From Panopea generosa (taxonomy: Eukaryota; Mollusca; Bivalvia; Adapedonta; Hiatellidae), in NCBI GenBank assembly GCA_029582155.1, contig CM055903.1:37556853-37620852 (forward strand): 64,000 nucleotides of DNA, in the 5' to 3' direction. Position 1 is the stretch's first letter; every line of letters starts with the position of its first letter. Below are positions 1 to 64,000 of this stretch, piece by piece. The position numbers were made by a program, and so were the translations under genes. Under the pieces are notes generated by a model. That model was not told where the DNA came from and made no database searches. It saw only the letters and a list, made by a program, of their open reading frames with translations.

Positions 1-1326
1 GAACGTTTGAGGCAATATGTGTATTAAAAGAAGTGGTAGATGAGGGTTTGAGGCAATATGTGTATTTAAGGAAGTGTTAGATGAATGTTTGAGGCAATAT
101 GTGTATTAAAGGAAGTGTTGGATGAATGTTTGAGGCAATATGTGTATTTAAGGAAGTGTTGGATGAATGTTTGAGGCAATATGTGTATTAAAAGAAGTGT
201 TGGATGAATGTTTGAGGCAATATGTGTATAAAAGGAAGTGTTAGATGAGGGTTTGAGGCAATATGTGTATTTAAGGAAGTGTTGGATGAATGTTTGAGGC
301 AATACGTGCATTTAAGGAAGTGTTGGATACATTTTTGAGGCAATATGTGTATTTAAGGAAGTGTTGGATGAATGTTTGAGGCAATATGTGCATTTAAGGA
401 AGTGTTAGATGAATGTTTGAGGCAATATGTGTATTTAAGGAAGTGTTAGATGAGGGTTTGAGGCAATATGTGTATTTAAGGAAGTGTTAGATAAATGTTT
501 GAGGCAATATGTGTATTTAAGGAAGTGCTGGATGAATGTTTGAGGCAATATGTGTATCTAAGGAAGTGTTAGATGGATGTTTGAGGCAATATGTGTATTT
601 AAGGAAGTTTTGGATGAATGTTTGAGGCAAAATGTGTATTAAAGGAAGTGTTGGATGAGGGTTTGAGGAAATAAGTGTATTTAAGGAAGTGTTGGATGAA
701 TGTTTGAGGCAATATGTGTATTTAAGGAAGTGTTGGATGAATGTTTGAGGCAATATGTGTATTTAAGGAAGTGTTGTATGAATGTTTGAGGCAATTTTTG
801 TATTTAAGGAAGTGTTGGATGAATGTTTGAGGCAATATGTGTATTAAAGAAAGTGTTGGATGAATGTTTGAGGCAATGCGTGTATTAAAAGAAGTGTTAG
901 ATGAGGGTTTGAGACAATATGTGTAATTAAGGAAGTGTTGGATGAATGTTTGAAGCAATACGTGTATTTGAGGAAGTGTTGGATAAATTTTTGAGGCAAT
1001 ATGTGTATTTAAGGAAGTGTTATATGAGGGTTTGAGGCAATATATGTATTAAAGGAAGTGTTAGATGGATGTTTGAGGCAATATGTGTATTTAAGGAAGT
1101 TTTGGATGAATGTTTGAGGCAAAATGTGTATTATAGGAAGTGTTGGATGAGGGTTTGAGGAAATAAGTGTATTAAAGAAAGTGTTGGATGAATGTTTGAG
1201 GCAATACGTGCATTTAAGGAAGTGTTGGATGAACGTTTGAGGCAATATGTGTATTAAAGGAAGTGGTAGATGAGGGTTTGAGGCAATATGTGTATTTAAC
1301 GAAGTGTTAGATGAGGGTTTGAGGCA
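1..1326. repeat. 41-bp minisatellite, about 32 copies
   Basis: A tandem array of a 41 bp unit whose core is gtttgaggcaatatgtgtat, followed by a variable linker ending in ggaagtgttggat. Copies differ by a few substitutions, such as gaatg or gaggg at the unit start. The array already runs at the left edge, so its true size is unknown, and it stops abruptly near 1326. Because 41 is not a multiple of 3, minus-strand open frames repeat every 123 bp; these are by-products of a stop-poor unit. Confidence 0.95.
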
Positions 1327-2072
1327 GCTCTCGTGTTATTTATGAAACAAGAATCTGACTTCTGAACCAAAGGATTGAAACACAGAATCTTACTTCATAA
1401 ACAAAAATCTGTTTAAATAAGCAAATATCTGAGTAAAGAAGCAAATCTTAATCGTACTGAAGAAGCAGTAATCTTAATACCATCTTTGCGAATTTAATTG
1501 AAAAACAAATTCCTTCTCGTAGGTATCATCTTTTGTCATTATGGTTGTATAAAAATTTGTAATTAAACAGCATACTGAGTTTTTATATACCTTTTTATTT
1601 TGCAAACAATCCCAAACATATCACACCTGAAAAGAATGTAAAGTAATCAATACTGAGACGTTTATAACAATCTTGAACTTTTTCAATTTCTAATAAATAA
1701 ATTAGTTTTATTATAATTGTAATATCATCAAATGAACCAAACCAATGCATATACCGTATGCATATAATGGTGTATTTACAGTGTTTACAGATATTAGACA
1801 TAAAATGAAAATTGGGTAAAAAAAATAATGGAAGTCGTACCATAGTTATATATGGAGTTATTCAGATTTGCAAATCGAAAATAATAACACCTTCGATGAC
1901 ACTTATTGGTTAGCAAAAATATTATTTAATATAAGGTAAAGTTTACATCTACTCGATTCTGTGTCATTTTGGGCAGACATCGATATATTTCACATTTTAG
2001 AGAAAGATAAATAATTTTCTTGTAAAACATATTCGAGATTGAGACAACGATTGATATGACTTTGTCGAAGAG
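1327..2072. other. 3' flank / probable 3' UTR of the galaxin-WAP gene
   Basis: AT-rich DNA with no supported gene. It lies downstream of the minus-strand stop codon at 2073, so part of it should be the 3' UTR. Minus-strand AATAAA hexamers occur at 1712-1707 and 1599-1594 and are candidate poly(A) signals. An 82-codon minus-strand open frame at 1595-1843 has no recognisable domain and is not called. Confidence 0.4.
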
Positions 2073-4267
2073 TTACTTCAAATTATCTGGCCTCTTCTTA
2101 AGTATCCCGTTACAACATTCAAACAGCTTAGCATCGTAGGCACGCGTGGAACAACACGCAGGGATCTCTCCTATCTTCTCCTTCACGACGCCACTGCAAC
2201 ATAAGAATTTATCCGCGTTATACGACTTACATCCACAACACATGGTATTTGAGCCAACACTAGGCTGAACTCTCCCGTCACAGCATAGTTCGTTATCCCC
2301 GTTGTACGGGTATGGCCCACAGCATTTTGTGTTTGAGCCGATGTTTTCCTTTACCAAGCCATTGCAGCACACGTGTGTCGTTCTGTCATACATGGCACCA
2401 TCACAACATGCAGGCTCGATACCTGTTCTGTTGTAAATAAATCCTGAACAGCAAATCGAGAAAGCGGCATCGTAAGACAGATCTGAACAGCATTTTGGAA
2501 CGTCCAGTCCCATTACCGGATAAAGATTTCCCCTGCAGCATATGGAATCTACAGCATCGTATAATGCTTTCCTGCAGCACGCAGGGCTTACAGTTCCTTT
2601 CTTGTCAACGATGGTGTCTATACAACAGCAATGTGACGAAGCGTCATAACTTGTAAACTTGCAACATAACGGTTCTAATCCGAAACGAGGCTGAACTACA
2701 CCATCACAACACATGCTATTCACGGCATCGTATGAAATGGTCCCACAGCACCCCGGTTGCTTACCTAACCTCTGCTGCACTTGACCAAGACAACAAAGCT
2801 CCGCCGCTGCATCGTAAGCCTGTGTGTTACAACACATGGGCTTCGATCCTACCTGCTCATTTACCGCTCCCTCACAGCATATTTGGGACACCGTGTTGTA
2901 CTGCTCGGCTCCACAACAAGCTGATGTGTTCAGTGTCTTCGCAATTGTAATATTTTCGCAACATATAGATTCCACCTCATCGATCAGGACTTTTCCGCAG
3001 CACACCGGTACCAGAACATTCTTAAGACTTCGTACCCGCCCGTCACAACACATGAATTTCGCTTCGTCGTAGGCACTTCTTCCGCAACAAAGCGGTTTAG
3101 CACCTTGTAATATTTCAATTCTACCATCGCAGCATTGGTAATGTGCCAAATCGTAAGTATCCTTTCCACAACACTTTGACAATGCCCCTTTCATGTTTCT
3201 TACTTTACCATCACAGCAAAGTTGGTACGCTCTATCATAAGCCTTTGTTCCACAGCATTTCGGTTTGGCGCCATTGATTTTAGACAATTTACCGTCGCAA
3301 CATATTTGTTCAGTGGCATCGTACATCTTGTTAAGGCAGCATTTAGGGTCCTCTCCTCTTTTGTTTTTAATAGTTCCATTACAGCAAAGCTGTGACAATG
3401 TATCGTAACGTTTATCATTGCAGCATTTACTGTTTGTCCCATACATGCTTCGAACAACCCCTTTACAGCATAATTTTTTCGTCGCATCAACAACAGTATC
3501 GTTACAACAAATCGGATGAGCTCCTTGCTTACCAGAGAGGTTTCCCTTACAACAAATCTTGACAGCAGCATCATAAGCAAGGTTACCGCAGCATCGAGGT
3601 ATGACACCTTTCTTCTTCTGCACAACACCCTGGCAACACATCCATTTACATTGTGCGTAACTGACGTTTCCGCAGCACTTTGTATCTGCATCATCCCTCT
3701 TGTGCAGATTACCTTTACAACAGACTTGTTTGACGGAGTCGTAAGCTTCCGTCCTGCAGCACCTCGGACTATCACCTCTCTTTTTGCTAACCATTCCCTG
3801 GCAACACATTTGCTTTGCTGGATCGAAACTATCATTTTTACAACATTTTGCCGATGAACTTATTCTTCCCTGGAGTGACCCTTTGCAGCACAGCATTTTC
3901 GTGGCGTCGTATGCGGAACTTCCACAGCAGCGTGGCAGCTTTCCCTGCTTCTCCTGTACAACTCCCTTGCAGCACAACTGATCGGCACCGTCCATAGCAG
4001 AGCGGCCACAACACATTGGCAGCTTTCCAGATTTGTCAATGATATTTCCTTTGCAACACATTGATGTTGCCGCATCGTACGATACACTGCCGCAGCATTT
4101 TGGAAGGCTTCCGTTGCGCGAATTCAACTTCCTGTTACAGCACATATATATTGTAGCGTCGTAACTTTTCTTGGCGCAGCAACGGCTCATTGGTCCTTCC
4201 TTGGGCTGTATCGTTTCTTCGCAACACAGCTGTGTCACTGGATCGAAAACTTTTTCTCCGCAACGGA
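2073..4267 (-). CDS. Exon 5: galaxin-type double-cysteine repeat domain (residues 141-871)
   Basis: A single 2195 bp exon encodes the C-terminal 730 residues and the stop. It consists of about 26 units of 27-28 residues. Each has a CC pair, 8-9 residues usually containing (Y/F)D(A/P/S), a second CC pair, then a basic/glycine spacer, e.g. CCGSSAYDATKMLCC. This is the galaxin repeat pattern. The acceptor is tatattgtag before TCCGTTGCGG; the two leading bases complete a Phe codon split with exon 4. An internal GTG near 4238 is not the start, because the frame and the repeat pattern continue upstream to the acceptor. Several units carry Asn-X-Ser/Thr sites. Units 8, 20 and 25 each hold an extra cysteine. 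The protein ends soon after the last unit with a short basic tail. Confidence 0.9.
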
Positions 4268-4557
4268 CTACAATATAACATAAAATACTAACGTATGTTT
4301 ATATACGAGAATAGATTAAACACAAAATACGATGCAAATGAGACTAAGACTTAAAACAAGGAAAAGAACGTGGTTCCTAAACCGGAAATTTCCATCCACT
4401 GGTCAACTGGATATGTATACATATATATAATGTATGTTATGTATAAATATATTGTTGTGAGGTGCTGTACATTGGCATATATATAACAATAAATACATGC
4501 ATATACCGGTGTGCTAAACACTGGAATACAAATAACATTATTTATATATATATATAT

Positions 4558-4985
4558 TAAGGGAGATAATTAAATTCACAACAACGGAATTTACGATTTT
4601 TGGGATCTTTTCAGATGCTCATTCACAATGCATGATATATATATGAAGATAATTATTTGTGAATAACCAAGACATAAATGTACAGACCAGACTACGGCGA
4701 GTGCGCCTAGCTACAATGCAAACCATAGATACAATATCAAGGCCTCTGCCAAACCAATAAATTTGGTGTCGACCATGACTTATATACTATGGAATTGCAT
4801 GCAACACATCTGGACATGGTGGACAAATTTACATACATGAAGTGATAGCTTTATATGAGTAGGATCCAGTTAAGGATTCATGACTACTCATATGCTATAT
4901 AAAGGACAGATTTATAAACCCGTTGGATCATAAAGATACAGTGAATTCATATATATTTAATTTCATAAAGGGACAATAGTATGCA
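4558..4985 (+). mobile_element. Dispersed repeat element F, copy 1
   Basis: The 115 bp block 4558-4672, beginning agggagataattaaattcac, is almost identical to 6057-6170. The block 4790-4985 matches, in reverse complement, the sequence around 32510-32650, which also follows an inverted copy of the first block. This shows a multi-part dispersed element. No coding capacity is visible. Class is unassigned. Confidence 0.6.
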
Positions 4986-5760
4986 CGTAACAATAATTAC
5001 GTGTATATAGTGATGTGCTGTACAATAGTATACACGTAACATTAATTACGTGTACATCGTGATGTGCTGTACAACAGTATACACGTAACATTAATTACAC
5101 TGGCAAACATATAACAATAATTACCTGTAAACCGTGATGTGTTGCACACTGGCATACATATAACAGTAATTACGTGTAAACTGTGATGTGCTGTACACTG
5201 GCGTACATATAACAATAATAACGTGTAAATTGTGATGTGCTGTACACTGACATACATATAACAATAATAACATGTAAACTTTGATGTGCTGTATGCGGGT
5301 ATACATATAACAATAATAACATGTAAACTTTGATGTGCTGTATGCTGGTATACATATAACAATAATTACATGTAAATCTTGATTTGCTGTACACTGGCAT
5401 ACATATAACAATAATAACATGTAAATCTTGATTTGCTGTACACTGGCATACATTTAACAATAATAACGTGTAGATCGTGATGTGCTGTACACTGGCATAC
5501 ATATAACAATAATAACGTGTAAACTGTGATGTACTATACAAAAGTATACATATAACAATAATCACGTGTAAATCGTGATATGCAGTACTATAGTATACAT
5601 AAAACAAAATTACGTGTAAATCGTGATGTGCTGTACAACAGTATACATATAACAATAATTACACTTTACCGTGATGTAGTGTACAATAGTAAACATATAA
5701 CACTAATTACGTGTAAATAGTAATGCGCTTTACACTGGCATGCATCTAACAATAATTATA
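4977..5760. repeat. 49-bp minisatellite, about 16 copies
   Basis: The unit contains acatataacaataataac and gtgatgtgctgtacactgg, spaced 49 bp apart (for example starts at 5205 and 5254). Copies diverge toward both ends. The minus-strand open frames of 106-161 codons here derive from the repeat. Confidence 0.9.
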
Positions 5761-5949
5761 ATACTTCTAAACGTCTCTATATATACCATTAGGACCTTCT
5801 TAATATCAGCTACGGAAACAAAAAAATAATATTCGTCCACGATTTTTACTTAATTTTCTCTCAAACCAGTTAAAACCAGATAAAATGTAACTAGACGTCA
5901 GCACACCTTTGATACTATCATGGTAATTTTTTAAGTGAAAAGGTTGTTT

Positions 5950-5952
<3 letters not shown>

Positions 5953-6026
<74 letters not shown>

Positions 6027-6056
6027 AAATATATATATATATATATATTTATATAA
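5953..6056. repeat. Compound (CT)n-(TA)n microsatellite
   Basis: About 36 bases of pure CT dinucleotide run directly into TA-rich dinucleotide repeats, then abut copy 2 of dispersed element F. Confidence 0.95.
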
Positions 6057-6170
6057 AGGGAGATAATTAAATTCACAACAACGGAATTTACGATTTTTGG
6101 GATCTTTTCAGATGCTCATTCACAATGCATGATATATATATATGGAGATAATTATTTGTGAATAACCAAT
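6057..6170 (+). mobile_element. Dispersed repeat element F, copy 2 (partial)
   Basis: A 115 bp near-duplicate of 4558-4672 in the same orientation, ending in the same attatttgtgaataacca. It is flanked on both sides by TA microsatellite. Confidence 0.75.
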
Positions 6171-6244
6171 GTCTATATATATATATATATATATACTTAT
6201 GATTGGCTTAATACACTGCCGTGTAAATATAAGCGTGATATTCA

Positions 6245-6905
6245 GACTGTTCCTAAATTGAGAAGCTACAAACTTTTTAACGAACTCTTGAATGTGAAAA
6301 GTACGTTGTAACCAATTTAAAGAAAAACGAGAGATCTATTATGTGTCAATTTAGGTGTGGCATTTTACCTATAAGAATAGAGACTGGAAGGTATATTGGT
6401 GAAACTCCAAACAGAGACTATGTAGATTCTGTGACACAGGGTCCGTTGAAAACGAGAAAAAATTTCTGTTACATTGTGGACTTCAAGATATACTTCTTGC
6501 TGATATGTTTATTAGTTTTAACTATGATGAGAAACTGTCATATTTACTACAAATATATCCATAAAAAGTCGTTAAATATCTTGTACAGGTCTACCTTAAA
6601 CGTAAAAATATTATATATTAGGCATTTTAATCATCGACCAAAACCTATTTACCGATCAAGTGGTTCAGATATTAATATCCAATTATGCTATTAACAAGTT
6701 GTGAAAAAATGTCAGCTCAACCCATTCATACTAGGTACATATATTTATTTTTGAATGAACTGGATACTGTAATTAAATTAAGGTTTTTATAGGCCCAATG
6801 GGCCGGGTGCTCTTTATATTTGCTTTGTATTATATTGTATTGATTGTTACAAATTATGCACATGTCACTATAATAAAATATTTACTTACTTACTTACTTA
6901 TAAGG
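6245..6905 (+). pseudogene. LINE-type retroelement 3' fragment, frameshifted
   Basis: Reading across frames gives PKLRSYKLFNELLN, then QFRCGILPIRIETGRY, then after a frameshift CRFCDTGSVENEKKFLLHC. This matches the C-terminal zinc-knuckle region (C-x2-C ... H-x-C) found after the reverse transcriptase domain in many mollusc LINE-like elements. It is followed by an A/T-rich 3' region containing gcccaatgggccgggtgctc and a tail of tacttacttactta repeats, as expected for a LINE 3' end. The reading frame is broken and the reverse transcriptase is absent, so this is a dead 5'-truncated copy inside intron 4. Confidence 0.6.
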
Positions 6906-7211
6906 CCTATTTACATAATCCCCTTGATGTTGTCTAATAAGCATACATATGTCACCAGACTAGTAGTCAAGCGAAATGCCGATCGCTGTTTTCACACCTG
7001 CATGATGAAGGCCCGTTTTATAAACAACATCGCACACCACTCATACAACGTGCATGAGAACAGGTGCGGGATCAGTTTATGTAATTGGATGGAGTCACTA
7101 TACATACATGTATATGTTTTAACTTCTTTCCTATTTATATACCAATAAGTTGACAATACAATGCATGTCAACCCAATTTTATCTAAGACTTAAAAGCACA
7201 ATTTTGAGTTT

Positions 7212-7470
7212 TCATGATGAGTGTAAAGTTAGTAGGAAGCTAGCAGTTGGTAGTTGGGGATCCGACCAATTGCCAGTTGGGGACTCGGATTCGTTATTAT
7301 AATTGCTATTTAATTTAAATATTTTACTAGTGTTTATATGTTTAACAATATAATCAATGAAAAATGTTCACAGTTGGCGATTCGCTACGAATCCCCAACT
7401 GGGCATTTTCAATCGCCGTCTGGTGAGTATACTCGGTATATTGAAGAACCACTGGTGTGTTATTTATTAC
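7212..7470 (+). mobile_element. MITE-like element D, copy 1
   Basis: Contains internal mirrored motifs (ttggggattcgg ... gaatccccaact) around an AT-rich centre. It is homologous to 36675-36995 and to the reverse complement of 7575-7875. There are no coding features. It is probably non-autonomous. Confidence 0.65.
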
Positions 7471-7574
7471 TGAAAACCTGTTTTTTTTTATTATTGAATT
7501 GATTAGTTAAAATAATAAAACAGCGATTATAAAAAAAATCCGAAACAGTTTAAAACAATAAATAAACACCATTC

Positions 7575-7875
7575 CCGCGTTGTTCCTTCAATATAAGGAG
7601 TATATTCATCAGGAAACAATTCAAAATTTCCAGTTGGGATTCGCCGCGAATTGCCAATTTCCAACCAGTTGCCAGTTTGGGATTCGGATTTTATATCAAT
7701 TTGCATACATTTTTTATTGATTCTATTTTTAAATATATAAACACGTTTAAAATTTCTAAATTTAATAGTCATTATAATTACGAATCCGAATCCCCAACTG
7801 GCAACGGGTCGGTAGTTGGTTATTCGAATCCTCAACTACCAACTGCGAACTACCTACCAACTTTACACTCATGCT
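7575..7875 (-). mobile_element. MITE-like element D, copy 2 (inverted)
   Basis: The reverse complement starts with gagtgtaaagttggtagg and ends near ttgaaggaacaacgc, paralleling copy 1. Together with copy 1 it forms a large imperfect palindrome about 100 bp apart. Confidence 0.65.
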
Positions 7876-7931
7876 TTCATCGGGTGATGAAAAAAATGGG
7901 CAAGTTTAATGTTCGTGTAACACGTAAGATG

Positions 7932-8028
7932 AATAGATGGATGGATGGATGGATGGATGGATGGATGGATGGACGGACGGACGGACGGACGGACGGACGG
8001 ACGGACGGATGGATGGATGGATGGATGG
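7932..8028. repeat. Tetranucleotide microsatellite, ATGG/ACGG/ATGG blocks
   Basis: GGAT repeats switch sharply to GGAC repeats and back to GGAT, giving a three-block compound array. Confidence 0.95.
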
Positions 8029-8219
8029 CGGACTTAATGAATAAGTTAATGAATGACTTAATGGATACATGAGTTTATTGATTACGTAACATCGACCTAT
8101 AAATATACATCACTTTGCGCGTACCAAAGGGTAAAGAATGTGATGACAATGTTGTATTAAAAAAATATGGTTAAAAATATAGTTAAGACTATAAGTGTTT
8201 GATATAATAAATATGTCAA

Positions 8220-8340
8220 GATATTTTTTGTTATTGTTGTTTGTTGTTGTTGCTGCTGCTGCTACTGCTGGTGTTATTGTTGTTGTGATGTTGTTGTTTT
8301 TGTTGTTGGTGGTGTGGTTGTTGCTGTTGTTGTTTTATAA
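8220..8340. repeat. TTG/TGC-rich low-complexity tract
   Basis: Imperfect trinucleotide repeats dominated by ttg with a short gctgctgctgct core. Confidence 0.8.
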
Positions 8341-8639
8341 TTTGAACAATAAGTTTATTATATACATTAAGTAGTAGAGCCAAATATACTATAATATTGT
8401 AAGTGTATATATAATATAAAACTACTCATTGGCGATTGTTACTGTAGATAATACACACCTTGATAGACAAATATCGATATAGCAGTTTAGTGTTTTTGTA
8501 TTCATTTTCAGACATGATTATATGTTTTTCATTTTATTGTTTATAATAGGCTATACAAAAGATGACTTACATTCTGGCATTTCAGCTGCAATAAAAAACA
8601 TGAATGAATAGTATGGTGTGTGATCTGAAATACAATATA

Positions 8640-8640
<1 letters not shown>

Positions 8641-8719
<79 letters not shown>
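8641..8719. repeat. (ACAG)n microsatellite, about 20 copies
   Basis: An uninterrupted gacagacagaca tract. The minus-strand CLSV-repeat open frame over it is an artefact. Confidence 0.98.
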
Positions 8720-9011
8720 TTATTTATAACAATTTCTTGCATATTTTGTTATTTAACAATAGCATATATCTACACTTGGTTTAGACGATGTTATCTTGCT
8801 ATCCCCAGCACCCCTCCCCCACCCCTACCCCCGGCTGCAGGTTTTTAACATAAAATAAACAAAGAAAAGCGAGGAAGTAAATGGGGATTTGGTATAAGTT
8901 TTAGATTAGTCTCTCTTTTGTAATAGTAATTTGCAACTAATCGCATCACTAGAAAATAGGTAAACTGTTATAACGAGAAACACACTTTTAACGGTGAAGA
9001 AGGATACTCAC

Positions 9012-9143
9012 AAACGACAGGTGATTGACAAGTCGAACCACAACCCGTGGAGCAACATTTCAGAATCCCTGCACAGTCAAAGTCATGTTGACAGGTGATA
9101 ACACAAATTCCCATTGTATTCTTTGGACAAGTTCCTGGCTTCG
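9012..9143 (-). CDS. Exon 4: WAP (four-disulfide core) domain, residues 97-141
   Basis: A 132 bp exon with phase 1 at both ends. It encodes the complete eight-cysteine WAP pattern: CP, C eight residues later, C-x3-C, C-x5-C, C-x5-CC, C-x3-C, with the characteristic xKCCSTGCGSTC core. Acceptor is gcatgcacag before CGAAGCC; donor is GTGAGT after GTCGTTT. WAP domains act as protease inhibitors, antimicrobials or structural shell proteins; which applies here cannot be told. It is too short to appear as a long open frame and was found from its cysteine pattern and splice sites. Confidence 0.82.
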
Positions 9144-9747
9144 CTGTGCATGCAATTCAATATAATGGTGTTTGATCATTGTAAAGGAGCGTAACCCATT
9201 CTAATCTGGTTCCCTGTTCTACCAATAGTTAGTTGAGCCGATTTTTCTGGTTAGTGCAGAGAACCAAACTAAACTCATTTAACGACATATTTGTTTTCAT
9301 GTATAAACACGTTTGTTTGAATTAAAACATGATGGGAGAAATATCAATAAACACAATCATTTTGAAGCGAATCAGTATTTTAACAAATATTGTAAACGTT
9401 GACTTTCCTGATAACAGCTGTATCTCTAATCATGAAATATATATTTTATATATATTTATTTATGTCCAAATAATTATAGTTTCCTTCCGAAATCTTCGTA
9501 AACATATATAAAACAAATTAAATTGTATATGCACAATAATAGCAGACCGCACATTTTAAATTACATAATCATAAATCTATCGTATTAAAAGATAATTGTA
9601 GTTTTTCATGTTCACACCTATCGAAGCTTGATAATATAAGAATAGAACAAGAATGCTCATTTCGCTAAAGAAACTAATGCGTTTATTTCTAGACATTATT
9701 TATTATCTAAATTACGTTTGCCAAACATTCAGAAATCAGATACTTAC
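9144..9747 (-). other. Intron 3 of the galaxin-WAP gene
   Basis: A 0.6 kb AT-rich intron with GTAAGT donor at 9747. No element or alternative exon is recognised in it. Confidence 0.75.
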
Positions 9748-9837
9748 GTTTATAACAAACTGGGCAACATTCACCTGTCGGAACATACTTTTTTTCACAT
9801 AACGGTGCCTTGCATCGTACTGTAGCACACCTGTCAA
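9748..9837 (-). CDS. Exon 3: second VWC-like cysteine module, residues 67-97
   Basis: A 90 bp phase-1/phase-1 exon encoding the spacing C-x4-C-x4-C-x9-CC-x2-C, ending YVPTGECCPVCYK. This is the pattern of the C-terminal half of von Willebrand factor C domains. The spacing is identical to that in exon 2, so the two modules probably arose by exon duplication. Acceptor is tatgaacag before TTGACAGG; donor is GTAAGT after TATAAAC. Confidence 0.75.
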
Positions 9838-10574
9838 CTGTTCATAAAGCACATATAGTTTCATAAAGTACATTCCAATCATTTACACAAACTCCACGGA
9901 CTGGTTCACATTTCTTTCGGTTCGGAAAATGTAAACACTTCAGCATTTGACAACCATTTTGTTGAAGTACTGGTTTTCAGCTCCGTGCCAATCTTACATT
10001 GAATGCCGGGTATAATACGCAACCCCAACTGAATTGATTACCAACAAGATGCGAAGACACTCACGCTCAGTCACATTCTGGCAGGTATTTCCTGCTTCAG
10101 AATTCAACATTGTTTAAATATCTATATGTTGTCATAGTGTTTGTTCAGGCTTCAATATATACTTATGCATGGACAGTGTTTTCGCAGCAAGACTGTGCTA
10201 ATATCTGTCTTAAACGTCCGATTGTAACCAATGAAAATCATACGGGTAGAATTTCCGCCCCAAAAAGTAATATTCTTAAATAAAATATACTTTTTGTTTA
10301 AAAACATGTTACAAACGTGCTAAAAGAGTAATACATCGTGAAATATTATTTTATTGCCATCTTCAATGGACGCCAATTGCTGCATGAGCCACAGTCATTA
10401 TACGTAGATTGGCTACAGTATGCAGGTTATCATTTACACACAACACAACCAAAGAATATGAAGTTACACACAAGGTTGCGTATTTCTTCATATTATCACC
10501 AGACACGACATTTTTGAATTCGCTATGTAAACAAACAAGCTACAATTTTTCAATTATAAGAAGGAATTATAATT
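9838..10574 (-). other. Intron 2 of the galaxin-WAP gene, unique part
   Basis: AT-rich non-coding sequence between exon 3 and the 56 bp array. No domain, RNA gene or element recognised. Confidence 0.6.
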
Positions 10575-11630
10575 AGCATACGACCAACTAAATAGCGTCG
10601 CTTCAGCTCAAGAGCATGGGCATGAAATGTAGCATACGACCAACTTAATAGCATCGCTTCAGCTCAAGGGCATGAGAATGAAAGGTAGCATACGACCAAC
10701 TAAATAGCGTCGCTTCAGCTCAAGGGCATGGGAATAAAATGTAGCATACGACCAACTTAATAGCGTCGCTTCAGCTCAAGGGCATTGGAATGAAATGTAG
10801 CATACGACCAACTTAATAGCGTCGCTTGTAGCATACGACCAACTTAATAGCGTCACTTCAGCTCAAGGGCATGGGAATGAAATGTAGCATACGACCAACT
10901 AAATAGCGTCGCTTCAGCTCAAGGGCATGGAAATGAAATATAGCATACGATCAACTTTATAGCGTTGCTTCAGCTCAAGGGCATATGAATGGAATGTAGA
11001 ATACGACCAACTTAATAGCATCGCTTCAAATCAAGGGCACGGAACTGAAATGTAGCATTCGACCAACTTAATAGTATTTATTCAGCTCAAGGGTATGGAA
11101 TTGAAAAACAGCATACGATCAACTAAATAGCATCGCTTCAGCTCAAGGGCTGGGAAATGAAATGTAAAATACGACAAACTAAATAGCATCACTCCATCTC
11201 AATGGCATGGGACTTATATGCAGCATACGACCAACTAAATAGCATGGAGGACAAAGGCATGGAAATAAAATGTATAGCATAAGACCAAGTAAATAGCATC
11301 GCTTCAAATCATGGGCACGGAACTGAAATGTAGCATACGGCCAAATTAATAGCATCGTTTCAGATCAGAGGGCAGGGAACTGAAATGCAGCATACGACAA
11401 ACCAAGAAGCATCACTTCAGCTCAAGGACATGGAATTGAAATGTTTAGTATAAGACCAAGTAAAAAGTATCGCTTCAAATCATGGGCACGGAACTGAAAT
11501 GTAGCATACGACCAAATAAAATGCATTGCTTCATCTCAAAGGCATGGAACTATAAAACAGCATACGACCAACTTAATAGCATCGTTTCAGCTCAAAGGCA
11601 ATGAACTGAAATATAGCATAATAAAGCTGT
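10575..11630. repeat. 56-bp minisatellite, about 18 copies, abutting exon 2
   Basis: The unit contains agcatacgaccaacttaata and cttcagctcaagggcatgg. Copies near 10600-10900 are most uniform; copies after 11000 diverge. The array ends about 20 bp short of the GTAAGT donor of exon 2 (11648 on the minus strand), so it begins almost at the start of intron 2. Confidence 0.92.
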
Positions 11631-11648
11631 TTTTTTTGGCTTACTTAC

Positions 11649-11786
11649 TTTCTGGCTCGCACCTAGGACAGCATTCATCATATCGAACCGTGGGTTTTAT
11701 GCAGTATAACTTGGGACACAGTACACCTGTGCAATTTCGTTTACCGCGATACGCTATTGGGTCCTCTGCTGACGCTGTCATCATGT
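11649..11786 (-). CDS. Exon 2: first VWC-like cysteine module, residues 21-67
   Basis: A 138 bp phase-1/phase-1 exon. After a short acidic linker it encodes C-x4-C-x4-C-x9-CC-x2-C, with VRYDECCPRC at the end. The donor is GTAAGT after GAGCCAGAAA. The preferred acceptor is tatatttgaag before ACATGATG; two further AG sites 10 and 19 bases on would also keep phase 1, so the exact 5' edge has an uncertainty of 3-6 residues. Confidence 0.75.
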
Positions 11787-11884
11787 CTTCAAATATAATA
11801 AAATGGTGATACATCAACTTCATTGATAGAATAAGCAATGTTAAATGTATATCAAATAAGCACTAGTGTTTGTTGCGATTGTAA

Positions 11885-13660
11885 TATATACAATGGTAGG
11901 AGAAGGAAGCAAGTGAAATGGCAAGAGTGTGTCAAGCAGTGTTAAGTGCAATCGTAATAGAAGTAATAGTGTTGGTATAAGTGTTCAGTGTAATCGTTAT
12001 AGAAGTAAAAGTGTTGGTAGAAGTGTTTATTACAATCTTAATAGAAGTAATAGTGTTCGTAGAAGTGTTTAGTGTGATCGTAATAGAAGTAATTGTAATG
12101 GTAGAAGTGATTTTTTTAATCGTAATAAAAATATTTGTGTTGATAGAATTGTTTACAGTTATCGTAATAGAAGTACAGTAAAACCTGTCTAAGTGAACAC
12201 CTCTATTAAACAGGCACCTGTTTTAAGCAAACATGTTTCCTATTTCCCATTTCTATGCTTTCAGAGTAAATTTACTTGCATTAACCAACAACATGTCTTA
12301 AAAGGCCACCTTTGCTCTTTCCTTTGACTGGCTGCTTAAGACAGGTTTGACTGTAATAGTGTTGATAAAGTGTTCAGCATAATCGCAATAGAAGTAAAAG
12401 TGTTGATAGAAGTATTTAGTATAATGGCAATAGAAGTAAAAGTGTAGATAGAAGTGTTAAGTATAATTGCAATAGAAGTAAACGTGTTGCAAGAAGTGTT
12501 TAGTATAATGGCAATAGAAGTAATTATGTTAAAATAAGTGGTTAGTGTAATCGTAATTATAGAAGAAATAGTGTTGGTAAAAGTGTTTAGTATAATCGTA
12601 ATACAAGTAACTTTGATCATAGAAGTGTTTAGTACAATCGTAATAGAAGTAATAATGTTGGTTAAAGTGTTAATTGCAATCGTTAAGGAGACATATTGTT
12701 GGTAGAAGCGTTTTGCAATCGTAATAGAAGTAATAGTGTTGGTAGAAATGTTTATTGCAATCGTGTTAAAGTAATAATGGTGGTAGAAGTGTTTAGTGCA
12801 ATCGTGATAGAAGCAAAAATGTTGGTTAAAGTGTTAATTGCAATCGTTAAGGAGAAATATTGTTGGTAGAAGCGTTTTGCAATCGTAATAGAAGTAATAG
12901 TGTTGGTAGAAATGTTTATTGCAATCGTAATAGAAGTAATAGTGTTGGTAAAAGTGTTTATATCAATCGTAATAGAAGTAATAGTGTTGGTAGAAGTGTT
13001 TATTGCAATCGTAATAGAAGTTACAATATTGGTAGAAGTGTTCAGTGTAATCGTGTTAGAAGTAATAATGTTGGTAGAAGTGTTTATTGCACTCGTAAAG
13101 GAGAAATAGTGTTGGCAGAAGTGTTTATTGCAATCGTGATAGGAGTAGTAGTGTGATAGGAGTGTTAAGTGTTATCGCAATAGAAGTAATAGTGTTGGCA
13201 GAAGTGTTTATTGCAATCGTAATAGAAGTAATAGTGTCGGTGGAAGTGTTTATTGCAATAGGAATAAAAGTAATAATGTTGGATGAAGTGTTTAGTTCAA
13301 TCAAATAGAAGTAATAGTGTTGGTCGAAGTGGTTAGTATAATCATAATACAAGTAACAGTGATAATAGAAGTGTTTAGTACAATCGTAATAGAAGTAGTA
13401 GTGTTGGTAGAAGTGTTAAGTGCAATCGTAATAGAAGTAATAGTGTTGGTTGAAGAGTGTAGTAAAATCGTTTAACACGTAATAATGTTTGTAGAAGTGT
13501 TTATTGCGACCGTTATAAAAGTTATAGTGTTGGTAGAAGTGTTTTGTGCAATAGCAACAGAAGTAATAGTTGTTGAAGAAGTATTAAGTGCAATAGTTAA
13601 AGAAGTAACGTTTTTAGTTAAAGTAACGGTTTTGGTAGTGTGTGCAGTAATGGTAGACGT
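11885..13660. repeat. 42-bp minisatellite, about 38 copies, with an inserted MITE
   Basis: The unit contains tgttggtagaagtgtttatt and caatcgtaatagaagtaat, with a 42 bp period. As 42 is a multiple of 3, the frame is kept from unit to unit, giving Val/Ile/Glu-rich plus-strand frames (for example 12900-13109) that are not genes. The array is interrupted at 12176-12353. Confidence 0.93.
12176..12353. mobile_element. 178-bp MITE with TA target-site duplication
   Basis: The left end cagtaaaacctgtctaag and right end cttaagacaggtttgactg are imperfect inverted repeats of about 20 bp, flanked on both sides by TA (12174-12175 and 12354-12355). The element sits inside the 42 bp array and interrupts it cleanly. 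TA duplication and CAGT termini point to mobilisation by a Tc1/mariner/pogo-type transposase; this assignment is inference. Confidence 0.8.
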
Positions 13661-14023
13661 ATATTGATGATAGAAGTGACAGTTGTAGCAACACCGGTAG
13701 AAGCAGTTTTATAAATTGTTGTGACACTGATTTTTGTAAATGTTGTCGTTTCCATAGTTCAATTATCTTTAAAGTGGTAATAACTTCATTGCTATAACAA
13801 ACTGATGTCAAACTATGACGAAAAAAGAAAACAAAATCAACCAGACTTTAGATCAATAAACGGTGATAGCGTGAATGCATAAAGTAAATGTAAAATACGG
13901 TAGCAATTAATCGTAAAACAGTAGAAATTATAGAAGGCAATGTAAAAGCGCCTTTACATTTGTTTTCTCTAACGGTAATAACGACATAAGGTGCGATTAT
14001 GTACGTATTAATTTTACATTTAC

Positions 14024-14084
14024 CTCCAGCTGCGAAAAAATATGCCAAGGCAAGAAAAACACTGAACTTAAATACGGAGTCCAT
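14024..14084 (-). CDS. Exon 1: start codon and signal peptide, residues 1-20
   Basis: The ATG at 14084 has A at -3 and G at +4. It opens a classical signal peptide (MDSVFKFSVFLALAYFFAAG) with a hydrophobic core and small residues near the expected cleavage site. Donor GTAAAT follows GCTGGAG and leaves phase 1, matching exon 2. Open-frame continuation past the donor to 13848 has no similarity to the rest and is read as intron. Confidence 0.78.
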
Positions 14085-14173
14085 CCTGTCTTGGAGACGG
14101 AATGTGTCTTACTGCCGATGTAACAACTTTTATCTCCAGGCACTGAACCTTATAATGTGTGGAATTGAGCTGA

Positions 14174-14180
14174 TTTTATA
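14174..14180 (-). promoter_or_regulatory. Candidate TATA box for the galaxin-WAP gene
   Basis: TATAAAA on the minus strand about 90 bases upstream of the start codon, which would place transcription start roughly 60 bases before ATG. The surrounding DNA is AT-rich, so the match could be chance. Confidence 0.25.
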
Positions 14181-15930
14181 AAGAATGTGAATACGTGAAC
14201 TTGATATCATTACGCGTTCGCTTTCTTATATTGTACGTGTGCAAGGAACAAGAAGAAAACCAAGTATGTGTTTAAAGTAATTTATTATATTGTACAATTA
14301 TAACTTTAATATCATGAAACTGAACAGCTATAATTGATATTAGTGCTATATTTGCATTCGATACAGTAATTGTTTCACAATTAAAAACACACTTTTTTAT
14401 AGGTCCAACTGAATAGTTAAATGACACGGTCACAAAAACAGCATACATATAATCAAAGCATAGAATAAGTACACAGCAAACATATAAAGAAAGACACAAC
14501 AGAGGCCACAGAGGTCACGATATTGGAACAATCAGCAGGAAAACCGCCACTTGGGAGCTCAAACATGGGTTACACATCTTCCAATCTCGCTCTTCCCCTG
14601 CTGTCACATTACAGAACGATAATGTGTAAACCTGGGAATTATTGTTTATAAACAATGGGAATCAGAGATTCAACATAAATGTGGGATTCGAATAATACAT
14701 TCTTGTAATGACTAATTATAAGTTCTTTCTTTCATTGAAAACGGGCATATTCATGTTTTAGTTAGTTGTACAACAAAATGGTGAAATTATTACAATGGAA
14801 TACACTCGAAGCTGGCCTTACTGTGGTTTTCCACGTGTATTTAAATATGATATTGATAATTACTCGTGTAGACAACAAACTTTAGTGTTTAAACTGATCG
14901 TCTTAAAAATAAAACAGCGACATTTGTTTGTATCTGTGCCTAATAGAAAGACCAAGTACTATTACATTCTGGTCCTAGTCCAAGTTACTCAATGTATCTT
15001 ATATTTGTAGATTGAAAAATAAATGTTTTTGAAAGAAGCCGTTGATACGTGTTTAAATTCTATACAAATATATTACAATATGTTAAACGTTTAAATATAT
15101 AAAAAGTTTAATTACATTAAACAAATATATGTCTAACTTGAGACGTAGTATTCAAAGGACACATCTACCAAAATAAAAAATGATTGCCAGTATTTTTGTA
15201 CTCTCCTGCCAATATTGCTTAACAATAGCTCCTAAGAAACGTACAGCGGGTTATTTTTCTGATCTACGATGACGCTAATACACTGTACACGTAATACTGG
15301 TTGCATTGATCGCGTAATGCCTTAAGATGATTAGCGTGTCGCCGAGGAGCCGACATGTCGCACAGATGGTTTGAGAATGATATTGATGTCTGAGAATTAA
15401 TTTTATAATGTACTTACTGACTACAAGATTATGTGTTATAACACATGTCTTTTTTGTCTGATTACCACTGCCACAAGTTTTAAATAATGTGAGTCATCAA
15501 CCGAACACGACCTGGTCCTAGAACATGTTCTGTGGCTTTATATCATAACATGAACCCGTGTTTTATAGCAACTTCTGTTACTATACTGACTAAATTGTTA
15601 ACATTGTGAGTTAATGCTATCAAGGAGCATGTCAAGCAGTAATTTTGTGATATGGTTTACGTAATTGTTAACTCTGATATTAGTTTGATTTGCCAATGAA
15701 CAATTTTCAAGATTTCTTATTATAATCAAAATGACAATAAAACTAATAATCTGGCAAAAAGAAATAGCTACCTTTCTAACTAAAGTACATGAAAAATATA
15801 AATAAATGAAGTGCCACATATAATATTTTGTATCTGGATTCTCTATATATCATTTATATCGTTATTTTATTATCTGCTTTATCACTATTTTTAACTTTTT
15901 CTTATTGTTATTTATATTTCCACTTTTGTA
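14181..15930. other. Intergenic, no gene recognised
   Basis: AT-rich DNA upstream of the galaxin-WAP gene. Short open frames (up to 75 codons) lack any domain, signal peptide or splice context that would support them. Confidence 0.5.
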
Positions 15931-15934
15931 TCTT

Positions 15935-16230
15935 TATCAATAAACACAACACAGTGAATTTCTGGAAAAACTTTTTTTTCATTATGAACATTAATGTTAT
16001 AAACTTAATACTTTTGGACAATTATAACTATCATTAAGTTAAATTCAAAATTACAGCTAAAAAAATCGTAAAATACTGAGATAAATGGAATTAAAGTAAT
16101 TAAAAAACACCCTGTCCAATTGGAATTCGTATATTCCAATTGGCTTTAGTTTCAAACGGGAAATAACGATTTCCAAGCGGTCAATTCCAATTGGAAACAC
16201 AAGTTACACAAGTTTCCAATGGGAAGGTAA
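15935..16230 (+). mobile_element. Dispersed element G, copy 1, with TTCCAATTGGAA palindromes
   Basis: Contains acacaacacagtgaatttctgg and several copies of the palindrome-like ccaattggaa and tttccaatgggaa. The same pair of features, in opposite orientation, occurs at 23690-24060, so this is a dispersed repeat. Confidence 0.5.
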
Positions 16231-16346
16231 AGTGAATGCATGTGCGTGCATACAAGTGCATTAAAACAAGAAGTAGTAGTGAAAGTAACAAACACAAAAG
16301 AAGAGTTTATATTTGTGCGTGCGTGTAGTGTTCACAGTGGCAGAAA

Positions 16347-17683
16347 TAACAGTAGCAGCAGCAGTAGTAGTAGTCGTAGTAGTAGAAGCAGCAGTAGTAG
16401 TAGTAGCAGTAGTAGTAGTGGTGGTAGTAGTAGCAGCAGTTGTTGTAGTAGTAGTAGTTTTAGTAGTCGTAGTAACAGTGATGGTGTAGGTAGAGGTTAT
16501 AGTAGTAGAAGTAGTAGCGATGGTTGTAATGGAGGAAGTAGTAGTTGTGGTGGTGGTAGTACTAGTAGTAGTAGTAGTAGTGACGGTGGTGATTTTAGTA
16601 GTAGTGGAAGTGGTAGTACGAGTAGTAGTAGTGACGTTGGTGATGGTAGTAGTAGTAGTAGTAGCGGTGGTGGTGGTAGTACGAGTACAAGTAGTAGTAG
16701 TGACGGTGGTGATGGAAATAGTAGTAGTAGTGGTGGTGGTGGTGGTGGTAGAAGTAATAGTAGTAGTGGTAGTGGAAGTGGAAGTGGTAGTGGTAGTGGT
16801 AGTGGTAGTAGAAGTAATAGAAGAAGTATTAACGGCAGCAGCAGCAGCAGTAGTACTACTAATAGTAGTAATAGTAGAAGTTGTAGAAGTATTAACAGCA
16901 GCAGCAGCAGCAGTAGTAGTAGTAATAGCAGCAGCAGTAGTAGTAGTAGTAGTAGTATTAACAGCAGCAACAACAGCAGCAGAGTAGAAGTAGTAGTAGA
17001 AGTAGCATTAACAGCAGCAGCAGCAGTACTTGTAGTAGAAGTAGTAGTAATAGCAGTAGTAACAGCAGCAGTAGCAGCAGTAGCAGTAGTAGTAGTAGTA
17101 GTACAATAAGTTGTTAAAGCAGCAGCAGCAGTATTAGTAGTAGTAGTAGAAGTAGTAGTATTAACAGCAACAGCAGCAGTAGTAGTAGTTGTATTAGAAT
17201 AAGAAGTAGTGTTGATGGTAGTAATAGTAGTAGTAGAAGAAGAAGTAGAAGAAGTTGTAGTAGAAGTAGTAGTAGCAGTAGTAGTTTTTAAAAGCAGAAG
17301 CAGCAGCAGCAGCAGCAGCAGCAGAAGTAGTAGTAGTAGTATTAACAGCAGAAGTAGTAGTAGTAGTATTAGTAGTAGTATTAACAGCAGCAGCAGCAGC
17401 AGCAGTAATAGTAGTAGAAGTAGTAGTAGTACTATTAACAGCAGCAGCAGTAGTATTAGTAGTATTAACAGCAGCAGCAGCAGTGGTAGTTATATTAACA
17501 GCAGCAGCAGAAGTAGCAATAGTAGTTGTATTATTATTAGTAGTAGTAGCAGTATTAACAGCAGCAGCAGCAGCAGCAGCAGCAGTAGAAGTAGTAGTAG
17601 TAGTAGTAGTAACAGCAGCAGCAGTAGTTCTAATAGTAGAAGAAGTAATAACAGCAGCAGCAGTAGCAGCAGCAAAAGCAGTT

Positions 17684-17717
<34 letters not shown>

Positions 17718-17738
17718 CAGTAGAAGTAGTAATATTAA

Positions 17739-17774
<36 letters not shown>

Positions 17775-18316
17775 TATTAACAACAGCAGCAAAAGTATTT
17801 GCATTAGAAGTAGCAGCAGCAGTAGTAGTAGAAGTAGTATTAACAGCAGCAGCAGCAGTAGTAGTAGTGGTAGTAGAAGTAGTAGTATTAACAGCAGCAG
17901 CAGCAGCAGCAGAAGTAGTGGTATTAGTAGTAGTAGTAGTATCAACAGCAGCAATAATAGTAATAGTAGTAGTAGTATAAACAGCAGCAGCAGCAGCAGC
18001 AGCAGCAGTAATAGTAGTAGTGGTATTTGTAGTAGTAGTATTAACAGCAGCAACAGCAGCAGTAGTAGTAGTAGTAGTAGTAGTAATTGTAGTTGTAGTA
18101 GTAGTAGTATTTTCAGCACCAGCTGCACCAGCAGTAATAGTAAAAGTAGAGGTAGTTGTATTAACAGCAGCAGCAGCACCACCAGTTGCAGCAGAAGTAG
18201 TAGTAGTAGTTTTAACAGCAGAAGCAGCATCAATAGCAGTAGAAGAAGTAGTATTAACAGCAGCAGCAGCAGCAGTAGTAGTAGAAGTAGTAGTATTAAC
18301 AGCAGCAGCAGTAGTC

Positions 18317-18349
<33 letters not shown>

Positions 18350-18762
18350 CTAGTAGTATTAGTAGTAGAAGTAGTAGTAGTATTAACAGCAGCAACAGCA
18401 GCAGCAGTAGTAGTAGTAGTAGTAACAGTTGTAACAACAGCAGCAGCAGCAACAGTAGTAGTAGTAGTAGGAGTATTAACAGCAGCAGCAGTTGTAGTAG
18501 TAGTAGGAGTATTAGCAACATCAACATACAGCAGCAGTAGTAGAAGTAGTAGTAGTAGTAGTAGAAGTAGTAGTAGTATTAACAGCAGCAGCAACAGAAG
18601 TAATTGTAGTAGTAGTAGTATTAACAGCAGCAGCAGCAGCAGCAATAGTAGTATTAGTAGTAGTATTGACAGCAACAACAGCAGCAGAAGCAGCATTAGT
18701 AGTAGTAGTAGTTGTAGTATTAACAGCAGCATCAGCAGTAGTAGTAGTAGTTGTAGTATTAA

Positions 18763-18793
<31 letters not shown>

Positions 18794-19223
18794 GGATGTA
18801 GTATTAACAGCAGCAGCAGCAGCAGTAGAAGTAGCAGTAGTAGTAGTAATAGTAGTATAAACAACAGCAGCAGCAATAGTAGTAGTAGCAGTAGTAGTAG
18901 TATTAACAGCAGCAGCAGCAGCAGTAGTAGAAGTAGTAGTAATAGTAGTAGAAGTATAAACAGCAGCAGCAGCAGCAGAAGTAGTATTAGTAGTAGTAGT
19001 ACAAGAACAACTAGTAGTAGTAGCAGTATTAGCAGCAGCAGCAGTAGAAGTAGTACTATTAATAGCAGCAGTAGTAGCAGTAGTAGTAGTAGTAGTAGTA
19101 GTAGAAGTAATAGTAGTAGTAGTAGTAGTCACGGCAGCAGCAGCAGCAGCAGTAGTTTTAGTTGCAGTAGTAGTAATAGTAGTAGTAGTAGTAGTTATAG
19201 TAGAAGTAGTAGTATTAGTAGTA

Positions 19224-19269
<46 letters not shown>

Positions 19270-19341
19270 AAGTAGTATTAACAGCAGCAGCAGCAGTAGT
19301 AGTAGTTGTAGTAGTATAAGTAGTAGTGTTGGTGGTAGTAA

Positions 19342-19376
<35 letters not shown>

Positions 19377-19402
19377 ATACAAGTAGTTGTTGTAGTAGTT
19401 GT
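16347..19402. repeat. 3-kb compound trinucleotide array (AGC/AGT)n
   Basis: About 1,000 tandem triplets, mostly AGT and AGC with interspersed GGT, AGA and AAC. From about 17100 on, the array is organised into blocks of 50-100 bp: a run of AGT, then attaac, then a run of AGC. Phase is kept through nearly the whole tract, so frames of 289, 443, 485 and 560 codons read as poly-Ser, poly-Val/Ala or poly-Leu/Thr on both strands. None is called as a gene. Confidence 0.97.
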
Positions 19403-20015
19403 AAAGTATGTTTACTTTCGTTGCCCCAAAATATTATAAATATCTATCTTTTCAGAAAGAAATGGCAAAAATGTTAATAACGATTACATGCATGATTACA
19501 TGCCGGAACTGCATATCTCAAAAAACTTCGGACGCTATACACACCATAACAAACCGCAGTGATGTTTCTGACATTCATCGACCGCGGTGAAACGAATTCC
19601 CCTGAGCTTATATTCTCGTGCGAAATCTCGCTCTCGCACGCGACGAGAATTCGGGATTTCGAAGAGGTCAATTATCATAGCAATGTTACCAATGACCCAG
19701 TGATCTCTGCGGGTGGGGTCATCAAAACGAGAAAGACCATCACTCTTTAATTTAAAGGACACGATCATTGCCGTAAAGTGTCTATGTTTGCCGAAGCATC
19801 AGTCGAATAGGTAATTTAATACATACAAGTTATTTTTTTAAAAAATGTAAAAAGAGCAAGAGAGATAAAATCAATATTCAAATAAATCAATATAAAAGTA
19901 ATATCAATAGAAGCTTAATATAAAAAACATTGTAATATGTATCAGTACAACAATGATTTTTTGTTGTTTTGTGTGTGTGTGTGTTTTTTTTTTTGTTATA
20001 TTTATCAGTACAAAC
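19403..20015. other. Intergenic; short GC-richer block at 19545-19760
   Basis: 19545-19760 is less AT-rich than its surroundings and is open in more than one frame on both strands, but no domain is recognised. A (GT)n-poly(T) tract occurs at 19970-19995. The block may be a fragment of a dispersed repeat. Confidence 0.3.
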
Positions 20016-20195
20016 CGGGCCTGATTAGCTCAGTCGGTTACGCGTCTCTAACCACTAATTCAAGTGGGAAAGTTATCAGTAACTTGTGGAGATGGGGTGT
20101 GCTCGAGTACTGGTTAATCCCAGGAAACACAGGTCAGGTTAACTGATCGTCTAATAGCTCTCGATAGCATAAAATGACGCTAAATATGCAATCAA
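20016..20195 (+). mobile_element. tRNA-derived SINE, family A, internally deleted
   Basis: The head cgggcctgattagctcagtc resembles a tRNA A box. It is followed by gttatcagtaacttgtggag and a tail with ataaaatgacgctaaatatg shared with copies at 51595, 55918 and 60045. The B-box region and central block seen in the other copies are missing. Confidence 0.7.
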
Positions 20196-20934
20196 TCATT
20201 ATCAGTACAAATAAAGAATAATGTGTAATAGTAGTTGTAATAGTGGTAGTCACAGTATTAAACATAATAAAGACAAATCTGATTAAAGATCTCCTGGGGG
20301 TAATATTGACCTAGTTTATGAAGAGATTTATTATAAACTACAACTTAGGATATTGTACGGCTGTTGACGAATTTGTTTTATTATTGGGGTTTTATATCTG
20401 TTTTAACATATTTAAGGTAAATACGGCGTATCCAGTTTTACTGATGTAAGAAGAAATCAGAATCCGAGTAGAACAACCGAGTAGAACAACCATACTTTCC
20501 ATTGGTATCTTTATTTTTTTTAATATTAATAATTTACCTTAGCTGATCACGCTTAAGTTGCCTTTCATTAAAAATAAAAAATATGTATACATTCTCGCTG
20601 AAATTAATAAACAAGTTCTATTTACTGTTTTATTTATATTAAATTTCATAAAGTAAAACAATATATAAAGTGATACAAAATACCGGAAACTGTCAATATG
20701 TTACGAAAGTCTCGGCAATATCGCTCGTTATATTCCGGATATTTCCGAAAGCGATTACCTGTAGCAGACGAAATATAATTTTTTAAGCGGATGATCCGTG
20801 CAGAGTTTTGGGTATTCGCCATCTTTATCTCGTCTTTTATTAGTTTATTCTCTTCAATCACGCGTAAACTCTTGGTGCCCAGAAGAAATTTGACTTTAAA
20901 GATGATAAATCTATAGTATTAGTCTTGGTAGTAG
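20196..20934. other. Intergenic, nothing recognised
   Basis: AT-rich DNA. A 71-codon minus-strand frame at 20646-20861 has no recognised domain and no supporting context. Confidence 0.4.
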
Positions 20935-22640
20935 TAACATAGAAATTTTCTAACTGGACACTAGATTTTCTAGTCTATATTTACTCAGCATTCTTACACG
21001 CCATTCAAATTTCTTATTTCACACTAAATTTTCGTATATTTTTCGACATTGGATTATCTCACACGGTACACAACATCCTTACTTGACTATAGATTTTTCT
21101 TACTGGGCACTAGATTTTCTAATCTATCTATACTCAACATCCTTAAACAATATTCAAATTCTTTTTTTGAAACTTTATTTTCATACGCGACACTAGATTT
21201 TCTCACTTGATACACAAAACCCATACTTGACTAGAGATTTTTTTACTGGGTACTAGAATTTCTAATCTATATATACTCAACATCCTTACACAACATTTGA
21301 ATTCCTTATTTGACACTATATTTTCATACACGACACCAAATTTTCTCATTTGATACATAACATCCTTACTTGAGCATAGATTTTTCTCATTTTCTTTTTC
21401 CACACTAGATTTTCATACTCGACACTACATTTTCTCACTGGGCACTACATTTTCTAATCTATATTAACTCAACATCATTACACGAGACTCACTTTTCTTT
21501 TTTAACACTATATTGTCATACGCGATACTACATTTTCTTACTGGATACACAATATCCTTACTTGACTATAGATTTTTCTTACTCGGCACTAGATTTTCTA
21601 TTCTGCTCAACATCCTTACACAATATTCAATTTTTTATTTGACACTTTATTTTCATACCCGACACTAGATTTTCTCACTTGATACACAAAACCCTTACTT
21701 GACTATAGATTTTTCTTACTCGGCACTAGATTTTCTAATCTATATTTACTCATCATTCTTACATGGCATTTAAATTTCTTATTTGACACTATATTTTCAT
21801 ACATGACACTACAATTTCTCACTTGATACACAACATCGTTACTTGACCATAGATTTTTCTTACTGGGCATTAGATTTTCTAATCTATATTTACTCAACTT
21901 TCTTATACAACATTCAAATTCTTTATTTGACACGATATTTTCATACACGGCACTACATTTTCTCAGTCGATACACAACATCCTTACTTGACTTTAGATTT
22001 TTCTAACTTGGCACTAGATTTTCAAGTCTATATTTACTCAACATTCTTACACGCCATTCAAATTTTTTATTTCATATTATATTTTCATACGTGACACTAC
22101 ATTTTCTCACTTGATACAGAACATCATTATTTGACTATAGATTTTCTTAATGGGCACTAGATTTTCTAATCTATGTATACACAACATCCTTACATGACAT
22201 TTGATTTCCTTATTTGAAACTATATTTTCATATGCAACATTAGATTTTCTCACTCGATACACAACATCCTTACTTGACTATAGATTTTTCTTACTGGGAA
22301 CAAGATTTTCTTATCCATATTTAATCGACATCATAACACGACATTCAAATTCCATCTTTGACACTATAATTTCATACGCAACACTAGATTTTCTCACTCA
22401 ATCCGCAAAATCCTTACTCGACTATATATATTTCTTAATGGGCACTAGCTTTTCTAATCTATGTATACACAACATCCTTACACGATATTTGATTTCCTTG
22501 TTTGACAATATATTTTCATTCGCGACACTTGATTTTCTCACTCGATACACAGCTTTAATCAACGCTAGATTTTAATTTTTGGGCACTAGATTCTCTTATC
22601 TATATATACACAATATTTTAGTTGACATATGATTTTCTTA
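20935..22640. repeat. 144-bp satellite, about 11-12 copies
   Basis: The motif cttgactatagatttttctt recurs at about 144 bp spacing (21083, 21227, 21371, 21699, 21843, 21987, 22131, 22275), with one irregular interval around 21560. Each unit holds two related half-units built on cactagattttct. 144 is divisible by 3, so short frames persist; not coding. Confidence 0.9.
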
Positions 22641-23689
22641 CAAAACACTTAATTTTAAAACTTAAAGTTAGTAAAGTTCTGAACAATTTATTTATATAAA
22701 TATGACATCACACCTTGAATGTGTCAAATTAAACATAAATTACTCATCAAAAGCACTCGTATATTCATGCAGCCTGTTAATCCTTTTTTTTTTATAATAG
22801 TTTCAATTTCCCCATTGTTCATTTTTTATAGAAAATTATTATAACTATTAAAAAATTAAGGATTTGTATGTTGTTAAATTAACGACTAGATTTTTCGAAA
22901 GCGAGGCAAACTATTGTGAAACAAATACCTGTATTTAATTTCTTATATTTCTCTCAAAACACAATGAAAAATATCTTTATATGTTTGTTGTTGAATGATA
23001 TATTAAACTTGCATTCTTAAAGATAATAAAATAAAATAAAATAAAATAATTAACATTGTTTATTTAGGGTCCAGATCTTTCTGAACGCTACACGCGTAGA
23101 AACAATGGGAAATGTTGATTTTCGGTAATGGTTACATTTTGGAGGAACATTAATTTTTTTATCAATTTAAGCTGATTAAGATAATTTTAAAAGTATCGGC
23201 GATTGAAAATATAGTATACCAAATGGTTATTGTGAAGAATTCATATTGGTATTTTTTTTTATATCTTTCGTGAATTAAGGTTTTGAAAAGAACCATTTGA
23301 TGCCGAAAAAATTACATCGCTCGGAAATGAGTAAATTGTGGATGATTTCTTTTCTAATAAAACTTTATTTATTGGTAACTGTGCTATATGACCGATTGCA
23401 AATGTATTATATCAAATGAGTTTTGTCAGTTTTTCTTGTTTCTTTCTTGAGCATTTTTCGAGAATTAAGGTTTAAAAAAGGAACGCATTGAGTATAAACC
23501 GCACATTTTGTCAATATTGTTCGATTTTAAACATTTCATTGGACGAACTATTTCTTCTAACCTTTAGCAATTCAAAGTTTAGATATAATGAAACAAATCA
23601 TTTAAATATCAATAGATAACGTAATGTAACACCAGATAAAAAAGCATAAGTGTACACCCATAAAGCGTAGACTTTCCGTAGTGCGTGTG
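22641..23689. other. Intergenic, nothing recognised
   Basis: Very AT-rich DNA. Two similar segments around 23220-23300 and 23395-23480 (both with an aattaaggttt motif) suggest an old duplication. Confidence 0.4.
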
Positions 23690-24380
23690 AATATAACGTG
23701 ACACCGGCACTTTCCAATTAAATAACACCGATATCAATATCGGAACCATCCAATTTGAAAACCTCTGTACCCATTGGTCAATTCTAAAAATAGATCTTTG
23801 ATTCCAATTTGGAAAATAGAAATTCCAATTGGAAATTTATCTTTCCAACTTGGACGAAACGACTTTCCAATGGGAAAGCATGCATTTTGGGGGTCTTTAG
23901 ATTATAATTGTGGCACAAATCGGCAATTCATAATGATTTTGGTTACCTTTTTGTGATCGCACAGTCAAACTCTTCAAACTGCGATACTATACTACGATAA
24001 GATAAAAAAAAAGTGTTTAAGAGTTTTTCCAGAAAGTCACTGTGTTGTGTTAATGTCAATAACAGTATTAAAATCCCCATTAATAACCAAAGTATCACTA
24101 TCGTTTTAAAGAATAAAATCTTCCGTTTTTGTAAAACAGTTAATATGTTCTGTTGCATTCATTTAAAAATTGTTATTTATATTCTTTTTCATTTCTATTA
24201 TTTTTTTACACATTTGCATTCTGCTCTGCCGTCTATAATGTTGTTATATTCTTGTATTGTGTATGTAAATTTGGAGTTGACAAGGATGCCTACGTCTGTA
24301 CTATTCCTACTATTTCCACTTAAATTCATTGCCCCACTATTTTTTATTTGCTGTATGATATTCTTTACAGTGTAGCTCTT
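23690..24380 (-). mobile_element. Dispersed element G, copy 2 (inverted)
   Basis: Carries clustered ttccaattggaa and tttccaatgggaa motifs at 23730-23880 and the inverted form of acacagtgaatttctgg near 24030-24060, matching 15935-16230. A 120-codon plus-strand hydrophobic frame at 24013-24375 overlaps it and may be a relic, but no family is recognised. Confidence 0.45.
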
Positions 24381-24419
24381 ATAGAAGACACATAGAACAC
24401 TTATTTAGTTCTAACCATT

Positions 24420-27400
24420 GAAATATTTGCTGTTGAGTCACTTAATATTTTTATTTGTCTTGAATGCGTTCATATCTACATTATACGTTCATTTGTCCTT
24501 AATACGTTCATATCTTCTTTATACGTTCATATCTCCTTTATACGTTATTTTCCCTTTATACATTCATATGTTTCCTTATACGTTCAAATATACTTTCATA
24601 TCTCCTTTATTCGTACTTTCTCCTTTTTACATTCATATATTTCCGTTATCACCTGGATCTAAATTCATCAATTCAAATATTTAAGATTCAAATAATATAT
24701 ATTACACAACCCACTTGCTATATTTACTCTGCAGAAACAAGCAGTTTAATTGTTAGTTAACATTAAGTGTTACAGAATCATATCTATCACCCATAATTGT
24801 ATGTTATCAGTATTTTACAAATATTGATAAATTTAGGCCCAGTATACGTCCCTATCTCCTGTATACGTTCCCATCTCCTGTATACGTCCCTATATCATGT
24901 ATACGTTCCCATCTCCTGTATACGTAGTTACCTATCTCCTGTATACGTCTCTATCTCCTGTATACGTTCCAATCGCCTGTATACGTTCATAGCTCCTGTA
25001 TACGTCCCTTTCTCCTGTGTACTTTACCATCTCCTGTATACGTTCCTAGCTCCTTTATACGCCCCTATCTCCTATATACGTCCCCATCTCCTGTATACGT
25101 TCCTATCTCCTGTATACATCCCTATCTCCTGTATACGGTCCCATCTCCTGTATACGTTCCTAGCTCCTGTATACGTCCCTATCTCCTGTATACGTTCCCA
25201 TCTCTTGTATACGTTCATAACTCCTGTATATGTTCATAGCTCCTGTATACGTCTCTATCTCCTGTATACGTTCCCATCTCCTGTATACGTTCCTAGCTCC
25301 TGTATATGTCCCTATCTCAGGTATACGTTCCCATCTCCTATATACGTTCCTATCTCCTGAATACATTCTTATCTGCTGTATACGGTTCTATCTCCTTTAT
25401 ACGTTCCTATCTCATGTATACGTTCCCATCTCAAGTATACGTTTCTATCTCCTGTATACGTTCCTATCTCATGTTTACGTTCCCATCTCAGATATACGTT
25501 TCTATCTTCTTAATACGGTCCTATCTCATGCATACGTTCTCATCTTAAGAATACGTTCTATCTCATGTATACGTTCTTATCTCATGTAAACGTTCCAATC
25601 GCATATATACGTTCCCATCTCAAGTATACGTTCCTATCCTCTCTATATGAACTTCTCTTGTATAAGTGCCTGTCTCCGGTATTCGTTCCAAGATCCTGTA
25701 TATATTCCTATCTCCTCAAAACGTTCCTATCTCTTTCTCCTGCATACGTTCCTATCTCCTGTACATGTTCCTATCTCCTGTATACGGTCCTATCTCCTGT
25801 ACACGTTCCTATCTTCTGTATACGTTCCCATTTCCTACATTCGTTCCCATCTCCTGTATACGTTCCTATCTCCTGCATACGTGCTTATTAAATATATACG
25901 TGCTTATCTCCTGTATACCTTCCCATCTCCTGTAAACGGTCCTATATTATGTATACGTTCCTATCTCCTGTAAACGTGCCTATCAACTCTATACGTTCCT
26001 ATCTTCTGTATACGTTTCCATCTCCTGCAAACGTTCCCATCTCCTGTATACGTTCCTATCTCCTGTATACGATCTCATCTCCTGTATACGGTCCTATCTC
26101 CTGTATACGTTCCTTTCTCCTGTATACGTGCCTATCAACTCTATACGTTCATATCTTCTATATACGTTCCCTTCTCCTGTATACGATCCTATTAAATATA
26201 TACGTGCTTATCTACTGTATACGTTCCCATCTCCTGTATACGGTCCTATCTCCTGTATACGGTCCTATCTCCTGTATACGTGCCTATCTCCTGTTTACGT
26301 GCCTATCAACTCTTTACGTTCATATCTTCTATATACGTTCCCTTCTCCTGCATACGTTCCTATCTCCTGTATACGTTCCTATCTCCTGCATACGGTCTTA
26401 TCAAATATATACCTGCTTATATCCTGTATACGTTTTCATCTCCTGTATACGATCTTATCTCCTGTATACGTTCCTATCTCCTGTATACATTCATGTTTCC
26501 TGTATATGTTCATATTTCCTATTTACGTTCCTATCTCACGTCGATGTGCCTTTCTCCTGTATACGTTCCTATCTCCTGTATACGTCCCTATCTTCTGTAT
26601 ACGTTTCTATCTCCTGTATACTTTCCTATTACCTTTATACGTTCATATCTCATGTATATGTTCCCATCTCCAGTATACGTTCATATTTCCTGTATACGTT
26701 TCCATCTACTGTGTACATGTCTATTTCTTGTATACATTCCTATCACCTCTAAACGTTCCCATTTCATGTAAACGTTTCCATCTCCTGTATACGATCCTAT
26801 ATCCTGTATATATTCCTATCTCATGTATACGTTCCTATCTCCTATAAACGTTCCTATCTCCTGTATACGTTCCTATTTCCTTTACACGTTCCTACCTCAT
26901 GTATATGTTCCCTTCTCCAGTATACGTTTATAGCTCCTCTATACGTTCCTATATTCTGTATATACTCTTATCTCCTGTACACATTTCTCTCTCCGGTATA
27001 TATTTCTATCTCCTGTATGCATTCTTATTATCTGTATACGTTTCTATTCCCTGTATATGTGTATATCTACTCTATACGTGCCTGTCTCCTGTATACATTA
27101 TCTCCTGTATATATTCCAATTTCCTGTACATGTTTCTATCTCCTGTATACGTTCCTATCTCCTGTATATATATTTCTATCTCCTGTACATATTTCTATCT
27201 CCTGCAAACTTGCCTTACTCCTGTATATATATTTCTATCTACTATATATATTTCTATCTCCTGTACATATTTCTATATCCTGTATGCGTTCCTATCTCCT
27301 GTATATATATTTCTATCTCCTGTATTTATTCCTATCTCATGTTTACATTTCTATATCCTGTAAACTTGCCTATCTCCTACATATATATTTCTATCTACTG

Positions 27401-30400
27401 TATATATTCCTATCTCCTGTACATATTTCTATCTCCTGTATACGTTCCTATCTCCTGTATATATATTTATATCTCCTGTATATATTCCTATCTCCTGTAC
27501 ACATTTCTACCTCGTGTGAACTTGCCTTTCTCCTGTATATATATTTCTATCTCCTGTATATATTCCTATCTCCTGTACATATTTCTATCTCCTGTAAACT
27601 TGCCTATATCCTGTATATATTCCTATCTCCTGTACATATTTATATCTCCTGTATACGTTCCTCTCTCCTGTATATATATTTCTATCTCTGTATATATTCC
27701 TATCTCCTGTTCATATTTCTATCTCCTGTATATATTTATATCGCCTGTAAACTTGCCTATCTCCTGTATATATATTTCTATCTACTGTATATATTCCTAT
27801 TTCCTGTACATATTTCTATCTCCTGTATACGTTCCTATCTCCTGTATATATTTCTATCTCCTGTATATATTCCTATCTCCTGTACATATTTTTATCTCCT
27901 GTAAACTTGCCTATATCCTGTATATATTCCTATCTCCTGTATATATTTCTGTCTCCTGTATACGTTCCTATCTCCTGTATATATATTTATATCTCCTGTA
28001 TATATTCCTATCTCCTGTACATAATTCTATCTCCTGTATACGTTCCTATCTCCTGTATATTTATTTCGATCTCCTGTATAAATTACTATCTCCTGTACAT
28101 AATTCTATCTCCTGTATACGTGCCTATCTCCTGTATATATATTTTTATCTCCTGTATATATTTCTGTCTCCTGTACATATTTCTATTTCCTGTATGCGTG
28201 CCTATCTCCTGTATATGTATTTCTATCCCCTGTATATATTCCTATCTCCTGTACATGTTTTTATCTCCTGTAAACTTGTCTATCTCCTGTATATATGTTT
28301 CTATCTCCTGTATGTATTCCTATCTCATGTTTACATTTCTAACTCCTGTATACGTTCCTGTCTCCTTATATGTTCCTATCTCATGTATACATGCCTTTCT
28401 CTGGTATATATTCCTATCAGCAGTATGCATATTATCTCCAGTATTCCCTGTATACGTTCCTGTTTCCTGTATACGTGTCTATCTCCTGTATACGTTCCTG
28501 TATTCTGTATACGTGCCTATCACCTGTATACGTGCCTGTCTCCTGTATACGTGCCTGTCTCCTGTTTAAGTGCCTATCTCCTGTATACGTTCCTGTCTCC
28601 TGTTTAAGTGCCTATCTCCTGTATACGTTCCTGTCTCCTGTATACGTGCCTATATCCTGTATACATGCTTATCTCCTGAATACGTGCATATCTCCAGAAT
28701 ACGTTCCTGTCTCCTGTATACGTGCATATCACCAGTATACGTTCCTGTCTCCTGTATACGTGCATATCTCCTGTATATGTTTCTGTCTCCTGTTTATGTG
28801 CCTATCTCAAGTATACGTTCCTGTCTCATGTATACGTGCATATCTACTTTATACGTGCCTATCTCATCTCATGTATACATTATACGTTTTTATCTCCTGT
28901 ATACGTTCATATATCCTTGTTACGTTTCAATTTCCTCTATATGTTTCTATCTCCTGTATACATGTATATATTCCTATCTCCTGTATACGTTCCTGTCTCC
29001 TGTTTAAGTGCCTATCTCATGTATACGTTCCTGTCTCCTGTATACGTGCCTATATTCTGTATACATGCTTATCTCTTGAATACGTGCATATCTTCTGTAT
29101 ACGTTCCCGTCTCCTGTATACGTTCCTGTCTCCTGTATACATGCTTATCTCCTGTATACGTACCTATCTTCTCTATACGTTCCTGTCTCCAGTATACATG
29201 CTTATCTCCTGTATACGTTCCTGTCTCCCGTATACATGCTTATCTCCCGAATACGTGCCTATCTCCTGTATACGTTCCTGTCTCCTGTATACATGCTTAT
29301 CTCCTGTATACGTGCCTATCTACTCTATACGTTCCTATCTCCCGTATACATGCTTATCTCCTGTATACATTCCCTTCTCCCGTATACATGCTTATCTCCT
29401 GAATATGTGCATATCTCCTGTATACGTTCCTGTCTACCGTATACATGCTTATCTCCTGTATACGTTCCTGTCTCCTGTTTACGTTCTTATCTCCTGTATA
29501 CCTGCATAACTCCTGTATACGTTCATGTATCCTGTATACGTGTTTATCTCCTGAATACGTGCATAAAGCCTGTATGATACGCTCCTGTCTCCTGTATACA
29601 TGCTTATCTTCTGAATACGTGCATATCGCCTGTATACGTTCCCGTCTCATGTATACGTGTTTATCTCCTTTATACGTTTCTGTTTCCCGTATACATGCTT
29701 ATCTCCTGTATGCGTTCCTGTCTCCTGTTTAAGTGCCTATCTCCTGTATACGTTCCTGTCTCCTGTATACGTGCCTATATCCTGTATGCATGCTTATCTC
29801 TTGAATACGTGCATATCTTCTGTATACGTTCCCGTGTCCTGTATACGTTCCTGTCTCCTGTATACATGCTTATATCCTGTAAACGTGCCTATCTACTCTA
29901 TACGTTCCTGTCTCCCGTATACATGCCTATCTCCTGTATACGTTCCTGTCTCCTGTATACATGCTTATCATCTGTAAACGTGCCTATCTACACTATACGT
30001 TCCTGTCTCTCGTATACATGCTTATATCCTGAATACGTGCATATCTGCTTTATACGTTCCTGTCGCCTGTATACGTGCTTATCGCCTATCTATTCTATAC
30101 GTTCCTGTCTCCCGTATACTTGCTTATCTCCTGTATACATTCCCTTCACCCGTATACATGCTTATCTCCTATATACGTGCATATCTCCTGTATACGTTCC
30201 AGTCTACCGTATACATGCTTATTTCCTGTATACGTTCCCGTATCCTGTATACGTTCTTATCTCCTGTATACCTTCATAACTCCTGTATACGTTCATGTAT
30301 CCTGTATACGTGTTTATCTCATGAATACGTGCATAACTCCTGTACGATACGTTCCTGTCTTCTATATACATGCTTATCTCCTGAATACGTGCAAATCTCC

Positions 30401-31360
30401 TGTATACGTTCCCGTCTCATGTATACGTGCTTATCTCCTGAATACGTGCATTTCTACTGTATACGTTCCCGTCTCATGTATACGTGCTTATCTCCTGAAT
30501 ACGTGCATATCTCCTGTATACATGCTTATCTCCTGTATACGTTCCTGTCTCCTATATACATGCTTATCTCCTGTATACGTGCATATCTCCTTTATACATT
30601 CCTGTCTCCCGTATACATGCTTATCTCCTGTATACGTTCCTGTTTCCTGTATACGTGCTTATCTCCTGTATACCTGCATAAATCCTGTATACGTTCCTGT
30701 CTCCTGTATACGTGCTTATCTCCTGAATACTTGCATATCTCCTGTATACGTTCCTTTCTCCTGTATACGTGCATATCTCCTGTATACGTTCCTATCTCCT
30801 GTATACGTGCTTATCTCCTGTATACGTTCCTGTCTCCTGTATACATGCTTATCTTTTGTATACGTTCCTGTCTCCCGTATACATGCTTATCTGCTGAATA
30901 TGTGCATATCTCCTTTATACATTCCTGTCTCCTGTATACATGCTTATATCCTGTATACGTTCCTGTCTCCTGTATACGTGCTTATCTCCTGTATACCTGC
31001 ATAAATCCTGTATACGTTCCTGTCTCCTGTATACGTGCTTATCTCCTGAATACGTGCATATCTACTGTATACGTTCCTTTCTCCTGTATACGTGTATATC
31101 TCCTGTATACGTTCCTGTCTCCTGTATACGTGCTTATCTCCTGAATACGTGCATATCTACTGTATATGTGCATATCTCCTATATATTTTCCTGTCTCCTG
31201 AATACGTGCATATCTACTTTATACGTGCCTATCTCCTGTATACGTGTATATCTACTCTATACGTGCCTATCTCCTTTATAGGTTCCTGTCTCCTCTATAC
31301 GTGCCTATCTACTGTATACGTTCCTATCTATTGTTCACGTGCTTATCTCCTATATAAGTT
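24420..31360. repeat. Giant 19-bp minisatellite, about 6.9 kb
   Basis: Unit consensus gtatacgttcctatctcct (19 bp), roughly 350 copies. Regional variants dominate different stretches: catatctccttta at 24480-24640, atatatttctatctcct at 27100-28300, and gtatacgtgcctgtctcct or gtatacatgcttatctcct at 28450-31300. The unit has no stop in any plus-strand frame, so 57 bp (19 codons) forms a protein-level repeat and frames up to 516 codons result. Between 24685 and 24830 the pattern is interrupted by unrelated sequence. Confidence 0.96.
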
Positions 31361-31637
31361 CATTGTTTGTAAGATTGATTTGATGTTTGTTCATGAATAT
31401 AAAAATAATTGATCATTGCCTTTAAAGAGAAGTTTAAACATATCAATATATCATGTAAAATTACTTAAATATACAAAAATTCATTAGACATCTACAAAAT
31501 AACAGTATCATAAAGGCGACATAAGCACATTTAATCTATATATGTCACGGTCTGTCTAAGTGATAATGCATTACCCTAGGTTAGACCGTATGTAAGAAAA
31601 AATGAGTGACTTTTAAGTATACCAGAGGCCCAGATAG
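31361..31637. other. Intergenic, nothing recognised
   Basis: AT-rich flank of the 19 bp array, without features. Confidence 0.4.
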
Positions 31638-31695
31638 GTTTTTTTTTTTTTTTTTTTTTTTTTGTGGGGGGCGGGGGGGGGGGGGGGAGGGGGGT
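31638..31695. repeat. Poly(T)-poly(G) tract with G-quadruplex potential
   Basis: About 25 T followed by a G-rich run broken only by single C, T or A bases. Several GGG runs in tandem could fold as a quadruplex. Such tracts are also prone to assembly error. Confidence 0.9.
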
Positions 31696-31855
31696 GTAGG
31701 TGATTCATTATTGCCTCTATATTTACACATATATAATTATCTAGTTCTACATATTGCAAGCATCTATTATGGTGAACGTTAGAATTTAAGTTTAGTTTAA
31801 ACGTATTTAATTCTTTTTATTTTACTTTAATTGTGATACAATATATAACAACTTT

Positions 31856-31998
31856 TCTTGGGTAGAGCCAGTACTTAGCATATGCTGTTAAAGTGTCTTG
31901 CTCAAAGACATCACACTAAGTCATGGTAGAGGATCAAACATACGACCCTCCGATCCAGGGTGCGATGCGTTACAACTAGACAACGCCCTCCACGTAGA
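31856..31998 (-). mobile_element. tRNA-derived SINE, family C
   Basis: The reverse complement runs from a tRNA-like head (ggagggcgttgtctagttgt) through a B-box-like gtttgatcctc to tttgagcaagacactttaac. The same tail motif is present at 35098-35285. The anticodon arm is degenerate, so it is not a tRNA gene. Confidence 0.6.
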
Positions 31999-32395
31999 AT
32001 TTAAATTGTTCGTAATCGTCATTTTTGCTCTAAATTTGCTCAATAACCTTACATTGCAAATAGTTCATAACTTCTTAACAAACTGATATTTTCGGCTGTC
32101 CATATTATTCACACAAAAAAAACACAAAAGAATTTATCATTATAAATGTATCAACCCAGAGATTTACATTTCTCGAGCCTACTTTTATTTTTGATTGTAC
32201 TAAAATCGTGTTTAACCGTATTTCTTTCCCGTTGATTAACTTTTAATTATGGTATTAAATATAAATAATAATTATAACAGAGTCAACATCTTCCATTAAA
32301 ATACATTTTACTTTGATCAATCAAATTTGAAACTATTTTCAGGCGCATCTACCAAAGATGCGTCCACATGAGTTTGTTTGCTGTACTTTATTTGC
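31999..32395. other. Intergenic, nothing recognised
   Basis: AT-rich DNA without supported features. Confidence 0.4.
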
Positions 32396-32720
32396 TGTAC
32401 TTTTCCGATTTTTGAGATCTATTCAGATTGTGAATGTGCAACTCAAAAGATCCCAAATATCGGAAATTCCGTGGTTGTGATTTCAATAATTTCCCTTTAT
32501 GAAATAAATGCATATGATGTCTCTGTATCTTCATGATTAAATAGATTTCAATGTACGTCCGTCATATAACATGTAAATAGCCACGAATCCTTAATTGGAT
32601 CTTACTCATATAAAGCTCATGTATGTAAATTGTCCATCCAGTTGATGGATATGCCACATAAACACTTGCACCATTTCTAGGGATTTTATTGGCATATTAC
32701 CGTCAATTCCCTGTCCTAAA
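32396..32720 (-). mobile_element. Dispersed repeat element F, copy 3 (inverted)
   Basis: The reverse complement joins the two blocks seen at 4558-4672 and 4790-4985 in contiguous form, including gaaattccgt and gtatcttcatga. It also contains an imperfect hairpin in which ccgatttttgagatct faces agatcccaaatatcgg. Confidence 0.55.
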
Positions 32721-32751
32721 CGCAAACGCCCAGCATGAAGATACACTTATA

Positions 32752-33437
32752 ATTTAAGGTAGTTCGCGGGTTTACACATGGATTTCCGAAAGTCGTCGGA
32801 TTTTAATGATACTTTCGGTGACTGTTGGAACACATCTTGTCTTTTACATGTTGTTAATTTTTTGGCCGAAAATATGGCGATTTTGACGTTAGTGGCGCCC
32901 CCTAGTGACAACCCATATATTAGCCGTTTTCTACGTTTCGGCAGTCTAGTTCGATCATTAATTGGCCGATTTTTACAATATAAGCACTCACTTGAATAAC
33001 ACTCTATCCTATAGGAGTTTAGGTACAGTTGTATGCATTAATAAACATTAATAAGCGCAGTGAACGCTTGTTTATGAATGAAGGTGATCATTTGCGTATT
33101 TATTATAACCTCGTAATGGGTTACAAAATTCCATATTACGCGAAATATACGAGGTAAAAGTTTTTTATTTTCTGTATGGTCTTCTACGACGAGCGAGAAA
33201 CTTGATGAGGGAATAAAAAAAGGGGGTTTAACCGTGACATTTTTTGCTAAACAACTTTAAAAGTATTTGAATTACTTTAATAAACGCCGTTTTTTAAAGC
33301 GTCACGTCGACAACGTGGTGACGTTAACGTATTTACATAATGACAAATATGCTGTTGATATGAGTATTATATTTTCTTTTTTGAATTTATATATTAGATT
33401 AATGCTCAAAGGTTAAATAAAAACATTATGACTTATA
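32752..33437 (+). mobile_element. Element E, copy 1 of a 0.68-kb inverted pair
   Basis: Starts ataatttaaggtagttcgcg and ends cattatgacttat. Over its whole length it matches the reverse complement of 37029-37718 with scattered substitutions and few indels. It contains a ggcgccccctagtg motif and a near-palindrome around gtcgacaacgtggtgacg. No ORF of note. It is non-autonomous and its class is unknown. Confidence 0.8.
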
Positions 33438-33486
33438 CGTATGAAACATTTACGGGGGAAAAAAACAATTATTACGACATAATGTA

Positions 33487-33744
33487 TCAGCGTTTTTCTG
33501 TGGAATTCACAGCAGAATATAAATTAAAAGCAGTCTTCCCTGAAGTTGACAATACATTTTTAAATAAAACTGCAAGTCCGTCAAGTCCGGACCGTCTCAA
33601 TACCAGTTCTATGTGGTTTTTACTTAACCCACTTGCTGCGAGGGATTTGGCGTTTCCTTTTGTTACAAACTTTTTGCTTATCCAATCTGAGTAGGTTTCA
33701 AAATATTTCTTTTCATTTAAAATCCGTTGAATTTTATAGTTCAC
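33487..33744 (-). pseudogene. Unassigned short ORF, possible relic of a repeat-element protein
   Basis: An 85-codon minus-strand frame with non-random composition. Its middle reads SLAASGLSKNHIELVLRRSG followed by LDGLAVLFKNV. This looks like a piece of a folded helical domain rather than a random frame and faintly recalls conserved segments seen in uncharacterised element-associated proteins of aquatic invertebrates. There is no splice partner, and a SINE lies immediately upstream. Function unknown. Confidence 0.3.
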
Positions 33745-33762
33745 CTCTTCTACAGTTATAAA

Positions 33763-33900
33763 CTTGAATCAGCGGTGAGAGACAAATGGCAATGAGACAC
33801 AATGTCGTATATCAATCATCACGTAGAAGATTCAAACTCACGGCACCTGGATTGATTGATAGTCAAACTCGCTACCGACTGAGCTTTATCGGGCCCGGCT
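33763..33900 (-). mobile_element. tRNA-derived SINE, family A, partial
   Basis: The reverse complement has the tRNA-like head cgggcccgataaagctcagt, then tttgactatcaatcaatcca and the central block gatgattgatatacgacatt shared with copies at 55918 and 60045. The 3' tail is missing. Confidence 0.7.
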
Positions 33901-34599
33901 ATACGCTAAGAAATGCAACTAAATGAAGTGCGATATATAGTATATATACGTCTCACACCACTATTACATTTCCCATAGGGCTCCATTGTAACATTTATGT
34001 CCAAAACAGAGTGAAAAATTAAATTCTGCAGCATGTGTCTGGGCTCAAATTCTTCACTGGTTCAAGATATGCAATTATAAAGGAAAAAAAGTATACCTTG
34101 ACCAGGTTGTTTTTTTTTAAATTCAATGCTTTTGTGAGACCTATCAATTTCCAGAGTAATGATATGTCAACTATTCGCCCTAGATGCGGTTCGAACCAAC
34201 AATTCTGAAATGACACAGAATTGTCCAGAAAGCTGGTATCAGCACCAAATTTTCAGTGGTGATTTCTAAAATACTGACCATTTAACCCATGCTAGCAAAA
34301 AACAAAACACTGCAGTACAAAGCCCTGAAAAAAGAAGAAAAAGAGAACTAAAGTTTTATTTCTACCTCCTTCATCTGTAGGTCCGGAGTACTCAAGGGAG
34401 ATAATAGTGGTGTGAGTCCTATATATAGATATTTACATTATAACTTATCAATCATGCTAACAAATGAAACAATAAAAGTTGCGCTCATTTATTAGTTATC
34501 ATATTAAATTAATCAATTTACGAAATGATAGTTCCTTTATTAACATCTTCGATAATACATACCAAACCCAGTAATGGTGATAGTGTTTGTGATATTGAT
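33901..34599. other. Intergenic, nothing recognised
   Basis: No domain-bearing frame. A duplicated phrase around 33950 and 34400 (gtctcacaccactatta and, inverted, taatagtggtgtgagtcct with tatatatag) suggests the ends of an unclassified inserted element, about 460 bp, spanning 33935-34430. Confidence 0.35.
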
Positions 34600-34609
34600 A
34601 TTGATATCG

Positions 34610-34850
34610 GTAGGTGTAGTGGTAGTGGCAGTGTCATTAGTAGTGGCAGTTAATACTGTAGTTGATGTGATGGTGGTTGCAGTAGTGACAGTGGCAGTGG
34701 TTGTGGTTATGGTAATGATAATGCTAATATAATTGTAAATGGTATTTATAATAGCAATGGTAGTGGTAGTGGTAGTGGTGGTGGTAGTGGTAGTGGTAGT
34801 GGTAGTGGTAGTGGTAGGAGTGATTGTAGTGGTAGTGGTGGTAAATTATG
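34610..34850. repeat. GGTAGT hexanucleotide-rich tract
   Basis: Imperfect ggtagt/ggcagt repeats becoming regular at 34758-34845. The minus-strand Leu/Pro frame over it is an artefact. Confidence 0.9.
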
Positions 34851-35097
34851 GCTAAAATTCAATATTGATAAGGAGTTGCAGAATAAAAAAAAAACTTCCA
34901 ATATGCACTGTAAAGTCACATAGTTAAACAAGACAGATATTTTATAACTGTTTACAGGCGCAGACGCTTACATGATTGCGAGGTCAGCACAGCAACGGAA
35001 ACATTCCCAGATCTTATCTCTTCGCAAACTGAATATTTACTTCTTATTTTTAGTGAAAATCTATCACCATGATATCAGATCTCATTTAAATCTCGTT

Positions 35098-35285
35098 AAG
35101 GCGTGTGGTCCAGTGGTAAACCACCGAACCGTGGCTCGGAAGGTGGTGGGTTCGATCCTCCCCACGGCCATGCGTGGTTTCCTTGAGCAAGACACCTTTT
35201 CCTCATATTCTTAAAACTGGTTATACACAGGAAGACTTCGAGCGTAATTTGTATAAATTGTTAGAACTTGAAGTAAAATAAATCA
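35098..35285 (+). mobile_element. tRNA-derived SINE, family C
   Basis: A-box-like gtggtccagtggtaaaccac and B-box gggttcgatcctccccac are followed by ccttgagcaagacacctttt and an A/T-rich tail ending aaataaatcag. The acceptor-stem halves pair poorly, so a functional tRNA is unlikely. Confidence 0.7.
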
Positions 35286-36674
35286 GTTAAATCTACACGT
35301 GTTGTATATATATGGAAAATATTCACATTATAAATCTTTACTCCCATTAAAAACAGGATGTTTTATCTACATAACAGGATGTTTTATCTATAAAACAGGA
35401 TGTTTTCATCGAATCCGTTTCTAAAGTATTTTTAGAATTTGAAAAAAAAATCAGATAAGCTTTGTGACATTGCAATACACATTCAAGTATCACGCATCCA
35501 TGCACGCACCCATGCACGCACATGCTTTACAATAATAATATATCACGGAAGTTGTTGATAAAATATATACGTGACTCAAAACTGAATATAACAATAATTA
35601 TAATTATGCTAAATGTAAATACGAGAAAAAACATTATATCAGGTTGACAACGTAACCAAAATTATGTATGTTTTGTTATCTAAAATAAAAGCTATAGCAT
35701 TTGTATACAATATGTTCTATGTTTGTATTTTAATATAAAAATAAATTTCATATCAACAATATGTTAAGATGTGTTTATTTCTAATATGAGTAAGCTCCAC
35801 GTCCGGACAGCCCACATATCTAAGCGACTTTAGGAAATCGTTAATATCCATGTAAGCATCAGTATGAAATATTCGGTTTAATTATTGATGCATAAATTTT
35901 ATGCAAACTTAACTACATAATCATTTTTTGTTTATCCGTCCAATATTACAAATAGTGTAGCAAATCCAATGACTGCGTTCAGTTCGGTTAAACGTTAACC
36001 AACATATTTTTTTTCTGGAAAATGGCTTAACCTCAAATAAGCACACAACACGCAACAAATTATGGGAACCAGATATTAAACTTGTTTGCTGTTTAACGGT
36101 GCTGAACATAGCTTAGTTTCTAAAATACTCTCGGAATTTGAAAAAAAAAAATCAGTTGAGCTTGGTGACATTGTGTATTGCCACCCATAAAAATAACATT
36201 AGATACAATATCGAGATGTAGTAAGGCCCAAATAACGATACGATCATTCGCCATGTTAAAAATGTTGTTGATGTTTCAACTTCACTGCAACCCCATCTCC
36301 CACCACCAGGTTTCTTAGAAATTCGTGAAAAAAAAAGGTAAAAACGAAAATGACATAATCCTAATCAATTTTTAAAACATTTGTTTTAGATTTTCTTGAA
36401 AACGTAAACGTAAAGATAGTAGATATGTATACTCATGCTTTTCATGTCCGGTCTAGTTGCAAATCCACTTATTAGAAACCAACCGCTTTCTGGCTGTTTT
36501 GTTAATCGCGTGTATTTTTTTATTGCTGTTTCTTTTTATTTCAAATTTTCAACACATTACCATATGTTCCACAAATTGTATATAAAGCATGTATGATATA
36601 GCTTCCAACAGTTATAAAAATATTTTGTTTGGTCTCATCTGAACAATCCTCCAGTACTTTTGAACACTCGGAAA
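35286..36674. other. Intergenic; short direct repeats only
   Basis: Three copies of acaggatgttttatct occur at 35354-35411. A ~65 bp segment at 35419-35480 (gaatttgaaaaaaaaatcag) recurs at 36116-36182. Nothing coding is supported. Confidence 0.45.
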
Positions 36675-36995
36675 TTTTATGACTGTAAAGTTAGTAGGTA
36701 GTTCGCATTTGGTAGTTGGGGATTCGAATAACCAACTACCGACCAGCTGCCAGTTGGGGATTCGGATTCGTTATTATAATTATTATTTGGTTTACATATT
36801 TTACTCATGTTATATGTTTAAAAATATAATCAATAAAAATGTATTTAAATTAATAGAAAATCTGAATCCCCAACTGGCAGCTGGTTGGTAGTTAGCGATT
36901 CGCGGCGAATCTCCAACAGGAAACTTTCAATCGCCGTCTGGTGAGTATACTCGTTATATTGAAGAACCAACCCGGCACTAGTGTGTTATTTATTA
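36675..36995 (+). mobile_element. MITE-like element D, copy 3
   Basis: Homologous over about 300 bp to 7212-7470, including gactgtaaagttagtagg at the start and ggtgagtatactcgttatat near the end. The internal inverted motifs gccagttggggattcggat and atccccaactggcagctgg are well preserved here. Confidence 0.7.
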
Positions 36996-37028
36996 TTATA
37001 AACTTATTTTTTTTAATTGATTATAAAA

Positions 37029-37718
37029 TAAGTCATTATGTCGTTATTTAACCTTTGAGCATTAATCTAATATATAAATTCAAAAAAGAAAATATAATAC
37101 TCATATCAACAGCATATTTTTCATTATGTAAAAACATTAACGTCACCACGTTGTCGACGTGAGCTGTAAAAAACGGCGTTTACTAAAGTAATTCAAATAC
37201 TTTCAAAGTTGTTTAGCCAAAAATGTCACGGTTAAACCTCCTTTATTATTCCCTCATCAAGTTTCTCGCTCGTCGTAGAAGACCATACAGAAAATAAAAA
37301 AATTTCTACCTCGTATATTTCGCGTGATATGGAATTTTGTAACACATTTCGAGGTCATAATAAATACGCAAATGATCACCTTCATTCATAAACAAGCGTT
37401 CACTGCGCTTATTAATGTTTATTGATGCATACAACTGTATCTAAACTCCTATAGGATAGTGTCCTATTCAAGTGAGTGCTTATATTGTAAAAATCGGCCA
37501 ATTAATGATCGAACTAGACCGCCGAAACGTAGAAAACGGCTAATATATGGGATGTCGCCAGGGGGCGCCACTGACGTCAAAATCGCCATATTTTCGGCCA
37601 AAAAAAATAACATCGTATAAAAGACAAGATGTGTTCCAACAATCACCGAAAGTATCATTAAAATCCGACGACTTTCGAAAATCGATGTGTAAACCAGCGA
37701 GCTACCTTTAAATTATAC
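37029..37718 (-). mobile_element. Element E, copy 2 of the inverted pair
   Basis: The reverse complement of 32752-33437, with matching ends. It lies about 30 bp from MITE-like copy 3. The two copies enclose about 3.6 kb. Confidence 0.8.
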
Positions 37719-38053
37719 GAGTCTAAAGTGTCTAATTGCATAACCTCTTTATTACAAACATTGGGTTTCTGAAGCCACGTTTTTGTTTTTGTTTACATTC
37801 GCCATTTTCAACGAACTGCTTTCGGGTTTCCGATCAATCATCAGATAACATCGTGAGGACTCGTTCCCGATCTCGTTTACGAGGCTTTGTTCGGGAAGTA
37901 TTAAAGTTTTGGCCAATATTCAATTACTGTTAGTTTGATAACTTTCAAGTAAATAAAGGTTATACGTCAATACATAAGCATTATTTTGTGCACAAAGTCT
38001 GGATTAACAGCGTGTTTATGTTACTTGCCAATATAATCCCTTTAACTCTATTA
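37719..38053. other. Intergenic, nothing recognised
   Basis: A 65-codon frame at 37736-37933 has no recognisable domain. Confidence 0.35.
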
Positions 38054-38135
38054 AGTCGGGTCTGGTCAACCCAGTCGGTAGCGCGTCTGATTATTATTCA
38101 AGGGATCGCGAATTCCAAACTACGCCGAACTGTTT
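38054..38135 (+). mobile_element. SINE family A head fragment
   Basis: Only the tRNA-like 5' part survives (cccagtcggtagcgcgtctg). Confidence 0.5.
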
Positions 38136-38162
38136 TTTTTTCTGACCTAGATTAATTATGTG

Positions 38163-38455
38163 TTAACATGCTGGGTATTCCGTGGCCGACTGGTCTAAGG
38201 CTCCGTCTCAAGATCACTTACCTCTCATCGTTGAGGCAGTAGGTTCGAGTCCTGCACGGTCCAAAACGACAAAGTTTGTCAGTTACTTGTAAAAGGACGG
38301 TGGTTCTACTCAGATTCATTCTGAGGTCTTCCTTTACCAGGAAATGTTGGAAATGTTAAGTCCAGAACAAGCATACTTCGTCCTAGTTTGAATGCCCAGT
38401 CCGTAAACTTGTATAATTATAGACCTCAAATCCATGTATTATTTATTAAATAAAG
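38163..38455 (+). mobile_element. tRNA-derived SINE, family B (Leu/Ser-type head)
   Basis: The head carries an A box (gtggccgactggtctaagg), an extended variable-arm-like region and a B box (ggttcgagtcctgcac). It is followed by gtcagttacttgtaaaagga, cattctgaggtcttccttta and an AT-rich tail with aaataaagcc. The same order occurs at 43738-43975. It lies about 310 bp upstream of the sulfatase start codon. Confidence 0.75.
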
Positions 38456-38771
38456 CCAGTTTTCCATCTCTGTATCAGCCAACTTCACGCAACTCCATGT
38501 ATCTAGCATATAGATATACGTACCTTTTGTAATATTGGCCATTAAAATACTGCACACGATACAATATACACGATATGGTGAATTGCGCGAGCTGTATACA
38601 AATAATACAACCTGTGGTAGAATTAATATTAACGGAACAGTTGTCGGATATTAATGAAAGTGAAACATTATTTAAAGAGAAATATTAATTAAAGGTGAAA
38701 ACAATCGTTATTAAATCTGTGTTATACATCAAAAACCATAACAGCTGAGTGGAAGCTTTATTTACCGGAAA
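38456..38771. other. 5' flank of the arylsulfatase gene
   Basis: AT-rich DNA that should contain the promoter and 5' UTR. No convincing TATA box or initiator could be assigned. Confidence 0.35.
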
Positions 38772-39036
38772 ATGGAAATCATTAAGACAGTTGTTTGGTG
38801 TCAGTTACTTTCTGTAGTGTTTTGTGTTGTTTCTGGTCGACCCAACATACTTATTTTTCTTGCTGATGATTTTGGTATCGGAGATGTTGGTATCTATGGC
38901 AACACGACGCTTCGGACCCCTAATATTGACAAGATCGGGAAAGAAGGGACAAAACTGACCCATCACGTGACCGCTGCGAGTGTTTGCTCTCCCAGCAGGG
39001 CGGCGCTTCTAACTGGGAGATACCCAATCAGATCAG
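38772..39036 (+). CDS. Arylsulfatase exon 1: signal peptide, Asp-Asp metal site, formylglycine motif
   Basis: ATG in context ggaaaATGG opens a signal peptide of about 22 residues, directly followed by the sulfatase N-terminus. Catalytic Cys72 lies in [13 protein letters not shown], the full sulfatase signature 1 required for conversion to formylglycine; Arg76 is also kept. The donor is G|GTGTGT at 39037. Read-through past it adds 17 unrelated codons before a stop. Confidence 0.92.
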
Positions 39037-39407
39037 GTGTGTTAATGATTAAACTCTATACGATGGTGTGTATTGGATGTAACTTGATATGACCGACGTT
39101 TGATTCTCATCGTCTCTACAGTTTTGTGCGGTTAATCTTTTTCGTTTTTTCTTTCTTTTTTTTCTTTTTTTTTCTCTTTTCTTTCATAACATAATTAATT
39201 TTATAGCAAGAAGATAATACTTATTTGCTTATTACTGATAATTCCTACCAAAAGATTGCAAGCGATTTGTTACAATAGTTTGTATCATATAATATAAAAT
39301 AACACATTGCCTTGGCTGTATAGGCGATTAGGCAAGTAAGTCGATTCATGTGTTCGTTAAATCCAGTTATTACCTGTAACTTGGAAATAATACATTCACT
39401 CAAATCA

Positions 39408-39408
39408 T

Positions 39409-39463
<55 letters not shown>
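39408..39463. repeat. (TTG)n microsatellite, about 18 copies
   Basis: An uninterrupted ttg run inside the sulfatase intron 1; it precedes a segment (tttagcgtcgctttcaacaa) that looks like a dispersed repeat running to about 39780. Confidence 0.95.
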
Positions 39464-39839
39464 ATGGTGTTTAGCGTCGCTTTCAACAAGTTTTCAGTTA
39501 CTAGTATATAGTAACGCTGTTTACTTGAGACAGTGTTCTAAGTGCTGCCACACCGGAGTATCATACCGCAGACATACTGTATGATACACCACCTAGTTAT
39601 ATTACACTGACACCGGTACGACCAGACCTAGAGCTATCCTCAAAATACTGAGCACCAAGCGAGAAGCTTCAAGTTCCATTTGTTCAAGTCTTTAGTATTA
39701 CCTGGACTGGGATTTAACCCACAACCGTCCGCATACGAGGCGGACGCTTCATTCCTAAACCGCTGACGTAAAACAAATTAGACAAGACAGCCAAATATAA
39801 TTAATATAATTACCACCCAAAACGAGGATTGCTTCTTTA

Positions 39840-40545
39840 TACCCGAGTTATATATTTGTGCAGGTGAGTGTATGTTGGTTGTGTATTTACATAGGCCCCA
39901 CGCCCCCACAGCCGCGTTCAATGTTCAGGTTGTGGCGGGGCGGGGGGGGGGGTGATTGCAGCATATACTTTGCATAGTTTGGCACTTAAAAAACCAAGAT
40001 TCCCTAGGGGAGACCTCTCCCCTCTCATAGCAGTAACGGAGACCCCTCCGGTAGTCTTCCCATACTCGCAAGCCGTATGCATTTCCCTGGCCCCTACCAA
40101 ACGGTTTTCCTCGGTATGAATTCCTTTCTGGCTACGTCCCTGCTCTTTTTCTTAACAAAAACTTGTAATATTTGGTTTCAAAATATTAAACCTTTTCCGG
40201 GAAGCCCCAAACCCCCATGTCTCCCCGACATTTTTCTCCCACTGCGTGAGGTACCGGGTTTAAATTTTTTTAATTTACATCTTATAGTTTTCCTTAAGAA
40301 CTTTTTTTAAAAGTCATAACATAATGGTCTCAGGAGTAAATAACAACCACATTTAATCATACAATCTCCCTATAATGCAGCATTTGGTATTTAAGGTATC
40401 AACATATTCTAGGGGACCCCCCTTCCCCACACACCCGAAACGGGAGGGGGATACATCCTCATATACACTCACCTCAGGTTGCCGCCCCCCCCCCCCCCCA
40501 CCATCCCCCAATAATTGAAACGCTCCTACGTCCATGATTTATTAT
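39840..40545. mobile_element. Unclassified element bounded by facing G-rich and C-rich tracts
   Basis: A G-run at 39935-39952 and a C-run at 40481-40510 lie in opposite orientation, and caggtgagtgtatgttgg at 39861 faces tatacactcacctcagg at 40462-40478. These look like inverted termini of a ~700 bp insertion or two inverted fragments of one repeat. No coding region is visible. Confidence 0.35.
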
Positions 40546-40639
40546 AGCTATACAGGTGTTATGACTGTATGTGTGTTTTATATTATGCAGCAGTTGTGAC
40601 TATAAGCGTGTTTTGTATTTATTACAGTGATGCAGATGA

Positions 40640-42270
40640 ATGTATGCATGTAATGAATTGAATACATATAATCACGACACCTGCACCACTGTAATACATA
40701 CATAACATGCATACACTAACTACACCTGCATTACCATGATAAATACACAACATATACACAGTCACGACACAGTCTAAACACCTGCATAACAATACTATGC
40801 ACACTACATGTTGATACATACGATCACAACACCTGCCGCTTACTATGATATAAACACTACATATATATACAGTCACACCACCTGCATAACTATTATAAAT
40901 GCACTACATATATACAGACACACCACCTGCATAACTATTATAAATGCACCACATATATACAGTCACACCACCTGCATAACTATTATAAATGCACTACATA
41001 TATACAGTCACACCACCTGCATAACTATTATAAATGCACCACATATATACAGTCACACCACCTGCATAACTATTATAAATGCACTACATATATGCAGACA
41101 CACTACCTGTATAACTATTATAAATGCACTACATATATACAGACACACCACCTGCATAACTATTATAAATGCACCACATATATACAGTCACACCACCTGC
41201 ATAACTATTATAAATGCACCACATATATACAGTCACACCACCTGCATAACTATTATAAATGCACTACATATATGCAGACACACTACCTGTATAACTATTA
41301 TAAATGCACTACATATATACAGACACACCACCTGCATAACTATTATAAATGCACCACATATATACAGTCACACCACCTGCATAACTATTATAAATGCACC
41401 ACATATATACAGTCACACCACCTGCATAACTATTATAAATGCACTACATATATGCAGACACACTACCTGTATAACTATTATAAATGCACTACATATATAC
41501 AGACACACCACCTGCATAACTATTATAGATGCACTACATATATACAGTCACACCACCTGCATAACTATTATAAATGCACTACATATATGCAGACACACTA
41601 CCTGTATAACTATTATAAATGCACTACATATATACAGACACACCACCTGCATAACTATTATAGATGCACTACATATATACAGACACACTACCTGTATAAC
41701 TATTATAAATGCACCACATATATACAGTCACACCACCTGCATAACTATTATAGATGCACTACATATATACAGTCACACTACCTGTATAACTATATAAATG
41801 CACCACATATATACAGTCACACCACCTGCATAACTATTATAAATGCACCACATATATACAGACACACCACCTGCATAACTATTATAAATGCACCACATAA
41901 ATACAGACACACCACCTGCATAACTATTATAAATGCACTACATATATACAGACACACCACCTGCATAACTATTATAGATGCACTACATATATACAGTCAC
42001 ACCACTTGCATAACTATTATAGATGCACTACATATATACAGTCACACCACCTGCATAACTATTATAAATGCACTACATATATGTAGACACACTACCTGTA
42101 TAACTATTATAAATGCACCACATATATACAGACACACCACCTGCATAACTATTATAAATGCACTACATATATACAGTCACACCACCTGCATAACTATTAT
42201 TAATTCACAACATTCATAACACTTGCATAACTATTATACATACACAACCCACATACAGTCACAGCAACTG
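40640..42270. repeat. 45-bp minisatellite with 180-bp higher-order units
   Basis: The unit contains cctgcataactattataaat and gcaccacatatatacag, period 45 bp (41106 to 41151), regular from about 40850 to 42200 with degenerate flanks. Blocks of four units repeat at 180 bp (catatatgcagacacactacc starts near 41088, 41268 and 41448). Because 45 is a multiple of 3, frames of 329 and 375 codons arise; they have no start context, splice partner or complexity and are rejected as genes. Confidence 0.95.
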
Positions 42271-42353
42271 CATAAATATAATAGACACGTCTTATTTTTT
42301 ATTTTATTGTGCACAGTTTTTAGACACAACTTGCATTATAATCAGTCAATATT

Positions 42354-42541
42354 GTTGAAGTTTTGATTTTATTTCACTTAGTTTTATTTTTGTTTAATAT
42401 GATCTTGAATTTTGTTTCATAACTTATTGCACAGCTTGTTTTATAATATGTCTATAGTGTTGAACGTTTTGACTTCATTTCATCTAAGTTTTATTTTTGT
42501 TTAATATAAACTTGAATTTTGTTTTATTACTCGTTGCACAA
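42354..42541. repeat. Imperfect direct duplication (~106-bp spacing)
   Basis: 42354-42434 and 42460-42541 share ttttatttttgtttaatat and cttgaattttgtt with moderate divergence. Confidence 0.7.
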
Positions 42542-43034
42542 TAAATCACAGTGGATCGTATATGTTATATGGTGTGATTGCTATTTTGTTTTTACCATTT
42601 TGCTTAAAACATTAATAAATTTATATCAATGTTCACGGCTTGAAACATATAAAATCATATGATATATATCTGGAAACAAGAACAACTGTATATAGTGAAC
42701 AGTTAACAACTAACTTTTATACTGTAACATATTTCCCCCTTTCATGGTTACGGACGTCCATACAACTGTATATAAATTAGTTGTTTACACAAACAATGTT
42801 ACCAGTTCATCTATCAATCATGGATAGTATTTTATCTATTGTTTTTCATTATATATTCAATCATTTTACTAAGTACCAGCATGTTTTCCTTTGCACATTC
42901 CATATGAAAAAGACAGTTATAAAGTTCTATTATATAACGTTATTACCTCGCTTTTGATGCATTAAGATAGATATTTTAATTTTATTCATATAGTTAATGT
43001 TAGCTCATTCTCAGAGATAATGATTTTTGTATAA

Positions 43035-43212
43035 CATTTATTTAGCTCGATTGCTCAGAAAAATCAAAGCTGATATAAATTGCTTTTAAGTCAGTTTCCT
43101 GAGTAGAACCAGTTCTGAGTGTTTTTAGAGGCCATCGGGTCGAAGTCGGGGTCAAACCTGTGACCTCTGGTGTTAGCGGTAAATACTCTATGCACTTCAC
43201 TACCGCCCTGTT
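43035..43212 (-). mobile_element. tRNA-derived SINE, family C-like, degenerate
   Basis: The reverse complement begins cagggcggtagtgaagtgca and carries a B-box-like acaggtttgaccccgac, followed by an internal region ending at gagcaatcgagcta. It is too diverged to be a tRNA gene. Confidence 0.5.
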
Positions 43213-43737
43213 TAAATGTTTATTGAAGAATCATTATTATCATATTGATTCGTAATGTATTCTGACACTGGAAACATGATTAAGTTCTGCAGTGATGTCA
43301 AATTACATAATAAGTTAACAATATCAAAACAAACTGAATATCACAAAGTTCGTGTTGGCTATACAGTGAATAAACTAGGCATTTTGGTATCACCAGGATG
43401 GCGGACATGCACAGATAGGGTTTTCGTTCATATTTAAACCCATGAATTATGTTCTGTTTATATGAAAATAAATAAAGATACAGATAATTTATATCTTAAA
43501 TTTACTATAGAAAAATATAAGTTATTTTTTAAGAGCATTTTACGTGTGTTTAACATTTTTACATTAAGAACCATTTACACATATCGCATATAACTAGTTC
43601 ATTTAGGTTCTGTTGAATGACGTTTATGTTGGTTTCCCTCTGAATCATAATAACGCGTATATATAGCTTTAAAACGCCAATGACATATTAATGATATAGC
43701 TAGGGTTTGATCTTAATACACTTGTTAAACCAAGGTT

Positions 43738-43975
43738 CCTACGTGGCCGAGTGGTTTCAATATCACTAACCTCTCACCGTTAATGTCGTAGGTTCGAGTC
43801 CCGCTCGCTCCAAAACCTTTATGTGAGAAAATTTGTCAGTTACTTGCGGAAGGACGGCGGTTCACTCAGTCTGACTCAGTTCTGAGGCTTCCTCCACCAG
43901 TAAAACTGGATATGCAATATATAACCTGAAATGTGTTGAAAATGGCGTTAAACCCCAATAAAAAATGTTAAATCC
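43738..43975 (+). mobile_element. tRNA-derived SINE, family B
   Basis: Head acgtggccgagtggtttc, B box aggttcgagtcccgctcg, then gtcagttacttgcggaagga, ttctgaggcttcctccacca and a tail with gcgttaaaccccaataaaaa. Parallel to 38163-38455. Confidence 0.75.
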
Positions 43976-44683
43976 ACGCTCTAAAACAGAATCCGCGCCA
44001 TTTAAGAAATAACTCGGTTTAACTTAATGTAAAGGAACCTTTTATATGTTGCTTTGCTATATCTTTAACGCAGCAAAATATTACTATATAAATAAAAAAA
44101 ATACTTTGTAAAACTAACAGTTATTCATATCAAACAGTTTACACGCACGCACACACACACGTATAATATGTGTTTGTAAGATGATTAAAACATTAGTGAA
44201 GATAAATTGTTTATTAATTTACCTGACTCACTTAATCAACATTTATCAGTTTACTATTCAGACAGGTATGGACTTGGATGAGTGAATATTTGTTACATTT
44301 TCAACACTGTACGATTCAAAATGACTTACTTTACCACAAAAATTGTGTTCAAAAGTTCGAACATTATGTTAGCATAAACTTTCCCTTGCCTTTTTGAGTA
44401 GCTTGGCGTAATTATAAGTATGTTGTAGTTTAACAATTCTTTAATGTGGGTAAGAACATTTCAACTCTTGGGGAGAGGCAACCTCGGTTTAGTGTGCGGG
44501 AAGGGTGTCTCGCTCTGCCGCTGGTGGCGGTAATTCTATTCTACTCCCACTATTAGGATACGGTGAACCGTTCCGAAAACTGTTTGCTATCTTCAACACT
44601 AACAGCTGAATTCTACTCATATCTTAGGAAATATATTTGTTGATAACGCCAATTAATTTTTAATTTGATGCGTTATTATTTAA

Positions 44684-44690
44684 ACACGCA

Positions 44691-44722
<32 letters not shown>

Positions 44723-44730
44723 CACACACA
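44684..44730. repeat. (CGCA)n-(CA)n microsatellite
   Basis: acgcacgcacgc runs directly into acacacac. A shorter CA tract is at 44142-44160. Confidence 0.95.
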
Positions 44731-45033
44731 TGACACATTAAACACTTAGAATTATGCTTGAGTATACGCTCTTTTGGGTAAGTCAACCATAAACACGTAG
44801 CTTATAACTTTATCTCAAACTATATCTTTGTCTACCAATGCGTAGGTTTATTGTTATGTTTCAATGACTGAGCATCGGTTTATTTTACAATGCGGTTTTT
44901 ACTATTTTTATTACTGATATATAAATTGACATTATATAAGGTTGAGGGAGCGGGCCTTCATTATATCATTAAGATATAACCTATGCAGCGTTTGAAAATC
45001 GAGATATTTATTGCAATGGCATTTGTTACGTGA

Positions 45034-45138
45034 TTTTAGACCAAGGCGCGTATTTGTTTACGCTGGTGTTTTAGACCAAGGCGCGTATTTGTTTACGCTG
45101 GTGTTTTAGACCAAGGCGCGTATTTGTTTACGCTGGTG
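45034..45138. repeat. 35-bp perfect triplication
   Basis: Three identical copies starting at 45034, 45069 and 45104, each with ttttagaccaaggcgcgta. Perfect identity implies a recent event. Confidence 0.95.
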
Positions 45139-45729
45139 TTCTCCGGAACATTCAATCAATTTCAGTTGTTTACAAGTATGTCAACTACAGCATTTGTATA
45201 GCAACTTCTTATCAAATCATTAATCACCTTTTCATATCATGAAATGTTACATTCATAATTCCATTTTGTCATTTGCAACGTACTTAATGTTTAACCAAGT
45301 CCTTTGAATTCAGAAAAAAGCATGACCTTTGTATGACTCTTTAAAGCACATAGTGGATACGTTTCTAAACATTTGGTTATAAAACATTTTCAAAATTTAA
45401 TTTTGGAAACGCCTTAAAATGTACTCGTACAGTATATAATTATCTGCTTTCAAACTAAACTTCAAACCAAAAGGCAATCTTTGCGTATTACCAACATTAA
45501 GTCATCAAAATGTGTGGTTGGTAGAGTGTCAAAGCACTTTTCAAAATATAAAATTCATAGTGAAACAATGATCGTAAAATTAGTAAATGTCAAGTTTATT
45601 TTTGTGGTTTACATAATTCCCAAGTAAATCGTGTCGGGTTTGTGTCTGACGACACTAGTTTTATTAACACAGTCTCGTTTTATGATACGACGATGTTATA
45701 GGAAAAGCGATGTTAGATGTATCAACACG
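45139..45729. other. Intronic, nothing recognised
   Basis: AT-rich spacer between the 35 bp triplication and the 43 bp array. Confidence 0.4.
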
Positions 45730-48700
45730 TAAACTACGTTCATGCTCCCCAGTGGTGATTGTACTACCTACTGACACGTTGTTCACGTTCCCCAGTGGTT
45801 ATTGTGATACCAACTGACACCTCTTTCATGCTCCAAAGTGGTGATTGTACTACCTACTGAAACCACGTTCACGTTCCCCAGTAGTTATTATGCTATCTAC
45901 TGACACCACGTTCACGCTCCCCAGTGGTTATTGTGCTACCTACCGACACCACGTTAACGCTCCCCAGTGGTGATTGTACTACCTACTGACACCACGTTCA
46001 CGCTCCTCAGTGGTTATTGTGCTATCTACTGACACCAAGTTCACGCTCCCCGGTGGTTATTGTGATACCTACTGACACCACGTTCATGCTCCCCAGTGGT
46101 GATTGTACTACCTTCTGACACCACGTTCACGCTCCCAGTGGTTATTGTGCTATCTACTGACACCAGGTTCACGCTCCCCAGTGGTTATTGTGCTACCTAC
46201 TGATACCACATTCACGCTCCCCAGTGGTTATTGTGCTACCTACAAACACCACGTTCACGCTCCCCAGTAGTTATTGTGTACATACTGACATCACGTTCAC
46301 GCTCCCCAGTGGTTATTGTGCTACCTACTGACACCACGCTCACGCTCACCAGTGGTGATTGTGCCACCTACTCACATCATGTTCACGCTCAAAAGTGGTT
46401 ATTGTGCTACCTGTTGGAAACACGCTCACGCTCCCCAGTGGTGATTGTGCTACCTACTGACATCACGTTCACGCTCTCCAGTGGTAATTGTGCAACCTAT
46501 TGGCAACACGCTCACGTTCCCCAGTGGTTATTGTGCTCCCTGTTTGCAACACACTCAATCTCCCCAGTGGTTATTGTGCTCCCTATTTGCAACACACTCA
46601 AGCTCCCCAGTGGTTATTGTGCTCCCTGTTTGCAACACACTCAAGCTCCCCAGTGGTTATTGTGCTCCCTATTTGCAACACAATCAAGCTCCCCAGTGGT
46701 TATTGTGCTCCCTATTTGCAACAAACTCAGGCTCCTCAGTGGATATTGTGCTACCTACTGACATCACGTTTTCGGTCCTCAGTGGTAATTGTGCTACCTA
46801 CTGACACCACGTTCACGCTCACAGTGGTAATTGTGCTACCTACTGACACCACGTTCACGCTCACAGTGGTTATTGTGCTACCTATTGGTAACACGCTCAG
46901 GCTCACCAGTGGTTATTGTGCTACCAATTGGCAACACGTTCACGCTCCCCAGTGGTTATTGTGCTATTTACCGACACCACGTTCACGCTCCCCAGTGATG
47001 ATTTTGCTACAAACTGACATCACGTTCACGCTCCCTAGTGGTTATTGTGCTACATATTGACACCACGTTCACGCTCCAAAGTGGTTATTGCGCTAACTAT
47101 TGGCAACACGCTCACGCTCCCAAGTGGTAATTGTGTTACCTACTGAAATCACGTTCTCGCTCCCGAGTGGTGATTGTGCTACCTACTGACATCACGTTTA
47201 CGCTCTCCAGTGGTAATTGTGCAACCTATTGGCAACACGCTCACGCTCCCCAGTGGTTATTGTGCTCCCTGTTTGCAACACACTCACGCGTCTCGGTGGA
47301 TATTGTGCTACCTACTGACACCGCGTTCAAGCTCCCAGTTGTTATTGTGCTACCTATTGGCAACACGTTCACGCTCACCATTGGTTATTGTGCTATTTAC
47401 CGACACCACGTTCATGCTCCCCAGTAGTGATTTTGCTACCTACTGACATCATGTTCACGCTTCCTAGTGGTTATTGTGCTACCTATTGACACCAAGTTCA
47501 CGCTCCAAAGTGGTTATTATGCTTCCTATTGACATCACGTTCACAATCACCAGTGGTTATTGGGCTACCTATTGACACTACGTTCACGCTCCCCAGTGGT
47601 TATTGTGCTTCTTATTGACATCACGTTCACAATCCCCAGTTGTTATTGGGCTACCTATTGACACATCGTTCACGCTCCACAGTGGTTATTGCGCTACCTA
47701 TTGGCAACAAGCTTACGCTCCTCAGTGGTTATTGTGCTACCTTTTGGCATCACGTTCACACTCCCAAGTGGTTGTTGTGCTACCTACTGATACCAGGTTC
47801 ATGCTCCCCAGTGGTTATTGTGCTACCTACTGACATCACGTTCATGCTCCACAGTGGTAATTGTGCTACCTACTAACATCAACGCTCACAAGTGGTTATT
47901 GTGCTACCTACCGACATCACGTTTACGCTCCCCAGTGGATATTGTGCTACCTACAGACATCACGATCAAGCTCACCAGTGGTTATTGTGCTACCTACTGA
48001 CATCACCCTCACGCTCCCCAGTGGTTATTGTGCTACCTACTGACATCATGCTCACGCTCCCCAGTGGTTATTGTGCTACCTACTGATATCACGCTCACGC
48101 TCATCAGTAGTTATTGTGCTACTTACCGACATCACGTTAACGCACCCCAGTGGTTATTTTGCTACCTACTAACATCACGTTTACACTCCCCAGTGGTTAT
48201 TGTCTTACCTACTCACATCACGTCCCCCCCCCCCCCCCCCGTGGTGATTGTTCTTCTTATAGCTCCCCAGTGGTTATTGTGCTACCTACTGACACAACGT
48301 TTACACTCCCCAGTGGTTATTGTGCTACCTACTGACACAACGTTCACGCTCCCCAGTGGTTATTGTGCTACGTATTGATAACACATTCACGCTCACAAGT
48401 GGTTATTGTGCTACCTATTGATAACACGTTCACGCTCACAAGTGGTTATTGTGCTACCTATTGATAACACGTTCACGCTCACAAGTGGTTATTGTGCTAC
48501 CTACTGATACCACGCTCGCGCTCACCAGTGGTTATTGTGCTACCTACTGACACCACGTTTACCTGATTGTGCTACCTACCGACACCACGTTCAACCTCCT
48601 CAGTGGTTATTGTGCTACTTACTGCCACCACGTTCACGATTCCCAGTGGTTATTGTGCTACCTACTGACACCGCGTTCACGCTCCAAAGTGGTTATTGTG

Positions 48701-51115
48701 CTACCTACTGACATCACGTTCACGCTCACCAGTGGTTATTGTGCTACCTACTGACACAACGTTCACGATCCTCAGTGGTTATTGTTTTATCTACTGACAT
48801 CATGTTCACGCTCCCCAGTGGTTATTGTTCTACCTACTGATACCTAGCTAGCGCTCACAAGAGGTTATTGTGCTACCTACTGACACCTCGTTTACGCTCC
48901 CCATTGGTTATTGTGCTACCTACTGACATCACGCTCATGCTCACCAGTGATTATGGTGCTACCTATTGGCAACACGTTTAAGTTCCCTAGAGGTGATTTT
49001 GCTAGATTCTGACACCACGTTCACGCTTCCCAGTGGTTATTGTGCTACCTACTGACACCACGTTCAAGCTCCCCATTGGTTATTTTGCTGCCTACTGACA
49101 TCACGTTCAAGTTCCCAAATGGTTATTTTGCTACCTACTGACACCACATTCACACACCCCAGTGGTTATTGTGCTAACTATTGGCAACATGTTCACGCTC
49201 CCCATTGGTGATTGTGCTACCTACTGACACCACGTTCAAGCTCCCCAGTGGTTATTTTGCTGCCTATTGACATCACGTTCAAGCTCCCAAATGGTTATTT
49301 TGATACCTACTGACACCACGGTCACACTCCCTAGTGGTTATTGTGCTAACTATTGGCAACACGTTCACGATCCCCATTGTTGATTGTGCTACCTACTGAC
49401 ACCACGTTCACGCTCCCCAGTGGTTATTGTGCTACATTCTGACATCAATTTTGCGCTCCCCAGCGACCATTTCGCCACTGACTGACACCACGTTCACGCT
49501 TCCGAGTGGTTTTTGTGCTACCTACTGACACCATGTTAACGCTTCCCAGTGGTTATTGTGCTACCTACTGACATCACGTTTACGCTCATCAGTGGTTATT
49601 GTGCTACCTACTGACATCACGCTCATGCTCACCAGTAATTATTGTGCTACCTATTGGCAACACGTTTAAGCTCCCAGAGGTTTTTTTGCTACCTACTGAC
49701 ACCACGTTCACGCTTCCCAGTGGTTATTGTGCTACCTACTGACACCACGTTCAAGCTCCCCAGTGGTTATTGTGCTAACTATTGGCAACATGTTCACGCT
49801 CCCCATTGGTGATTGTGCTACCTACTGACACCACGTTCAAGCTCCCCAGTGGTTATTTTGCTGCCTATTGACATCACGTTCAAGCTCCCAAATGGTTATT
49901 TTGATACCTACTGACACCACGGTCACACTCCCTAGTGGTTATTGTGCTAACTATTGGCAACACGTTCACGATCCCCATTGTTGATTGTGCTACCTACTGA
50001 CACCACGTTCACGCTCCCCAGTAGTTATTGTGCTACATTCTGACACCAATTTTGCGCTCCCCAGCGACCATTTCGCCACTGACTGACACCACGTTCACGC
50101 TTCCGAGTGGTTTTTGTGCTACCTACTGACACCATGTTAACGCTTCCCAGTGGTGATTGTGCTACCTACTGACACCACGTTAATGCTCCCCAGTAATTAT
50201 TGTGCTACCTACTAACATCAATTTCACGCTCCCCAGTGGTTATTGTGCTACTAGCTGATACCACGTTCTTTCTCCCGAGTTGTTTTTGTGCTAACTACTG
50301 ACATCACGTTCACGCCCCCAGTGATAAACGTGCTACCTAATGAAACACTGTTTAAGCTTCCCAGTGGTTATTGTACTACCTACTGACACTACGTTCACGC
50401 TCCCCATTGGTTTTTGTGCTACCAACTGACACCACGTTCACGTTTCCATATGGTAAACGTGCTACCTACTAACACCACGTTCACGTTTCCATATGGTAAA
50501 CGTGCTACCTACTGACATCACGTTTACGCTCCTCAGTGTTTATTGTGCTACCTACTGACATCACGTTTACGCTCATCAGTGGTTATTGTGCTACCTACTG
50601 ACATCACGCTCATGCTCACCAGTAATTATTGTGCTACCTATTGGCAACACGTTTAAGCTCCCAGAGGTTTTTTTGCTACCTACTGACATCACGTTCACGC
50701 TTCCCAGTGGTTATTGTGCTACCTACTGACACCACGTTCAAGCTCCCCAGTGGTTATTTTGCTGCCTACTGACTACACGTTCAAGGTACCAAATGGTTAT
50801 TTTGCTACCTACTGACACCACGTTCACACGACCCATTTGTGATTGTGCTACCTACTGACACCACGTTCACACTCCCCAGTGGTTATTGTGCTACCTACTG
50901 ACACCAATTTCGCGCTCCCCAGTGGTTATTTTGCCACTGACTGACACCACGTTCACGCACCAAAGTGGTTTTTGTGCTACCTACTGACATCACTTCCACG
51001 CTCCCCAGTAGTTATTGTGCTACCTACCGACACCACGTTCACGCTCCCCAGTGGTTATTGTGCTACCTACTAACACCATGTTCACGCTCCCCAGTGGTGA
51101 CTGTGTTATAAATTT
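45730..51115. repeat. 43-bp minisatellite, about 125 copies, with ~601-bp higher-order duplication
   Basis: The unit contains cacgctccccagtggttatt and gtgctacctactgacacc, period 43 bp. Two stretches of 14 units, around 49180-49560 and 49785-50155, share the same rare variants (for example cagcgaccatttcgccactg at 49461 and 50062), showing a segmental duplication within the array. A C17 run interrupts it at 48223-48240. Open frames of 60-190 codons are by-products. Confidence 0.96.
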
Positions 51116-51594
51116 TATATCTATTCCGAAATTCACAGATACCTAATGAACATATTCTTCATTACAGAATCAAACATTACAAATTCAAACGGAGCAATTG
51201 TATTAACTTTGAATTATGACACTGTTTTACTATATTTTGTGGCAACACTGTTTTAATATAGATTAGAAACATATACTTGAAATGGACCATTAATGTATCA
51301 CTAGATACTTCCTGGTGACAATTGTATACATCGTGATGGATGGATATTATCGCAATTGATACCTGGGGGTATCCAACGATGCATTTATGAACACAAAATT
51401 TAAACTTATTTCACAACAGGATGGGATAGCCATCCCATACCGACTCCATCTTATTTCTTGTTACATGTGTTTCTGTGACAAACACTGAAATGTATCTATG
51501 TTTTTTATTTGAATTAGCTACGATTTTCTTACAAGAATTGCTTCATAAATAGCCAATATAAGTATTCCCCCTGTGGAGTGCGTATAAATATCAA
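51116..51594. other. Intronic, nothing recognised
   Basis: AT-rich flank of the 43 bp array. A short duplication of cactgttttaatatag is visible near 51220-51260. Confidence 0.4.
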
Positions 51595-51845
51595 CGCTTG
51601 AATCGTGAGTTTGAATCCCTATCCGATCACAGTCTTCGTAATGATTGATATATGATATAACGTCACATTCTCACGTCTCTCACCTCTGATTCAAGTGAGC
51701 AAGGTATCCGTTACTTGCTGACATGGGTGTACTCGTGTAGTGGTTAACCTTCTAGGTTCCCAGGGAAGAGAAGTTAGTTGAACTGATCGCCATTTAGCCT
51801 TATATGGCATGACGATGACTCTAAATATTCAAACAAACAGATGGC
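51595..51845 (+). mobile_element. tRNA-derived SINE, family A, 5'-truncated
   Basis: Begins within the tRNA-like part (cgtgagtttgaatcccta) and includes aatgattgatatatgatata, tatccgttacttgctgacat and the tail ggcatgacgatgactctaaa. It ends about 205 bp before sulfatase exon 2. Confidence 0.7.
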
Positions 51846-52050
51846 GCCTCACAGGAACTTGGGTCTTTGCATTGTTTGTATATTGATCAAGGATGATAAA
51901 TTACATTACCAGATACGTGTGTCCTTATACCATATAGTGTGTATGAATAGGTCTGTTTAAAATAGGTAACAATAACCAAAACACATAACTACTACTTCAA
52001 CTTCTTGGGTAATCATACCGGCGTTATCTTTTTTTACTTCTACATTACAG

Positions 52051-52158
52051 AGATTAACGCCGTTCTTCCTAACCTTGCTATTCCAAGGGGTCTACCGCCA
52101 GATGAAATCACTATAGCGGAGCAGGCTAAGGCAGCCGGGTACAATACAGCATTGATTG
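52051..52158 (+). CDS. Arylsulfatase exon 2, residues 89-125
   Basis: A 108 bp phase-1/phase-1 exon encoding GLPPDEITIAEQAKAAGY then NTALIG, a conserved segment just before the GKWH motif. Acceptor is tacattacag preceded by a pyrimidine-rich tract. The donor G|GTTTGT at 52159 is a weak match to consensus. The last 22 exon bases and the donor form the first unit of the 79 bp array that follows. Confidence 0.9.
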
Positions 52159-53655
52159 GTTTGTATACGAACACGCGTAGTCATCTGTGTGTGTAGTCCG
52201 GCACATGTGTCCGCGAATCTCAATACAACATTGATTGGTGTGTATACGAACACGCGCAGTCATCTGTGTGTGTAGTCCGGCACATGTGTCCGCGAATCCC
52301 AATACAGCATTGATTGGTGTGTATACGAACACGCGCAGTCACCTGTGTGTGTTGTCGGGCACATGCATCCGCGAATTTCAATACAGCATTGATTGGTGTG
52401 TATACGAACACGCGTAGTCACCTGTGTGTGTTGTCGGGCACATGTGTTCGCGAATCCCAATACAGCATTGATTGGTGTGTATACGAACACGCGTAGTCAC
52501 CTGTGTGTGTTGTCGGGCACATGCATCCGCGAATTTCAATACAGCATTGATTGGTGTGTATGCGAACACGCGCAGTCACCTGTGTGTGTTGTCGGGCACA
52601 TGTGTCCGTGAATCCCATTACAGCATTACTTGGTGTGTATGTGAGCACGCGCAGTCACCTGTGTGTGTAGTCGGGCACATGTGTCCGCGAATCCCAATAC
52701 AGCATTGATTGGTGTGTATACGAACACGCGTAGTCACCTGTGTGTGTTGTCGGGCACATGCGTCCGCGAATCTCAATACAGCATTGATTGGTGTGTATAC
52801 GAACACGCGTAGTCACCTGTGTGTGTTGTCGGGCACATGTGTCCGCGAATCCCAATACAGCATTGATTGGTGTGTGTATACGAACACGCGCAGTCACCAG
52901 TGTGTGTTGTCGGGCACATGTGTCTGCGAATCTCAATACAGCATTGATTGGTGTGTATACGAACACGCGTAGTCACCTGTGTGTGTTGTCGGGCACATGT
53001 GTCCGTGAATCTCAATACAGCATTGATTGGTGTGTATACGAACACGCGCAGTCACCTGTGTGTGTAGTCAGGAACATGTGTCCGCGAATCTCAATACAGC
53101 ATTGATTGGTGTGTATACGAACACGCGTAGTCACCTGTGTGTGTTGTCGGGCACATGTGTCCGTGAATCTCAATACAGCATTGATTGGTGTGTATGCGAA
53201 CACGCGCAGTCACCTGTTTGTGTTGTCGGGCACATGTGTCCGCGAATCCCAATACAGCATTGATTGGTGTGTGTATACGAACACGCGCAGTCACCTGTGT
53301 GTGTTGTCGGGCACATGCGTCCGCGAATCTCAATACAGCATTGATTGGTGTGTATACGAACTCGCGCAGTCACCTGTGTGTGTAGTCCGGAACATGTGTC
53401 CGCGAATCTCAATACAGCATTGATTGGTGTGTATGCGAACACGCGTAATCACCTGTGTGTGTAGTCGGGCACATGTGTCCGCGAATCCCAATACAGCATT
53501 GATTGGTGTGTGTATGCGAACACGCGTAGTCACCTGTGTGTGTAGTCCGGAACATGTGTCCGTTAATCTCAATACAGCATTGATTGGTGTGTATGCGAAC
53601 ACGCGTAGTCACCTGTGTGTGTAGTCGGGAACATGTGTCTGCGAATCTCAATATA
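52137..53655. repeat. 79-bp tandem array that begins in exon 2 and copies its 5' splice site (~19 units)
   Basis: ttgattgg, spanning the exon-intron border, recurs at 52152, 52231, 52310, 52389, 52468 and so on to 53580, spaced 79 bp (a few 81 bp from an extra gt). The first copy is the true end of exon 2 (caatacagcattgattg, then gtttgtatacg). All later copies keep this sequence with gtgtgtat in place of gtttgtat. The rest of each unit carries acacgcgtagtcacctgtgt and a cgggcacatgtgtccgcgaa segment. Confidence 0.95.
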
Positions 53656-54060
53656 CCTCGTGTTTAAAACATGATTATCTTAATAAGAAACTATACCTGG
53701 CAAAAATAAAAAGTAAATATTGATAAAAAAGTGTATTCCTTTTAATTCAAAAACCTGTTCAAAATTCTTTGTTTAGTATTGATTCTATACATATCTTTGT
53801 TAATGGCCAAAATGCAATATTTTGCTGGTTGCTTGTAACTTTAAATGAAAACTAATAAATAGATTCAGTACGTGTACACTGTTGTGTTATTCCAGCTCGT
53901 CAGGTCAAGCTTGTTCATGTGTAACGTGACTAGCAGATAGGACAACTGGTTTCATGTTTTGCATGTGTACCTACGTGATAACCCACGTGGAATATTTTAC
54001 AACACTTTAGTACACATTGAGATAATGACGATAATCAAATTAATTCTGATATTATGCTGT
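53656..54060. other. Intron 2 of the arylsulfatase, nothing recognised
   Basis: AT-rich DNA between the 79 bp array and the transposase remnant. Confidence 0.4.
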
Positions 54061-54073
54061 TAAATAACCGTCC

Positions 54074-54805
54074 AACATAATCAAGCTATCGTAATGCTGA
54101 AAGCTGGAGCTAGAGTTGGTTTACTTTAGTACACACATCGAGATATTGGCGATAGTATACTACTCAGAGTTTGCTAAGCACCAAATATTTCACACGGCAT
54201 TGACCAGAGAGGACTGGCGACCTGTCCTTTATACAGATGAGTCCAGGTATTGTCTAAACTATACAGATAGGCGTGGTAGGGAATGGAGAAGGCCGGGAGA
54301 GATATTCCACGCAGCCAACATTGCTGAGCATGACCGCTATGGAGGCGGCTCCGTCATTGTCTGGGGCAGGATCAGCTGGGATGGACGTACAAACCTCATT
54401 GTCCTTGACCGCGGTACACTGAATGTCCAGCGGTATAGAGATGAGATTCTGGATACCCATGTAAGATTGTATGCTGGTGCAATCGGTGATGGGTTCATTC
54501 TAAAGGACGATATTGTATGTCCTCATGCTGCCTATGCTGTCCGAGAGTAACTTCAGATGGAGGAGATTGCACGTCTGGACTGGCCTGCCCGATCTCCCGA
54601 GCTCAATCCCATCGAGCATGTGTGGAATGAATTGCAGCTTGGAATTTCAGCCCGTCAAGTCATGCCAAGAGGTATCCAGGAGTTTGGTACCATGCTGGTC
54701 CAAGAATGGAACAACATCCCACAAAGGACCATCATGAACCAGATAGGGAGCATGAAGAGACGTTGCCAAGCTGTAACTAACAGCAACGGGTCACATACTC
54801 GATAG
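54074..54805 (+). pseudogene. Tc1/mariner (IS630-like) transposase remnant with an in-frame stop
   Basis: A short helix-turn-helix-like start (QAIVMLKAGARV) near 54090 is followed, after a break, by a long frame with VLYTDESRYCLN (first catalytic Asp), GGGSVIVWGRIS, a corrupted second motif (DDIVCPH where DN-rich PH is expected) and LDWPARSPELNPIEHVWNEL (third catalytic acidic position). The two open pieces, 54116-54550 and 54557-54805, are in the same frame, separated by a single TAA at 54548-54550. Most of the N-terminal DNA-binding region is missing. No terminal inverted repeats could be assigned. It lies in sulfatase intron 2 in the same orientation as the gene. Confidence 0.88.
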
Positions 54806-55917
54806 TTATCCCATACCTGTTAGCTCCGTCAGCTTTTTGGCAAATGTAGAAAAGTCCCTATTTTATCAAATAACCTCTATTTGCAATGGTTTTCTTACTC
54901 AAAAGCTTTAAACAAACGTAAAACACAGACAAATTCAAAAACTTTTGCCTTCATCTTGAAAGAGAATATTAAATGAAAAGCAAAACAATGTTCATAACAA
55001 TATTGCAACTATAACGTATAACATGTACTTTAATGTTGTTGGTGCTCAGCAAACTTTGAGCAATATATAATAACTGGATACTTCTTAATATTTGCTGCGT
55101 ATTGTTTTAAAATCATTTCAACTTTATTATCAGGTTTGGTAATCGAAGAAGATTTAAAATTAGATAAATATACAGGCACTTATGTATATGACCTAGCAGG
55201 CACCTATGTTTATGGCCTAGCAGGCACCTATGTCAATGACGGAGTTTATGATCTTACAGAAATCAATTTCTACATTTAATAAAAGGCCATCAAACGTCAC
55301 AGGGTGGAATTTATTCTTTTTAAAGTGCCATAAAACGTGTGTTGTTTTTTTTCGTTTCTACATGACTGTATAACTCAGATGTATGTATTGCGTCAGTATG
55401 TTTGGCTAGTTGAAACTTGTTTATTAAATACAAGTGATAATCATTTAGCTATAAAACATGGTTTGCATGCTATTTCCTAGATGAAACAAGTTCGGCTTTG
55501 TGTAACAAATATAGCAGATTAGATTTAAACTACAATGAAATCACGTGAATTATTCGAAACATTACAAACTCCGTCTGAGTTTTAAGTGGGAAAAACCTGG
55601 GATAGGAAACCCATTTTCAATATAATACTAGTATTTTGGCATGTTTAAATAGATATACCGGCTCGGTGAGTATAAACAGGCATAATATATTGGGGTAAAT
55701 GTTACTGGCCAATTATGAAAAATTAACTGACAAAGAGATCTAACTTCCTTTAAAATGACAAAAGTATTCTTCAGTTATATCATATTAACTATATTCTTCC
55801 GATCCTTGTAGACGTTTATTTTCCAACATTTCAAGGCGATGTGCTTGTGTGTTAGTGTATTTATATGAACAATGAGTATGTATATGCTGATATGGTGACT
55901 GTGGCATTTGATTGAAT
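54806..55917. other. Intron 2, mostly unique; 27-bp triplet at 55170-55250
   Basis: Three tandem copies of ctagcaggcacctatgt-type sequence occur at 55170-55250. The rest is AT-rich without features. Confidence 0.5.
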
Positions 55918-56165
55918 AGTTAGCGTCATTTTTATGCCATCGAGGGCTAACAGACGATCATTTAACCTAACCACTGTTTCCATGGATTAACCATTACTCG
56001 AGTACACCTCATCTCCGCAAGTAACTGATAACTTTCCCGCTGCAATCAGTTGTGAGAGACGAATGATAATGAGACACAATTTCGTATATCAATCATCACG
56101 GAGACTGTTGCCGGGCAGGGGATTCGAATTCACGACCCCTGGATTGAAAGTCAGACGCGTAACAT
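55918..56165 (-). mobile_element. tRNA-derived SINE, family A, near full length
   Basis: The reverse complement runs from the tRNA-like head (gttacgcgtctgactttcaa, B box gaattcgaatcccctgcc) through gatgattgatatacgaaatt and gttatcagttacttgcggag to ctcgatggcataaaaatgac. It is the best preserved copy in the window. It ends about 115 bp before exon 3. Confidence 0.8.
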
Positions 56166-56281
56166 GTGGCATTTGAAAGCTATGTATCCTGTTGAATATA
56201 CTAGTATATTCTATATATTCTTATTGTTGATCTCATGTAAACGCTTGTGTTACCACATTAAATTTAGATGTTTTCGTACAG

Positions 56282-56779
56282 GTAAATGGCATCTTGGATT
56301 GTACGACATTTGGAGAAACTTCACTTACCATCCTTTGAACCAGGGCTTTGGCGAATTCTACGGATTACTGTTATCTAACGTCATAGATTTTGGTAATACT
56401 ACTGGACCAAGGTATTGCTCATGGGACAATTATTTACCCCAGATTGTAATAATATACTTTTCTGTTGCGATACCGATTTTATGGTTATTTAAGGCATCGT
56501 TCCAGGCAAATAAATGGTACAAACTATGTTTTATTTTCGGAACATTGCTCTACTGTTTACATTACATCCATCTTTACCATCTCTGTACGCTCAATAGCGT
56601 ACTCATGAGAGACTATGACGTCATTGAACAACCAATCCGTCTTAAGGGTTTGACAGGTCGATTTGTGAAGGAAAGTGTGGGGTTTCTGGAGCGACAAAGA
56701 GATCGGGAGAATCCGTTCTTCTTATTTGTGTCCTGGCATCATACGCACACGTACCTAGATCCTGTCAGTCAGTTTGCAG
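56282..56779 (+). CDS. Arylsulfatase exon 3: GKWH motif, membrane hairpin, catalytic His (residues 125-291)
   Basis: A 498 bp exon with acceptor ttttcgtacag and donor GTAAGC. It starts with the KWHLGLY catalytic segment (Lys126, His128), then the conserved HPLNQGFGEFYG, two hydrophobic helices joined by a short basic loop, and SWHHTHTYLDP, where His278 or His280 should be the active-site histidine. The hairpin is characteristic of steroid-sulfatase relatives and should insert in the ER membrane. The frame is also open upstream to 56164 through the intron end, which is coincidental. Confidence 0.92.
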
Positions 56780-58130
56780 GTAAGCTTGACAACAGTTTAA
56801 CTGTAAGTTAGTAAATATTTTATAGTGACGTGTATACATGTATAACATATTGTGTAAATATGCAATTTAACATACTCACCCGGCCCAACGGGCTCATAAG
56901 TCGCCTTTACAAATATACATTAATGTACTGTAATATCACAATTAGAGTGTGTCTTACATTGACGTAAATATCGTCAATATCATAAATGTAACACTATTGC
57001 ATAACAGGATAGTAGCTACAAAACCCTTTGGTTACTGATTTCACATTGTATTTCTTCTGGGGTAAGCTTTCACAACATATTTAGCTTTCACATGATATTT
57101 AGCTTTCACAAGAGATTTAGCCTTCACAAGATATTAAGCTAGTTTTCTTGACATATTATTAAGTTCTATATTTCATGAATGATCTTGAAAAAAAAAACTG
57201 AACGGAACAACTAACCGCCACTTTTGTATTTCCAATATCTTTGTCGACATGTCCAGTAGTGTTATCACATTGTGTATACGAGTAATACATTAACATACAA
57301 TTATCTTAGCTATAAATGTTCTTTTCTTATTTAAGTCCAAATTTCAAGGAAATTGATTTGATATTTTTTTGAGAAAATAGATAAAAGATGAGTTACATAA
57401 ATTCAGGTGGCGGGTTTGCTGTTCCGTTCAGGATATGTTTACTCTGATATCATTATTCATTTGGAAATGTATTTTCATACACTTTATAAAATAGTCTTTG
57501 CTCCAGAGATTCGCCAATCTATCTTCCCGTTTCAACTTTGACGGTAGTACACAACATCTGAATTATGTTGACGACGATCGTTACTGTTTATTTATGTTTA
57601 AAATATGCATATTGTTCCCTTTCAAACGTGTTTTGTAAATAACACATGTCCGTATTTAGATAATTTTACCATATCTGTTTTCTATACGCAATTGTTATAG
57701 TTTACTATATTAATTTTGACGGTGTCGATGTGCACAGTTTGTTTCAAAATAGTTCAGAATATCAAATTTAGTCAAGACCGTTTAAATTGTATCACCTCAC
57801 CAGTTACTTAAACATGCATGTTATAATCCATAATGGAAACTACATTTGTGAGTCTGTCATTATTGAACTTGATTAAACTGTTCAAATAATATTGTTACCC
57901 ATCTCCGATAAGTAGACGGAATCCAGTCTTTATTCCCTGGTGCAAGCTTCGGAACAAATTTATACACTCACATATTATAGCCTGATGCTTAGAGTAGTAT
58001 ATATAGTCTGCTTTTGTTTATAGCCCCATATTGTCGCACATTAATCAAGAGTATCCTTAAAACAGATTTGCACGCACTACTCCTGTAGCTATTAAAGCAT
58101 CACAATGATATGAAAAGCCATTTTTGTCTT
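56780..58130. other. Intron 3, first part; short repeats only
   Basis: A fragment cggcccaacgggctcataag at 56880 resembles, inverted, the 3' region of the LINE fragment at 6245-6905. Four ~19 bp units built on agctttcacaagatattt occur at 57065-57145. Otherwise unremarkable. Confidence 0.45.
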
Positions 58131-58159
58131 GGAATATAACACCGACATAGTCGTATTTC

Positions 58160-58540
58160 TCAACAGTTTCTAGGCGGTTATCCCCGATGCTGCCCTATGT
58201 TTTCTGAAAGGCATACTTTGAGATATGTTTCTGTATATAGTCTTTCACACCACTTGGGAGACGTATATAGCATGGCCTGTAGATTTTCTTTTGACGTTGA
58301 GACAAAACAGATATCATTCACATATAATAATAGTGATAGTTTGGTGCCGCCAATAACGATTCTAAGGTCAAGGCCATTTACAAATATAGAAACCAGCGTG
58401 GGGGTCATGTTATCACCCTGTTTCACACCGTCCTAAACTCAGTCAGTTAACTTCTTTTTTGTGCGTATGTATATTTTGAATTGAGTATAACTACGCTGAA
58501 TCCATTCATACATGATACTGTCAATTCGATTAAACAATAA
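58160..58540 (-). pseudogene. LINE reverse transcriptase fragment, inactivated
   Basis: The minus-strand frame reads GVKQGDNMTPTLVSIFVNGL, then LLLYVNDICFVST, then KWCERLY. This is the palm region of a non-LTR reverse transcriptase. The catalytic YADD box appears as YVND, with the first Asp changed to Asn, and stop codons lie just upstream, so the copy is dead. It sits antisense in sulfatase intron 3. Confidence 0.85.
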
Positions 58541-58559
58541 CTTATATTGCACGTAGGAA

Positions 58560-59740
58560 CATTAACATTGCTGACGCAAACCCTCCCACAATTTGAACTT
58601 GATGATGAAGCTTGCTGTGGAGAGTAAGTCCATGGTTTGAATATGGGTCTGCGGAAATAGCATTACGATAAAATTATCTTTGGTGGACTTGTAGCCCTTT
58701 GTTTTGTTCTTTTATCTAACACTTCGGACCAACAACCTTGCGACGCAGAGCCTCCCACAGTTATGAAACTTGCTGTTCTGCAGGTACATGGTATGAATAT
58801 GTGGTATTATTGTTAATTGAGTAATGGCGCTTTGTCCTTTTAAATTAGATTTTATGTCATACTTTGACCAACAGAGCAAATGAAACTTGCAGTACAGCAC
58901 GTACATGGTTTGAATGTGTGTTTGTGATAGTAGCGTTCTGATTAAATACTGTTTAATGGAAAAGTGGTCATTTGAACTTTTAACTTATTTTACGTCATTC
59001 TTTGAACCGACAACCATGCGGACGCAACTTCTCCCATAGTTTTAATCCGATTCAAATGAAACTTGCTGTTCATGGTGTGGTATTGAGGTTCCGTTTGAAT
59101 TATTTTTAAACGAATTATGGCTTTTACATTTTATGTCATACTTTGGACCATCAACCTTACGGACGCAACTTCTCCGACAGTTTTAACCCGATGTAAATGA
59201 AACTGTACAGCAATGTGTACCTGTGATATAAGAGTTCAGATTAGAATTATGGGCCTTTGTTATTTTGACTTAGATTTTACGGCATTCTTCGGTCCGACCT
59301 ACAGTAGATTTAATCCGACTCAAATGAAACTTGCTGTACATAGTCTAAATATGTTGCCTGTGGTATTGAGATTTTACCTTATACTTTGGACCAACAACTT
59401 TACGGACGTAAATCGTCCAATAGTTTTAACGCGATTCAAATGAAATGTTCTGTACAGCAAGTACATGGTCTGAATATTAGCGTTTTGTTTAAGTTATTTC
59501 TGATGGAATTATGAGACTTTGTTATTCTATCTTAATTTTACCTTATATTTTGGGAACGCAACTCTTCCCATAGTTTTAACTTGATTCAAATGAAATGCCC
59601 CTCACAGTTTTGAACCAATTCAGGTGAAACTTGCTGTACATGAACATGGGCCAGAGGTCTTGATGTGCCGATTCAGCAATTTCGTTTTTAAATTATGACG
59701 CTTTGATCTTTTCAATGAAATTACGTTTATTTCAGTTTTA
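58560..59740. repeat. Degenerate tandem array, ~170-200 bp units
   Basis: Recurring phrases ggacgcaacttctcccatag, gattcaaatgaaacttgctg, tacatggtttgaatatg and attttatgtcatactttgga appear in the same order about seven times with considerable divergence. No coding potential. Confidence 0.75.
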
Positions 59741-60044
59741 CATTTGAGCCTTATAACTATTGAGTAACAACACCTACTCCTGGAAGTGATGGACTTTACT
59801 TGTTATTGGCCAGTTACTGAGTGACCTTGTTTAATTTAGTTTTAATCGATAATTTGCCTCACATTTACATAAAAATTAATGAATGGCAATTGATATAATG
59901 TATGAAATCGGAAACAAATAACAGATTCGTTAGAACCATTAAACGAAGTATTGACAGTGTCTTTACTTTCTGAAATTACCAATGCATTAACAATGCTTCC
60001 GAACCCTTTGATTTATTTATAGTTTTGTTATTGAACATTTAGCG
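59741..60044. other. Intron 3, nothing recognised
   Basis: AT-rich spacer before a SINE. Confidence 0.4.
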
Positions 60045-60262
60045 TCAATTTTATGCTGTCGAGGGCTAACAGAAGATCAGTTAACCTAACCACTGTCTCC
60101 TGGGGACCTCAAAGGTTAATCAGTACTCGAGCACACCCCATCTCCGCAAGCTACTGATAACTTTCCAACTTGAATCAGTGGTTAGAGACGAATGGTAATA
60201 CGGCACAATGCCGTATACCAATAATTACGGAGACTGTTGCCGGTCGGGGATTCGAACTCTTG
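60045..60262 (-). mobile_element. tRNA-derived SINE, family A
   Basis: The reverse complement has the B-box-like gttcgaatccccgaccgg, the central block and ccatctccgcaag (inverted) shared with 55918-56165. It ends about 210 bp before exon 4. Confidence 0.78.
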
Positions 60263-60470
60263 ATATCGGTCAACAATCTGGTATGAAGCAGTAGGATGTC
60301 GACAAGAAAATAAGATATTAATAAAATATCGTATTCAAATATTAAACCCCTGTCAAGTCTCTATATCATCATTATTATTATAAGATAATGATATATGTGT
60401 ATAAGGCAGCTCAATACAGAACCGTTTCATCATCATTTATTTAGTAAGTAGTTGTTAATTTTCCCCTAAG

Positions 60471-60656
60471 GTAAGACGCCTCATGGTCAATACGGTGATT
60501 GTGTGGAAGAGATGGACTGGGGAATCGGGGAGATTTTGGCTGCCCTGAATAGTCTCGGTCACACAGACAACACTCTAGTCTACTTCACCTCGGATAACGG
60601 TGGACACATAGAAGAGGCGGTTAACCACAATGGCGGATACAACGGTATTTATAGAG
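60471..60656 (+). CDS. Arylsulfatase exon 4: YGD...EEMDW and TSDNGGH metal site (residues 291-353)
   Basis: A 186 bp phase-1/phase-1 exon, acceptor ttcccctaag and donor G|GTATGA. It encodes [12 protein letters not shown], a hallmark of the STS group, and [12 protein letters not shown] with metal ligands Asp332 and Asn333. STS itself has Gln at the second position, and Asn is usual in other sulfatases. Confidence 0.92.
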
Positions 60657-61374
60657 GTATGAAGATACGGTATTTTGCTGATACTACACAACAGAAATAT
60701 ATATCATTTAATTATGAAGTTACCTTCTGAACTTATCATTAAGGTAAACCGTGGTCAAGTGGTCTAAGGTGTAAGCCCACCATTATTTTTTTCATTCATA
60801 GTAAATAAAAAAAATGTTTGCCTGCATGTCATTCATAGAAACACGCAGTACATGAAGTGAAACATGCATTTTATTGTTTATCTACCACTGCGCTACCAAA
60901 GTATAACACGAAAATTAGAGGTTATGTTTAATACAAGAGCTTCTTTTGTTCAGTGTATTCACGCTCTTTCTTTAACACATGTCCTATCATTCCGAGACTT
61001 TAACACAAATCGAGGTCCCATGTATCAGTGCTTTGCACTGGGCATGTAAAAGAACCAGGGACGCAGCAAAATGGTCTTCTGTATCTTTTCACTATCTAAA
61101 ATCTAAAATTATTAATACGTTTCTGGAGGCATCGCCCATATGGGAAACCGGTGGCGATGATAAATAAACTATCACGCGATAGGGATCGGTACATTTCAAT
61201 GACAAACAGACATGCCGATTGGTTAGTTGCTCCAGCGAATAATGAAGCACTTCACAGTTATGTAAATTAACTAAATCTGAAGTCATAATTATGATGTAAC
61301 CAGAAATGTAAAGTGTTAAAGGTGTCTTTATATCACATAAACGCTCACTTTCATTATTTCGCATTTTCTTTTAG
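60657..61374. other. Intron 4 of the arylsulfatase
   Basis: Contains a short SINE family B head fragment at about 60742-60775 (aaaccgtggtcaagtggtct). Apart from that nothing is recognised. A 90-codon minus-strand frame at 61092-61364 is not supported. Confidence 0.6.
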
Positions 61375-61659
61375 GAGGCAAGAGCTGGGGAGCAGTTGAA
61401 GGTGGTATAAGGGTACCCGGGCTAATCAGGTGGCCAGGGAAAATATCACCAAATTCAGTGATCAATGAACCAACGTCGTTGATGGATATCTTTCCGACAT
61501 TGTCATCTGTTATGGGCGCCCCTCTTCCTGAAAACCGGCGATTAGACGGATTTGATATCTTACCATTACTTCAAAACGAGTCACGTGTCACACCTCATGA
61601 GTACATCATGCATTACTGCTTGACGGACATACATGCGGTCACTTACCGACCCAGGAATG
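61375..61659 (+). CDS. Arylsulfatase exon 5: GGK...EGGIRVP and SLMDIFPT segments (residues 353-448)
   Basis: A 285 bp phase-1/phase-1 exon with acceptor cattttcttttag and donor G|GTATGT. It encodes GGKSWGAVEGGIRVPG (Lys355 is the likely active-site lysine), SLMDIFPTLSSVMGAPLP and RRLDGFDILPLL, all conserved in order in the family, then HEYIMHYCLTDIHAVTYRP. The open frame ends at the donor. The next coding exon was not found within the window. Confidence 0.92.
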
Positions 61660-62520
61660 GTATGTGAAAATGAATATTATATAGATCAAATAAGTTTATC
61701 ACTCTAAATGTTGTATATGAAACGTTAACACTATTTTTTGCAGAATAAATGTATCCAGTGAAACGTATTTAAACAGTCTGTATATTTTTATGGAAGTGAA
61801 TAAGTAAAATGACAAAATTCAATTATAGTTTCTTTACGTGTATATACATTTATTTTTATCATTTTTTTGACAATTGAAATCCAATATCGTATTATCAATG
61901 TCGGTACTATAACCAGACAAAACTTATGATTGAAATATTCAGAATCAACGTAAATTTAGTCCAATTGTACAAACAATCGTTCTTCCGAAAATTCGATGTT
62001 TAAAATCACTATGGACAACACCTTTTAACGTCTAATTACTTCTTCTTCCAACTACCTGTGTAACCTCTCCTTTCAACTACCTGTGTAACCTCTTCTTCCA
62101 ACTACCTGTGTAACCTCTTAAAACTAACTCTCAAAACTTACAGTCTCTCAAGTCAAAACATCTGTCCACGATTGTTTGACTGATGCAATTGTCAGATAAA
62201 TTTATGATTACTTTTAATACCAATCTTTGTTATAACAAAAGGTACTAGAATATAAAGCTCTTGAAAATATACCAACTCAGGAAATATACATTATGCAAGA
62301 AAGAGACATTTGTCAAAACAGCCTCCCCTTGTAATTATTTTTTGAATTGCTTACGTTGCTAAAATGAAATTATTCTACGTGACGTTAATCAACAAAAATA
62401 TACATTAGAAGATTTTAAAATGCTTTATGCCACCTTTTTCATTTAAAGAGATAAGTGTAAGTGTTTGATTTGTTCCGATAAGATTGAATAAGCTTAGAGA
62501 TACAACAACTTCATCATAAA
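61660..62520. other. Probable arylsulfatase intron 5; 26-bp triplet repeat
   Basis: AT-rich. Three copies of caactacctgtgtaacctct occur at 62048-62118. No sulfatase-like exon could be found. Confidence 0.5.
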
Positions 62521-62527
62521 CTAACAT

Positions 62528-63059
62528 ATGTATATTCAGATAGATTTAGATTATGTTGATAAATCAATTATGGCGTGTGATTATCCAATACAGAAGTTAT
62601 ACGATCATATCATCACTCAACTGAAAGCAAAATCTCAAGAGCCAAATATAGGTCATATCTTAAGTCTTATTGGAATAGGACACTCAGGGAATTGCATTCT
62701 AGTAGGCGATCCATACGTAAAAGGTGGATACATGATGGTAAACCGAAAGGCGCATCTTGGTCCTACATATATCGCAACGTGCAAAATGCTCATTTTATTT
62801 TTATCACGGATACGGAGTAGAGGAGTATCATTATGTATTAAATAAAGATATTTCTTAAACAACTTATGTGGACAAAGGGCATTTTCGGCAAAAAGTAAAA
62901 GCAAGTTGGAATGCTTATAATATGAGTGGTAACGAGATAAAATTCTCAAATAAAATATATGTGAACCCCAAGGAAGTTATGAAAACATATATTCGGATAC
63001 TTATAAACCGTAGCTCGATGGTCGATTTGCAGCTTTACTTGAAAGCATTAAATGTATAG
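62528..63059 (+). pseudogene. Unrecognised split ORF (two frames)
   Basis: A 105-codon frame (62528-62845) containing YPIQKLYDHIITQLKAK and LIGIGHSGNCILVGDPYV is followed within 25 bp by a second frame (62868-63059) containing FRQKVKASWNAYNMSG and PKEVMKTYIRILINRS. Composition is protein-like and unlike the surrounding AT-rich DNA, and the close spacing suggests one coding unit broken by a frameshift. No family is recognised. It could be an element-derived gene, a decayed retrocopy or an unrelated exon; it is not the missing sulfatase C-terminus. Confidence 0.3.
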
Positions 63060-63159
63060 ATAAATAACCTATGGTCAATTTAACACTGACATATATTATT
63101 TATATATATTATGTTGAGTTGATTAAAACACATTTGCAAAATGCAACTGACACACGAAC

Positions 63160-63970
63160 CGTTTTTTGTCTCGCCGCGACGAAGGAGAGACGAGATTAAG
63201 GTGTTGCTTTTCCGTCGACAGCGTCAAACATTTATATTTAGCTCCAACGTTAAGTTTTCGTTTTTACACTATTTCTCAACAAGTACAAGTGCTAGGAACC
63301 TCATGTTTGGATCATAGTTACAACTAATACCCTGTATCACATTATATACTGCAGATGCTGAGTGTGACCTACATTTCATGGTCCATTGACATTGTTTTTA
63401 TGTTGAATTTTGCATTTAGCTCCAACGTTAAGTTTTCGTTTTTACACTATTTCTCAACAAGTACAAGTGCCAGGAAATTCATACTTGGATCATAGTTACA
63501 ACTAACATCCTGCAGTATATAATGCAGATGCTGAGTACTTTTGATTTTTTTTTTTTTTTTTTTTTATTTTTTTATACTTGTGATATGTTTAACTTGAAAA
63601 TACTGGTTTAAGTTTTTTTGTTTTTTAAATATGTTTTACTTAGAAATACTGGTTAAAGTTTTGTGTGCAACTACCATCAAGTTCATATCTCAAAAATCAC
63701 TTAAAGTATTTGATCGAAACTTCACACAATACTTCCTACAATATTTCTTAGTCTACTACATTAACCAAGTTAGATAACTCTTGCATGATTTTTTTTCTCT
63801 CCCATGTGTGTATTAACGGTCAAAGCGGACACGATGAGACATTTCATTCCGCGAAATTCTTGTTTTTTTGGGGGGGTTTTTTGGGTGGGTTGGAGGGGGT
63901 ATAGCTTGAACTGACGTTATAAAAATGATATAAGATTCCCTTTTCAATCTAAATCCAAAAGATAAGTTTC
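63160..63970. repeat. Dispersed repeat region with a 178-bp direct duplication
   Basis: 63236-63364 and 63414-63536 are near-identical, both starting atttagctccaacgttaagt and containing ctcaacaagtacaagtgc. They are followed by a poly(T) run (63548-63572), two copies of aaatactggttaaagtttt-type sequence and a G/T-rich tract at 63865-63900. Confidence 0.8.
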
Positions 63971-64000
63971 TCGGGAAATCTGATATTGGTTAATAATGTA

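Follow-up and report, generated by a model that had tools for sequence, protein, structure and literature searches.

Does a single gene encode the WAP module and the long array of galaxin repeats that lie next to each other at this locus, and what could such a protein do? The window, that is, the whole stretch of DNA that was analysed, is 64,000 nucleotides long (C10:37556853-37620852) and belongs to a genome of 1.47 Gb in 39 contigs. It appears fairly probable that one gene encodes a secreted mosaic of a galaxin-related kind, an extracellular matrix or mucosal protein that would combine a disulfide-rich rod with a binding head. Such a WAP-galaxin gene would connect two families, each of which is tied to minerals and to microbe-facing surfaces.

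An earlier note, made from the DNA letters, had proposed a model of five exons on the minus strand, whose coordinates, frame and length were reproduced. The exons (61, 138, 90, 132 and 2195 nt) join in frame into 871 residues and a stop, with GT donors and AG acceptors throughout. All four junctions are in phase 1, which is the usual intron phase among shuffled extracellular modules. The introns measure about 2.2, 1.8, 0.6 and 4.7 kb, and consist in part of minisatellite. According to a simple matrix, their donors rank in the top 1.4–7.0% of the 841 GT sites of the region; the acceptors are weak (pyrimidine fraction of 0.50–0.75, negative scores). The predicted protein contains, in this order, a hydrophobic signal segment, the RGKR motif, two half-VWC modules, one eight-cysteine WAP module and 26 galaxin repeats (Table 1).

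Table 1. Features of the proposed gene (positions in the window) and galaxin arrays on the same contig (positions on C10).
Feature	Position	Strand	Description
Exon 1	14024..14084	-	Start codon ATG, hydrophobic signal segment MDSVFKFSVFLALAYFFAAG; phase 1 at its end
Exon 2	11649..11786	-	End of the signal region, RGKR, first half-VWC; phase 1-1
RGKR, R-X-K-R convertase-type site	11737..11748	-	Residues 34-37, after the signal segment
Exon 3	9748..9837	-	Second half-VWC; phase 1-1
Exon 4	9012..9143	-	WAP (residues 98-138) with eight Cys; C2-C3 loop short; Pfam PF00095, E = 5.7e-12
Exon 5	2073..4267	-	26 galaxin repeats (the first one degenerate, with a lone Cys) and stop; Pfam PF24748, E = 7.3e-182
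Candidate polyadenylation signal ATTAAA	1925..1930	-	Motif match only; further ones start at 1712, 1599 and 1498
Galaxin arrays on C10 (among the matches listed)	16.31, 37.03, 37.56 (present gene), 51.83, 61.85, 62.41, 65.02 and 65.14 Mb		

The N terminus of the predicted protein is hydrophobic (hydropathy, from the sequence only), which is consistent with the secretion suggested in the earlier note. A convertase may cleave at the RGKR motif, a putative site that would parallel the dibasic one known from coral galaxins.

The WAP module of the note is well supported. It scores 46.2 bits in a 141-aa N-terminal piece (Pfam cut-off of 20.8, E = 5.7e-12) and 48.9 bits in a whole-genome profile search (9019-9141 of the window), and exon 4 contains eight out of eight cysteines with the WAP spacing, as in a WAP four-disulfide core. 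The VWC-like modules are present in two copies, as was claimed, but each of them corresponds to no more than the module's second half (the best stretch covers positions 27-57 of the 57 of the profile). Their scores, 27.2 bits for a 73-aa piece and 18.5 bits for the 141-aa piece, are below the Pfam cut-off of 27.6, and the presence of a full VWC domain was rejected on these grounds. Comparing the half-VWC modules to the PDB gave no match at E ≤ 1. The note had also proposed that the 871-residue model be compared to Pfam: over the full length, at E ≤ 1, Galaxin_repeat alone is listed, and neither WAP nor VWC; WAP exceeds its cut-off in the N-terminal piece, and VWC remains just under. As far as the sequence goes, the assignment as "WAP plus galaxin" is firm, and the label "VWC-like" is fair but weak.

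Galaxin_repeat scores 595.7 bits over all 871 aa, with a cut-off of 28. The number of repeats, about 26 in the note, is now 25 full repeats of 27–29 aa each, preceded by a degenerate one that has a lone cysteine; the array therefore shows the pattern typical of galaxins, about 30 aa per tandem repeat and two di-Cys motifs. Residues 142-871 include 106 cysteines, and the array carries a net basic charge (K+R 100, D+E 72). A comparison of the 21 repeats of exactly 28 aa (the three of 29 aa and the single one of 27 aa being excluded) shows that the two Cys pairs are kept in 21 of 21, with a mean amino-acid identity of 36.8%. The identity between repeats is 55.7% at codon positions 1 and 2, and 32.1% at position 3. 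Both cysteine codons are used (TGT 55, TGC 51 in residues 142-871) and the codon agreement at the conserved cysteines is random, 0.490 of pairs vs 0.501 expected. The strict conservation of the Cys pairs, the random choice of their codons and the low identity thus point to an old array under protein-level selection, and disfavour a recent satellite.

Seven of the repeats of exon 5 (3513-4100 of the window) were modelled with AlphaFold, with a pLDDT of 96.3 and a pTM of 0.75. The alignment consisted of 32 rows, the query and 31 segments from the same genome, some of which overlap in the same arrays. The predicted structure is all-beta, with regular four-residue strands that form two closely spaced pairs per 28-residue repeat; in the predicted secondary structure, a Cys pair is located on the first strand of each strand pair. 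The strand pairs may be the hairpins of a rod. Solved structures were compared by fold and by profile, and no match was found for the galaxin repeats, which by itself does not prove that the fold is new. The arrays of this one genome are numerous enough for confident modelling, which opens the idea of a "disulfide rod" to bench testing.

The function and tissue of the predicted protein are deduced from its relatives. The signal peptide would be removed, and a convertase would then cut after RGKR. The strand pairs would be hairpins that stack into a rod, which internal disulfides between the cysteines would make stiff and protease-resistant. The head, made of the half-VWC and WAP modules, may bind a partner such as a matrix protein, a mineral or a microbial surface. 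The likeliest setting would be an extracellular matrix or a mucosal coat (a shell matrix if the organism is a mollusc, as is plausible). There the rod would act as a spacer or a scaffold, and the WAP would serve for binding rather than for elastase-type inhibition. The gene probably originates from phase-1 exon shuffling, which would have placed a half-VWC/WAP cassette ahead of the galaxin exon.

The closest solved relatives of the WAP module are omwaprin-a (E = 2.1e-7), anosmin-1 and nawaprin; elafin also matches in the PDB comparison (E = 0.004). Omwaprin is antibacterial, and the C2-C3 segment of the present WAP has three residues (VIT), as in omwaprin-a, anosmin-1 and nawaprin. These likenesses, and the net basic charge of the array, would suit a non-structural role, that of an antimicrobial or symbiont-gating protein of the gill or mucus, to be compared with WAP proteins that are antibacterial and with squid EsGal1. 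According to the available excerpts, EsGal1 is termed antimicrobial (PMC7853314) and mussel galaxin transcripts are altered after contact with Vibrio (PMC7772429, PMC6697025). We nevertheless consider this function rather unlikely, as 26 regular repeats under selection suggest a scaffold.

Galaxin arrays are found in at least 10 places of the genome, with at least eight on C10, and C3 and C16 contributing one each among the matches listed; this count is a lower bound, 150 of the 1107 candidates of the galaxin profile search having been scored. One of the arrays is contained in an open frame of 5,867 aa. The genome search for WAP, in which 68 of 68 candidates were scored, gave 44 matches at E ≤ 0.001. 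Two of them (C10:16324389 and C10:16325993) share the strand of the 16.31 Mb array and lie upstream of its last listed galaxin match, at distances of 10.7 and 12.3 kb. Both WAP exons are readable as phase 1-1, and they look like the products of one local duplication because their flanking sequence matches too. By chance, at least one array would be preceded by a WAP on its own strand, at no more than 12.5 kb, with a probability of about 0.002 for 10 arrays and 0.009 for 50, in a model where the 44 WAP matches are spread uniformly, the window's own array, as the starting case, is excluded and the distance was set after seeing the data. The 16.31 Mb locus is a candidate for a second WAP-galaxin fusion. 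None of the 44 WAP matches is close to the other eight galaxin arrays listed, and the WAP-galaxin architecture is therefore not the rule for the family.

The latter observation (8 of the 10 arrays listed have no WAP match nearby) would also fit two adjoining genes, one for a small secreted half-VWC/WAP protein and the other for a separate galaxin. In the same direction, the frame of the WAP exon stays open for 14 codons beyond its donor and then reaches a stop, where such a small protein could end; polyadenylation motifs occur from 8538 onward, and of the four introns the last is the longest. We consider two genes improbable. The minus strand was scanned from 16000 to 4268 (11.7 kb) for first exons that start at an ATG, encode a hydrophobic core and end in a phase-1 donor (thresholds: donor score > 5, mean hydropathy > 2.2, length of 40–240 nt). 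Two candidates passed: one is exon 1 of the model, the other, at 8742-8571, is a simple-repeat frame of the (CLSV)n type; with these thresholds, the galaxin exon has no plausible first exon of its own between 9012 and 4268, apart from the simple-repeat frame. That the WAP frame continues for only 14 codons beyond its donor was also counted in favour of one gene. The phase-1 acceptor of the galaxin exon is compatible with the phase-1 donor of the WAP exon, and exon 5 opens, in phase 1, with the degenerate lone-Cys repeat RCGEKVFDPVTQLCC. At C10:62.41 Mb, the exon with the galaxin repeats opens alike, with a pyrimidine-rich phase-1 acceptor and a lone-Cys first repeat (MCGGHLFNPAMQICC). In the stretch read at 16.31 Mb, which stops short of the acceptor, the edge of the array is KCENKKLIPDFDFPNEICC. 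The result of the first-exon scan, the similar start at 62.41 Mb and the presence of WAP exons upstream of the second array strengthen the single-gene reading that the note had put forward, and make a WAP-galaxin fusion in one gene credible. The weak acceptors and the partly minisatellite introns count against it.

A broader scenario is quite possible, if more tentative: the present gene and the 16.31 Mb locus would form a WAP-headed branch of galaxins, the repeats would be a disulfide-stapled beta rod absent among solved structures, and the lineage would have expanded such rods, largely on one contig, to open frames of up to 5,867 aa.

It is very improbable that the WAP is the active part of the protein, as a protease inhibitor carried by a matrix rod: WAP modules of the antileukoproteinase/elafin type are serine protease inhibitors and the eight WAP cysteines are all present, but the C2-C3 loop, which is the inhibitory loop of WAP protease inhibitors, is not extended here (3 residues, vs 8 in the antileukoproteinase alignments), so that elastase-type inhibition is unlikely; the head may act in binding or against bacteria.

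The single-gene product was compared with known proteins through excerpts of the papers cited. Galaxin-related proteins occur in stony and soft corals, molluscs, annelids, sea urchins and sponges (PMC7853314, PMC6824150). Galaxin is the first protein that was characterised from coral skeleton, and its role is still termed unresolved (PMC6824150). The coral galaxins (Galaxea galaxin and Amgalaxin) have a signal peptide, a dibasic cleavage site and, in tandem, repeats of about 30 aa that carry two di-Cys motifs (PMC2726143). The present protein resembles them by its repeats, its predicted signal segment and its putative cleavage site, but Amgalaxin has 338 aa instead of 871, and the excerpts on coral galaxins mention neither WAP nor half-VWC modules. 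The motif of coral galaxins is RXRR (PMC6824150), whereas the present protein has RGKR. Because of this R-X-K-R motif, the protein was not assigned to the galaxins sensu stricto, those of stony corals.

Lustrin A also bears a WAP-like module. Compared by its description, it is a large Cys-rich matrix protein whose repeats have di-Cys motifs (PMC2726143), but it has a Gly/Ser domain and Pro-rich repeats, and the present translation has neither. Perlwapin and the WAP-rich shell proteins of Lottia are secreted shell proteins with WAP modules, and perlwapin is an inhibitor of CaCO3 crystal growth according to the title of its paper (PMC3374290, PMC6003135). They have 3–11 WAP modules and their excerpts do not mention galaxin repeats, as opposed to one WAP and 26 galaxin repeats here.

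The WAP head on a rod of galaxin repeats, of which no description was found in the open-access literature, may belong to shell, mucus or another outer matrix. Searching this literature for galaxin together with "WAP domain" gave no result, and for galaxin with "whey acidic protein" the sole co-occurrence, in excerpt, was WAP in a list of abbreviations; most subscription papers and the general protein databases were outside the scope of the search. Galaxin and a WAP protein appear as separate table entries in excerpts of PMC9100110 and PMC6697025.

Among molluscs, the excerpts report galaxin in the shell proteome of the slipper snail (PMC9365450), in a table from the mantle transcriptome of a clam (PMC9100110) and among the shell-secretion genes of a clam (PMC9768464). 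The galaxin-like protein cysrichin, from the mussel Hyriopsis cumingii, resembles the present protein by its di-Cys tandem repeats and its putative signal peptide, but it has 163 aa and five repeats, and the excerpt names no other modules; it is found chiefly in mantle and gill (PMC10045328).

Matches to the half-VWC and WAP modules that form the head of the predicted protein cluster closely at C7:4245041-4254904 and C1:73577949-73632851, on two other contigs of the assembly, and these two places are a possible source of the head cassette.

The galaxin search of the genome returned at least 10 arrays, and contig C10, which carries the window, holds 8 of the 10 among the matches listed. The array at C10:65024441-65041486 lies within a single open frame of 5,867 aa, and further long open frames with galaxin arrays occur on the same contig at 37.03 Mb (3,785 aa) and 51.83 Mb (2,868 aa). 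By eye, the frame of the array at C10:62411527-62414916 continues into a long, coiled-coil-like tail rich in Lys and Glu; in the galaxin search, matches at C10:61.85 Mb score near-identically to this array. Array and tail together are perhaps another galaxin fusion.

Other features of the window
Feature	Position	Strand	Basis or remark
Sulfatase gene, several exons	38742-61664	+	Pfam Sulfatase matches; neighbour of the galaxin/WAP gene
Candidate Tc1/mariner transposase remnant	54101-54802	+	By eye
Minisatellites, many	1-1326, 4973-5758, 10574-11620, 12353-13608, 24842-31361, 45736-51105		

Three of the four frames tried in the sulfatase gene match the Pfam family (E 3e-16, 5.1e-12 and 3.5e-8). 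For the candidate transposase remnant, one of the two frames tried gave a DDE_3 match of 23.4 bits, under the cut-off of 28.6, and the second was without any Pfam match. The minisatellites have units of 41, 49, 56, 42, 19 and 43 bases, and those starting at 4973, 10574 and 12353 lie in introns of the galaxin/WAP gene.
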